Shown here: positions 1 through 64,000 of the stretch, in pieces | How the letters are laid out: each line of letters starts with the position of its first letter | How positions within the stretch are numbered: the stretch's first letter is position 1 | NCBI GenBank assembly: GCA_033398695.1 | Contig: JAWKAU010000035.1 | Coordinates: 434,001 to 498,000, forward strand | DNA length: 64,000 bases | Direction: 5' to 3' | Source: Orobanche coerulescens | Lineage: Eukaryota > Streptophyta > Magnoliopsida > Lamiales > Orobanchaceae | Notes under the pieces: generated by a model | The model's database searches: none | The model's input: the letters and a program-made list of their open reading frames with translations, nothing else | What the model was told of the DNA's origin: nothing | Made by a program: the position numbers and the translations under genes

Positions 1-90
1 GCCGGGCCGAGCCTGCTCGCCCAAGAAAGGAACCCACCGGGCAGGAGCTCGTCATTCACCACGGGGCTAGGGGATCGGTACACGATCGCC

Positions 91-1122
91 TTGGTTCGCG
101 CTCGAGAGCCAATCGGCGAAAGTCGAGCGGCGGCGATGGACGCCATGCAACGCCGGCTCGGCGAGATGAAGGCGCTCCTGGAAAATGGGGCAGGCGCCAG
201 GAGATCGATCATTGGATCAAGCGAACCACTCACGACTCAGATCGAGCTCGCCCCAGTCCAACCAACGATCAATCCCCCACAAACACCTCTATATGAGGGG
301 AGATCGGATCCGGAAACCCACTAGAGCAAATTCCGGATCTACATGACCGGATGCAGAGCATCAGATGCGACGAAATGTCGAATGTTCCCATTAACTCTGG
401 GCGACCTCGCCCACAGGTGGTACATCTCACTACCACCTCGCTCAATAAATAGCTTTGAGAAGCTGGCGAGCGACTTCACGTCGTACTTCGTCGCAAAAGT
501 CGCTCGCCCTGAAGGACCCCACCGCATGATGAAAATCAAGTAGGGGAAGGACGAGTCATATGAAGATTACATCGACTGGGTAGACGAGATAGTCCTCACC
601 GGCGAGCCCATCAGCGACGAGCTCGCTCTCAACTCAGTCATGAGCGGATTCCACGGACGCTCGACCATGTTCAGGCACCTCACAAAGGATATCCCCCCGA
701 CCTACTCGGTCTTCCGCGGCAAAGCCGCCGGTTTCCTGGCCAGGCAGAGGATGCTCTCACTCCGCTTAGACGAGGGATCTGCCGGAGAAGGAAATGTGCC
801 ATCCCATGTCCAGAAGAAGGCGGTCGCCAAGCCCACAAAGGCGGTCGCCAAGCCGCCTGGAGAGTTCAAAGCCTTCGAGGATGTAGAGGTCCACCTTCTC
901 CACAACCTCAACTTATCTCCGGCCCACATCTTCAACGCAATCAAGGGTCGCGAGTGGATTTCCAAACCAAAGCCGATAAGGGACCACGGTCATCTAGACC
1001 GTAGCAAATTCTGTGCCTATCATAAAAGTCCCGGCCACAACACCAGCCAATGCCGCGACCTCCTCAGACATACTCGCGATCGTTTGAGGAAGGCAACCGA
1101 CAATTTGATCACCAAGCCGTAA
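91..1122 (+). pseudogene. gag: Degraded Tat gag polyprotein
   Basis: Three open pieces in different frames make up one broken gag: 91-324, 343-543 and 640-1122. The middle piece has the Retrotrans_gag core (LAHRWYISLPPRSINSFEKL). The last ends in a zinc-knuckle-like motif, CAYHKSPGHNTSQC, at about 1012-1053. Gag forms the virus-like particle and packages RNA. The breaks are a frameshift between about 320 and 343 and an in-frame TAG at 541-543, after which the homologous reading continues through 544-639 with no ATG. Lysine/alanine repeats (AVAKP twice) lie near 820-855. The true start may lie left of the window. The gag identity is secure from fold and position; function is lost. Confidence 0.82.
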
Positions 1123-1440
1123 CCTAGGACGGAGAGAGCCGGAGGCGCGAGCGCCGACCAAACGAAAGAACTCCTCCCAATCCGGCCGCTAATCGAGCAT
1201 GAGCCGAATACTCGATGAGTCGATCCCTCCGATCAACCGGGCGGTCGGATCAACATGCTTCAAGCAGAGATGGAAACCTCGGGGTCTTTCCCGGTTTCCA
1301 CCATGTCAAACAGAAGCGAAAGGCCGAGCCGAGGGCGTCACGGGTCCATACCGTGGTACCTCCGGAGCCGACCATTTCTAAAGACGCACTCATCACCTTC
1401 TCCAACAAGGACAGAGGGAGTGCAAGGCCCCAAAGAGGAT

Positions 1441-1908
1441 GCACCGTGATCTCCGCCGCATCCTTGGGAAGACGGTCGATCGCGTGCTGGTCGACAATGG
1501 GAGTTTCTGCAACATCATATTCAAATCCGCCCTAGACCAACTCGGCAACTTAATCAAATTCATCAAGCCGTTCGACACCGTGCTTCAACGGTTCGGCGAT
1601 AACACAGTCTAAGCCTACGGGAGGATCAAGCTCTCCGTCGAGCTAATATGCTTTTACGATCCCAAGGTTAGGATTACTAGGAACCTAAGTTTTGTAATCA
1701 TAGATAGGCCCAGCATCTATAATGGGTTCCTAGGTCGCCCCTTTTTAGAAACTTTTGAGGCGGTCGCTTCGTCTTTCTTTTACTGTATCAAATTCCCCAC
1801 TGCCGATGGGACGGTCGGTACTGTAAAAGGAGATCAGCTAATGGCAAAAAGATGTTTGAATTATTCCTATGTTGTTACCGCTTTCAATACTTCCCATAAT
1901 GTGTAACA
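1441..1908 (+). pseudogene. Tat aspartic protease region
   Basis: Reading from about 1441 gives a retropepsin-like segment with LVDNGS at about 1486-1505, where a DTG/DSG-type active site is expected. It is followed by the family-typical FLGRPFLETF and, near the end, KGDQLMAKRC. The protease cleaves the Gag-Pol precursor. A stop at 1609-1611 (TAA) interrupts the frame. The Asn in place of Thr/Ser at the active site is either a lineage variant or a loss of function. It lies directly before the RT region in the same element. Confidence 0.65.
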
Positions 1909-4002
1909 TTGAAGCGATCGACGATCAACCCATGGAGATCGACGAGCCGAGCGCATCATAACAACCCGACTCAGGGGACGCCATCTCGGTTTCGGTTAAC
2001 GGACGACATCGAGCCAAGGATCGGTTTCGAGCCAAGTCTCGACATCGATCCAAGAATCGAGTCCGGAAATCGTTCCAAACGAGAGGCGACCGTCCCCGTC
2101 GAAGAGTTGGAAAGTATAACGATAGATCCGGATCAACCAGAACGGGAAGTACAGATCGGCGCGAGCCTCGACCGCGAACTAAAAGGGGATCTGATCAATT
2201 TGCTACGTAAGAACATCGGAGTCTTTGCGTGGTCGCATCAAGATATGGTCGGCATAAGTCCTGAGCACGCTTGCCACTATCTGAATATCGACCTGGCGAT
2301 GAAGCCTGTTCACCAAAAACGTAGGAAATTCGGTCCCAAAAAATATGCGGCGCTCGATGTAGAAGTCTAAAAGTTACTCAACAACAAATTAATAGGGGTA
2401 GCTACGGACGAACCACAATGGGTCGCCAACGCGGTACTCGTCAAGAAGACAACTGGTTCCTAGAGGTTATGCATCGACTTCACCGACCTCAACCCGGCAT
2501 GCCCAAAAGATCACTTTCCGATGCCTCATATTGATCACTTGGTTGATAGCACAGCAGGTTGCGAGATGATGTCGTTTATGGATGCCTTCGCCGGATATCA
2601 TCAAATCCCAATGGCAGAGAAAGACATAAAACACACATCTTTCCACACGGAAAAAGACATATACTTTTGGGTCCGAATGCCGTTCGGCTTGAAAAACGCA
2701 GGGGCAACCTACCAGCGACTAGTCAACAGAATGTTCGCCAATCAGATCGGCAAGACCATGGAGGTCTACATTGACGACATCGTGGTCAAAAGCCTCAAGA
2801 AGGAAGATCACCTCAATGATCTCGCCGAGACGTTCGCCATCCTCGAAAGATTCAACATGAAGCTAAACCCCAAGAAATGCAACTTCAGGGTGGGCTCCGG
2901 GAAATTCCTGGGGCACATTGTGAGCCAAAGAGGGATCGAGGTGAACCCCACCAAGATACAGGCGATCCTTGACATGCAGGAGCCGCGAAACATCAAGCAG
3001 GTACAACACCTTACATGTTGTCTAGCCGCCCTCAACCATTTCATATCTCGACTCGGCGATAAAAGCAAGCCTTTCTTCACGACCATCAAGAACAAGAAGT
3101 TCGCATGGACGAAGGAAAGTCAGATAGCGTTCGCCAAAATAAAGGAATATCTATCTAACACCCAGATCCTGGCAAAGCCGATCCCCGGTGAAAAACTATT
3201 CCTTTACCTGGCAGCCTCGGAGGTCGCGCTAAGTGCCGTTCTGGTGCGAGCGGAGGGACAAGCCCACTTGCCGATCTACTATGTTAGTCAGGCGCTCCAC
3301 GACGCTGAAACACGCTATACACCATTGGAGAAGATCGCCTACGCCCTTGTCATGAGTGTCCGTAAACTAAGGGCTTATTTCTTCGAACATCAAGTGGAAG
3401 TACTGACAACTCTACCTCTAAGACAAGTTCTACATCGACCAGACACCAACGGGCGACTCCTCAAGTGGTCGCTGGAGATCGCCCAATACGGTATCACTTA
3501 CGCTCCTCGCACGGCGATCAAAGGCCAAGCTCTGGCTGACTTCATGGTAGAACTGACGTTCCCTCACAGTCCAACCCAGGTCGGCCGACCTGCCTGGAAG
3601 TTATATGTGGATGGCTCGGCGACCAATTCGAGAGCAGGGGAAGGGATTGTCCTCATCAGTCCCGACGGACAAAGTTTCACTAATGTTGTGCGTTTCAGCT
3701 TTCGTGCGACCAACAATGAAGCCGAATACGAAGCCTTGGTAGGCGGGCTCGATCTGGCCCTCGCCCTAGATGTTCGTCGCCTCCATATCTTCATGGACTC
3801 CCTTCTGGTCGTGAACCAAGTTAAGGGAGAATATGAGGCGCGCGGCGAACAGATGGTCAAATACCAAGAGCTGGTCGCCGAAATGTGCACAAAATTTGAA
3901 GAAGTACTAATCGAACAAGTCCCGAGAGAGCACAACTCCCAGGCCGATGCACTTTCCAAACTAGCATCATCGGATGGGGCAGCCGACTTCTCCAATATCT
4001 AA
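1909..4002 (+). pseudogene. pol: Tat reverse transcriptase with two RNase H domains
   Basis: RT begins before 2371 and is interrupted by TAA at 2368-2370 and TAG at about 2461-2463. From 2521 it is open for 493 codons. The RT catalytic box reads VYIDDIVVKS (about 2764-2793), so both aspartates are kept. The first RNase H (about 3130-3560) has LYLAAS where an active gypsy enzyme has a catalytic Asp, so it looks degenerate. A second, archaeal-type RNase H follows at about 3595-3980. Its YVDGS, NNEAEYEAL, FMDSLLVV and AD of QADALSKLAS supply the D-E-D-D set. This dual RNase H arrangement is diagnostic of the Tat/Ogre clade. The product would copy element RNA into DNA and remove the template. Confidence 0.88.
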
Positions 4003-4152
4003 ATCACAAAGTCAGCAAGGCCGGCGATCGACAGAAGCCTGGTTACCACGGTCGCCATCGCCGAGGAGAACTGGATGACTCCGTTCATCAAATACTTAAA
4101 GGACGGAACGGTCCCTGACGACCGTATTAAAGCTCGCCAACTCCGGCCGTGC

Positions 4153-5288
4153 GACTGTGATATACCCTATTGGACGACCGACTTTACAAGCGAGCCTTCA
4201 GCCTTCCCCTCCTCAAGTGTATTACACCGGAGGAAGGTCGGCTCATTTTAGCTGAGATCCATGATGGGATTTGTGGAAACCATGCGGGCGGGCGAGCTCT
4301 CATCCATAAGACAACCAGACAGGGTTTTTTCTGGCCATCACTTCAGAAGGATGCGATCGCCTATGCCAGATCGTGTCATAGGTGTCACATAATGGGCCCC
4401 AACATTAAGCTATCCCCAGAACAGCTCACCTCCATGTATAGCCCTTGGCCATTTGCGCAATGGGGCATCGACCTTATAGGTCCCTTGCCGACGGCTCCAG
4501 GGGGCTGTAAGTTCGCCATCGTAGGGGTCGACTATTTCACCAAATGGGCTGAGGCCGAACCGCTCAACAAAATCGGCCAAGAGCAAGTGATCAAGTTTAT
4601 ATGGAGAAACGTCGTATGCCGATTCGGTCTGCCCCAGGCCATCATCTCCGACAACGGAAAGCAGTTCGGCGGCTTAGAAGTCATGCAATTTTGTGAGAAA
4701 TGGGAATCAAAAGATTGTTTTCACACCTATCACCCTCAGACGAACGGACAGGTAGAGGCTATGAACAAGATCCTCAAACACACAATTAAAGCGCGACTCG
4801 AATCCAGGCAAGGGCGATGGGAGAGCGAGCTTCCAGATGTTTTTTGGTCTTATCGAACGACGACCCGTAATTCCACCGGCGAAACCCCATTCGCCCTCGC
4901 CTTCGGAACAGAGGCGGTGATTCCTTCGGAGATCGCCGTCCTCAGCCATAGAACCGAACAAGAGATGACGACCGACAATGATGTGGCCCGACGAATCGAC
5001 CTAGACATGCTCGAAGAACGACGGCTGACCTCAGAAATGAAGAACACAATCCACAAAAGGAGAGCCGAGAAGTTCTTCAATTCAAAGGTCAAAGAAAGAA
5101 GGCTTCAAGTGGGCGATCTCGTCCTCAAGAAGATCCAAACCCACACAGGCGTTTTTGGTCCGAACTGGGAAGGACCTTTCAGGATATCAAAATGGCTAAC
5201 CAAAGGAGCCTACGAACTTGAACATCCTGACGGTACCCCAGATCAATATCCGTGGAACGCCGTGCACTTGAAAAAATACTTCCAGTAA
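4153..5288 (+). CDS. Tat integrase (C-terminal part of pol)
   Basis: This 372-codon open frame starts at the first in-frame ATG (4170) but is really the end of pol, joined upstream through a frameshift near 4150. In order it has: an HHCC zinc domain (H-x-G-H..., CHRCH, about 4255-4390); a catalytic core with Asp in WGIDLIGPLP, Asp in IISDNGKQF and Glu in NGQVEAMNKIL; then a basic C-terminal tail ending KKYFQ. All three DDE residues are present. The enzyme would insert element cDNA into the genome. No chromodomain follows, as expected for a Tat element and unlike elements B, C and F. Confidence 0.85.
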
Positions 5289-6368
5289 AAAAAATTTGTA
5301 TTCTATTTCGACTGCCCAATATACAAGGAATATAATGAGATTTTTTCCTATCCCATCTATTCTGGCGATCGCCCCACCAGGCATATCGCATACCACCGAC
5401 GATCGTTGATCATGACGATCCGAGGTAGAATCAATGCAGCCATGGTCCTGGAGGTCGATGGAACCGACAGCTTCGCCCATGCAAGGTTCCTTTGGGCTGA
5501 GATCGCCCGCCCTTCGTTTAAATACGAGGCCAGCGTAGCCGAAGGACCCTCCAAAAGAATCAGTAAATACGTTCGCATGTCCTCCAGGTACATCATCTAA
5601 CATGATGAACCCAGACAATACGACGTACCACTGCCCCCGTCTCAACGTACACCGTCGAGGGTCGCCATCTTCATGGCGGGCCAAGGTGGAAGCAGAGATA
5701 ACAAGCCGCGGACGCGGAGTCGAATAAGCCGACGACGCCCCGTGCAAGGACTCCTCCAGACCAAGATCGCCTGCCTTTCGTTTTAACACAAGGCAGGCGC
5801 AGCCTAACTGAGGACCCTCACAAAAAAGTGAGTCGCGGGATATACAGTGTCCCTCGCACACAAAGACACGATTGGGGAGGTCGGTCCATCGAACTCCCCG
5901 ACCGTGCATGATTCTTCAGAATCGGCCAAACTGAAGAAAGCTCGCCCAAAAAACTTGTTTTTGTACCCTTACTTACGATAAGTAAACAAAAACAAGGGGG
6001 CAGTGAATAGGGGAGCTAGTCTTAAGTGCAATCGAAAGAAAGGAACCGCAACCGATCGGCTTCGCTCAGATACACGTAGGACGATCGCCATTTTTCAAAC
6101 AATATCTACAAGTAAGAATTTCGATTCGAAACATTTCAATACATTCGACATTCAAACAACCAGTCGGACGAACAAGACATCGGATGCAATCATACACATA
6201 CTTGTAAAAATTGCACGCAAACATTCAAGAGCGATCGTACATAAAAAAAGACAGTGCGAAAAAGGAATATTTCATTCATTATCAAAAGGTGTTCGAACAA
6301 CATGAAGCCCGAAGGCAATACAAAGAGAAAGCAAAAATTACAAGATACAAGGGAAACAAAAATATCTC
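5289..6368. repeat. Non-coding Tat 3' region with two degenerate tandem units
   Basis: Between pol and the antisense gene there is no convincing plus-strand gene. Two diverged copies of a unit of about 264 bp can be seen, near 5475-5600 and 5740-5880. Each has a 'TGCAAGG' start, a 'GATCGCC(C/T)GCC' core and ends near 'GGACCCTC'. A purine run (AACAAGGGGGCAG) at 5990-6003 resembles an internal polypurine tract. Short tandem arrays downstream of pol are common in Tat elements. Confidence 0.5.
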
Positions 6369-9086
6369 TCAGGGCCCCGCCGGCTGGTCATCGCCCTCAG
6401 GTTGCGGATCGGCTTGGCCCCCCCCATCAGCCTCGGGATGAATGAGTTTACCAGTATACCAACTCAAGTCGATCCCGAAGTCGACAAAGTCAAGGATCGG
6501 CAAGGAAAACTCCGGGTGCAGAGGGTGCTCGAGGGCATAGGATTTGAAGCTCTCCATCAAGGGACCGATCTCGATCCCTGCCTTTTTGGCGGCTCGAACA
6601 GCGTCAGCATAGGCCAAGTAATAAGCAAACTCGCCGACGAGCGCAACGTTGAGGTAGGGATCGGCCTCGATCGCCTTCAGCTGCCCCTTCGACTCCACGG
6701 CCGTCTTCTCAGCCTCCGCCAGCTCGACCACCTTGGCGGCATTCTCACCCTTGGCCTTCTCCAGCTCCTTCTTCGTCGCCTCCAGCTCACCGCTGAACCG
6801 ATCCACCATCGCCTTCAGCCCGGCCTCCTCCTCCTGCGAAGCCGCATACTTCTGGCGGGTTTCCTTCTCCTTATCACGGGACTGGTCGGCAGCCTCCTTA
6901 GAGCGGCTCAGCTCCTGCTTCAATCGGTCAACATCCTGTTTAGCCCTTTTGGCCGTCTCCTCATACTCCTTCTCCATAGACTGGATCCGGTTGGCAAATT
7001 CAATGTTTTTATTCCGAGCGGCCTCGAGGTCGCTATAGAGACGAGCAGTGGAGGGTCGCCCCTCAAAATCCCTAGCGGCTTGGATGGCCATCGTCGCCGT
7101 CTAGAGAGCCAGGGCAAGGGTCGCCTGCATGGCATCTCCAGATCGACGACGAACGATCGCATCAAGATCGGTCGTCCAGGCCTTGGCAGAGAGGTGATAG
7201 CCTGCTGGATGTAAGTAGGGACGTCGAGAGATGTTTGCAGAGCCTTACTCGACTAAAAGTCAGCACCATAGGAGCGACGTCCGGGTCGGCAAGACGAACC
7301 CTGCAGCACAAACCAAAAAAACCAAGGAGTTAGCCTATACCTTGCTCAGAATGCCTAACTCAGAAAATTTTGATCCTTTCTTACCTGTTGACCAGCTCGG
7401 GATCGCGACCAAAATAAGGCTTGCCCCGAGAGGTTTCCGCCTCAGCGATCGCCACCTTCTTTGTCGGCCCGCCCGATGACCGGGAGCCGGGCACCGAGGG
7501 CCTAGGGCCTGATCGCTCCGTCATCGGGATGGCAGAAATAGGAGCCGCAGCAACCGGAGGTTCAAGATTGGATACATCCGCCTCAGTAATCGGCGGGGAC
7601 TCCTCCGACCTCCGCCTCTTGCGGCGCTAAAGCTGTTCCTCTCCCTGAATCACCGGCTCGGCGACTGGCACCTCAGCAGGCCTCATCACCGGAGCAGGGC
7701 GAGACGTCGTCGCAGGAACGCGACCAGTCTTCTTACCCAAGTGAAGGCGACCTATGAGTCCTGGATTCGACATGGCAATCTGTGGTGGTGGCACGGCAAG
7801 TCTGGGAAAATGAACCTCTGTCAAAGAAGAAATACAAACAAGTTAAATAAATACTTGAACGTTGCGACCTCTTGAAGGCGATCGTCAAGCAAGGAAGCAC
7901 CACTTAAGCTCATACCTGGAACTTTCAAGTGACGAGGGAAGCGAAACAATCGAGCCCCCAACCGATGAATTTCGTTACCAAGCGAGCGAACGTCAATGAA
8001 GGAATCCGGCAAGGCACGAATCCACTCCCAAACGATCAAGAAATCGAAAGGGAGATCGCCGATCGCTGGAACGAGAGGTCCTGCAAAAAGAAAACAAAAT
8101 TAGATCAGTCCAAGACAAGCTCAATCAAGGGGAGAGTTAAAATCCTTACTCGGATTCCTCTCCCGAAAAGTGGTGGGGATCTCCAACTCCTCATTCGGCC
8201 TGTCACTCGATGCCGATCGCCACGCTCCGCCGACCCAACACCATTTAGCCAGGTCTCCCCTGGTCTTGTTCGGAACACCGAGGACCACTCTCCCCATTCG
8301 GCCTTGGATATGATTGTCGCCGATCGACCCTTTTTGTGCGGCCAGTTTAAACAGATAATTCATCTCCAGCGCAGTAAGCAGGCGGAACAACCGGTGGCCG
8401 CCAAACAGTGTCAACGTGCAGATGACCTGTAGCCAAGCGTTCGGCATCAGTTGGAGCGGCGCCAAATTCCAGGCGATCAACAAGTAGGAGACAGCGAATG
8501 GCAGAGGGAATCGCAGACCGGCCTCCATAATAATCTCACTGACGGCAACCATATCCTCGGGCGGTTGATCGGCACATTCATTCTCCGAGGGCACTTGCAA
8601 GGAAACGTCAGAGGGGATGTGATATTTGGCCCTCCAACGGCTCAGATCTTTCTTGGTCGCCGTACTCCAGATCTTTCCGAGAGTCTACGGAGACGGGTCG
8701 GCGGCCCGAAAAACCGTCCGCTTCATATGTTCATAAGGATGAGCGGCGGAGTAGGCTTCGAAGTCAAATTCCGGATAGGGTCCGGCAATCCCCTCCATAA
8801 TCTTGGAAAAAGCCATATAGGCGGGGCCAAAAACACTCTGTCGTTCCCAGGTTAACCGCTCCTGTTTGTCCTCATCCACCGGCGAGCCCCCCTGCTCCGC
8901 CGTCGCCGCCGTCTTCGCCACTGCGGCCTCGTTGAAAAGCTCTTCGAGTTCTGCGGGTGCAATCCCCGCACGAATGGCCTCAACGGCCGTTTCCATGTTG
9001 ACTCCAACGGGAATCTCCTCCCAGTCAGGCGAAGCCGCGGCGGCAGAAGAACTTCCGGCCTCGAAGGTCTTGGATCCTCCCGACAT
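6369..9086 (-). pseudogene. Antisense four-exon gene of the Tat element
   Basis: I reconstruct four minus-strand exons: 9086-8150, 8080-7916, 7817-7385 and 7300-6369. Introns are 69, 98 and 84 bp with GT...AG ends. The first acceptor has a clear pyrimidine tract and the junction phases agree (1, 1, 2). Exon 1 starts at an ATG and contains a segment (GLRFPLPFAVSYLLIAWNLA, about 8520-8460) like the Pfam 'putative gypsy type transposon' family (PF04195). Exon 4 encodes a long charged coiled coil (about 7040-6640) and an ordered tail (FAYYLAYADAV...). Exon 3 has a basic RRKRRR patch that may be an NLS. Function is unknown; related antisense ORFs occur in Grande/Retand elements. Lesions: in-frame TAG at 8685-8687, 7627-7629 and 7101-7103, plus frameshifts near 7180 and 7245. 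This copy is therefore a pseudogene, but splicing structure is preserved. Confidence 0.8.
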
Positions 9087-9232
9087 ATTATAAAAAGAAG
9101 AGGGAGATAGAAGATTGATTTTTCTTACCTAGAGAAAAGACGAAGATCGGCACAAGAAGCTCCAGAAATTTTTGCAGAGTTTCGGCTATGGATGCAAGGA
9201 CGCGTAAAGAGTGAAGGAGAAGAAGCCCTGGC

Positions 9233-9243
9233 CCTTTTATAGA
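9233..9243 (-). promoter_or_regulatory. TATA box for the antisense gene
   Basis: The minus strand reads CTATAAAAGGG here, about 150 bp upstream of the antisense ATG at 9086, with a pyrimidine-rich stretch about 30 nt further on as a possible start site. It sits about 340 bp inside the 3' LTR and faces the opposite way from genomic transcription. Confidence 0.6.
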
Positions 9244-9562
9244 TAAAGGCGGGGGTCTAAATGCAAATAGGAGAAATCTCGAGGGCTGGATAACAACCGT
9301 CACGTGGGGACACATTAAATGCTGCCCTCGAATCCCGCGTACGCGTCTTTTCGAGGGCACGCCAGCCGACAAGTCTGACAAACCGTCGGACTCCCCCAAC
9401 AGCGGCGCGACGTGTGTCCCTGCCACTTTTAGAGAGCCCGCCTTCATTTCCCGCTGCTCCCGGCGCGAAAGGAGATCGTCCAGATTTGAATTCAGATCGG
9501 TTGATCGTTTAAACATTGGCGATCGCCAACAGTGCCACCTCACCCCGTGTTTTCAACATCGA

Positions 9563-9580
9563 GGCGAGCTGGGGGACAAT
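9563..9580 (+). other. Polypurine tract of Tat element
   Basis: A purine-rich run (GAGCTGGGGGACAA) lies immediately before a TGTTG LTR start at 9581, the expected position for the plus-strand primer. Confidence 0.6.
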
Positions 9581-10536
9581 TGTTGTGCGGCGATTAATAC
9601 GCCTCGATATGCGATCGGCATCACGATCAGAGAAGCCAACCATGGAAGACATACTCTAGACAAACGCCCAGAGTTCGGCACAATACGGCGATCGTATTTT
9701 GGTACCCAGCGATCGTCGTTTGATATCTGACCATCGTCTTTAATGAGCGAGCCAGAGGCGATCGTCTCGTGCCACGTATGGATCCAGCATCCGTCAAAGT
9801 CGTCGAAGACCGAATCTTGGACGGTGGCCCACGTGCGGATCTTCAAAGGGCGCCGACAGATAGGATCTTTGACCCCAGCCTGTCACCTACCACACCTACC
9901 GACAAGGCCGAAAGGTACAAAGTGGGTCCTCCTGACAGCCTACCAGACGCGTCCGGCCTCCCATTGGCTCGCACAGCTGGCCACCTGCAGCGGCCCCAGA
10001 CTTTAAGAGAACAGCCCCACGTGACGGGATGATCGGCCACCTTATTATAATATAGAAAATGGCGGTCGCCCGCGATCGCCTAAGGGGTCTCAACTACCTT
10101 GTCCCCTATAAATAGAGAGCTCACTGCAGTGGCCAAGGGGGACGCGAATTTACTGTGAATTCATTGCAAAATATACACAAAAGAGAGAATCAAAGACTCT
10201 TTTGGCAACCACTTATACATTCATAGTGATATTCATACACATTTATCATATATCCCAAGCAAGAACTCACAGATTTACCTATCTGGTTCTTCCGGCAATC
10301 TACGCGCTCTAAAGCCTAGATAACTAGAAGTCTTTACACTCCTTGTAATAGATTCTAACATTAATATTTGTACTCGACAGTATATTTATTAATAACATCT
10401 CGCAAGAGCATTCAAGCTCGGGATTAACAACCCTGGCAAATCTTGTGTCATCTATTTTCTCACGGAAGTGTTCTCGCATTTGTTTGTTACTCGATCATTC
10501 CAGCAATACTATCTCCGGATAATATTTTGGGTAACA
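9581..10536 (+). repeat. 3' LTR of the Tat element
   Basis: It starts TGTTGTGCGG after the PPT and ends ...GGGTAACA before Tekay gag sequence, about 956 bp. It holds a TATA box (CTATAAATAG) near 10105-10114 and several GCGATCG motifs at 9612-9760 and 10068. The 3' boundary is inferred from a TG...CA ending and resumption of gag coding; the other LTR is not in the window to confirm it. Confidence 0.65.
10105..10114 (+). promoter_or_regulatory. TATA box of Tat LTR
   Basis: CTATAAATAG in the LTR, with the putative U5/leader downstream. Confidence 0.6.
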
Positions 10537-11385
10537 ACGGGATCAATTCAAGACTCTCATGATGGAGAGGTATTATCCTGCCCCACTCAGAGAGGCCAAG
10601 TTATCAGAATTACTCATTCCCAACCCCTCAGTGGACGATGATGTTCTCGCCATCGCCGAGAAATTTGAGGAACTTCTTCCTTTCGCCTCATCTATTATTC
10701 ACTTCGAGGCGGACAAGATCAAGTATTTCAGCAAGAGGTTGAAACCTCGTATGCGGATGCAGTTGCTTAATCAAAATTGCACCACTCTGGCCGAATTCAT
10801 CGAGAAAGCTCTTAGTTATGAGCTTACTGCTAAGGAGATTGCTAAGCAGCAACCTTCATCTACTAGCAAGAAATCAAAGAATCATAATCAGTTTGAAGGC
10901 AGTCAGGCAACCTTTAAGAAGCCTTGTGTAGGCCCTACTTTTTCTGAGCAACCTCCTACGGTGCCTAGACCCGCGGAATCTCAGTCCCGAATGGCCAGTT
11001 CGGCCATCACCTATTTCAACTGTGAAGAACAGGGTCATTTCAGAACCAAGTGTCCGAGGCAGACTATCATGTGCCATAACTGTGGGATTGTTGGGCATAA
11101 GGCCCGTTTTTGCCGAAGAGACTCTAAACCTACTCCGGCGATGTCTCAGGTCCCGAGATAGTTAGCGGTTCAGAATCAGGCCACTCAGTTCGCATCTTTC
11201 GAGACGACGGGAGCAAATAAAGGCGGAGCCAAAAGCTATCAGACATGAGCGTCCGGTTCAGGGGCCGGCAAGCCCCGAATTTATGAGATGAAGAAGGCCG
11301 ACGATCCGGAGGCACGGATGATCTCAGGTACACTCGAAATTATATCTCAACCTGTGTGTACCCTTTTTGATACTAGTGCATCATC
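10537..11385 (+). pseudogene. gag: Tekay-like gag and protease fragment
   Basis: The open stretch 10559-11161 matches the C-terminal half of a Tekay-type gag (RYYPAPLREAKLSELL, then LKPRMRMQLL) with two CCHC knuckles at about 11015-11115. The first Cys of knuckle 1 is replaced by Tyr (YFNCEEQGHFRTKC). A stop at 11159-11161 and TGA at 11246-11248 interrupt the frame. It then continues into protease (RIYEMKKADD, LFDTSAS at about 11366-11386) and ends abruptly. The left end is cut by the Tat insertion and the right end by a junction with copia gag. It is a dead fragment of a family distinct from B and C. Confidence 0.82.
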
Positions 11386-11672
11386 ATTTCCATGGCCGAG
11401 CCCATCGTCTGATGCTGATGCTGCAATACATTTGTCAGTGAAGCCAAAATGTAACAGCGAGCCATCTCATCAGACTTTTTCCATTTCCAGAATTCAGCCA
11501 ACTCTTCTGGAGTGGCATCCGTTTCTGGTTTCAAAGGGATCTCCTCAGTTAAAACAAATTTATGCCCCTCGGCAGTCAAGATAATATCAAGATTTCTTTT
11601 CCAGTGGGCAAAGTTAGTGCCATCAAGTTTGTTTTCTTTGAGAATAACAGCTAGTGGATTGAAAGACGTCTA
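11386..11672 (-). pseudogene. gag: Copia gag N-terminal fragment
   Basis: The minus strand encodes FNPLAVILKENKLDGTNFAH, then WKRNLDIILTAEGHKF and EFWKWKKSDEMARCYILASL. This is the plant copia gag N-terminal region (DUF4219/UBN2-type). It is open for about 95 codons and breaks off at the junction near 11385. Gag would form the particle shell. Only this end survives. Confidence 0.75.
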
Positions 11673-12323
11673 AGAATAAAATTAAAAACACCATTCATCA
11701 CATAATTTGACGCAAAATATATTGAAAAACCTTAAAACAATATATATGCAATCAACCAACACCTTGAAAAACCGCACATGCAAGTCGCAATAGTGTAATA
11801 TCCGTAACTTTCCATTTTTAACAGTTTCCATTTTTGGTGTATGGCTATTTTTATCGACTCGCTTATAACTGTTTCGACATTTTGAATCTACTTTGTTCTT
11901 GGAGTTTTTCCATTTGGACGAGTTTTGATGATGTTTTTACGTAATTTCATTTTATGACATGTTTTGCCGTATGAACATTCGATTCTCGTAAAACTCGTTC
12001 GTTTTCATTGTTTCTTAGTTTTTACAAGTTTGTATGGTTGAGTTGGTCATGTAGATATTTTCAGTTTGTAAATCCGACGTCGTTTCGTGATTTTCGGGCA
12101 CTTGGGCTATTTTTGTAATTTCCTAATAGTTTAGGGAATCTCATTTTCGTTGTCGTATTACGGACCCTCCGGTGGTCGGAATTGTGTTTTCTTTCAGCGC
12201 TTAACTCCGTCGTATTGTATATTTCGTGTTCGTGTTTATGGATTCTGTCCTTGTCGTGCGTTTTGAGTTTCGTACCTTCGACAGCAGCATTCTGGGCTGG
12301 GCAGTGCTGAACTGCTGTATTGA

Positions 12324-12480
12324 TAGTGCACGCTACTCTTTCTCCCTTGCATGCGCTACCGATGTGCGGTTAGCGTACGCTAACACGTTACTGTTAGCGT
12401 GCGCTAACGATTGTTATTTAGCTACTGGACTGTTTTAAGTCCCGTTAGCGCGCGCTACTTGTGTGAGTTAGCGTGCGCTA
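12324..12480 (+). promoter_or_regulatory. Palindrome array in LTR of element B
   Basis: Six copies of a 12-bp palindrome TAGCGYRCGCTA (some decayed) start at 12324, 12347, 12371, 12395, 12446 and 12469. The pitch is 23-24 bp, with one skipped position. The 3' LTR has the same array at 19307-19463 with fewer CpG losses. The TATA box lies 12 bp downstream. Confidence 0.8.
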
Positions 12481-12491
12481 ACTATGCAATT

Positions 12492-12499
12492 TATATAAG
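12492..12499 (+). promoter_or_regulatory. TATA box of element B LTR
   Basis: TATATAAG just after the palindrome array; repeated in the 3' LTR at about 19475-19482. Confidence 0.6.
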
Positions 12500-12674
12500 T
12501 CAGCGGGCAGTCCAGAAACAGCAGTTTTATTCTTTTCTCTTCGTTTTTTTCGACGTGCGACTTCAGAGGCGATTTCCACCGGTACTGGCCGGAGTTCTCT
12601 TCAAATTCCATCACCGTAGAGTCGTGTTAGCATATTATCATCAGCATAATCATCCTCCATCGTCCGAATTCAAG

Positions 12675-13453
12675 GTATCTTCATCTAGAACCCTAACTTG
12701 TCAATTTTGGGGGTTTTTCGGAATTCTAGGGATTAATTCCGAATTGTTCAATTATGTTACGTAATTTCTTACCGGTTGTTGTTATTGAGTGATTCTCAAT
12801 CCGTTTTCCTCGAATTAATCCGTGAATTGTTGATACGGGGAGATTTTGCGTAAACCCTCGCCCGTATCGATTGATCGTTTTTGTCATGAATTGTAATCGG
12901 GGATTATGGGTGTATTCCGAATGGTTATGTTGTCCGTTGGGACTGAACTATGTTGATCCTTCATTTAGGAACCGTCGTTTTCCACCCGGACCGTTCGTAG
13001 TCGTGTTTCACTTCCGTTTCTTCAAGAATGTCTCAAATGCAAGTACTTTACATTTGTTTACATTTTCTAGTATTTGAATTATGGCTGTGTTGTGGTTGTT
13101 GTGGATGGATATGTGTATGTTCACCTAGGGACGGTCCGACGGGGCCTCTAGGGATACGTATTGCCGTGAGTGTGCGTATCGCGAACTATGGTTAGCCACC
13201 CAGGGATGTCCGACGGGGCTCTGCGGGGTACGGAGGACGTGAGTCTCGTACCGACGGTTAACTTTGAATTGTAATTTGTTGGAGATAATGTGTTTTGTGA
13301 TTGTACATTGTAAATATTCCGGAATATAAAATGTTTTCTAAAATAATTTTGGCGCATATATTCATCGGATTAGAATGTAGTTCAAATGGATTGTACTTGC
13401 ACTAGCTGTTGTCGCTAACCCCTTAAATGGGGGAAATACTTTTTGTATTTCAG
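12675..13453 (+). other. Putative leader intron inside LTR of element B
   Basis: Donor TCAAG|GTATCTTC at 12675. The 3' end has a CTAAC branch-like site at 13415-13419, then TTTCAG|GTATCG at 13453. Equivalent sites occur at matching positions in element C, the solo LTR and (less clearly) element F. Confidence 0.45.
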
Positions 13454-13837
13454 GTATCGATCGTGGAGACAAACGAGCACTTGAGCCGTATGAGGATGAT
13501 GGGCAAGCATGATACTGTTCAGTAGACATTTGTTGGTGTTTAGTTCTGTCACTTATTTTTTTTTGATGTTTTTTTTTGGGGTTTCTGTATTATAAAACTG
13601 GTTTAAGTACTCGAGTACTTTCTTTTTAAAATTGTTAATGTTGTGCTCCCGTTTTGGGAAATGGATTGATGTTGGATTCTATTTGTCGGGTTGTAGTCTT
13701 TTATTTGAATTGTCGTTTTATTGATGATTGTTTGTCGTTGGCGAATGTCTTGTTGGTACGTTAGCCTGGTGAATTCCACAGTATGGGGTCCACGGCGCTG
13801 TAATATGCCCTGAATGTCTTGGGGGTGTTACAGAATA

Positions 13838-13849
13838 TGGTATTAGAGC
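13838..13849 (+). other. Primer binding site of element B
   Basis: TGGTATTAGAGC lies 5 nt after the LTR and resembles the complement of the initiator-Met tRNA 3' end (TGGTATCAGAGC), with one mismatch. Confidence 0.85.
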
Positions 13850-13950
13850 TTAGGTTTATGGATACCTAGGCTGTCGCTTATTTGGGTCTAGTCGAGTGTC
13901 GTTTTTGAACAGTATCACTGTCATGCCATCATCTCAGTACGCTGGTGCTC

Positions 13951-14054
13951 GTAAGTTTTTCCTAACTTGACTTGTTTCACTGTTCTGTTCTATTCCTGTC
14001 TTAGTATCTTGTTACGTTTTGCGTTTGAGTTGTACTTACCCGTTACTTCTTCAG
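13951..14054 (+). other. Putative intron just before gag (element B)
   Basis: GTAAGT donor at 13951 and a pyrimidine-rich CTTCAG acceptor ending at 14054, directly before the arginine/glycine-rich gag start. Element C has the same arrangement at 33288-33398. Confidence 0.45.
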
Positions 14055-14055
14055 A

Positions 14056-17000
14056 ATTCCTGCTGGTAGAGGACGTGGACGCGGTCGCGGACGCGGTAGG
14101 GGACGTGGCGCAGCCGGTGGGGCGGCCATGTTCGATCACTCGGGAACTGATTCGGCGATGCCTTCTTTGTCGAACAGTGTTCCCCTTAGTTCCGGAGGTC
14201 AGCAGGACCAGTCTGCTAGCTCCGGTAATGCACACGAGAATGTTGGAGTGGCCAACATTTTGCAACAAGTAGCGAACCAGATGACGCTACTGACTCAGGC
14301 CGTTCTATTCGGCTAAGCTAATGCCAACCCGGTTCCGCTTACTGGATCCGGCAATGATAAGTTACTTCAGGACGTGATTCGTATGCGTCCTCCGCAGTTT
14401 GATGGTGCTTCCGACCCCGCTGGTTGGGAGAATTGGCTATTCGAGATGGAGAAAGTATTTGAGGCTCCTAATTGTTCTGAGGAGAGGAAAGTACCCATTG
14501 CTCAGTACTTCCTCACCAAGGAGGCAGCAACGTGGTGGCAAGCGGTGAGACCGCGCGACCGGGCAGCTACGTGGGCAGAGTTTCGGGATCTGATGGAAGA
14601 TGAATTCTGTCCATGGCCAGTGAAAGAGGGGAGGATCCGAGCCTTCTTTGAGGCTAAGCCCCAAGATGTTCCTATTTCTCAAGCTATCAAATACTACAAT
14701 CAACAGATGCATTATGTGAGAAACCAAGTCCGAGATGAGCTTGATAAGATCCGCCACTTTGATATGCGGATGAAACCGAGGGTGCGCCACTACATGGCTG
14801 GTCTGGGGTGCACGACTTTGAAAGAGTATCAGAATAAAGCGATGTCTTACGAGATGTCGTCATGGCGCAGAGACGGCACTGAAGGAAAGAAGCGAAGACC
14901 TCCGGCCACGGGAGGCAAGTCAGGAGGGTATCCGAAGGCTCAGTCTGGTTCGCGAGTCTTCGGGAGTCAGTCACCATCAGTTGGTCGAGTAAACGGTTCT
15001 AGGTCTGCTCCTGCTGGTTCCGTTCGTGGTCCTACGTGCTTCAACTGTAGTCGACCGGGCCACATGATGAGTGAGTGTGATAGGCCTCCGATTCAGTGTC
15101 TTGCTTGTGGTCGGATGGGTCATCGTGCTAAGTTTTGTATGGATACAGCTCGGGCTCCAGTTACTCAGATATCATCCCCAGGTGCGGGAGAGCCGAGTGT
15201 GAATAAGGCACCGACAGTTCCTCAACCGCAGCAGAGTTTTGGTAGAGGTCGAGGACGTGGGCAGCCTTCTAGAGGGGGAGCTTCTAGTGAGGGGTCTGTT
15301 CTGCCCCGAGTGTACAAGATGAGACGAGCAGGAGATCCTGACGCGACGGTGGCTACAGGTACCGTCCACATCCTTGATCATCCTGTTTCTGTATTGTTCG
15401 ATTCTGGTGCTACGCATTCTTTTATATCTATGGATTGTGTGCGTCGTCTGCATGTTGATTGCCTAGTTGCTTGTGAGCCTTTTGTTGTTAAACTTCCTAG
15501 TGGGGATAGCATCGTGGGGAATCGTGAGGTTAGAGATTTTCCAGTGAGTATCGCGGGGAGGGTTTGGCCTTCTAATCTGATCGCAGTAGATATTATAGAT
15601 GAAGATTTGATTCTTGGTGAGGATTGGCTGGACCGTCATGGGACGATCATGAATTATAGAACAAGGACTGTTTCGATGGTAGCCTCTGATGGTACTGAGC
15701 ATTCTTTCGTGGGGCATAAGCGGAGTAGCCAAAGACTCTTGATTAGCGCCTTGAGGGCGGTGAGGCTTCTTCGGGGAGGTTGCACGGGTTATTGGTGTTA
15801 CGCTTTGAGATCGGAAGAAGGGGGAGTCGAACTCTCGTCTATTCCGGCAGTGTGTGAGTATCCTGATGTCTTTCCAAACGAGTTGCCGGGTTTGCCGCCG
15901 GACCGAGAAGTTGAGTTTACCGTCGATTTAGAGCCGGGTGCAGCACCAATCTCTAAGACGCCATACCGTATGGTGCCCGCCGAGATGCTGGAGCTGAAGA
16001 AATAGTTGGGAGAGTTGCTAGACATGGGATATATTCGACCGAGCGCTTCGCCTTGGGGCGTACCGGTCCTATTTGTAAAGAAGAAGGATGGGTCACTTCG
16101 TCTGTGTATCGACTACCGAGAGTTGAACAAAGTGACCATCAAAAACAAGTATCCGCTCCCGAGGATTGATGACTTGTTTGATCAGTTGCAAGGGGCAACT
16201 GTGTTTTCGAAGATTGATTTGAGATCAGGGTATTATCAGCTCCGAGTGAAAGATACCGATATTCCGAAGACGGCCTTTCGGACGAGATACGGTCACTACG
16301 AGTTTGTGGTTATGCCTTTTGGGCTAACCAACGCCCCAGTCGTGTTCATGCAGCTTATGAACAAAGTCTTTATCGAATACCTCGATAAGTGCGTAGTCGT
16401 TTTTATCGACAACATCCTGATTTACTCGAGGAGCGAGGAAGAGCACGCCCGTCCTTTGCATATCGTGTTAGATATTTTGAGAACTCGGCATCTTTTTGCG
16501 AAGTTCTCAAAGTGTGAGTTTTGGTTACGGGAGGTTATGTTTCTCGGTCATGTAATCTCGGCCGAGGGTGTTCGTGTGGACCCACATAAGGTAGAGGCAG
16601 TGTTGGATTGGGCGCCGCCCAAGAACGTGAAGGAGGTCCGCAGTTTTCTGGGATTGGCCGGGTATTACCGTAGATTCGTCGAGGGGTTCTCTAAGCTCGC
16701 TCGACCGTTGACTTAGTTGTTACAGAAGTCAGACAAGTTTGTGTGGACCGACGAGAGGCAGAATAGTTTCGAGGAGTTGAAGAAGCGATTGACGACCGCT
16801 CCTGTTTTGGCCTTACCAAGTGGTAATGAGGGTTTCTCAGTTTTTAGTGATGTTTCGGGCCAAGGGCTCGGATGTGTACTTATGCAGCACGGGAGGACGA
16901 TTGCCTATGCTTCCCGTCAGTTGAAACCATATGAATTGAACTACCCTACGCACGATCTTGAGTTGGCCGCAGTCGTATTTGCATTGAAGATCTGGCGTCA

Positions 17001-18741
17001 TTACTTGTATGGATCGTCGTGTCAGATTTTCACCGATCACAACAGCCTAAGGTACATATTCACCCAGAAAGAGCTTAATATGAGACAGAGGAGATGGTTG
17101 GAGTTGATTAAGGATTACGATCTCGAGATCCTTTATTATCCGGGCAAGGCTAATGTGGTAGCAGATGCCTTGAGCCAAAAATCGGTATCTCTTCGGGCGC
17201 TTGAGTTACTCACGGCCCAGTCGGGACTTCAACGAGAGTTTATGAAGTTGAGCATTGAGGTTGTGCTGCCAGAGAGTTCCGGGCAGTTGCGTACTCTTGA
17301 GATTTCTTCATCTATGGTCAATGACATTAAATCGGGACAGTTGGAGGACCCGATGTTTATTCAGATTCGAGAGAGTGTAGGGAAGGGGAAAGCCCCGAGA
17401 TTCGTTATTCATGAGGACGGAGTGTTGAGATTCCGAGGTCGGTTGTGTGTTCCGAACGACTCGGAATTGAGACAGAATATTATGCGAGAGGCTCATGCGT
17501 CACCTTACTCAGTCCATCCAGGCTCGAGTAAAATGTATAAAGATTTAAGAAAGAATTTATGGTGGAACGACATGAAGAAGGAGGTAGTTCAGTTTGTGGC
17601 TAAGTGTTTGACTTGTCAGCAAGTCAAGATTGAGCATCAGCGGCCAGCCGGGTTGTTGAAACCACTTCCCATCCCGGAGTGGAAGTGGGAGGATATCTCT
17701 ATGGATTTTGTCACGGGTTTGCCGAGGACGAAGACTGGTATGAATATGGTGTGGGTGATTGTAGACCGACTGACTAAGTCGGCGCATTTTCTGGGCATCA
17801 AGGACACTTGGGGTCCAGAAAAGTTGGCTCGTATTTTTATCGCTCAGATAGTGAGACTTCATGGTACACCGAGGACCATTATTTCAGACAGAGATGGCCG
17901 ATTTGTATCGCATTTTTGGCAAGCGGTACATAAGGCATTGGGGACACAGTTATGTTTGAGCACTTCATTCCATCCCCAGACCGATGGTCAGTCCAAACGT
18001 ACCATTCAGACGTTCGAGGATTTGTTGCGCGCGTGTGCGTTAGATTGGAGTAGTGACTGGGAGGAACATCTGGCTTTGATTGAGTTTACTTATAATAATA
18101 GCTGGCACGCGTCGATTAAGATGGCACCATATGAGGCATTTTATGGCCGATGTTGCCGATCACCGATATGTTGGGATGAGCCGTCCGATTTGGTTGGCAC
18201 CGAGCCGGACCTTGTGTTGGAGACGAGGGAGAAAGTTGAATTGATTAGAAAGTGAATGTTGGCTGCTCAGAGTCAACAAAAGTCTTATGCGGATGTTAGG
18301 CGTCGACCCTTGGAGTTTGAGGTGGGAGATCATGTTCTGTTGAGAGTGTCTCCGACGAAGGGAGTTTTCCGTTTTGGGAACAAGGGAAAACTCAGCCCGA
18401 GATATATTGGACCTTTCGAGATATTGGAGAAAGTGGGCGAGTTAGCGTACCGTTTGGCTTTGCCTCCGTCGTTGAGTCATGTGCATAGCGTATTTCACAT
18501 TTTCCAGTTGAGGAAGTACGTTCCGGACCCGTCCCACATTGATTTTGGAGACGTGGAGATCGAGAAAGATGTTACGTTTGAGGAGAGGCCCGTCAGAATT
18601 TTAGAGCGTCGAGACAAGCAGTTAAGGCACAAAACCATTCCTTTGGTTAAGGTGCAATGGTCGAGGCACGGAGTAGAAGAAGCGACGTGGGAGTTAGAGG
18701 AGGATATGCGTTCGAGGCATCCCGAACTTTTTGATTCTTAA
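14056..18741 (+). pseudogene. gag-pol: Element B gag-pol polyprotein, one frame with four stops
   Basis: A single frame runs from 14056 to 18741 with no frameshift and four stops: TAA 14314-14316, TAG 16003-16005, TAG 16714-16716 and TGA 18253-18255. In order: an RG-rich N-terminus; gag; two CCHC knuckles (CFNCSRPGHMMSEC, CLACGRMGHRAKFC, about 15037-15140); protease with [12 protein letters not shown] (about 15393); RT; RNase H (VFSDVS, FTDHNS); integrase with an HHCC domain (about 17510-17640) and core; and a C-terminal chromodomain (about 18540-18740). RT motif 5 reads FIDN (16402-16413) instead of FIDD. The integrase third acidic residue is Lys (QSKRTIQ, codon 17995-17997). The chromodomain would direct integration to heterochromatin. 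The expected ATG before the RG region is absent (ATT at 14056). Confidence 0.9.
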
Positions 18742-18761
18742 GTTTCGGGACGAAACTTTAT

Positions 18762-18776
18762 TTTAGAGGGGGAGAA
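18762..18776 (+). other. Polypurine tract of element B
   Basis: TTTTAGAGGGGGAGAA directly precedes the 3' LTR start at 18777. Confidence 0.8.
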
Positions 18777-20804
18777 TGTAATATCCGTAACTTTCCATTT
18801 TTAGCAGTTTCCATTTTTGGTGTATGGCTATTTTTATCGACTCGCTTATAACCGTTTCGACATTTTGAATCTACTTTGTTCTTGGAGTTTTTCCATTTGG
18901 ACGAGTTTTGATGATGTTTTCACGTAATTTCATTTTATGACATGTTTTGCCATATGAACGTTCGATTCTCCTAAAACTCGTTCGTTTTCGTTGTTTCTTG
19001 GTTTGTACAAGTTAGTATGGTTGAGTTGGTCATGTGGAGATTTTCATTTTGTAAATCCGACGTCGTTTCGTGATTTTCGGGCACTTGGGCCATTTTTGTG
19101 ATTTCTTAATAGTTTAGGGAATCTCATTTTCGTTGTCGTACTACGGACCCTCCAGTGGTCGGAATTGTGTTTTCTTTCAGCGCTTAACTCCGTTGTATTG
19201 TATATTTCGTGTTCGTGTTTCTGGATTCTGGCATTGTCGTGCGTTTTGAGTTTCGTACCTTCGACAGCAGCATTCTGGGCTGGGCAGTGCTGAACTACTG
19301 TATTGATAGCGCACGCTACTCTTTCTCCCTTGCGTGCGCTAACGATGTGCGGTTAGCGTACGCTAACACGTTACTGTTAGCGTGCGCTAACGATTGTTAT
19401 TTCGCTACTGGACTGTTTTAAGTCCCGTTAGCGCGCGCTACTTGTGTCAGTTAGCGTGCGCTAACTATGCAATTTATATAAGTCAAGGCAAGATGCAAAG
19501 CAGTTTTATTCTTTTCTCTTCGTTTTCTTCGACGTGCGACTTCAGAGGCGATTTCCACCGGTACTGTCCAGAGTTCTCTTCAAATTCCATCACCGTAGAG
19601 TCGTGTTAGCATATTATCATTAGCATAATCATCCTCCATCGTCCGAATTCAAGGTATCTTCATCTAGAACCCTAACTTGTCAATTTTGGGGGGTTTTCGG
19701 GATTCTAGGGATTAATTCCGAATTGTTCAATTATGTTACGTAATTTCTTACCGGTTGTTGTTATTGAGTGATTCTCAATCCGTTTTCCTCGAATTAATCC
19801 GTGAATTGTTGATACGGGGAGATTTTGCGTAAACCCTCGCCCGTATCGATTGATCGTTTTTGTCATGAATTGTAATCGGGGATTATGGGTGTATTCCGAA
19901 TGGTTATTGTTGTCCGTTGGGACTGAACTATGTTGATCCTTCGTTTAGGAACCGTCGTTTTCCACCCGGACCGTTCGTAGTCGTGTTTCACTTCCGTTTC
20001 TTCAAGAATGTCTCAAAGGCAAGTACTTTACATTTGTTTACATGTTCTAGTATTTGAATTATGGTTGTGTTGTGGTTGTTGTGGATGGATATGTGTATGT
20101 TCACCTAGGGACGGTCCGACGGGGCCTCTAGGGATACGTATTGCCGTGAGTGTGCGTATCGCGAACTATGGTTAGCCACCCAGGGATGTCCGACGGGGCT
20201 CTGCGGGGTACGGAGGACGTGAGTCTCGTACCGACGGTTAACTTTGAATTGTGATTTGTTGGAGATAATGTGTTTTGTGATTGTACATTGTAAATATTCT
20301 GGAATATAAAATGATTTTGGCGCATATATTCATCTGATTAGAATGTAGTTCAAATGGATTGTACTTGCACTAGCTGTTGTCGCTAACCCCTTAAATGGGG
20401 GAAATACTTTTTGTATTTCAGGTATCGATCGTGGGGACAAACGAGCACTTGAGCCGTATGAGGATGATGGGTAAGCATGATACTGTTCAGTAGACATTTG
20501 TTGGTGTTTAGTTCTGTCACTTATTTTTCTTTTTTTGATGTTTTTTTTTGGGGTTTCTGTATTATAAAACTGGTTTAAGTACTCGAGTACTTTCTTTTCA
20601 AAATTGTTAATGTTGTGTTCCCGTTTTGAGAAATGGATTGATGTTGGATTCTATTTGTCGGGTTGTAGTCTTTTATTTGAATTGTCATTTTATTGATGAT
20701 TGTTTGTCGTTGGCGAATGTCTTGTTGGTACGTTAGCCTGGTGAATTCCACAGTGTGGGGTCCACGGCGCTGCAATATGCCCTGAATGTCTTAGGGGTGT
20801 TACA
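18777..20804 (+). repeat. 3' LTR of element B
   Basis: 2028 bp copy of the 5' LTR; palindromes at 19307-19463, TATA near 19475, leader hairpin near 20387-20400. Followed by the AATAG duplication. Confidence 0.92.
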
Positions 20805-21986
20805 AATAGTGTGGACGTTTACACGTACATTTTTAAGTAGATTTTAACATCTTTAATTTTACTATCTAGCCAAGATAAATTTTGACAAGTAAAATTAATA
20901 GTTGGTTCCTCTTGGCCATGTATTTAATTAACATAGACTCCGATGGGGAGCTTATTAATCAATACACCTAAGTGAACACCATAATTTAACAAACCTTAGA
21001 ATATCATTTAATGATAATAGTCTTACAGATGGAGAGGTCCTTTTATAAAAAATAATATTCACTTTTTTATTATCAAATTTGAAGTTTAAAACCAGTGAGC
21101 CAATAATTAGCACATCTGATATGGAGGAAGACTCTAATGTCAAAACGCGTGCTAATTATTTCACAATTTAAACCAATTATGGAGGCCAATTTGATTTTGA
21201 ATCATCAATTTAAAATCACTTAGTTATTTTGAAAAATTAAGGTTTTTAATTTTCTCGTCCTAACATGCAAGGAAACATATCACGCATACATCCATACATA
21301 ACATACATCAAAACAATAAAAACCAACAAATAATAAAATTGGATAATTAAATCCAATTATCATGGCTTTTATTCCTCGTTTTGAATAACGAGAAAATCTT
21401 CGGCTCGTTTGCTCCCACTACCTCAAGTATCTCGCGGAAAAACGAATCGAACGACCCGAACCGGACAACTTGACCCGCTGGCCGCTGCCCGACCTGCTGC
21501 CCACTGCCCGACTTGCTACCCGAACTGCCCGACCCGCTGCCCGAGCTGGCCGACCTGCACGAGCTGCCCGACTTCCCGAGTTGGGCTGCTTGCCGAGTGA
21601 TGATCGGCTCCCTACTGGTCTCAGTCGGTTCGTCAGATCGGGACTCCTCTTCGCGCTGGACTTCTTTCTCTTTCGTACTTCGTGTGTTCCAATTCGATTA
21701 CAATTTTATTCAAAATAAAATATATCGAATTTACATCAAATTACAAGAAAAATGAATCATATTCTACCCGTGTATTTTCTCACGGGAAAAACTTATACAT
21801 GCCTCAAAACCGGGCCAAAGTACCAAAACGCGTAAATAAATAAAAAATATCACATAACCATGATAATTGTATCATTTTTTCCTGTAAGACAAATTCTAGC
21901 AAAATATTCCAAGAAATCATACTATATGAATATTTAATTGCTATTATATTAATCACCAAATTAATTAAATTGAACAGAACCTAAAG
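20805..21986 (-). other. Copia 5' leader with a GC-rich repeat block
   Basis: The minus-strand leader between PBS and gag is mostly AT-rich with no convincing gene. A GC-rich block at about 21470-21600 is made of degenerate repeats of CCCGA(C/A)CTGCTG-like units. It opens ORFs in several frames through composition alone. Confidence 0.5.
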
Positions 21987-22001
21987 ACCGGCTCCGATAC
22001 C
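21987..22001 (-). other. Primer binding site of the copia element
   Basis: The minus strand reads TGGTATCGGAGCCGG a few nt inside the LTR end, resembling an initiator-Met tRNA complement. Confidence 0.75.
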
Positions 22002-22004
22002 AAT

Positions 22005-23483
22005 TGCTGGAATATAAAACGCAGCGGAAACAAGTTGGCGGAAAAATTTAAGAAAAGGTTTTATAAACTAACCGACATAAAAACCGGATCTATTTAGGCT
22101 TGTCAATTAATTAACTAAACAGATTAACAAATAATTAAATACATATATTTACGCATGGGGTAGGTAATTTATACCTTTGACGCGAAGTGGTAGAAAATCC
22201 GTTTTGGTTGATTTATCTCCTCTTCGTACTCCTCTCCGATCTTCTTGTATTTCTACCTCAAGATCTTCTAGAGTATATCCCGCCTATGCCCGGATGTCGT
22301 GTGGGCAACAATCTACCGGATCAAACTTGGACAGCAAGGGGTCGGCCGAAATCTCTTCTCAAGAAACTCACGATGTTTTCTCTATTTTTCTTGAATATTT
22401 TCAGTATTTTAGAAAAATATTGTGTTAACTAAATTGTGGAATCCAAGACACAAGTCAAGATCCACAATTAAACACACACAAAAAAATCAATTTTCTTGGG
22501 CAAATAATGATATGAAAACCGGCCACCCCTATGTCTCTATTTATAGGTGTTTTGGGCTACTCTAGGGACCTTAAAGAGGATATGGTAAGGACTCTTAATA
22601 GATGTCATCTTCCTATATTAGAACTCTTCCTAATATAATGACTCTATTAAATATCAACTTAGTCCACTAAAAGGTTGATATTGCACTTCCTACCAAAATC
22701 TCAAATTACGAAATTGGGCTCCTTTTTGAATTAATTATTTCCAGTATTTAAGATATTTTATTTCCATTAATTAATTTAAGCTACTGACAGCTTTTAATTA
22801 ATTAATATATTATACATAAATATACCACTCGACCTTTATTATTATATCGGAAAATAAATTCCACCTGCAGGGTTTAATATAATAATCCTTTCGAGTGCCT
22901 CAAGGGACATGATCAACCCGACTGGTCGGGACACGATTTCTAGCTATAACATTAATTATCATATAAATAATAATATTGCCCAAAATATCGAGCATATTGA
23001 GTCAATCATTGTGGTTCTCACCCATGATAAATCAAAGCAATAAATATTAAATATATATAATTAAATATTAATCACTAGAATTAAGAAATAATAATTGTCC
23101 AAGATGTACGCTCTTCTTATAGTCAGTACAGAAGAATCTATCTCACCTCGATCCTATTCAACATATAGCGAATACGCTAATATATGCTAATGGTCAAGAC
23201 CAACCAATCTCAAGCATATACTACAACCTCTCACATAACGGTCTAATGTTATATAGGTTGTGAACTAAATATTACTATATAAGGAACCGATAATGTGATT
23301 TTCTGTGTGACACGACACACAACATTATCTACAATATAAAGTAATTTAGACTACATTTGCATAACCATAGCGTGAATAAATATGAAAAACATGTGATTAA
23401 TGAATTAAATATTCTCATAGATAAAGATCGGGAAATTAGGTAATACAAGCATAAAGTATGCTTTGACGTATACAACCCTAACA
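22005..23483 (-). repeat. 5' LTR of the copia element
   Basis: About 1479 bp. On the minus strand it starts TGTTAGGGTTG (23483) and ends ...CCAGCA (22005), next to the PBS. A minus-strand TATA box (CCTATAAATAG) lies at about 22536-22546. The outer boundary is inferred from the TGTTAG start and the resumption of a gypsy LTR fragment at 23484. Confidence 0.68.
22536..22546 (-). promoter_or_regulatory. TATA box of copia LTR
   Basis: CCTATAAATAG on the minus strand, about 530 bp before the LTR end facing gag. Confidence 0.55.
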
Positions 23484-23819
23484 CCCATAACTTTGGGAAA
23501 TTACAAAACGGCCCAAAATATCTGAAACACACGATACACGATCAAAACATCAAACAAAAGCTCACAACACGCATAGTAACATAATATGGATTTACGGCAA
23601 CCCCGAAACGGCGGTTCCGAACAACGATTATGAGAATCGAACCAAATAGCGACGAAAATGACATTAAACACGGAATTGAGTAAACAGGTCTGAAACACGC
23701 TCGGATAACAAAAACTCCAGTATTAAATGTTCTCGAAATATCAATACGGTTACAAGCGAGTCACTAAAATGAAAAATACACCAAAATAAAAATACCAAAA
23801 TAAAAATGCGGATATTATA
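23484..23819 (-). repeat. First 336 bp of a Tekay-like LTR, interrupted by copia
   Basis: The minus strand starts TATAATATCCGC (a mutated TGTAATATCC) and runs through a TTTGTAATTTCCCAAAG segment also seen in the solo LTR near 27030-27050. The copia LTR begins inside it. The rest of this LTR is not found in the window. Confidence 0.6.
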
Positions 23820-25332
23820 GAGGTAGGGCGTCGAAGCAGAGAGGTAGATGGAAAATGCGAGCAGCACAGCAGTGGAGGAGAATAAAGAGATGAGTGATTG
23901 AGGTTGGGTGGAGCTCCAAAGGTGACCAAATAGGCACTCAATTAAAATTTGTCACGTGTCATGATTAGTTATTTTACATTTACTTTTAAATATTAAGATA
24001 AAATATTAATAAATTTTTTTGCATATTTTGTTAAAGAAAATCGAAATTCATGAAAAAATTGATCTATAAATAGAGACCATATTTGTTATATTTTTATATA
24101 CACTAAAATTTTATATTTTTTTACACATATGCTTAAAGAATAATACAAAATAATTTTACAAAAAATTATGTTTAGATGGTTGGATGATCATGATAAATCT
24201 CTCAAAATTAGTGTAGTTGGATTGAGATTAATATTGGTGATGTGAGAGAGAAATTAGTTAAATATTGAAAAAAATTGGATAGTGGGTTGGATGAATATGA
24301 GAGAGAGAGAGAGAGGGAGAGAGAGAGAGAAGAAAACGGTCGAATACTATTGGAAGAATGGTTGAATTTTATGGTTGAGGTTGGTGTGTTTTTTTCTTTC
24401 TGTCATGACAACTTGTTAATATGTCATATTTTTTCTTTTATTTTATATTTGTAAGTAAATTATATATGGTTGAATTAGATATGTAAAAGTCCTTTTTTTT
24501 TCAAATTGTATCTTTATGTAATATTTGTATTGTCAATGATATAAATATCATCATCAATATGAAATTTATTATTATTTCTAACTTTCCGAAGAAACTGTTT
24601 TGAATCTTGTCAATTCGATCGAAATCCGCCTTTTTTTCTTTAGTTGGTTCGTTCAAGTAGCCTTCGCTCGAACCTACGATTAGTGAGAAGGGTATTACAA
24701 GTCTATAAAGCCATCGACCTCTAAGTTGTGGGGGCTGGGTAAGTTGTCAAAAGGGCGCCCCCAAAGGGAGAAAAAGGGGAAGGAATGAAGTCTCTATAGA
24801 CCAGGTGGCAAGAGTAGACCTTGTGCCTTTTATTCCTTTCCCTTAGGTGAGTCCCTCTCTCTAGCTAATTCAACTATATGACAAATATCTCCCATTCTCT
24901 TCTAGTCGCAAGTAGGAAGGAGAACCTTCACTTATCTCTAGCTCTTGATATGGAAGGTATGTTACTACCACTTCTACCGCTTCTGGATCACCAACACCGA
25001 TGACTTAGAAGTATCTTTAATTAGAGCTCAATCATAGATGAACGAAATTTCGAGTAGCAAGAATCCTCCTAGCAGATGGATTACATTCGATGTCATGTGA
25101 TAAGTCGAGTTCAATTTTGCGGATAGCCCAATAAGGAAACTGGGGCAAGTTCTTGGCGAACGGGGGAGTGCTTCATTCGATGTCATGTGATAGGTCAAGT
25201 TCAATTTTCCTTTTGTACTTCTTAGAACCTTCTCTTAAACTCAATTGATTAGAAGAAAATGAACATAGAAGCTCTGGTGGCTATGAAAATATAATTCACA
25301 AATCCGCGCATGTTTGTGGTAGTTCTTAGCAT
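23820..25332. repeat. Dispersed repeat copy 1, left part
   Basis: This matches 52283-53828 closely, including a CTATAAATAGAGA motif (about 24063), a GA-repeat (about 24298-24335), the GTGGGGGCT...GGGGAAGG block near 24730 and an ATTCGATGTCATGTGATA motif found twice. No protein-coding frame is convincing. The match resumes at 45562 after the CACTA element. The nature of the repeat is unknown. Confidence 0.75.
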
Positions 25333-25611
25333 AACTACACCATATATGGCTTTCAACAATATTCTTTTTGATGTTACAAGCAAAATTATAGCCTTAGATG
25401 CCTTAAAATTGGTCCAATTTGATTTAAGGTTACACATTTTTCTAACGTTAGTATTGATATAAATTAGTGCTACCATAGACTAAATTGAACATCTATGCTA
25501 ACACAAAATTTGGTGTAGCCGTTGCTATTAAAAAAAAGTATAACTAAACACTAAAAGAAATAGGCGGGCTTACTAAAATATTTTAGACAGTCCAAATAAA
25601 TTATTTTCAAC
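25333..25611. repeat. Left subterminal region of the CACTA element
   Basis: Terminal CTACACCATATATGG, then short motifs (TAGCCTTAGATG, CTATGCTAACAC, GTGTAGCCGTTGC) shared in inverted form with the right end. Confidence 0.7.
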
Positions 25612-25897
25612 TGTAACAACCCGATTTTTCTAAGGTATTTTATGAATATATTTTTTTTATAATAAGGAAAATTGTAGAAATTTCAAGTCGTTACGAAACA
25701 TACATTTTCTAAAGTATTTTGAGGAATTTAAAATGATTTCAAATCTCCAATACAACCCTAAAATCCAGCAGCGGAAAATAATTGTCAAAAACAAGGTTAA
25801 TTGTTTCATATTAACTTGAACGGAATTTAAAATAAATACGTAACATTAAATATATTTATCATATGTCAGTCTCCTCTGCAATCCGTTCTCTTCATTG
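25612..25897. other. CACTA interior, no gene seen
   Basis: AT-rich. It begins TGTAACAACCCG, which resembles an LTR start, but no matching end or duplication was found. Confidence 0.4.
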
Positions 25898-25905
25898 CGA
25901 ATTAC

Positions 25906-26126
25906 TAGGGGTGGACACGAACCGAATGAACCGAACTTTTGGTGTTATTGACCATTCGTTCATTTGGTTCGTGTAGTGTTCGGTTCGTGTTCGTGTTCGA
26001 CGAACATTACAAATTAGTGTTCGAGTTCGGTTCGACATATTTTTTATTGTTCGTGTTCGGTTCGTTTGTGTTCAATTGTTCTGTTCGTTCGTTTGGTTCG
26101 TTTGTGTTCAATTGTTTCTGTTCGTG

Positions 26127-26190
<64 letters not shown>

Positions 26191-26363
26191 TCGCGAACAG
26201 TTCGCGAACACCCGATCAAAATATAAAATGTTCGCGATTCGGTTCGAAAATACTCGAACATGTTCGCGAACATGTTTGGTTCGGTCAAACCAAACTCGAA
26301 CTGACCGTTGATCGAGCTTTTTCACGAACAGTTCGCGAACGTTCGGTTCATGGGCCACCCCTA
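25906..26363. mobile_element. hAT-type MITE 1
   Basis: 458 bp bounded by TAGGGGTGG...CCACCCCTA with an 8-bp duplication CGAATTAC on both sides (25898-25905 and 26364-26371), which is the hAT signature. The interior is rich in TTCGCGAAC palindromes and contains an (AT)n(GT)n microsatellite at about 26129-26191. It has no coding capacity. Confidence 0.88.
26129..26191. repeat. (AT)n(GT)n microsatellite
   Basis: Uninterrupted AT then GT dinucleotides inside MITE 1. It produces spurious Tyr-Ile and Cys-Val repeat ORFs. Confidence 0.95.
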
Positions 26364-26371
26364 CGAATTAC

Positions 26372-26724
26372 GAAGGTAAAATTTGACTGGGGTGAAACTG
26401 AAAGAATTAGAAACTTAGGGACTAAAATTAAAATATAGGTAAAATGATGGGATAATAAGTCCTTATCACGATGAGAAGTCAGTTCCTCATCTCAATCTCT
26501 CTCATAAGTCGTATGACTCTCTCTCTAGCAGGGAATCCCCTTTCCTCTTCTCTTGTGGAAACTTTCTCTGGTGATTAGCAGGACCGAGATATGGAGCAAC
26601 AGTGTCGATGGTGTCATCGCTCAGAGCAGCAACTGTACGCTCACCATGAATCATCCGGGTCGGGCTTTCACTAGTTTCAGATTCGAACTTCCGATGGAAA
26701 GGTAAAGGAGTCGGGCTTCGAGAT
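26372..26724 (+). other. CACTA interior, leader-like sequence before the solo LTR
   Basis: CT-rich tracts (CTCTCTCTCTAGCAGGG near 26520) and a short ATG-started stretch from 26592 that hits a stop. Joined across the solo LTR it runs into the exon-like sequence at 29942. It may be the 5' end of a captured gene, but I cannot identify it. Confidence 0.35.
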
Positions 26725-27226
26725 TATAATACCTGTATTTTTCATTCTAGTATTTTTTGATTCTAGCAACTCGTTTGTGTTCATTGACACATTTTGGACA
26801 TGTTTTGTTCTGCACTTATTGTTATTAGAGCGAGTTTTGATATTGTTTCGGGTTAATCGGCATATCATTGCGACTTTTTCACATTTAGGTCCGATCCTTG
26901 TGAATCTTGCTCGGAATTGTCATTTTGTCGTTCCCACAAGTTCGTTTAACATTTGTGGTCGTGTTGTGAACTTTGGAATTGTTATTCGATCTCTTATCGT
27001 GATTTTCGAATTGTTGGTCCGTTTCGTAATTTCCTAAAGTTTTGGGTACTCATTTTCATACCCATTTTACTTACCTTCTATCGTTGGAATCGCATGTTCG
27101 ATCAACGCTTTTGTTCATTGTGGAGAATCCTTTGTGAGCATTTTGTTGAATTTTTTGAATCATCGCATTTCGGGGTCGTTCGGGGTTGGTCGGGCAGCAA
27201 AATGGAATCTGCTGCCAGAATGCAAG

Positions 27227-27813
27227 TTACGGCCGTAACCTGCAATATGTTACGGCCGTAAGGTTGTGGGTGTTACGGCCATAATGGCTTATTGGTAACC
27301 GTCAGGGGTGGACACGAACCGAACGAACCGAACTTTTGGTGTTATTGACCGTTCGTTCGTTCGGTTCGTGAAGTGTTCGGTTCGTATTCGTGTTCGACGA
27401 ACATTACAAATTAGTGTTCGAGTTCGGTTCGACATATTTTTTATTGTTCATGTTCGGTTCGTTTGTGTTCAATTATTCTGTTCGTACGCTTTGTTTGTTT
27501 GTGTTCAAATATTTCTGTTCGTGCCATATTATTTATATATATATATATATATATATATTAATGTTCGCGAACACCCGATCAAAATATAAAATGTTCGATG
27601 TTCAGTTCGAAAATACTCGAACATGTTCGCGAACATGTTCGGTTCGGTTAAACCGAACTCGAACTGACCGTTGACCGAACTTTTTCACGAACAGTTCGCG
27701 AACGTTCGGTTCATGGGCCATCCTTAATAACGGCCGTAACACACCCTCACATTTTGGGCATAATACCCGTGAGCTGGGTTACGGCCGTAATATCCTATGT
27801 GTTACGGCCGTAA
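27227..27813 (+). promoter_or_regulatory. Palindrome array in the solo LTR, split by a MITE
   Basis: TTACGGCCGTAA or close variants start at 27227, 27250, 27273 and 27296 (the last cut by MITE 2), then at 27779 and 27802. Within each block the pitch is exactly 23 bp. Confidence 0.8.
27303..27727. mobile_element. hAT-type MITE 2
   Basis: About 425 bp with CAGGGGTGG and a mutated right end (CCATCCTTA). The 8-bp flanks correspond to TAACGGCC (left copy mutated), so it landed inside one of the LTR palindromes. Closely related to MITE 1, including an AT microsatellite near 27533-27558. Confidence 0.8.
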
Positions 27814-28005
27814 CACGCCCAGCTATTTAATAGCTGTGCGACGGGTTTCACTTCATTTCTCCCTTTTCTCCTTCTCTTCTCGTGGTCGGCAGACAGGTGA
27901 AGATAGGGTTTGGATTCTTAGTCGACTCTACTCAATTCTAATGTGTTTTGGAGGGTCTTAGGTGATTGTAACATCATCTAATCGGTTGTTCTTCGTCGGA
28001 TCGAG

Positions 28006-29591
28006 GTATTTTCTTGTTTTTCCCTAGAGTTGACCTTTTTAGGGATTTTGTTCTTGATCTCATTTCTAATCCAGTTTTTATGAATTGATCATTGTTAAAC
28101 ATTTTTATTGATCACGTTCTATGGATTGTATATCCATATTCCATCTTCGTGTAATTTGAATCGTGATTCATTGACCTATTGAAGTCTTGAGCATTTAATG
28201 CTCGATTAAATGTCTCAATGAGTTTTCCTTCGATTCTTAGATGCGTTTTCCATTGTTTTAAATTATTATGCTCGTAGTGATCACGTTGCTATTGTGTCTC
28301 TCATGGAGGATATAAGTTTGGGGACTTTCGGTCGAGCTATGTTCTTCGGAGTTGTTCGTGTGATAACCATCGAAGCAAGTATTCTTGTCTATACGATTTA
28401 TATTGTGTAAATTGAGGTTGTATATGAAATTATGTTGGTTATTCATTATTGTGATTTTGTATCATATGAGTCGTTGTAGATGTTATGTTGAGTTAGAATC
28501 GGCTTGTTGCTTGTCATAGAGATATGTCAATAGAGACGTAGTGTCGGGTAGATAGTACACTTAGACATGTGCTATAATGTTTTGGTGGTCACCGGGTTGT
28601 GTGGGTTAAGTTGTGTGTTATGAGTTGGGTTAGTCGTAATGGTTTGAGATGCGTTTAGAATTGTTAGGTTGTAGTATAGCTAGGTCAGTCGTAGTTATGA
28701 GTCGGATAAATGGCCATTTTTAGCAAGTGCCTTGATTATATATATTGTGACTAACAATCAAGACATGCAGTTTTGTAATGTGTGTTGTTGTTCTTCTACC
28801 CGGGGACTGTCCGACGGGGCCTCTGGGGCCCGATACTAATGGGTACGGCCGTGGAAGTGGTTTCCCACCCAGGGACGGTTCGATGGGGCCTCTGGGGGTC
28901 GATACTAATGGGTACGGCCACGAGTTACCAAGTGTGGTTTTCGTGATGTTGATGTTGACGTTTTCAGTAATTGTGATATGTCCGGAATATCACAACGTTT
29001 ATCCTCGATGTTGAGATATATTATATATAGGGTTTAGGTACTTGGCTAGAATGGCACTAGGATATGTGTCGTAAGTGTTTAGCTCATTGATTGTGAGGTT
29101 TTGGTGTTGGAAAACGAACCTTAATATTGTTTTCGTGTACTGTGGTTTGATGAGATTTTGGGTTGAGATCCCAACGGTTGTGTAAAGGTTGTTTTGTGGA
29201 AAATGACTTTGGGTCGAGACCCATTTGTCTTGAGATGGTTTGCAACTAAGGACTCGAGGTCCATAAAGATTTTCTATTTATAAAAATGTTGTTACATGAA
29301 CGAGATTTGGGCCGAGATTCTGTTATTTTAGAAAAAAGGTTTTATAATATTGAACTCGAAGTACCAAAAGACTTTCTGTTGTTTTCTAAAACTTCCGAGT
29401 TTATATATATTATTTTCAAAGACTTGAGTTGTACCTTAAATATTGAAAACCTCTCGGGAACTTCTTTCACGACTGTTGTTATTTTAATATAATTGATATT
29501 GGCGTGATATATTTTGTATAGACTGAATACTTGTACTAACCATTCAAATGCTAACCCCTTAAATGGGGGAAATGCGTATCATGCATTTCAG
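28006..29591 (+). other. Putative leader intron in the solo LTR
   Basis: Donor TCGAG|GTATTTTC at 28006. A CTAAC branch-like site lies at 29551 and the acceptor TTTCAG|GTGTG ends at 29591. It aligns in position with the B and C introns. Confidence 0.4.
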
Positions 29592-29941
29592 GTGTGCCTA
29601 GTTCGTTGGAGCAACCACAGGGACGGCATGGAAGAAGACGAGGCGTGATACTATTCAAGAGTTAAGAGTCCAGTTTGATGTTGTTTTATTGTTGAGTTAT
29701 CTTCAGTCTTCCGCTATATTGTATTTTGACCACTATGTGGGTATGTACAATAATGAGTTTATTTCTGGGTTGATTTAATTCAATGTAATTAATATTCGAC
29801 CTTATCGGTCTATGTCAGTAAGTTGTTTGACCTCGGTCGGTCAAACATTGTTCATATCGTGGTTGTTAGCCTGGTAGATCCTTATAGAAAAAGGGTCTAC
29901 GGCGTGTAATATTCCCAGTTGTTTCTAGGGGTGTTACAGAG

Positions 29942-30025
29942 ATGGGGTTTGGAGGCGACGGAGACGAGCGGCGATTCGGCGGCGATCGGCTGAGGGCTGG
30001 AGTCGCGACTGAAAGAAAAATTCAG
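29942..30025 (+). pseudogene. Exon-like fragment 1 in CACTA (unidentified)
   Basis: An ATG-started open stretch of 28 codons, Gly/Arg/Asp-rich, ends at CAG|GTTCG, a possible donor. The ATG abuts the solo LTR duplication. I do not recognise the product; it may be a captured first exon. Confidence 0.3.
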
Positions 30026-30642
30026 GTTCGTTTCTTACTGTTCCGATTTTAATTCTAAAAGAAATGGGGTTTCATGTGTTATGTGAATTCTAGAAATGGT
30101 TGGTTTAATGAAGTGTGTGTGTTCCGATTTGATGAATTAGTTTTTGTTTATTTTTGATTTTGATTTGACGAATTGGTGTTTTGTGTGTTTATATTCGATT
30201 TTGATTTGATGCCTTTTGTTCTCTGATGTCTTTTGATTTGATTTGGAATTTTATGAGCTTGATTTATTATTAGGTTTTCTGAAGATCGATTAGGAATGAG
30301 CCCGTAATAAATCTATTCAAGCTAAGCTTTGAACAATTTATTCTGAGTCACCTGGTAAATAAATAGTTCAGTGCGTTCAACAATGTGTGTTTGGAGGGTG
30401 GCTCATACTTGTCATAAGCACAACTCGCAGTAGTATCCTTTTTTTATAGGGAAAAACTTTATTACATGAGGAACTTCTGAAGGAATCTCGTACAATAAGT
30501 TCGAGTCTTTATCATCGACAACTGCATCGAAAAATGCAGTTATCATGTCTGTGAAAATATGTGCTTTAATATTTAAAATTTGCATTGATAAATTAATGTA
30601 TTGTTAAATGCTCCTAAAATGAATTTTATATTTTCTTATACA

Positions 30643-30720
30643 GATGAGAGATGATCTATCAAAAGTTGATTCAGATAAATTCAAATTAATGATTGAGGAA
30701 GTTGATAACTTGCATCAGCT
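30643..30720 (+). pseudogene. Exon-like fragment 2 in CACTA (unidentified)
   Basis: CTTATACAG|ATGAGAGATG at the left and CATCAGCTAG|GTAAC at the right look like splice borders. The 26 codons between (DKFKLMIEEVDNLHQL core) have no stop. The encoded helix-like stretch is not recognised. It could belong with fragment 1 as part of a captured gene. Confidence 0.35.
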
Positions 30721-30965
30721 AGGTAACTTTTACAAAGAAATATTTTGTTGCGTGTCAATTCTCTTTTTTTTTATGTAAATGGCCTACTCTGTTACACACA
30801 CACACACACACACTGTAATACCCGGGATTTTTGTTATGTAATTCGAACTCGTGATATTGTAATGATTGTACTTTTGTCTGAGTACTATTCTCCGTATTTC
30901 ATAATCCGATGTTGTCGAGCGTATAATTTTGTGTATGTGATTTGAAGATTGTAATTCTGCGCATG

Positions 30966-31260
30966 TAGCGCACGCTATCGGCTATGTGTAGCGTGCGCTA
31001 ACATGGATTCATAGCGCACGCTACAGAGGATCATTAGCGCACGCTATGCGTGGTCAAATTGATTGAGACGTGCGGTAGGTGAGATCTGGCCGGGGGACCC
31101 CTATCGGATCGTGTCGGATGAACCTGGACGGCTTTCGGGAAAAGCCAAGTCAACGCCTTAGCGCACGCTACAGGTATATGCATAGCGCACGCTAAGTGCT
31201 GAATACAGTTAAGTCAATGAGCCGTTAGCGCACGCTACGAGCAGGGTCTAGCGCGCGCTA
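30966..31260 (+). promoter_or_regulatory. Palindrome array 1 in LTR of element C
   Basis: TAGCGCACGCTA-type 12-mers start at 30966, 30989, 31012, 31035, 31159, 31183, 31226 and 31249. Consecutive members are 23 (once 24) bp apart. A TATA box follows 13 bp after the last. Confidence 0.85.
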
Positions 31261-31272
31261 ATAGCCATTTAT

Positions 31273-31282
31273 TATAAATAGG
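31273..31282 (+). promoter_or_regulatory. TATA box of element C LTR
   Basis: TATAAATAGG follows the palindrome array; repeated in the 3' LTR near 38490. Confidence 0.65.
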
Positions 31283-31947
31283 ACAGCATCCTATTCGTGA
31301 TTTCAGTTCTTTCTCCTCCCATATCCCGAACTCTTACTCTTAGAACATAACTTCCTTCATCCTAAACACTCCATATCATCATCCTAGCTCGTGATTGAAG
31401 ATCGTATGTCATTGGAGTTTGGTGTTCAAGCCTTCGGAGTTGGATTGCTTCAATTTCCTCCGTGTTCTTCACTACCTTGAGGTAGGTGATTCTTCACCGA
31501 TGTTAGTAATGTTTTTTAGGACGTTTGATCATGTTTTGATAGCAAGTTATTTCGTTTATAATCGGTCATCACATGTTAGAAGGATACTTTTGACGTATCG
31601 GCACTATATATCGTATGAACCTTTGAACCATCTTATTATAAGGACTCCTAAGCATGTTCAAATCGATTTATGATCGATGTCGGATATTTACCCGGTTGCT
31701 ACGTTTTACACGTTGGAATCATGTGTTTTGAAACGTAGACGACGGAACTTAGAATATTTCTTGAAGATCTAAGAGGAATTATGATGTTGAGATGGTTATC
31801 CGTATATTTGTACCTCATGATCATGGAATTTCCACAAACCTTATTAGCATGTTATGATCGAGGATGACTTGTATTATCACGGTAGAATTCATGAGTTCTT
31901 CACTATTCAACCCAGTTTTCGGTTTGCAGTATTCTGCCATGCAAGAT

Positions 31948-32139
31948 TAGCGCACGCTAACATATGTGAGTTAACGTGCGCTATCGGGGTTCAGTTAACG
32001 TACAATACGTACGTAGCGTATGTTATGTATCAGCCGATTCAAACTGTCAGACCGTGGCTAGCGCACGCTAGTCTTATACGATAGCGTACGCTAACAGGCA
32101 GGCTTAGCGCACGTTACGTAGAGTACGTAGCGCGCGCTA
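31948..32139 (+). promoter_or_regulatory. Palindrome array 2 in LTR of element C
   Basis: Clear members start at 31948, 31972, 32059, 32082, 32105 and 32128 (pitch 23-24), with decayed members in between. They lie downstream of the TATA box, inside the putative leader intron. Confidence 0.75.
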
Positions 32140-32499
32140 AGCAGTCCGGGCAGATTGTTTATTTTGAGCTTTTCGGCCGTAGACCGAATTGTTAGGCCAT
32201 CGTTCGACTTGAGATGATTTGTATATCGTTCCTTTTGTTAAGGTTCAAGCTTGTTACGTTGATCGAAGGAGGCGGCCTTCGAGTGTGTCGAGATCATTGA
32301 AGTGCTTCGTCCTTGCCATTTTCGAGGCAAGTATCATATGTCGAGTTTGATTTATCATGCTTGTGGTTTTGTTCATATTGTTGAATATGAGATGTATTTC
32401 TGGAAATTCTCGTGATATTCGTTGTTATTGGTTCGTATTGATGAACATATTGAAATGCATATGTGTATGCATAGTTGATTGATTTATGGTATAAATGAT

Positions 32500-32675
32500 C
32501 CGGGGGGATCATGAGGATCTATGCTGAGGGCGCTGGATCGAATGTCCACCATGCGTTGGTCCGACGGGATCATCATGGGGATCTATGCTGAGGGCGCTGG
32601 ATCGTTGGACGGGTTTTCCACCATGCGTTGGTCCGACGGGATCATCATGGGGATCTATGCTGAGGGCGCTGGATC
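32500..32675 (+). repeat. Tandem units in LTR of element C
   Basis: About two and a half copies of a unit containing CATGCGTTGGTCCGACGGG and ATCTATGCTGAGGGCGCTGG. The same block recurs at 39725-39900 and inverted at 62455-62615. Confidence 0.85.
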
Positions 32676-33163
32676 GCTGGATTACCTTGCATTGTGTTGA
32701 TGGAATCGTGAGTATTTGCATCGTTGGATTCCGGTGGAGGAAGTCCGTTTTGCATGTTTTATGATGCATTGATGATTTATTGTATGATGATACTTGTACT
32801 AGCATTGTTTTGCTAACCCCTTCGGGGGTGGACATTGTTTTGATGTTCAGGTAGCCGAGGAGCGGGGAGGCAACCACAGTACCGACAGGACGATGAAATG
32901 GCTCAGTGATGTGATTGATGTTATTGTTATTGAGAGTTGTCTTCGTGTTTCGTTTAGTACTCGAGTACGTCTGTTTTAATAATGTCTTTTCGATATGGTT
33001 GTATAAGTTAACTCTTTTGATCGGTTGAATCAAATTTGTCTTTGAACTTCAGTTGTACGATTGGTTTATGTTTACACTCTTTTTAAAATTAGCCTTGTAA
33101 ATCCTTACCTAAAGGGTTTACGGCGCTGTAATTATTCCGAATATCTTGGGGTGTTACAGAATA

Positions 33164-33176
33164 TGGTATCGGAGCT
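33164..33176 (+). other. Primer binding site of element C
   Basis: TGGTATCGGAGCT, 5 nt after the LTR, resembles an initiator-Met tRNA complement. Confidence 0.85.
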
Positions 33177-33287
33177 AAGATTCATGGATATCTTGGCAGT
33201 CGGGTTAGTTGGGTCTGTTTACGTTATTTGATTATTGGTCGTTCGTAACATCACTGCTGAGCCAGCATCGTCGTGTGGACCGTGGTT

Positions 33288-33398
33288 GTAAGTTTCCTAA
33301 TCTCGAATACTACCGTTTTATTTAATTCATGTCTTGTAAACATTGACGGATGTAATTTTAGAAAATTTGCCCTGGATATTGAGTATTTATGTTTACAG
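33288..33398 (+). other. Putative intron before gag (element C)
   Basis: GTAAGT donor at 33288 and TTTACAG acceptor ending 33398, just before ATG 33400. Same layout as in element B. Confidence 0.45.
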
Positions 33399-33399
33399 T

Positions 33400-36300
33400 A
33401 TGTTGAGAGGAGGTCGTGGACGCGGGCCTTGACGTGGGCCGGACGTGGAAATGCGAGGCAAGAAGAGTCGGTATCTACCCCAGAGATAACCGCTAGTCGA
33501 GCGGATTCCCATTAGGGGACGGCGAGATCGGCAAATAATGATGCGAGATCCTAACGTGCGAGTGCTTCAAAGGTGGTTGCCCAGATAAACCAGTTTGCTC
33601 AAGTTGTGGATCGCATGCAGACGGCAATGGGACAGCAGCATAACGTGGATAATCGGGGAGATAAATGGCTTACCGAGGTGGTCAAATTGCATCCTCCGAA
33701 ATTTGATGGTTCGACTGAGACGCTTTCTTGGGATCACTGGCTGAAGGAATTAGAGAATATTTTTGCGGGGATTAACTGTCCCAACGATAGGAAGGTTCCG
33801 GTCGCCCAGTATCTTTTTACAGGGGAGGCTTTCGACTGGTGGGAGGCCATTCGACCGGAGGAGCATAATGTTGACTGGATAGAATTCAAATTGATGATGG
33901 AAGCGCAGTATTGTCCTCGCCCAGTTAGAGAGGCCCGAGTTCGAGAGTTTTTCTCGCCACAGAGCTCAGAAACAACTGTGACGGACGTGATTAAGACTTT
34001 TAATCACCAGCTGACTTATGTGCGCCACTTGGTCAGGACAGAGGTGGAGAAGATTTTCCATTTTGACATGCGAATGAAGCCGGAAATTCAGCAGTATATG
34101 TCCGGGTTTGAATGTACCACTTTGCGACAGTATCAGGATAAGGCATTGGCCTATGATATGAAGGAGGCAGCAGTAGAGAAATCGACGGAAGCAAAAGCGA
34201 AGGTGCACAGCAACTTCACGGAGGATAAGAGTAGCGGGCCTCGCAGGGGTCAGTCCTCTTTTCACTCATCCAGGAGACCCCCACATCCTTCTCGAGGAGG
34301 AAAGAAGTTCCGGGCAGCACCAACTGTTTCAGACGCAGGGAAGAAGTGTTATAACTGTGGCAAAGCGGGACATGTTCGACGTGATTGTTTCGCGCCTGCT
34401 GTGACCTGTTTCGAGTGCGGACAGGAAGGACATCGCGCGACATTTTGTGGGAATGCGAACCGATCTTTTGGTACTCGCACTCCAGCTCCAGTTCCGAAGG
34501 AGACGAGTGTTAACCAGACGCAACAGAGTGGATTTCAGCAGCAGAATGTTGGGAAGAGAGAGACATCCAGTGCTGGGTCCGTTCCTCCGCGCCTGTACGA
34601 AATGAGGAAATCTGATGATCAGAACACTGCTGTTGCATCAGGTACAATTCGGATCCTTTTGCAACCAGTTAGTGTTTTATTCGATTCCGGAGCTACACAT
34701 TCTTTTGTATCATTGAACTGTGTTAATCGTTTGAAAATATCGTGCTTGTATAATTGTGAACCTTATGTTGTGGGATTACCGAGCGGAGAGAAAATTGTGG
34801 GAACCCTAGAAGCTAGGGATTTCCCAGTATCTATAGGAGGAAGAGAGTGGCCATCGAATCTCATTGTAGTCGACATCTACGGTGAATATTTAATTCTCGG
34901 AGATGATTGGCTCAACCGTTATGGAGCTGTGCTGAATTACCGAGAGAGAGTCATTTCCATCATTGCTGATGACGGATCCGAACACTTATTCCAAGGATGG
35001 AGACCGGGAAGCTCGGGAAAATTGATCAAAGCAATGAAAGCCGTGAAATTACTGAAACAGGGATGTCAGGGACTTTGGTGCTATGCCATGAGGAAAGAGG
35101 AAGGAGTAGAGCTCTCGTCTATTTCAGTTGTGAATGAGTTCTCAGATGTATTTCCTGACGAACTACCTGGATTACCTCCGCAGAGAGAAGTGGAATTCAC
35201 TATCGATTTAGAGCCTGGAGCAACTCCTATTTCCAGAGCACCATACCGCATGGCGCCAACCGAAATGTATGAGCTCAAGAAACAACTGGAGGAATTGTTG
35301 CAGAAGGGTTATATTCAACCGAGCGTTTCTCCTTGGGGAGCGCCCGTTCTCTTTGTCCGGAAGAAAGACGGATCCCTCCGACTGTGTATTGACTACAGGG
35401 AGCTCAACAAGATGACAATCAAGAATAAGTATCCTATACCTCGGATCGACGACTTGTTTGATCAACTGCAAGGGGCAAGGGTATTCTCGAAGATTGACTT
35501 GCGATCAGGATACCACCAGTTGAGAATTAAGGAATCGGATATACCAAATGCTTTGAGATCGATGCAGGCATTATGAATTTGTAGTAATGCCATTTGGACT
35601 TACCAATGCTCCTGCGGTATTCATGCAATTGATGAATCGGGTATTCTTGGAATACTTGGATAAATTTGTGGTCGTCTTCATTGACGACATCTTGATATAT
35701 TCGAGGGACGCAGAGGATCATGCTAAACATTTACGTGTGGTTTTGAGCACCTTGAGGAAGGAACAGCTGTATGCAAAACTTTCAAAATGCGAGTTCTGGC
35801 TTAAGGAAGTAACCTTCCTTGGGCATGTGATATCAGCAAACGGAGTTCAGGTGGACCCGAAGAAAGTCGAAGCAATATTGGAGTGGGAAGCTCCTAAAAA
35901 CGTGAAAGAAGTCCGAAGCTTCTTAGGACTTGCTGGATATTATCGCCGCTTTGTAGAGGGATTTTCCAAAATTGCTCGTCCGCTCACTCATTTATTCTGA
36001 AAACTCAAAAGTTCAAGTGGGATGAGAAATGCCAGTTGGTTTTGATGAGCTTAAGAAGAGGCGGCAAGACACCTATATTAGCGTTACGGATGGAACCCGG
36101 ATTCATGGTTTACAGCGACGCTTCAAATCAGGGTCTGGGATGTGTGTTGATGCAAAAAGATAAGGTGATTGCCTATGCTTCTCGGTAATTGAAACCGTAT
36201 GAGGTTAATTACCCGACTCATGATCTGGAGTTAGCAGTTGTAGTCTTTGCACTGAAAATTTGGCGACATTATTTGTACGGCACTCATTGTCAGATATTTA

Positions 36301-37995
36301 CCGATCATAAGAGCCTCAAGTACATTTTCAGTCAGAAAGAATTAAACATGAGGCAGAGAAGGTGGCTGGAATTGATTAAGGATTACGACTTGGAGATTCT
36401 CTATCATCCGGGGAAAGCAAACGTAGTAGCTGACGCATTGAGCCGAAAACCTGTTTCTCTTCGAGTGTTGGAAGCTCTTACGTCCCAAACCAGCATTCAA
36501 CGAGAACTGATCCACGAGGGGATTGAAGTATGGGCACCAGGAATCCAAGGGCAACTGTATGTGATGGAACTGACTTCATCACTAGTCGAGGAGATCAAAT
36601 CTAAGCAGTTGGACGACTCTTTAATCCTTCGATTATGTGATGAAGTAAAGAAAGGAAAAGCCCCAGGATTCGTGTTACAAGACGATGGAGTTCTGAGATT
36701 TCAGAATCGACTTTGCGTTCCCGATGATGATGATCTGAGACGGACTATTCTGAAGGAAGCTCATAGCGCGCCCTATTCTATTCACCCAGGCAGTAGTAAG
36801 ATGTATAAGGATTTAAAGCAAAACTTCTGGTGGGGGAATATGAAGAAGGACGTAGCAGAGTATGTTTCGAGGTGTTTGACTTGTCAGCAGGTTAAGATCG
36901 AACATCAGCGACCTGCCGGAATGTTAAAACCGCTTCCGATCCCGGAATGGAAGTGGGAGGACATCTCGAGGGATTTCATCACCTGTATGCCAAGGACTAG
37001 AATGGGAATGAACATGATTTGGGTTGTAGTTGATCGACTAACCAAGTCGGCTCATTTCCTAGGGATTAAAGATACATGGGGTCCCGAGAGATTGGCACGA
37101 GTATTTATTGCGGAGATAGTCAGATTGCATGGGACGCCGAAGACCATTATTTCGGATCGAGATGGTCGCTTCGTGTCGCACTTACGAAAGCGATTCACGA
37201 GCTTTGGGGATCGAGCTCAACTTTAGCACACTTATCATCCCCAAACGGACGGTCGATCAGAAAGGACTATTCAAATGTAGAAGACATGCTTAGAGCACAT
37301 GCTTTGGATTGGTCAACCGATTGGGAAGTTCGGTTGCCATTAGTTGAATTCACCTACAATAATAGTTGGCATGCTTCAATTAAGATGGCACCATTTGAAG
37401 CTTTATGCGGAGAAGATGTCGATCACCCCTATGTTGGGATGATTCTTGATTTGATCGGGACGGAACCGGAATTGATTATTCGGACTCGGAGAAGATAGCT
37501 TTGATTCGAGAGAGGCGTCAGCGCCAGTCGGCAAGTCGTATGCGGATGTACGTCGTCGCCCGCTAGAGTTCGGCCAGGGACCATGTACTATTGAAGGTGT
37601 CTCCTACACGAGGGATTTTCCGTTTTGGGAGAAGAGGCAAGCTTAGTCCGAGATATATCGGACCATTTGAGATCCTAGAGAGAGTTGGGGATTTAGCATA
37701 CAGGTTGGCCTTACCGCCATCGCTGAGTCACGTTCACAATGTGTTTCACGTATCCCAACTGCGGAAGTATGTACCGGACCCCAGTCACATCATTGATTTC
37801 GACGAGATCGAGATAGCTAATGATGGCACCTTCGAAGAGAGACCAATCAAGATACTTGAGAGTCGGATTAAACAGTTGAGGAATAAACCAATACACTTGG
37901 TTAAAGTACAATGGTCACGACATGGAGTCGAAGAGGCCACTTGGGAAACGGAGGACAGTATGAAGACTAGATATCCGGAGTTGTTTTCATCTTAA
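33400..37995 (+). pseudogene. gag-pol: Element C gag-pol polyprotein, multiply frameshifted
   Basis: ATG 33400 opens an RG-rich start with an early TGA (33430-33432) and a frame change before 33573. The 33573-35576 frame holds gag, two CCHC knuckles ([28 protein letters not shown]), protease ([12 protein letters not shown]) and the start of RT. Indels near 35550-35580 precede RT motif 5 with an intact [11 protein letters not shown] (35587-36000). More indels near 35997 and 36040 damage RNase H, and TAA stands at 36186-36188. 36189-37226 covers RNase H, the HHCC domain and the integrase core. Further frameshifts follow near 37190 and 37250 and around 37500-37560. 37591-37995 is the integrase tail plus chromodomain (EEATWETEDSM). 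Catalytic residues are largely kept, unlike element B. Confidence 0.88.
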
Positions 37996-38015
37996 GTTTC
38001 GGAACGAAACTTCTA

Positions 38016-38030
38016 TTTAGGGAGGAAGGA
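38016..38030 (+). other. Polypurine tract of element C
   Basis: TAGGGAGGAAGGA directly before the LTR start at 38031. Confidence 0.75.
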
Positions 38031-40373
38031 TGTAATACCCGGGATTTTTGTTATGTAATTGGAACTCGTGATATTGTAATGATTATACTTTTGTCTGAGT
38101 ACTATTCTCCGTATTTCATAATCCGATGTTGTCGAGCGTATAATTTTGTGTATGTGATTTGAAGATTGTAATTCTGCGCATATAGCGCACGCTATCGGCT
38201 ATGTGTAGCGTGCGCTAACATGGATTCATAGCGCACGCTACAGAGGATCATTAGCGCACGCTATGCGTGGTCAAATTGATTGAGACGTGCGGAAGGTGAG
38301 ATCTGGCTGGGGGACCCCTGTCGGATCGTGTCGGATGACCCTGGACGGCTTTCGGGAAAAGCCAAGTCAACGCCTTAGCGCACGCTACAGGTATATGCGT
38401 AGCGCACGCTAAGTGCTGAATACAGTTAAGTCAATGAGCCGTTAGCGCACGCTACGAGCAGGGTCTAGCGCGCGCTAATAGCCATTTATTATAAATAGGA
38501 CAGCATCCTATTCGTGATTTCAGTTCTTTCTCCTCCCATATCCCGAACTCTTACTCTTAGAACATAACTTCCTTCATCCTAAACACTCCATATCATCATT
38601 CTAGCTCGTGATTGAAGATCGTATGTCATTGGAGTTTGGTGTTCAAGCCTTCGGAGTTGGATTGCTTCAATTTCCTCCGTGTTCTTCACTACCTTGAGGT
38701 AGGTGATTCTTCACCGATGTTAGTAATGTTTTTAAGGACGTTTGATCATGTTTTGATAGCAAGTTATTTCGTTTATAATCGGTCATCACATGTTAGAAGG
38801 ATACTTTTGACGTATCGGCACTATATATCGTATGAACCTTTGAACCATCTTATTATAAGGACTCCTAAGCATGTTCAAATCGATTTATGATCAGTAATCG
38901 GATATTTACCCAGTTGCTACGTTTTACACGTTGGAATCATGTGTTTTGAAACGTAGGACGAACGGAACTTAGAATATTTCTTGAAGATCTAAGAGGAATT
39001 ATGATGTTGAGATGGTTATCCGTATATTTGTACCTCATGATCATGGAATTTCCACAAACCTTATTAGCATGTTATGATCGAGGATGACTTGTATTATCAC
39101 GGTAGAATTCATGAGTTCTTCACAATTCAACCCAGTTTTCGGTTTGCAGTATTCTGCCATGCAAGATTAGCGCACGCTAACATATGTGAGTTAACGTGCG
39201 CTATCGGGGTTCAGTTAACGTACAATACGTACGTAGCGTACGTTATGTATCAGCCGATTCAAACTGTCAGACCGTGGCTAGCGCACGCTAGTCTTATACG
39301 ATAGCGTACGCTAACAGGCAGGCTTAGCGCACGTTACGTAGAGTACGTAGCGCGCGCTAAGCAGTCCGGGCAGATTGTTTATTTTGAGCTTTTCGGCCGT
39401 AGACCGAATTGTTAGGCCATCGTTCGACTTGAGATGATTTGTATATCGTTCCTTTTTTTAAGGTTCGAGCTTGTTACGTTGATCGAAGGAGGCGGCCTTC
39501 GAGTGTGTCGAGATCATTGAAGTGCTTCGTCCTTGCCATTTTCGAGGCAAGTATCATATGTCGAGTTTGATTTATCATGCTTGTGGTTTTGTTCATATTG
39601 TTGAATATGAGATGTATTTCTGGAAATTCTCGTGATATTCGTTGTTATTGGTTCGTATTGATGAACATATTGAAATGCATATGTGTATGCATAGTTGATT
39701 GATTTATGGTATAAATGATCCGAGGGGATCATGAGGATCTATGCTGAGGGCGCTGGATCGAATGTCCACCATGCGTTGGTCCGACGGGATCATCATGGGG
39801 ATCTATCTTTGAGGGCCTGGATCGTTGGACGGGTTTTCCACCATGCGTTGGTCCGACGGGATCATCATGGGGATCTATCTTTGAGAAGCTGGATCATTTG
39901 GATTACCTTGCATTGTGTTGATGGAATCGTGATGATTCGCATCGTTGGATTCCGGTGGAGGAAGTCCGTTTTGCATGTTTTATGATGCATTGATGATTTA
40001 TTGTATGATGATACTTGTACTAGCATTGTTTTGCTAACCCCTTTGGGGGTGGACATTGTTTTGATGTTCAGGTAGCCGAGGAGCGGGGAGCAACCACAGT
40101 ACCGACAGGACGATGAAATGGCTCAGTGATGTGATTGATGTTATTGTTATTGAGAGTTGTCTTCGTGTTTCGTTTAGTACTCGAGTACGTCTGTTTTAAT
40201 AATATCTTTTCGATATGGTTGTATAAGTTAACTCTTTTGATCGGTTGAATCAAATTTGTCATTGAACTTCAGTTGTACGATTGGTTTATGTTTACACTCT
40301 TTTTAAAATTAGCCTTGTAAATCCTTACCTAAAGGGTTTACGGCGCTGTAATTATTCCGAATATCTCGGGGTT

Positions 40374-40376
<3 letters not shown>
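38031..40376 (+). repeat. 3' LTR of element C
   Basis: 2346 bp, nearly identical to the 5' LTR, with palindrome arrays near 38183-38477 and 39168-39359. The terminal TGTTACA is shortened to GTTACA. Confidence 0.92.
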
Positions 40377-40411
<35 letters not shown>

Positions 40412-40463
40412 GACTCTCTTCTCTAAATATGAGTCTATATGTGTATCATGTATCTGTCCTGGG

Positions 40464-41982
40464 TAGGGGTGGCCCATGAACCGAACGTTCGCGAACTGTT
40501 CGTGAAAAAGCTCGGTCAACAATCAGTTCGAGTTCGGTTTGACCGAACCAAACATGTTCGCGAACATGTTCGAGTATTTTCGAACCGAACATCGAACATT
40601 TTATATTTTGATCGGGTGTTCGCGAACTGTTTGCGAACATTAATATATATATATATATATATAAATAATGTGGCACGAACAGAAACATTTGAACACAAAC
40701 GAACAAAGCGTACGAATCGAATAATTGAACACAAACGAACCGAACGTGAACAATAAAAAAATATGTCGAACCGAACTCGAACACTAATTTATAATGTTCG
40801 TCGAACACGAACACGAACCGAACACTTCACGAACCGAACGAACGAACGGTCAATAACACCAAAAGTTCGGTTCATTCGGTTCGTGTCCACCCCTGGCCGT
40901 TACCAATAAGCCATTACGACCGTAACACCCACAACCGTACGGCCGTAACATATTGCGATTCTGCCGTAACTTGCATTCAGCGGCAAATGATTCAATTTCT
41001 TTGCCGGCCATTCCGAACGACCCCGAAATGCGATGATTCAGAAAATTCAACGAAACGCTCACAAAGGATTCTCCACAATGAACAAAAGCGTTGATCGAAC
41101 ATGCGATTCCAACGATAGAAGGTAAGTAAAACGGGTATGAAAATGAGTACCCAAAACTTTAGGAAATTACGAAACGGACCAACAATCCGAAAATCACGAT
41201 AAGAGATCGAATAACAATTCCGAAGTTCACAACACGACCACAAATGTTAAACGAACTTGTGGGAACGACAAAATGATAATTCCGAGCAAGATTCACAAGG
41301 ATCGGACCCAAATGTGAAAAAGTCGCAATGATATGCCGATTAACCCGAAACAATATCAAAACTCGCTCTAATAACAATAAGTGCAGAACAAAACATGTCC
41401 AAAATGTGTCAATGAACACAAACAAGTTGCTAGAATCGAAAAATACTAGAATGAAAAATACAGGTATTATAATCTCGAAGCCCGACTCCTTTACCTTTCC
41501 ATCGAAAGTCCGAATCTGAAACTAGTGAAAGCCCGACCCGGATGACTCATGGTGAGCGTACAGTTGCTGCTCTGAGCGATGACACCATCGACACTGTTGC
41601 TCCGTATCTCGGTCCTGCTAATCACCAGAGAAAGTTTCCACAAGAGAAGAGGAAAGGGGATTCCCTGCTAGAGAGAGAGTCATACGACTTCTGAGAGAGA
41701 TTGAGATGAGGAACTGACTTCTCATCGTGATAAGGACTTATTATCCCATCATTTTACCTATATTTTAATTTTAGTCCCTAAGTTTCTAATTCTTTCAGTT
41801 TCACCCCAGTCAAATTTTACCTTTGTAATTCGTAGGGGTGGCCCATGAACCGAACGTTCGCGAACTGTTTGTGAAAAAGCTCGATCAATGGTCAGTTCGA
41901 GTTTGGTTTGACCGAACCGAACATGTTCGAGTATTTTCGAACCGAACATCGAATATTTTATATTTTGATCGGGTGTTCGCGA

Positions 41983-42030
<48 letters not shown>

Positions 42031-42280
42031 GACACGAACAGAAACAATTGAACACAAACGAACCGAACGAACGAACAGAACAATTGAACACAAACGAACA
42101 AAGCGTACGAACAGAACAATTGAACACAAACGAACCGAACACGAACAATAAAAAATATGTCGAACCGAACTCGAACACTAATTTGTAATGTTCGTCGAAC
42201 ACGAACACGAATTGAACACTACACGAACCGAACGAACGAACGGTCAATAACACCAAAAGTTCGGTTCGTGTCCACCCCTA
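40464..42280. mobile_element. Composite hAT insertion: two MITEs bracketing solo-LTR sequence
   Basis: The unit is bounded by TAGGGGTGG (40464) and CCACCCCTA (42280) and flanked by an 8-bp duplication GTCCTGGG (40456-40463 and 42281-42288). Inside are MITE 2' (40464-40895), 937 bp equal to the inverted 26364-27302 segment (CACTA interior plus the first part of the solo LTR), and MITE 1' (41833-42280). The inner flank of MITE 1' keeps GTAATTCG, half of its old duplication. The outer flanks are new. So the whole block moved as one. Confidence 0.88.
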
Positions 42281-42451
42281 GTCCTGGGTTAAAGCTTATA
42301 TGCTGATTTTATTTTTTTACTTTTCTGAACTTTGATTAGTGCTAGAAGCTGTGTTGTATGAACTTTGCGGGCAGGATGATTGGGATTGGGGTTGGTTTTG
42401 TTGTGAATTTGATTTTGTTGCTGACATTTTATGTTTAATTTATTTGCTCAG

Positions 42452-43353
42452 AATACCATTTGGGTAAGCTCAAGGCTAAAATTGCGAAGCTGAGGACACA
42501 ACTGTTGGAGCCCCCAAAAGTATGGATTATTCTGCTTTTTTCTCTTCTTCCATGTGGTGAAAAAGTATCAGAATCATATCTTTGTTTCATTTGCATGGGT
42601 TTGGATTGTGAGTGGAAGTTTCTAAGTATTACTATGCCCCATATGCAAGTCGATCTTATATATTAACGATTCTTTGGTGGTGGATCAGGGAGCTAGTGGA
42701 GGTGGTGAGGGCTTCGAAGTATCAAAATATGGGCATGGCCTGTCGCACTAATAGGTTTTCCCAGGTTGGTGGTGTGATTACATTAGGACATACGTGTGTA
42801 AGAAACTAGATGAACATAATGATCAATTAAGATACTTTTATTAAAGTTATTTTCTCATTTACAGTGGTCTCGATCATTGTCTACAATATCCTTCTTTGTT
42901 AGTTCATTAGAGTGTCTTGTTTAGGTTATAGTGTATCTAAATTTATCCTTTTTTATATCTCGATACCTTTTTATAATTTTAAAGATATACTTTTCCCCTT
43001 AGTGTCGGAAAATCAACATTTTTGACTATGTTGACGGGGACACATTCGGAAGCCGCATCATATGAGCGCATCATATGAGTTCGCCACACATACCTGTATC
43101 CGTGATATTATTCACTATAATGATACAAAAATTCAGCTGCTCGATCTTCCTGGAATTATAGAAGGTGCATCCGAAGGAAAGGGTCATGGTAGGCCGGTAA
43201 TTATATTTTGCAGTTGACGGAAAGGGTTGTGGTAGACAGAAAAGGGTGAGGTTTGGGGTACATCCTGACATAAACTTCTTGTTTTTCAGGTTACTGCAGT
43301 TGCCAAATGATCAGATCTTGTATTGATGGTTTTGGATGCCTCCAAAGTAAATG
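42452..43353 (+). pseudogene. DRG: Captured DRG-type GTPase gene fragment (four exons)
   Basis: Exons 42452-42519, 42689-42764, 43003-43196 and 43290-43353 are separated by GT-AG introns of 169, 238 and 93 bp. They encode the N-terminal part of a developmentally regulated GTP-binding protein: LKAKIAKLRTQLLEPPK, GASGGGEGFEVSKYGHG, the P-loop end SVGKST with [15 protein letters not shown], then [16 protein letters not shown] and LVLMVLDASK. Such proteins are conserved TRAFAC-class GTPases linked to translation. The first exon and everything after the LDASK exon are missing. Lesions: a 1-bp loss near 42740, a 13-bp tandem duplication (CGCATCATATGAG) near 43064-43090 and TGA at 43308-43310. Introns are kept, so capture was at DNA level, as in Pack-type transposons. 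Confidence 0.85.
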
Positions 43354-44530
43354 GTAGTTATGAACTGCTCTTGGATAGTTATATTTGTTTTTCTTTCATA
43401 TTTTTGAACTGCACATTTCTCAGGTTCATTTGTATTCATAATTTATGTGATGCTTTCAGTCTTAAAATATTTGTTTGCTTGCACTCATTGACTAGGAAAA
43501 ATATTTATTTTCCTACAACTGGTCACTATTTTGATGTCTTATATATTTAGAACATGATGCATATCCTGATAATTAGTTCGACTCAAAACACTTCTGAATA
43601 CATATGCTTCAGAAAAAATGTCACGGAAGCAGTATTACTTTGATGCTAATATTACATGACTGCTACTATGGCCTTTCGAGTTGCTGCATTGTATGTTATT
43701 CAACAAAGTCAGTAATTGGCATAATTTTCTATTTGCTTGCTTTACCCGACATAATTTGAACCCTCTCTCATTTAGAGCTTAAATACATTTGTGTATCCTA
43801 CTAATTCCTTGATGTGAAAGAAGATTTGATATTCGTTTCAATCAGAGAATTTTTTTTCCATTTCTGGCATTGCTACTGGCCTCGACAATTTTCCTGGCAC
43901 CTGATCATTCATCTTCTAAAGTTACATGGCTGGTCATGATTTGTTTAGTATTTCTTGCTAGGTGACAATATAGATATTTAATAGCATTTGGTATTTTTGA
44001 TTCATTTATCTGTGCCTTGAGTTTGTTATATACGACTTCAGACTAAATCATTGTCATTTACCATTCTAGGTTTGAGATGCTTAAAATATATGGTGCGGTA
44101 GGTTCAATTCCATGATTGCCAAGGGTGTAAGGTTCAATGCAGATAAAAAGCAAGTCAAAAACTATTATTCCACCAAGGTTAGCTAAAAGTCACTATATAT
44201 GTTCAACTAGATTTCTTAGTAGCTGGCTATGATTTGGAGAAAGTCTGAGTTTGTGTGCTCAGCTAGATTTGTTTCGGCATAAATGTATGCATGATATTTA
44301 TCCGTCTTGAAAAGAATGTTATACTACTTTAATGGTTTTTTATTTAAAAATCAGTGTTGTGTTTTTGCATTCAAATCTTGGTTGCTTATAATGATAGTTT
44401 TTCACGCTTTATTTCTAGTTTATCATGATCATGGTATGTCCTGTGTTTTGTAACAGGATTTAACTGACGTGCTCTGTAGTTATTTTTGCTAATTGTTGTA
44501 CTTTGTAGTTAAATGTTGATTCGTTTGGTG
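43354..44530. other. CACTA interior, no gene seen
   Basis: AT-rich, intron-like. A short GTTTGAGATGCTTAAA stretch near 44070 is not enough to call a further DRG exon. Confidence 0.4.
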
Positions 44531-44737
44531 ATTGGTAATAATGGGCCACAAATTGGCCAGCATAGCAGTGGAGGCTGGGAACTTTCTTCAACTGAGGAAG
44601 ATAATGCGGTCTCTTCTGAAATACAACAACGTACTCTATAACTGAGAGTGCGAGGAAAGAAGTCGGAGACGCAAAACATTCTGCTCGACGTAGACCATGA
44701 GGCAACTAGAGCTGTCGTTTTGGGGGGGCTGAGATGA
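44531..44737 (+). pseudogene. Exon-like open stretch of unknown origin
   Basis: 68 codons with one internal TAA (44639-44641). Composition is protein-like (GPQIGQHSSGGWELSSTEED, then RVRGKKSETQNILLDVDHEA). It ends in TGA. It may be the 3' end of another captured gene or of the element's own gene; I do not recognise it. Confidence 0.35.
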
Positions 44738-45059
44738 TGAAATTTTGCTAAGTGACTCAAGTAGTTTTGTTGTATTTATCGATTGCGATGGTAACTTGTT
44801 CTTAACTATTAAATAGTACTTAAGCTAATTGTTGAATGGCATTTTAAGTTAGATTTTGGATGTTAGGTTATGTAAGTGCATTTGGCTATTTGATTGTGGA
44901 TTGAATATTTGGCAGTCATGTATTTTGGATGTTGTTATGGTTGACAATATTTCAATGGTATTGACTATTTTATGGTAATATCTATTTTCCAATATAACAT
45001 GTTGCTTTTTACCATGAAAAATGTTGGTAAAAACCTGCAAAAATATAGCCATAGACTCT

Positions 45060-45558
45060 AATTTATAATTCTTCCTGTTGGCAAAATATAGAAATTATGT
45101 TGGCAAAGATTAAAAGTGTGTTGGCAAAAGTTAGAACTGTTCATATATAAGTGTAGCCATAGTGTTAAAGTTGTTAGTAAAGATGTCAAAGTGTTGCACA
45201 ATTTAAGGTTACATTAGACCTCATGAGTGTTAGCATAGGTCTACAGCTACACAAATATTTGTGTCACTAAATATATAAAAATTGTAGCCTTAAGTCTACA
45301 GCAACACAAAATCTAGTGTAGGCACAGACAAGAAAAATGTTGGCATAGGGTCTATTGTTACACTTCTTTCACATGTTACAAAAAATAAGAAAAGTGTTAC
45401 CTTAGGCCCCTTATGGTTGCGGCCGTTTTTGTAACACCTTCAAATTTGGTCAAAGTGTAGCCGTAGCCTATTTTTTTTTTTTTTGCCTTCAGCAACACTT
45501 TTTGGACTTTTAAACATATTTTTTTCAGGTATTGATGAAACCCATATATGGTGTAGTG
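45060..45558. repeat. Right subterminal repeats and terminus of CACTA
   Basis: At least six variants of GTGTAGCC(A/T)TA and TGTTGGCA(A/T)A cluster here before the terminal CCATATATGGTGTAGTG. Such arrays bind the En/Spm TnpA-type protein in studied families. Confidence 0.75.
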
Positions 45559-45640
45559 CATGTTTGGCGATCACGATGAGAAACTTCGCACATGTTCGCA
45601 AAATGAATTTGGAGAATACTGAAATTAGGAGATTCAAGAG

Positions 45641-45641
<1 letters not shown>

Positions 45642-45716
<75 letters not shown>
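45642..45716. repeat. (AT)n(GA)n microsatellite
   Basis: TATATA then GAGAGA runs; the paralogous site at about 53905 has only a short GA run. Confidence 0.95.
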
Positions 45717-45720
<4 letters not shown>

Positions 45721-46344
45721 AAATATATTTGTAGAGAACAAATCACTTTGAGAGGGTACATGGTTGAAAGAAAAAAAACTAGGGTATAGAATTTGAAGGT
45801 TAATAATGATTTATATTTTTTATTTTATTATAATATAAAAGATTTGGGATGGAAAAATGAAAAAGAATTATAAATGAATTAAAATAATTTATTGAATAGT
45901 AAAAAACTCTCAATAATATATATCGAATATCAGAAAGTCTATAAGGCTGGAAATTCAGCTTTTGTTATGTACATTATTCCGAGACACAAATATGACGTCG
46001 GAAAATATGGACACTAGAATAACTAAATACTAATCTAAAAATCGTAGAATTGTCTTCGCGGTGATGATCTTTCTCATTTGTTTAACCAAAAAGACCATGA
46101 ACTATCCAATAACAAAATATTCCCAATATTATCTCAGACTACTTTGCATGATAGTTTCATAAATACAAACCATTATTTTTATAAAAAGTATATGTTATTT
46201 CTACAGTATATTGGAAAATAGTTTTTTATACACGATATATATGGTTTTATTAAAAAAATTCTTTATTTATCCATGCAAAGAATCTCCAACACTCTCTTAC
46301 TTTTACTTTTGATATCGCTACGTGAAGTTGACCGCTAATGAATA

Positions 46345-46632
46345 CTCCATCCCTCCCATAAAAGCGTGCTTATTCTTTATGGGCACGAATTTTAATAAAA
46401 ATTAGGTATTGATGGATTTGAGTGGAGAAATGATCCCAACTTTTGTATGTGTATATTAATTATTGTTGTTAATTAATTGAAAAATAAAGAGTATGTGTCA
46501 TCCTTGGTATTGTTGTAAATAAGTTGAAAAATTGAGAAAGTATAAGGGATATTTTCAAAAATTGGAATGAGCACACTCGTGTGGGTCGTACAAAAACGAC
46601 AAATTGAGTACACTCTTATGGTACGGAGAAAG
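46345..46632. mobile_element. Stowaway-type MITE (copy 1)
   Basis: CTCCATCCCTCCC at the left and a mutated GGAGAAAG end at the right, flanked by TA. The better-kept copy at 54556-54846 shows canonical CTCCCTCCGT ends. Confidence 0.75.
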
Positions 46633-46703
46633 TATAAATTTCCAAATATATAATCCAACACTCAGTAGCTTCTAATTTCGACTCTTATTATCATTATTTC
46701 AAA

Positions 46704-46852
46704 GGACCAAGATCCTCTGCAGTGCAGCACAGTGCTGTGCTGCACTGCACCGTGCGATTCGACACGCACACACACACACCCATGCGGGTGTGTGTATTCT
46801 AACGGTTGGGATGCAGCACAACACGGTGCTGTGCTGCAGAAGATCCCAGTCC
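46704..46852. mobile_element. Mutator-type foldback MITE
   Basis: 149 bp with inverted ends GGACCAAGATCCTCTGCAG and GGACTGGGATCTTCTGCAG, flanked by a 9-bp duplication TATTTCAAA (46695-46703 and 46853-46861). The paralogous empty site at about 54910-54920 lacks it. The 9-bp duplication points to MULEs. Confidence 0.85.
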
Positions 46853-47026
46853 TATTTCAAAACAGACCATCATGGGAAACCGTTTTCTTCGAAACTTAAA
46901 GGGCAATAAAATTTCAAAAAGACCAAGTACCATTTTTAGGTGTGAAACACTTCGTTATCATAATTAAAAACTGCATTGTGTGCTCGGCGTGATGGGGTGG
47001 GGCAGTGGGAGTACAATGTTGAAATA

Positions 47027-47304
47027 ATCCATCCGTCCATGATCTCTTGACCCAAAATGCTGGACACAGTATTTAATGTATTGTGATGATGTGTTAAAGT
47101 GATTCTTTTGAGTCTCATTTGTTATAGTAGATTAGCTATTTTAATTATTGAGTGACGTATTAAAATGATTTTTTTGGGTCCCATTTGTGGATCCATCATG
47201 TATTTTAGTAATAATTTATGTAATTAAATGGTATAAATATAAATTTTATTGTCAGATCTACTTTCTAAAATAGAAAGGTTCAATAGATTGTGGGACGGAT
47301 GGTT
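47027..47304. mobile_element. Degenerate Stowaway-like MITE
   Basis: Ends ATCCATCCGTCC and GGACGGATGGTT are inverted repeats close to the Stowaway terminus. TA precedes the left end. About 278 bp, no coding capacity. Confidence 0.55.
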
Positions 47305-47514
47305 ACTATTTTATGTTTTAATTTTAGTATTTTTAATAAATTTTTTAACACGGTAAAAACAATTGTTGGGTATGTCAATGTTTTTTCCCGCCTCTGATCT
47401 TTTTGGGTCCTTATTCGGTATTAACTTTTTCGATCAGCTGCCTTCAATTTTCACTACGAATTAATTTTAAACTGCAAATGTAAGATCTCCAATTAGATTA
47501 TATAATGAAATTTT

Positions 47515-47960
47515 GGGGAAGGGTCGGTGGTCCAGTGGTAGGACACCTACTCCCAAGACACTCCTTTGGGAGAGGTATTGAGTTCTAACCCCCACCAAGG
47601 AGGTGAAAGGGGAAGTTTTTCTCTTTATGATCCTCTAGCTCCCCGGGGCTAGCTCGAGCGACCGCTAATCAATGTTTAATCTCGCGTCAAGCGGCAGTGT
47701 GGCAGTATTTTCTTCTTTGGGAACCCGGAGAGTCTTGATCAATCGATCGTATTCTCCCGAAGCTGTCTTTGGGAGCTTGAGGCGCTGTTAATCAGTTAAG
47801 AGCTTCTCCTTGTGCGCAGAAGTGTACAGAAAAGACATTGGGAACCCTGGAATTGCTCGAGCGACTCGCGATTTACTTCTCTCAATGGATTAGGAGTGAG
47901 TTCGTTGAGGGACTAGGATTAGTCCCGCTAAACTGGAAACACCTGGTTATAAAAAAAAAT
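47515..47960 (+). mobile_element. tRNA-derived SINE
   Basis: The head GGTCGGTGGTCCAGTGGTAG resembles a Pol III A box (TGGTCCAGTGG). A B-box-like GAGTTCTAACCCC follows about 45 bp later. It ends in an A-rich tail (AAAAAAAAA). A 14-bp duplication TATAATGAAATTTT flanks it (47501-47514 and 47961-47974). At 446 bp it is long for a plant SINE. Confidence 0.82.
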
Positions 47961-47974
47961 TATAATGAAATTTT

Positions 47975-50382
47975 AGTACAGATTTTAGTGCCAAGCCCAT
48001 TTACAATGTCCAGTTTAGTCGGCCAAAGCCCAAGAAAGAGAGACCTACCCCTTGAACTCATCCCTGAATAAACCCTAAACCTAAATGAATCCTTTATATA
48101 GAACACGAACGTTCAATTTTTTCGTAGCTTCGTATTCCCTTTTCATGGCTGCCGCTTTACAATTATCATTTTCCCCTCAGATCTGCTTCTCCTATTATCA
48201 TATTGTTTTATTTTGTTTCCTCGTTTGTTTCCTTTTTTTCTTTAATTATTTTTCACATCATTTTCAATTAAAAAAATCGTGAAACAGCAAATCGCTGTGA
48301 CGACTCGGAAAATTCAAGCTCAACAGACCGGATAGCAGGTGTTTCTCTCTCTAACCAGAGGATTTACTTGCATGTCGATTACCCCGCTCAACCGAGCGAT
48401 TACTCTGTTTCTCTCTCTAACTATACTTTATTTATAATGTAACTGTAGTATGTTTTTATATTTATTTCTCTAATTCCATTGATTGTTAATATCATTATTA
48501 TTATTTTTATGGGGGAATTTTGTTCACAATGAGGATACGAAAGCTCCCTCTTCTGAATTAAGCTGAGGATGATCTGCTGGCAGAATCGAACCAATTTATC
48601 AAATTTGCCACCACTGAGTATATAATTGCCCCCATATATATTATTTTATCAATTTTGTTTAGTTTTTAAGGATTGAATTTTTTTTATTGTTATTTAATTG
48701 AGGAGGATGAAGCAATACATAAATTATTTCCAACACTTGGACTGACAGATGAAGATCTCATCTCTTGTGATGCATCAAAATTATTTCCAATACATAAATT
48801 TTTTTTTATGTTTTTTTTTTTCGTTTAATTTCCTTGTGTTGTAGTTTGCATTTGATCGAGATTGAAGGGCGATCAAGTGATGAGTGTATTCAATTAATCT
48901 TAGGATATCGCTGGCAGAATCAAACCATATACAAACAGTCATTTCTGAGTAATATTGTTTCTCCTTGTATTATTAATTATCATTATTAAACGTATTTGAT
49001 AAATTTTGTTATTGTGTAATTCAATTTAATTATTTATTTTTTATTAATTAAAATAGATAGAATCGCACATAGTTCTTCTTTGGTATCTTCCACGCAATGA
49101 TTCCTGAGATTTTATTTGTGCGCACAGCAAAATCTCATCCTTTCTGCTTAAGCCTTCTCCACTTTGAGATCCATGGAATTGTGCTTCAATGTTTTTGGAT
49201 GACATTTATTCCCCTCGGGATTTGTTTTTCCTTTTTTTTTTTAAATTTAATTCAAAATTCATCTAATGGTTGACAATGATCTGAAACCATCTAATGGTGT
49301 AGGACAGCAGTGAGTATGATATCGCAAATATATTGATGATTCCCATTGAATAGTGTGGTTGAATTCAGTACATTCATTTTTTTCTGAAATATACTATGCG
49401 ATGTGTGATGTGCACAACATGCCGGACTATCTCAATGTGTGTCTGTCTTTGTGGAAAATGTTCAAAGGCAATATAGCTCGATGTTCGTGTGAATCAAACA
49501 CAAATCATTATGAGTTGAAGTGGGGAGGAAAAGAAACTTCTACATGATGTTCCCATTGAACTTTTTTAGGAGGAAAAAAATGTATTTTTTTCATTGATTT
49601 GAGTTCGTACAGTTTAATCCTAATAAATAATATATAAATTAGAATTAATAATTATGAAAAAATGTTATTTTAATACCGCTTTAAGGTCAGACCAAGAAAC
49701 TTGACCTGATGGTAGAGGTGGATAAACAATTTCAAAAGAGAAGCAAATATATATTTGGTTACTATAACATAGAAATAAAGAAAAATTCAGATAATATCAC
49801 TTGCCCAATTTAAAAAGAATGGCAATTGCAGCAGAGTAATTGACTATTAGTATTCAAGATTTGTTGTTTACCTATATTTCTTCCCTCACAAACCTTGGGC
49901 AGTAGCCATTGATGTCGTATAATTTCATACATTTATCAGGATATGTACTTTCGGGTTTATCAAGTATAAACAAAAAAAATATGACCTATTTTGAATAACA
50001 AAATAGATATGACAATGTTTCGATCAACAAATAAAATATTGTGTAATTCTTATATCGGTGTACTGCATTAATAATGTAATGAAATTAATATGATTGGGGT
50101 AAAGATGTAATACAAACAAGTGATTCATTGCAAGAAAGAGCAAGGAAGACCTGTTGCGCATATTTAATGAGGGAGTTATTGCCAATCAAGTTATGGTCTT
50201 TCATTTAAAATAGACTTCTTCAAATGAAATTCCAAAGATTTTTTTTTTCACATTGATGCGTTTACTGCTTTATTACATGACTGAGTTATTTTTATGGGTC
50301 AGGTAGGGATTGGAATTTTATAGCTCTTTGTACATTTTGCCAAGCACTGTGAATAATGGGTAGTAGCATCTACTAAATTGTA
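47975..50382. other. AT-rich spacer, no gene recognised
   Basis: No ORF here looks protein-like. Two short related stretches (GGCAGAATC(G/A)AACCA ... CTGAGTA) occur at about 48580-48622 and 48911-48950. It may be debris around the Helitron scrap that follows. Confidence 0.4.
48872..48952 (+). ncRNA. Possible box C/D snoRNA-like sequence
   Basis: A GTGATGA C-box match (48877-48883) and a CTGA D-box match (48945-48948) are about 60 nt apart. A related stretch with a weaker C box lies at about 48567-48620. There is no clear terminal stem and the guide target is unknown. Confidence 0.15.
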
Positions 50383-50527
50383 GTCAGTGCTTTGCAAAAC
50401 CGTACTGATCTTGTTGCGCGTGTCTTCACGGCCAAGTTAGAGGAACTAAAAGAAGACTTATTGAAACGAGAAATTCTTGCTTCCATAGCGGTGTCCATTT
50501 ATATGGTTGAATTTCATAAACACGGTA
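50383..50527 (+). pseudogene. Helitron Rep/helicase-like fragment
   Basis: 48 codons read ALQNRTDLVARVFTAKLEEL, then KEDLLKREIL and YMVEFHKHG. This resembles the conserved Helitron Rep-domain segment (DRPDLVARVF...KLKEL...VIEFQKRG). Only this piece is left; the rest of the protein and the Helitron ends were not found. Confidence 0.6.
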
Positions 50528-50819
50528 CAAAAATTAAGAACCAACCAAGAAGAACTATGTAATGTGATAATAAACATACGAGAAATAAATCATAAGAACA
50601 AAATAAAAAAGATAACACACCAATTGAGCAGTGTGGTGATGGTAGAGGAGATGGTGATGACGTTTGGTGTTTGAATTTCTAAGTTTTTGTTTCTCTTCAG
50701 GAGTATATTTAGCTGTCTTGACTTTAAATGAAGATAAGAAACTAACAAGATAGAGGATGGAGTGATTTCCACATTATTATTCCAAAATAACACCGTAATC
50801 AATCATCACATATAAAAAT

Positions 50820-52282
50820 CCTCCCTGAGTTATTTAGGTCCCACCCATCTCGCACGCCGGCCACCCAAGTGACCTTGTCAGGCACAACATTCTGGGAGAA
50901 TAACCCAATCAAGCGATCCGTAGAATCACAATCTTAACGGACCTCATAGGCCTTCGCCTGTTTTACTTGGTTCACACACGCTCATCAGTACCACATCATA
51001 TCAGGGAATCATCCCACATTTCACATATCATGATCTGATGTCACATACTTTGACGACACAAACTTAAATCATAGGATGTTACAATACGACTTTTCAATCG
51101 CAACTAGAAACAATATCTCCAAATCATTTTCACCAATTTTCATGGCATTTCAGCCATGAAGAACATAGAGCTTCAGCCTCACTTCAGAAATCCATTTTGG
51201 CCCAGTTTTGAGCAGTTTAAATGCGTAATCAATGCCCGATAATTGAACTAGCAACTCCTTTTTAGTCGGTTTCAGCAGTTTTCACCGGATTGGAGGTAAT
51301 TTAACCCTGAACTCCAAACTTGTTCTTTGAAATTTTGGATTGATTCCTATTTAGAACTTGAAAATGAGTATATATCGAGAATCATGGATTGTTCTTATTG
51401 ATTCTAGCGGAATGAAAATTAAATCTTTAGTTTGAATCACTGTAATCGGATACCGTGAGCGAATTATTCGATAAAAATTCCCTAAGAGATTCAATTAGGG
51501 TTTTCGATGGTATTTCGATTAGAATAGATAGCCCTAATGTCGATTATCTCATATCTTTTGTTGTTGGTTTGAAATTCCAAGGTTTCGAATCCTAATTAAA
51601 AACCATTTGAAACATCATTATCCCTAAAGTTGCCAAGCAAGTATTTGATCGTGCTTTATGTATAAATTGCAATTTAATTTGTATAAACCATGATTTTCTT
51701 ATTGTTCTGTTCATGCTCTGAATTCAGCAATTCTACGTTGATATTTTGAAATGATCCAAAATGATTTTTCAATCAAATTAACGATTTTTAGTGTTTGAAA
51801 ATGATTTTGAAACAAGCTGTGTTTTGAAAGGATTTCGAAAATATTTTTGAAATGATTTGAGAAATGTTTTCTATAATACTTGATGATTGATCTTGGTTAC
51901 TATTTTCTGAAATGATATGATTTATCGAGGATGCCTGAAAATGTTAATTGAAATGCGATTGAAAAGCAAAGTTATTGAAAGTTTTAGATAATGATTTGAG
52001 ACTTGCGTCGTCAAAGTTATGAGACAACGGACTATGAAATGTTGAATGATATGATTGGAATGATATGATATTGATGAGTGTGTGTGAACCAAGTAAACCC
52101 GGGAAGGCCTATGGGGTTCGTTAGATTGCGAGTTGCGGGCCACTTGGTTGTGTTGTTCTCCCAGGATGTGTGCGTGATGAGGTCTCTCGGGACGCCAGCT
52201 TGCGACCTCGGCGTGATTTTGTGACGATGAGAATAAAGTAGATAGGTGAAGGAAAAATCACGAGGGAAGCAGGGCATGTGGA
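50820..52282. repeat. Inverted pair of LTR-like fragments
   Basis: A segment at about 50870-51030 is repeated in inverse orientation at about 52075-52185 (TTACTTGGTTCACAC versus GTGTGAACCAAGTAAAC, and TGGGAGAA versus TTCTCCCA). Sequence between has LTR-like leader composition. No coding region. Probably old gypsy LTR debris. Confidence 0.45.
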
Positions 52283-54968
52283 TAGAGGTAGGGCGTCGAA
52301 GCAGAGAGGTGGAGGGCAAATGCGAGCAGCAAAGCAGTGGAGGAGAATAAAGAGATGACTGATTGAGGTTGGGTGGAGCTCCAAAGGTGACCAAATAGGC
52401 ACTCAATTAAAATTTCTCACTGTGTCAGTTTTAGTTATTTTACATTTACTTTTAAATATTAAGATAAAATGTTACTAACTTTTTTTTGCATATTTTGTTA
52501 AAGAAAATCAAAATTCATGAAAAAAATGATCTATAAATAGAGATCATCTTTGTTATATTTTTATATACACTAAAATTTTATATTTTTTTTGCACATATCA
52601 TCCATTTTTATTATTTTGGATGCTTAAAGAATAATACATCATAATTTTGTAAAAAATTGTGTTTAGGTGGTTGGATGATCATGGATAAATCTCTCAAAAT
52701 TAGTGTAGTTGAATTGAGATGAATATTGGTGATGTGTGAGAGAGAAATTAGTTAAATATTAAAAAAATTGGATAGTTGGATAGTGGGTTGAGATGAATAT
52801 TGGAGAGAGAGAGAGAGGAAAAATAAAAAACGGTAGAATATTATTGGAAGAATGGTTGAATTTTATGGTTGAGGTTGGTGTGTTTTTTCTTTTTGTTATG
52901 ACAACTTGTTAATATGTCATATTTTTCTTTTATTTTATATTTGTAAGTAGATTATATATGGTTGAATTAGATATGTAAAAGTCCTTTTTTTTTTTTTTTT
53001 TTTCAAATTGCATCTTTATGTAATATTTGTATTTTCAATAATATAAATACCATCATCAATATGAAATTTATTATTATTTCTCACTTTTCCTAAGAAACTG
53101 TTTTGAATCTTGTCAATTTGATCGAAACCCGCCTTCTTTTTCTTTAGTTGGTTCGTTCAAGTAGCCTTCGCTCGAACCTACGATTAGTGAGAAGGCTATT
53201 ACAAGTCTACAAACTAATCGACCTCTAAGTTGTGGGGGCTCGGTAAGTTGTCAAAAGGGTGCCCCCAAAGGGAGAAAAAGGGGAAGGAATGAAGTCTCGA
53301 TAGACCAAGTGGCAAGAGTAGACCTTGTGCCTTTCTTCCTTTTCCTCAGGTGAGTCCCTCTCTCTAGCTAATTCAAGTATATGTCCAATATCTCCCATTC
53401 TCTTCTAGTCGCAAGTAGGAAGGAGAACCTTCACTTCTCTCTAGCTCTTGATATGGAAGGTATGTTACTACAACTTCTGTATCAACAACACCAAAGACAT
53501 AACATCATCTTTAATTAGAGCTCAACCACAGATGAACGAAATTTCGAGTAGCAAGAATCCTCCTAGCAGATAGGTTACATTCGATGTCATGTGATAAGTC
53601 GAGTTCATTTTGCGGACACCCCAATAAGGAAACTGGGGCAAGTTCTTGGCAGATTGGGGAGTACTTCATTCGATGTCATGTGATAAGTCAAGTTCAATTT
53701 TTCCTTTTGTACTTCTTAGAACCTTCTCCTAAACTCAATTGATTAGAAAGAAATGAACATATAAGCTCTGGTGGCTATGAAAATATAATTCACAAATTCG
53801 CGCATGTTTGTGGTAGTTCTTAGCATGTTGGGCGATCACGATGAGAAACTTTGTACATGTTCGCAAAATGAATTTAGAGAATATTGAAATTAGGAGATTC
53901 AAGAGTAGAAAGAGAGAGAGGAAATATATTTGTGGAGAACAAATCACTTTGAGAGGGTACATGGTTGATAGAAAAAAACTAGGGTGTAGAATTTGAAGGT
54001 TAATAATGTTTTGTATTTTTTTATTTTATTATAATATAAAAGATTTGGGATGGAAAAATAAAAAAGGAGAAAAAAAATTAGAAATGAATAAAAATAATTT
54101 ATTGAATAGTAAAAAACTCTCAATAATATATATCGAATATCAGAAAGTCTATGAGGGCGGAAATTCAGCTTTTGTTATGTACATTATTCCGAGACACAAA
54201 TATGACGTCGGAAAATATAAACACTAAAATAACTAAATACTAATCTAAAAATCGTAGAATTGTCTTCCCGATGATGATCTTTCTCATCTGTTTAACCAAA
54301 AAGATCATGAACTATCCAATAACAAAATATTCCCAATATTATCTCAGACTACTTTGTATGATAGTTTCATAAATACAAATCATTATTTATATAAAAAGTA
54401 TATGTCATTTCTACAGTATATTGGAAAATAGTTTTTTATACACGATATATATGGTTTTATTAAAAAAAATTCTTTATTTATCCATGCAAAGAATCTCCAA
54501 CACTTTCTTACTGTTACTTTTGATATCGCTACGTAAAGTTGACCGCTAATGAATACTCCCTCCGTCCCATAAGAGTGTGCTTACTCTTTATGGGCACGAG
54601 TTTTAATAAAAATTAAGTATTGATGGATTTGAGTGGAGAAATGATCCCACCTTTTGTTGTATGTGTATATTAATTATTGTTGTTAATTTATTAAAAAATA
54701 AGGAGTATGGGCCATCATTGGTATTGTTGTAAATAAGTTGAAAAATTGAGAAAGTATAAGGGATATTTTCTAAAATTGGAATGTGCACACTCGTGTGGGA
54801 CGTACGAAAACAACAAATTGAGTACACTCTTATGGTACAGAGGGAGTATAAATTTTCGAATATATAATCCAACACTCGATAGCTTCTAATTTCGACTCTT
54901 ATTATCATTATTTCAAAATAGACCATTATGGGAAACCGTCTTCTTCGAAACTTAAAGGGCAATAAAAT
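52283..54968. repeat. Dispersed repeat copy 2 (uninterrupted)
   Basis: Contiguous counterpart of 23820-25332 plus 45559-46916. The CACTA empty site is at about 53825-53830 and the Mutator-MITE empty site at about 54912. No gene. Confidence 0.78.
54556..54846. mobile_element. Stowaway MITE (copy 2)
   Basis: CTCCCTCCGTCCCATAAGAG at the left and CAGAGGGAG at the right, TA on both sides, 291 bp. Confidence 0.85.
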
Positions 54969-55904
54969 TTCTGTAGCGACCATTTTTCTAGAAAAATAAT
55001 TCTTCTAATTTTAAGAAGAATAAATAAAAAATTTGCAGCAGAAATACATTTCAAAAAGACAAACTTAATAATCGCAATTAATATTCTCGAGTCATTAAAT
55101 AAAAACATATTTTGACGTGAAATTAAAACAAATCGAATACTTGTTCATAAAACATAGTTTGAGAAAAATAAGAGTAAATAGATAAATAACTATTCATGAA
55201 GCTTGATCATCCCACACTCAAGCGCATGCCATATCGAACTCCTCAACCTGAAATGGGTAAATAGTGGGGTGAGCTTCCAACTCGCTCAGTGTGGAGAGTA
55301 CGCAATATATCTAAGTTAATTTCTAAATATATTAGCAAGTATAAACAACATGACTGATAAATTCTGAAGCCCTTCGGCTAGCTCGAAGGCTTTATGCACA
55401 TTTAAGTGCTCCTGTCTGATTTGCACATTTAAGTGCTTCTGACTGATTTCACGTGCACATACAAGACAATATATAAAGCAATTAAAATAAACAAAAGCGT
55501 AATAAATCCCCACACCTGGATAAAATGCAGCTCTTGAACTTGAATGTGATGAAGATGCTTGACTCGACAATCCTAGGCCCGTAAGTTCTTGTTATTATCT
55601 ACAGATAATAATAGAAAATTATTATTATTATATGACTGAGAATTAAATTATGAGTGAATAATAATATCAATTGAAAAGGTCAACATGTTAAAGGCTTGGC
55701 TGAAAGGGACTGATTTGAGAAAATGAAAAACTAAACGGAGTCAATACGAAATAATAAGTAATTGGGGGCTTAATTAATAATACTAGGAAACTCGTGGGTA
55801 TATATACCCTATCCCTAATTAATCGGCCGCAACTCAATTCTTCTTCTCTCACAGATAAATCCTCTCTCTCTCTCTCACACACACACAAATACACACACCC
55901 CCAC
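54969..55904. other. AT-rich spacer with a promoter-like stretch
   Basis: It starts TGTAGCGACC, which could be an LTR start. Near the right end, GGGTATATATACCC (about 55797-55810) is followed by a CT-rich leader-like tract broken by element F at 55905. No gene is visible. Confidence 0.35.
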
Positions 55905-58900
55905 TGTAAAACCGTAAATTTTGACTTTCCATTTTGACAATAATTTGAAACTTTGACTATTGCGTTAAACTTCTACTTCTGAAAACTTGGAAACTTATGT
56001 CCTTACTAAGATGAGACATAAATTATAGACCACATTTGAATCTTTTTTGAGCGTTTGAAACACCCGACTCATCTTTTGTGAAACCCCTTCCTAATACTCG
56101 ACAACCATGGGCTTATATTGGACCCTTTACATAAACTTGGACCTTTGGAAACCAACTAAACTACAAAAGCCCTAAACAACCCATAAACTCGAGCCCATTC
56201 CCTCCCCTCTTTCACCTATGTTACGGTTCACCAACTAAACACACGCTCCTCTATCTTTTTCTCATTCACAAGAAGATATCGCATCTATTTTTCCTCCTCC
56301 ACCAAAACCCTAAGCAACCGTCATCTCATTTGTTCAACCCTCGAGACCAAGAAAGAAGAAGGTGTTTCGGTGGTGATTGGTGTTTGGTCTCGTGTGTTCT
56401 TCCTCCTTTGTAATCGGTTCTTGTGTTACTTCTCAAATCCTTGTTTCTTTGATCTTGAATTCGACATATATGTATACATCTATATGAAAACCAAATATAT
56501 AATATGTGTAACGTAATGATATGGATATAAGGGTTGTTTAGAATCTGTAATAACCTAATTAAAACATGTTTGAATGCAGATTAAAGGTGGAAAACAAGAT
56601 ATGGTTCGATTAGGGTTTTAAAAGAGTTGGGGTTTGTTATGATTTCATGTGTACATGCTGTCCAGAATTTAAGTCATATTGCAAGAGGTGAATCTTTATG
56701 ATACCAACATGTTTTTACATGATTTTTGAGTCTAAAACAAAGTTTAAAGAGGTTACTAAGTGTTCCAATTGGTTTGAATGTATTTGAGTTTGTTTTGATC
56801 CTATTTTTGAATTTTAATAGACGATATGTCAAAACTGTGTTTGTAGAATTTAATTTCAGTCGTGGTTTCTGATTTTTCATGTTCAAACCATAAGAAGTTA
56901 GAATCTCTCCTTTTTCAGGGGTAATATTTAAGTTATGTGTGACTCTCTGGAATTTTTTTGGATTTTTCTAAAGTGTTGAAATGGGTTAGTTTAAGACAAA
57001 CTTTCTGTGTGTATCTGCAGATCCGAATCTGAATATGTTAGCATAAGCGATTTTTGACAGGGAGTTTCACTTAAATATAAAATCTGGGAAAATTAATGTA
57101 GACTCCTAAGACATTTTAGATTCAGTGAGAATTTTGGTGAATTTTTATATTGACATCTGGTATGGTATTAAAATTCATAAAGTGAAGGCTAAAATATAGT
57201 AAAACCAGAATTTTGTTAGAAGCTGAGATTTTTGTGATTTTAATACCATCTAATATGTTTGAACCCTAAAATGCACTTGAACATTAATTATGATATAATT
57301 GGTCATATATTAACATAATTCCAATAACTAGACCCTAATCATATTAATAAATGGTGTTAAGTAATTAAGAACCCATTATGACATTAATTAGCTAATAAGC
57401 ATAAATAAACCTAATTCGTGTAGATTCGCTGAAGAAGGAGTGACTTCCTATTTTTATGTTATGACATTCTTTCGTTAGAGGTTTAAGGTACGTATATTAT
57501 TGATACCCCCTTCTCTCTACCATTGTTATCAGTTGTTTCGTTTGTTTGATTATTCGTACGGATATTCTTGATACCCCCTTCTCTCTACCATTGTTATCGG
57601 TTGTTTCGTTTGTTTTGATTATTCGTACGGATATTCTAGATACCCCCTTCTCTCTACCATTGTTATCGATTGTTTCATTTGTTTGATTATTGGTACGAAT
57701 ATTCTTGATACCCCTTTCTCTCTACCATTGTTATCGGTTGTTTCGTTTGTTTGATTATTCATACGGATATTTTTGATACCCCCTTCTCTCTACCATTGTT
57801 ATTGGTTGTTTCATTTTTTTGATTATTCGTACGGATATTCTACCCTTTCTCAGTAAGGGTTCTGATTCTATGTACTATTGTTATTGTTTGTTTCGTATAG
57901 GTACAAATATTCTGACCTTTCTTATAAGATTTCTCATGATCTCTTTCATATTCTGATCTGTTTAGCTTCTGATTTGATACCATTGCTATGATCCCCTTTT
58001 GTTTTGAACCTTTGCTATGATCCCTTTGTTATGAACCTCTGATATGAGCCTTTGCTATGAACTTTGACTATAAACCTTTGCTATGCACTTCTGAACCATT
58101 TGATATGAACCATCTAATATGAACTATTTTGATATGATATCTGACTCTCAGTTTGATACCCGAGCCATTTCCCTAGCCATGAAGGTGATATGTCCGTGTC
58201 ATTGATGCACCAATGGCATGCCTCCAGTGTGGTCGAGTGATGTGCCACACTATCCCTTATCTGTTATATGTTATGGCACTATGATTATGATTTGTTTGCA
58301 GGGGCGTATGGATGCATCCTAGATTTGTTTCTGTATCTGTTATGATCTGTTATGATATATTTGTCTGGTGATTGATGCTGGGTGCAATCCACGTCCTTCA
58401 CATTTCTGGGAGCTAGCTACTCCATTTGGTTACGGAGGGCTCCCCTCATATTATTGGCTAATTGAGAGGTCTCCCCTCTATATGATATGAAGATATATGG
58501 TTACATCTGTTATGATATGATCTGATCTGTTCTGGGCTCATGGTGGATTACTGTCTTACCTTTTATTATTCCTACACTCTTGTTTATACCTTATGCTATT
58601 GCCCCAATGCACTATATCCTGTTATCCTTTGATTCTCCATATTCTTGTTTCAGTTGACTCACGAGATTTGTTCAGTTGACCGTTAATCCCTTATTCATTT
58701 GACAAATGACATTCTTTTCAGTAGGAGCTTAGTTATTCTTTTCTTATTCTTATATACGTATCGGTTATTCGTTTGTTTATATATCTGTTCACTGAGCTTT
58801 TCAATCTCAGCCGCATTTCTTTTCTCCGCGGCAGGTTGTTAAGCTAGGAGCTGGGGCTATCTTTGGGATTGAGAGTAGGAGCTGAACGTGGATTTACCCT

Positions 58901-59118
58901 AGACATCTTAGACTTTGATACCATTGTTATTTCACCTTCGTTTAGATTCTGTTTATATTTTCTTTCATTTGGTTATCTTGGATCTTATGTAACGATCAAG
59001 TCGTGTTGACTTGTTTTCTTTTGATATTATTTAAGACTTCCACTTGCGTTTATTTATGTATGTTCTGATATGCCACCACAATGTGACACTTCTACTCTTG
59101 TCGGGTTGGGGTGTTACA
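55905..59118 (+). repeat. 5' LTR of element F
   Basis: 3214 bp, TGTAAAACCG...GGTGTTACA. It contains five 68-bp tandem units at 57502-57842 and then a region of short TTGCTATGAACC-like repeats (about 57975-58130). Confidence 0.9.
57502..57842 (+). repeat. 68-bp tandem array, five units
   Basis: Units starting GATACCCC at 57502, 57570, 57639, 57707 and 57775. Confidence 0.92.
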
Positions 59119-59122
59119 ATTA

Positions 59123-59135
59123 TGGTATCGGAGCC
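59123..59135 (+). other. Primer binding site of element F
   Basis: TGGTATCGGAGCC, 4 nt after the LTR. Confidence 0.85.
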
Positions 59136-59233
59136 CTAGGTTTGACCTGTAGAGCTTAGGCGATGACCTGTGAGGATTGGGTAGACATTAGGTTTCCTTC
59201 TTTATCTTTTCCTTTCGTACTTCATCTTTATTT

Positions 59234-59587
59234 TTGACTTTGCTACGATTCATTGGACCATTTGAGATTCTTGATCGTATTAGGGAGGTTTCTTATTGCC
59301 TGGCTCTACCACTGCAGTTATCACACGTTCATGATGTCTTCCATGTATCTCTTCTGAGGGGATACAATTACCATCTGCTACATGTTGTGTCTTATCCTTT
59401 GGATCAGATCCAAGCTGATATGTCTCCTTCTGAGGAACCCGAAGCTATTTTGGATCGACAAGATAGGGTCATGAGAAACAAAGTTATTCCGTTTGTGAAA
59501 ATTCTTTGGAAGAATCACCCAGAGCGTGAAGCTACCTGGGAGACCGAGGAATCGATGCGAACTAGTTACCCTCATTTCTTTTCGTAG
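59234..59587 (+). pseudogene. Integrase tail and chromodomain remnant of element F
   Basis: 117 codons without a stop cover the integrase C-terminal GPF/Y module (FIGPFEILDRI, LSHVHDVFHVSLLR) and a chromodomain (EEPEAILDRQ, REATWETEESM). No ATG starts this frame; the first codon is TTG at 59234. In full-length relatives this part reads through the target histone mark. RT, RNase H and the integrase core are deleted. Confidence 0.8.
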
Positions 59588-59639
59588 TCTGGTACGTCTC
59601 TATTTCACCTTCAATTCAATTCCGGGGACGAAATTTTCT

Positions 59640-59655
59640 TTTAGAGGGGAAGAGT
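59640..59655 (+). other. Polypurine tract of element F
   Basis: TTAGAGGGGAAGAGT immediately before the TGTAAAACCC LTR start. Confidence 0.8.
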
Positions 59656-61971
59656 TGTAAAACCCTAAATTTTGACTTTCCATTTTGACAATAATTTGAA
59701 ACTTTGACTTGCGTTAAACTTCTACTTCTGTAAACTTGGAAACTTATGTCCTTACTAAGCCGAGACCTATATAACAGACCACATTTGAATCTTTGTTGAG
59801 CGTTTGAAACACCCGACTCATATTTTGTGAAACCCCTTCCTAATACTCGACAAGCATGGGCTTATATTGGACCCTTTACATAAACTTGGACCTTTGGAAA
59901 CTAACTAAACTACTAAAGCCCTAAACATCCCATAAACTCGAGCCCATTCCCTCCCCTCTTTCACCTATGTTACGGTTTACCAACTAAAGACATGCTCCTC
60001 TATCTTTTTCTCATTCACAAGAAGATACCGCATCTATTTTCCCTCCTCCACCAAAACCCTAAGCAGCCGTCATCTCATTAGTTCAACCCTCGAGACCAAG
60101 AAAAAAGAAGGTGTTTTGGTGGTTATTGGTGTTTGGTCTCGTGTATTCTCCCTCCTTTGTAATCGGTTCTTGTGGTATTTCTCAAACCCTTATTTCTTTG
60201 ATCTTGAATTCGGCATATATGTATACATCTCTATGAAAACCAAATATATAATATGTGTAACGTAATGATATGGGTATAAGGGTTGTTTAGAATCTGTAAT
60301 AACCTAATTAAAACATGATTGAATGCATATTAAAGGTGGAAAACAAGATATGGTTCGATTAGGGTTTTAAAAGGGTTGGGGTTTGTTATGATTTCATGTG
60401 TACATGCTGTCCAGAATTTAAGTCATATTGCAAGAAGTGAATCTTTATGATACCAACATGTTTTTGTATGATTTTTGAGTCTAAAACTAATTTTAAAGAG
60501 GTTACTAAGTGTTCCAATTGGTTTGGATGTATTTGAGTTTGTTTTGGTCCTATTTTTGAATTTTATGAGACTATGTGTCAAAACCGTGTTTGCAAAATTT
60601 GATTTCAGTCGTGATTTCTGATTTTTCATGTTCAAACCGTAAGGATTTAGAAGCTCTCCTTTTTCAGGGGTAATATTTAAGTTATGTGTGACTCCCTGGA
60701 ATTTTTTTGGATTTTTCTAAAGTGTTGAAATGGGTTAGTTTAAGACAAACTTTCTGTGTGTATCTGCAGATCCGAATCTAAATATGTTAGCATAAGCGAT
60801 TTTTGATAGGGAGTTCCACTTAAAAATAAAATATGAAAAAATTCATGTAGACTCCTAAGACATTTTAGATTCAGTGAGAATTTTTGTGAATTTTTATCTT
60901 GACATATGATATGGTATTAAAATTCATAAAGTGAAGGCTAAAATATAGTAAAACCAGAATTTTGTTAGAAGCTGAGATTTTTGTGATTTTAATACCATCT
61001 AATATGTTTGAACCCTAAAATGCACTTAAACATTAATTATGATATAATTGGTCATATATTAACATAATTCCAATAACTAGACCCTAATCACATTAATAAA
61101 TGGTGTTAAGTAATTAAGAACCCGCTATGGCATTAATGAGCTAATAAGCATAAAATGAACCTAATTCGTGTAGATTCGCTTAAGAAGGAGTGACTTCCTA
61201 TTCTTATGTTATGACATGGTTTCGTTAGCGGTTTAAGATACAGATATTCTTGATACCCCCTTCTCTCTACCATTTTTATCAGTTGTTTCGTTTGTTTGAT
61301 TATTCGTACGGATATTCTTGATACCCCCTTCTCTCTACCATTGTTATATGTTGTTTCGTTTGTTTTGATTATTAGTATGGATATTCTTGATATCCCCTCC
61401 TCTCTACCATTGTTATCCGTTGTTTCGTTTGTTTGATTATTTGTACGGATATTCTTGATACCCCCTTCTCTCTACCATTGTTATCGGTTGTTTCGTTTGT
61501 TTTGATTATTCGTTCGGATATTCTTGATACCCCCTTCTCTCTACCATTGTTATCGGTTATTTCGTTTGTTTGATTATTGGTACGGATATTCTTGATACCC
61601 CCTTTTCTCTACTATTGTTATCGGCTGTTTCGTTTGTTTGATTATTCGTACGGATATTCTTGATACCCCCTTCTCTCTACCATTGTTATCGGTTGTTTCG
61701 TTTGTTTGATTATTCGTACAGATATTCTACCCTTTCTCAGTAAGGTTTCTGATTCTATGTACTATTGTTATTGTTTGTTTCGTATAGGTACAGATATTCT
61801 GACCTTTCTTATAAGGTTTCTCATGATCTCTTTCATATTCTGATCTGTTTAGCTTCTGATTTGATACCATTGCTATGATCCCCTTTTGTTTTGAACCTTT
61901 GCTATGATCCCTTTGTTATGAACCTCTGATATGAACCTTTACTATGAACTTTGACTATAAACCTTTGCTAT
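59656..61971 (+). repeat. 3' LTR of element F, truncated by insertion of E
   Basis: Matches 55905 to about 58085. It has seven 68-bp units (61252-61729) instead of five, then stops at TTTGCTAT where LTR E begins. Confidence 0.9.
61252..61729 (+). repeat. 68-bp tandem array, seven units
   Basis: Units start at 61252, 61320, 61389, 61457, 61526, 61594 and 61662. Confidence 0.92.
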
Positions 61972-64000
61972 TGTAACACCCCGAGATATTCGGAATACTT
62001 ACAGCGCCGTAAACCCTTTAGATAAGGATTTACAAGGCTAATTTTAGGAGAAGTGTAAAAACAATACAATCGAACAACTGAATTTCAAATACAGATTTGA
62101 TTCAACCGATCAAATAAGTTAACTTATACAACCATATCGAATTGACTTCATTAAAGCAGACGTACTCGAGTACTAAACGAACCAAGAAGACCAATCACAA
62201 TAACAATAACATCAATCACATCACTGAGCCATTCCATCGTCCTGTCGGTACTGTGTTTGCCTCCCCGCTCCTCGGCTACCTGAACATCAAAACAATGTCC
62301 ACCCCCGAAGGGGTTAGCAAAACAATGCTAGTACAAGTATCATCATACAATAAATCATCAAAGCATCATAAAGCATGCAAAACGGACTTCCGCCACCGGA
62401 ATCCAACGATGCGAATCCTCACGATTCCATCAACACAATACAAGGTAATCCAGCGATCCAGCGCCCTCAGCATAGATCCCCATGATGATCCCGTCGGACC
62501 AACGCATGGTGGAAAACCCGTCCAACGATCCAGCGCCCTCAGCATAGATCCCCATGATGATCCCGTCGGACCAACGCATGGTGGACGTTCGATCCAGCGC
62601 CCTCAGCATAGATCCTCATGACCCCCTCGGATCATTTATACCATAACCAATCAATTATGCATACACATATGCATTTCAATATGTTCATCAATACGAACAA
62701 ACAACAACGAATATCACGAGAATTTTCAGAAATACATCTCATATTCAACAATATGAATAAAACCACAAGCATGATAAATCGAACTCGACATATGATACTT
62801 GCCTCAAAAAAATGGCAAGGACGAAACACTTCAATGATCTCAACACACTCGAAGGCCGCCTCCTTCGATCAACGTAACAAGCTCGAACCTTAACAAAAGG
62901 AATGATATACAAATCATCTCAAGTCGAACGATGGCCTAACAATTCGGTCTACGGCCGAAAAGCTCAAAATAAACAATCTGCCTGGACTGCTTAGCGTGCG
63001 CTACGTACTCTACGTAACGTGCGCTAAGCAGGCCGGTTAGCGTACGCTATCGTGTAAGACTAGCGTGCGCTAGTTACGAACTGACAGTTTGAACCGGCCG
63101 ATACATAACGTACGCTACGTACGTTTTGTACGTTAACTGAACCCCGATGGCGCACGTTAACTCACATATGTTAGCGTGCGCTAACGTTGCATGGCAGAAT
63201 ACTGCTAACGGAGAAACTGGGTTGAAAGGTGGTGAATTCATGAATTCTATGTTGATACAACAAGTCATCCTCAAGCATGTCATGCTAAAAAAAAGGTTTG
63301 TGGAAGTTCCATGATCATGAGGTACAACTTATACGGATAATCATCTCAACAACATATCTTTTCTAAGATCTTCACGAAATATACCAAGTTCCGATTATTT
63401 CAAGTCCCAAAACATATGATTCCTTATGTAAAACATACGAACTAGGAAATCTCCGATTACTGATCATAAATCGATTTGAAAACGCTTAGGAGTCCACAAA
63501 CTGAGATGGTTCAAAGGTTCATACGATCAATAGTGCCGATACGTCAAAAGTATACTTATAACATGTGATGACCGATCATAAACGAAATAACTGGCTAACA
63601 AAACATGATCAGACGTCCTTAAAAACATTACTAACATCGGTGAAGAATCACCTACCTCAAAGTAGTGAAGAACACGGAGGAGAATGAAGCAATCCAACAC
63701 CGAAAGCTTGAACACCAATCTCCAATGATATACGATCTTCAATCACGAACTAGGATGTTGATATGAAGTGTTTGGGGTGAAGGAAGTTATGTTCTAAGTG
63801 TAGGAATTCGAGTAATGAGAGTAGAAATCACGAATAGGATGCTGTCCTATTTATAATAAATGGCTATTAGCGCGCGCTAGACCCTGTTCGTAGCGTGCGC
63901 TAACGGCTCACAGTCTAAACTGTACTCGGCACTTAGCGTGCGCTACGCATATACCTGTAGCGTGCGCTAAGGCGTTGACTCGGCTTTTCCCGAAAGCCGT
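61972..64000 (-). repeat. LTR of the element C family (E), minus strand, runs off the window
   Basis: Reverse complement of the element C LTR from its TGTTACA end. It includes the hairpin, tandem units (62455-62615) and palindromes at 62992, 63015, 63038 and 63061 and at 63868 and 63891. About 310 bp of the LTR start should lie beyond 64000. Whether it is solo or part of a full element cannot be told. Confidence 0.9.

What the first reader, a model, noticed from the sequence alone, without database searches (positions are those of the whole stretch)
30966..31260. 23-bp-phased arrays of 12-bp CG palindromes upstream of LTR promoters
In LTR C the palindrome TAGCGCACGCTA recurs at 30966, 30989, 31012, 31035, then 31159/31183 and 31226/31249, ending 13 bp before a TATA box. 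A second array (31948, 31972, 32059, 32082, 32105, 32128) lies downstream. LTR E repeats it (62992, 63015, 63038, 63061). LTR B has six members at 23-24 bp pitch. The solo LTR uses a different palindrome, TTACGGCCGTAA, at the same 23-bp pitch (27227, 27250, 27273, 27296; 27779, 27802). Conserved pitch with changed sequence suggests a dimeric DNA-binding factor stacked every two helical turns, possibly co-evolving with each family, or a methylation-sensitive enhancer. I know of no described system of this kind in Tekay elements.
Basis: partly seen in the sequence, partly recalled or inferred. Interest (0 to 1): 0.92.

Follow-up and report, generated by a model that had tools for sequence, protein, structure and literature searches.

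The report
Phased palindrome arrays in retrotransposon promoters
The promoters of several plant jumping genes in this window carry rows of a short mirror-symmetric DNA word at a strict 23-24 base pitch, most likely docking sites for paired proteins that switch the element on; similar rows are known in a different group of plant jumping genes, but this element type and this strict spacing look new.

Summary
The 12-bp unit TAGCGYRCGCTA recurs at 23-24 bp in five LTRs of two Ty3/gypsy families (B, C/E). A third LTR, related by its ends, carries TTACGGCCGTAA at the same pitch. A common form, TWRCGNNCGYWA, occurs 55 times against 0.7 expected, always in these LTRs or a moved piece of one. Spacers in C are random-like; in B and solo a weak similarity remains next to the units. 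Between two C-family copies, units differ at 2 of 120 sites, spacers at 11 of 99. B and 'solo' place six units at nearly the same offsets from the TATA box (-23...-168; -22...-165), although word and spacers differ. So it is not a plain tandem repeat. Best reading: an upstream promoter array in which each palindrome binds a symmetric dimer of a host factor, neighbours packing 23-24 bp apart. Closest known: palindromic repeated-motif boxes upstream of the TATA box in Sirevirus (Ty1/copia) LTRs. These elements are Ty3/gypsy with Del/Tekay traits, hence a new variant of a known kind. Binding factor, methylation and genome-wide generality are untested.

The parts
30814..33158 (+). 5' LTR of element C (2,345 bp; TGTAATACCC...GGGGTGTTACA)
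   Evidence: 98.1% identical to 38031-40372; ends
30966..31046 (.). C, U3 distal array: 4 units at 30966, 30989 (reversed), 31012, 31035; pitch 23, 23, 23
31159..31194 (.). C, U3 middle pair: 31159 and 31183, pitch 24
31226..31260 (.). C, U3 proximal pair: 31226 and 31249, pitch 23; 12 bases before TATAAAT
31273..31279 (+). TATAAAT, presumed TATA box of element C
   Evidence: sequence; function inferred from position
31948..32139 (.). C, downstream array in the presumed transcribed part of the LTR: 31948, 31972, decayed units near 31996 and 32014, then 32059, 32082, 32105, 32128
38183..38477 (.). same U3 units in the 3' LTR of element C
39168..39359 (.). same downstream array in the 3' LTR of element C
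62992..63183 (-). LTR E (C family, minus strand, cut by the window end): downstream array
63868..63969 (-). LTR E: U3 units 63868, 63891, 63934, 63958
12324..12480 (.). element B 5' LTR array: 12324, 12347, 12371, 12395, 12446, 12469 (the first two with 1 and 2 mismatches)
19307..19463 (.). element B 3' LTR array: 19307, 19330, 19354, 19378, 19429, 19452; TATATAAG at 19475
27227..27303 (.). 'solo' LTR (about 25612-29938): units 27227, 27250, 27273 and the broken unit at 27296
27304..27735 (.). hAT-like MITE plus one 8-bp target duplicate, inserted in the 4th unit
   Evidence: hAT-like from the 8-bp duplicates, family not searched
27728..27813 (.). 'solo' LTR: units 27728 (the split unit, right-hand side), 27779, 27802; TATTTAAT at 27824
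14317..18741 (+). element B gag-pol frame: gag, zinc knuckle, protease, RT, RNase H, integrase, chromodomain-like match; three in-frame stops inside it (16003, 16714, 18253), end stop at 18739

Best explanation
The arrays are an upstream promoter/enhancer module of Del/Tekay-type LTRs. Shown: 12-bp dyads with two CpGs at fixed places (one lost in 1 of 26 units), mostly in groups of two or four at 23-24 bp pitch, the nearest starting 22-24 bp before a TATA box in each of the three families, with spacers unalike in C and nearly so in B and solo, and, between two C-family copies, fewer changes in the units than around them. Inferred: each dyad is bound on both half-sites (TWRCG) by a symmetric dimer of a host DNA-binding protein; neighbouring dimers touch, which fixes the pitch; the array recruits the transcription machinery to the TATA box. 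Related elements can carry another half-site in all their units (TAGCGY or TTACGG), as expected if a different paralogue or an altered factor is used. The CpGs could make binding methylation-sensitive (speculative). The factor is probably not encoded by the element.
For: Pitch and chance levels. Confined to these LTRs and a moved piece of one. Spacers random-like in C. With units masked, the promoter regions do not align clearly: the best pair between families (B and the flank upstream of the solo array) had 7 of 200 shuffles as good, the next (C U3 and solo downstream) 21 of 200. Same offsets from TATA in B and solo, with in-register spacer identity 25 of 93, null 27.5. C versus E: units 2/120 changed, spacers 11/99, rest 134/1799; Fisher p 0.004 against spacers, 0.010 against all else; sliding the mask gives 50 of 2,017 shifts as low, or 58 of 2,017 with the two decayed units included (3/144). 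Mixed orientation and a free centre fit a dimer reading two outer half-sites. Element B has a 484-bp leader and 35 bp after gag-pol; among ORFs of 150 aa or more only one antisense ORF (15463-15927, 154 aa) lies inside it besides gag-pol. Two other LTR-like repeat pairs in the window (45702-46703, 55905-57841) show no phased palindromes.
Against: No binding, expression or methylation data. The conservation test rests on one pair of copies and is modest (p about 0.004-0.03); unit CpGs kept in 21 of 22 against 74 of 85 elsewhere is not significant. After insertion nothing protects units in B (2/72 against 57/1951), and in the solo LTR against its moved copy the units differ more than the LTR at large (4/34 plus 2 gapped; spacers 3/33; rest 30/869); in element C it is 0/168 against 48/2176, p 0.046. 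Decay in dead copies was expected but is not support. A weak similarity of the 11 bases before the units in B (0.376, null 0.274, p 0.006) and solo (0.355, null 0.260, p 0.019) could be a trace of duplication; without the two touching bases p is 0.051 and 0.126. Arrays are not consistently richer in CpG than their own LTRs. No plant factor was matched: NAC cores in 1 of 26 units. The downstream array lies in presumed transcribed DNA, which a promoter model does not require.
Confidence: 0.6

Rival explanations
1. The palindromes act in RNA: transcribed arrays fold into stable hairpins that feed small-RNA production (the model proposed for Sirevirus palindromes) or serve RNA dimerisation/packaging.
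For: The six most stable 110-nt windows of the C LTR lie on the arrays (-53 to -48 kcal/mol; median of all windows -26), and six array stretches fold better than dinucleotide shuffles (z -3.5 to -9.2). In maize, an excess of small RNAs maps to clusters of palindromes in Sirevirus LTRs (passages of PMC10760457). The downstream array is in the presumed leader.
Against: Stability follows from any palindrome row; it does not need a 23-24 bp pitch, a set distance to TATA or identical units. Small-RNA targeting would be a cost to the element, not a reason to keep the units.
Confidence: 0.13
2. Anti-silencing or boundary array: a factor bound at the CpG-bearing units keeps the LTR promoter free of methylation, as VANC proteins do at tandem motifs in VANDAL elements.
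For: Two or three CpGs per unit in most units; VANC targets are short motifs accumulated in non-coding tandem repeats that vary between related elements (passages of PMC5735166).
Against: CpG observed/expected is 1.2-1.9 in the arrays against 1.33-1.36 for the B, C and solo LTRs, so arrays do not stand out consistently. Element B has no further gene beside gag-pol, so no VANC-like protein of its own. The VANC motifs in the passages seen are not palindromic. Methylation is unknown here.
Confidence: 0.13
3. An ordinary short tandem repeat: one 23-bp unit was duplicated and then decayed, without function.
For: Pitch is constant and units within one LTR are alike; duplication may be how the array arose. 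A weak similarity of the bases before the units remains in B (p 0.006) and solo (p 0.019), mostly in the two touching bases.
Against: No spacer similarity in C, units in both orientations, B and C share the unit without clearly alignable flanks, and functionless decay would not spare units between C and E.
Confidence: 0.07
4. Chance or an assembly artefact.
For: None found.
Against: Simulation and shuffle controls; copies at several places in the window and in two diverged families.
Confidence: 0.01

Closest known systems
Repeated-motif (RM) boxes of Sirevirus LTRs (Ty1/copia; Bousios et al. 2010, PMC2829016: abstract, sections 9 and 19, passages seen)
   Same: Short palindromes with family-specific sequence, repeated in the LTR, forming CpG islands, upstream of a conserved TATA box, in otherwise diverged LTRs; binding factor unknown there too.
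   Different: Those are copia elements, and the paper calls the boxes absent from its classic retrotransposons; of its 13 motifs all but Tnd-1 carry a CGG-CCG core, which here only the solo palindrome has; at least eight copies per element, LTR and linker together; in the text I saw no fixed pitch is given; further boxes lie before an env gene.
[quoted passage not shown] 2016, Genome Res 26:226; not held; seen only as cited in PMC10760457)
   Same: Clusters of palindromes in LTRs with strong predicted secondary structure.
   Different: Copia, other motif (CACCGGACNNNGTCCGGTG); linked to small RNAs, untested here. In the citing survey Ty3 elements of maize generally lacked an obvious peak of such structure.
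Plastic CpG islands in Del/Tekay LTRs (Cruz et al. 2014, PMC4029996: abstract, section 14, passages seen)
   Same: Same element lineage by structural traits; [quoted passage not shown]
   Different: No palindromes described ('palindrom' has 0 occurrences in the text held); CpG islands were found in most grass groups and not in the eudicot group studied.
VANC targets in VANDAL elements (PMC5735166: abstract and passages seen)
   Same: Short motif multiplied in non-coding parts of a mobile element and changed between relatives.
   Different: DNA transposons that encode their own motif-binding protein; the motifs shown are not palindromic.
EBNA1 sites at the Epstein-Barr virus Qp promoter (PMC2921154: passages seen)
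   Same: The site segment printed in its methods contains the very 12-mer TAGCGTGCGCTA, and a second site-like stretch starts 24 bases on (counted by eye; that it is an EBNA1 site is recalled): a physical precedent for dimers on such palindromes at this pitch.
   Different: A protein of an animal virus; no homology is claimed and the shared 12-mer is most likely coincidence.

Membership tests
Del/Tekay chromovirus (Ty3/gypsy) | gag-pol with RT, RNase H, integrase and a C-terminal chromodomain | tested here: inconclusive
   Element B: gag, zinc knuckle, protease, RT, RNase H and integrase zinc domain above cut-off; integrase core (20.2 against 32.6 bits) and chromodomain (E 4e-5, 23.9 against 25.1 bits) below their cut-offs. 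Of element C two ORFs were scanned; no chromodomain among them.
Del/Tekay chromovirus (Ty3/gypsy) | U5 attachment site with GGG at positions -10 to -8 (type A) and long LTR (about 1.1-4.8 kb) | tested here: met
   GGG in 5 of 6 LTR ends (B 5', B 3', C 5', solo, E); the sixth, C 3', ends GGGGTTACA and runs into ACACAC, two bases short of the others. LTRs B 5', B 3' and C 5' are 2,039, 2,028 and 2,345 bp. Criteria from PMC4029996.
Del/Tekay chromovirus (Ty3/gypsy) | RT phylogeny within the Tekay clade | not tested
   No labelled Tekay reference set was at hand; among the 120 hits listed of 8,000 scored, those with names are nearly all plant proteins, several of Tanacetum coccineum at 60-62% identity.
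Sirevirus RM boxes | palindromic motif clustered upstream of a TATA box | tested here: met
Sirevirus RM boxes | CGG-CCG core | tested here: not met
   absent from the B and C units; present in the solo unit TTACGGCCGTAA
Sirevirus RM boxes | eight or more copies per element (3' LTR and linker) | tested here: inconclusive
   14 clear units in the C LTR; 6 each in the B and solo LTRs
Sirevirus RM boxes | carried by a Ty1/copia Sirevirus | tested here: not met
   Ty3/gypsy order RT, RNase H, integrase and a chromodomain-like end in element B
VANC-type anti-silencing system | element encodes a dedicated motif-binding protein | tested here: not met
   Element B: gag-pol frame, 484-bp leader, 35 bp before the 3' LTR, one antisense ORF of 154 aa inside gag-pol; ORFs under 150 aa were not listed
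VANC-type anti-silencing system | loss of methylation at targets | not testable with these tools
   no methylation data
NAC transcription-factor sites | core T[G/A]CGT or TTNCGT[G/A] (PMC4081100, passages) | tested here: not met
   1 of 26 units

The most novel reading that the evidence does not exclude
Del/Tekay retrotransposons of this plant lineage carry a promoter built on a fixed geometric frame (units about 22, 46, 96, 120, 143 and 166 bp upstream of TATA) in which the protein-binding word, but not its placement, is exchanged between families: all units change both half-sites together. That would be a co-evolving, swappable dimer-array system in Ty3/gypsy elements, with cooperative stacking of dimers at 23-24 bp as the conserved property.
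Probability: 0.35. Interest if true: 0.75.

Novelty: new variant of a known kind. Interest (0 to 1): 0.55.

Why it matters
It would show that two separate lineages of plant LTR retrotransposons, copia Sireviruses and gypsy Del/Tekay, arrived at the same promoter design of repeated CpG palindromes before the TATA box. The strict pitch gives a handle: it predicts a dimeric factor with side-by-side contacts, which can be fished out directly. Different words on a kept frame would make co-evolution between elements and host transcription factors testable.

Tried and rejected
Simple tandem repeat: rejected for C by unalike spacers and mixed orientation; less cleanly for B and solo. In-place sequence homology between the promoters of B, C and solo: not clearly detected with units masked (best 7 of 200, next 21 of 200). 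NAC factors, a lead from memory: rejected by consensus. BZR, FHY3/FAR1, LBD and MYB sites came to mind from memory and were not tested. More relatives: IMG/VR scans with the B-element RT region (8 pattern matches, none confirmed) and with an alignment of 13 RNase H-integrase proteins (19 pattern matches, none confirmed); a scan for paired TTACGGCCGTAA found none. The single hits of the paired TAGCG pattern lie in a GC-rich IMG/VR contig and in Aurantiacibacter; no link to plant elements was seen. Strings of the unit in print (32 papers, 20 listed, titles only except one): none of the 20 titles concerns retrotransposons; three are EBV papers.

Literature searches behind 'not described for Tekay/Del': 78 papers, 20 listed; 6; 8; 95, 25 listed; 222, 20 listed; 2; 2; open-licence PMC papers only. 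Passages only were also seen of PMC11656987, PMC6911290, PMC3485330 and PMC4844398; none of those passages describes phased palindromes.

Full report
What is there. The window is plant DNA with several LTR retrotransposons. Element B has LTRs at 11794-13832 and 18777-20804 (96% identical; 5-bp target duplication AATAG). Element C has LTRs at 30814-33158 and 38031-40372 (98.1%). LTR E, about 91% like C, lies on the minus strand and is cut by the window end. A further LTR ('solo', about 25612-29938) has ends like those of the others, but I saw no matching target duplication, so it may be a recombinant. Element B encodes gag, zinc knuckle, protease, RT, RNase H, integrase and a chromodomain-like end; the integrase core and chromodomain matches are under their curated cut-offs, and the frame is broken by three stops. 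Five of six LTR ends carry the GGG of the type A Del attachment site (criterion from PMC4029996); the C 3' LTR end is two bases shorter. Named hits among the 120 proteins listed are nearly all from plants, several from Tanacetum coccineum at 60-62%, so a eudicot host is likely and the species unknown.

The arrays. Units in C, B and E follow TAGCGYRCGCTA; the centre is CA, TG, CG or TA, and units stand in both orientations. Across C, B and solo, counting one LTR per family and the MITE-split unit once, 17 of 23 neighbour intervals are 23 (13) or 24 (4) bp; the rest are 43, 51, 51, 87, 124 and 699 (the two decayed C units near 31996 and 32014 were left out). A search that assumed neither word nor pitch found alike palindromic 12-mers only at lags 23, 24, 43, 45-47 and 51 of 14-60; 20 simulated windows gave 1 pair in all. 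The form TWRCGNNCGYWA, derived from the units, fits 25 of 26 and occurs 55 times in the window against 0.69 expected: 54 in these LTRs, 1 in a moved piece of the solo LTR, 0 elsewhere.

Not a plain tandem repeat. Within C (14 units), units are 0.909 alike and the following 11-nt spacers 0.258 (null 0.253, p 0.34); in B (6 units) 0.883 and 0.309 (p 0.08); in solo (5 of its 6 units) 0.967 and 0.300 (p 0.15). The 11 bases before the units are random-like in C (p 0.36) but weakly alike in B (0.376, null 0.274, p 0.006) and solo (0.355, null 0.260, p 0.019); most of this sits in the two bases touching the unit, and without them p is 0.051 and 0.126. That could be a longer site in these families or a trace of duplication. 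With units masked, the promoter regions of B, C (both arrays) and solo show no clear similarity. Between C and E, units differ at 2 of 120 sites, spacers at 11 of 99, the rest at 134 of 1799. Sliding the same mask along the LTR gives 50 of 2,017 positions as low; with two decayed units added it is 3 of 144 and 58 of 2,017. One of the two changes is at the centre and keeps the pyrimidine-purine step. This supports selection on the units but rests on one pair of copies. Post-insertion comparisons show no protection in B (2/72 against 57/1951) or in the solo LTR against its moved copy (4/34 against 30/869; spacers 3/33); C shows 0/168 against 48/2176, p 0.046.

Shared geometry, different word. 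Counted from the TATA box to the unit start, B has units at -168, -145, -121, -97, -46, -23; solo, with the MITE span left out, at -165, -142, -119, -96, -45, -22; C at -307, -284, -261, -238, -114, -90, -47, -24. B and solo thus agree within 3 bp for six units, while their spacers in register are 25 of 93 identical, no more than shuffled (null 27.5). The words differ at half-site positions 2, 3 and 6, mirrored in both arms, but T1, C4, G5, C8, A12 are common to all 26 units and G9 to 25. A single B unit shows T2 and a single C unit A3, so the two words are variants of one frame. This is the most striking result. Either the promoters are homologous and the word was exchanged in all units, or the geometry was reached twice; both need a constraint on placement.

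How it most likely works. A 12-bp dyad with informative outer positions and a freer centre is what a symmetric protein dimer reads. Constant 23-24 bp distance with nearly free spacer sequence points to contact between neighbouring dimers; at 10.5 bp per turn this is 2.2-2.3 turns, so successive dimers would wind around the helix instead of lining one face. The last dimer just before TATA suggests activation of the core promoter. The binding factor is probably a host protein, because element B shows no further gene. All steps beyond the sequence facts are inference.

The RNA rival has some support: the six most stable 110-nt windows of the C LTR lie on the arrays, and palindrome clusters in maize Sireviruses collect small RNAs (PMC10760457). 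But any row of palindromes folds well, and this does not explain pitch or offset. An anti-silencing role like that of VANC remains open without methylation data; the arrays are not consistently richer in CpG than their LTRs.

Compared with what is known. Sirevirus LTRs carry repeated palindromic boxes upstream of the TATA box (PMC2829016). The design is alike; the element superfamily, the core word in B and C, and the phasing differ. Del/Tekay LTRs are known for variable CpG islands in most grass groups and none in the eudicots examined (PMC4029996). I found no description of phased palindromes in Del/Tekay LTRs in the searches listed, which cover open-licence papers and capped listings. The host genome could not be searched, so how general the array is within the genome is open. 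Verdict: real, probably functional, a new variant of a known kind.

Noticed in passing
25904-27726 and 40464-42282 (minus): Two hAT-like MITEs and the piece of LTR between them (with three palindromes and part of a fourth) appear to have moved as one composite element: the copy at 40464-42282 is 92% alike and flanked by an 8-bp duplication CCCAGGAC.
   Followed up: partly
27296-27735: A MITE sits inside the fourth palindrome of the solo LTR, with its 8-bp target duplicates within the palindrome.
   Followed up: yes
32508-32681, 39728-39885, 62449-62621: 72-bp tandem repeats in the 3' half of the C-family LTR; 72 is a multiple of three, and an antisense open frame runs across them in two of the copies (179 aa at 32509-33048, 167 aa at 62118-62621).
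   Followed up: no
57488-57841 and 61239-61728: 68-bp tandem repeats with different copy number (5.2 and 7.2) in the two copies of a 1.9-kb repeat pair (55905-57841 / 59656-61592); no phased palindromes there.
   Followed up: no
L001:12696-12730: A GC-rich IMG/VR contig carries TAGCGTGCGCTA and TAGCGCACGCTA 23 bp apart, facing each other, perhaps a repressor operator; its genes were not examined.
   Followed up: no
window, LTR regions: CpG observed/expected is 1.06 in the whole window and 1.33-1.36 in the B, C and solo LTRs, which seems high for plant repeats that are normally methylated (the expectation is from memory).
   Followed up: no
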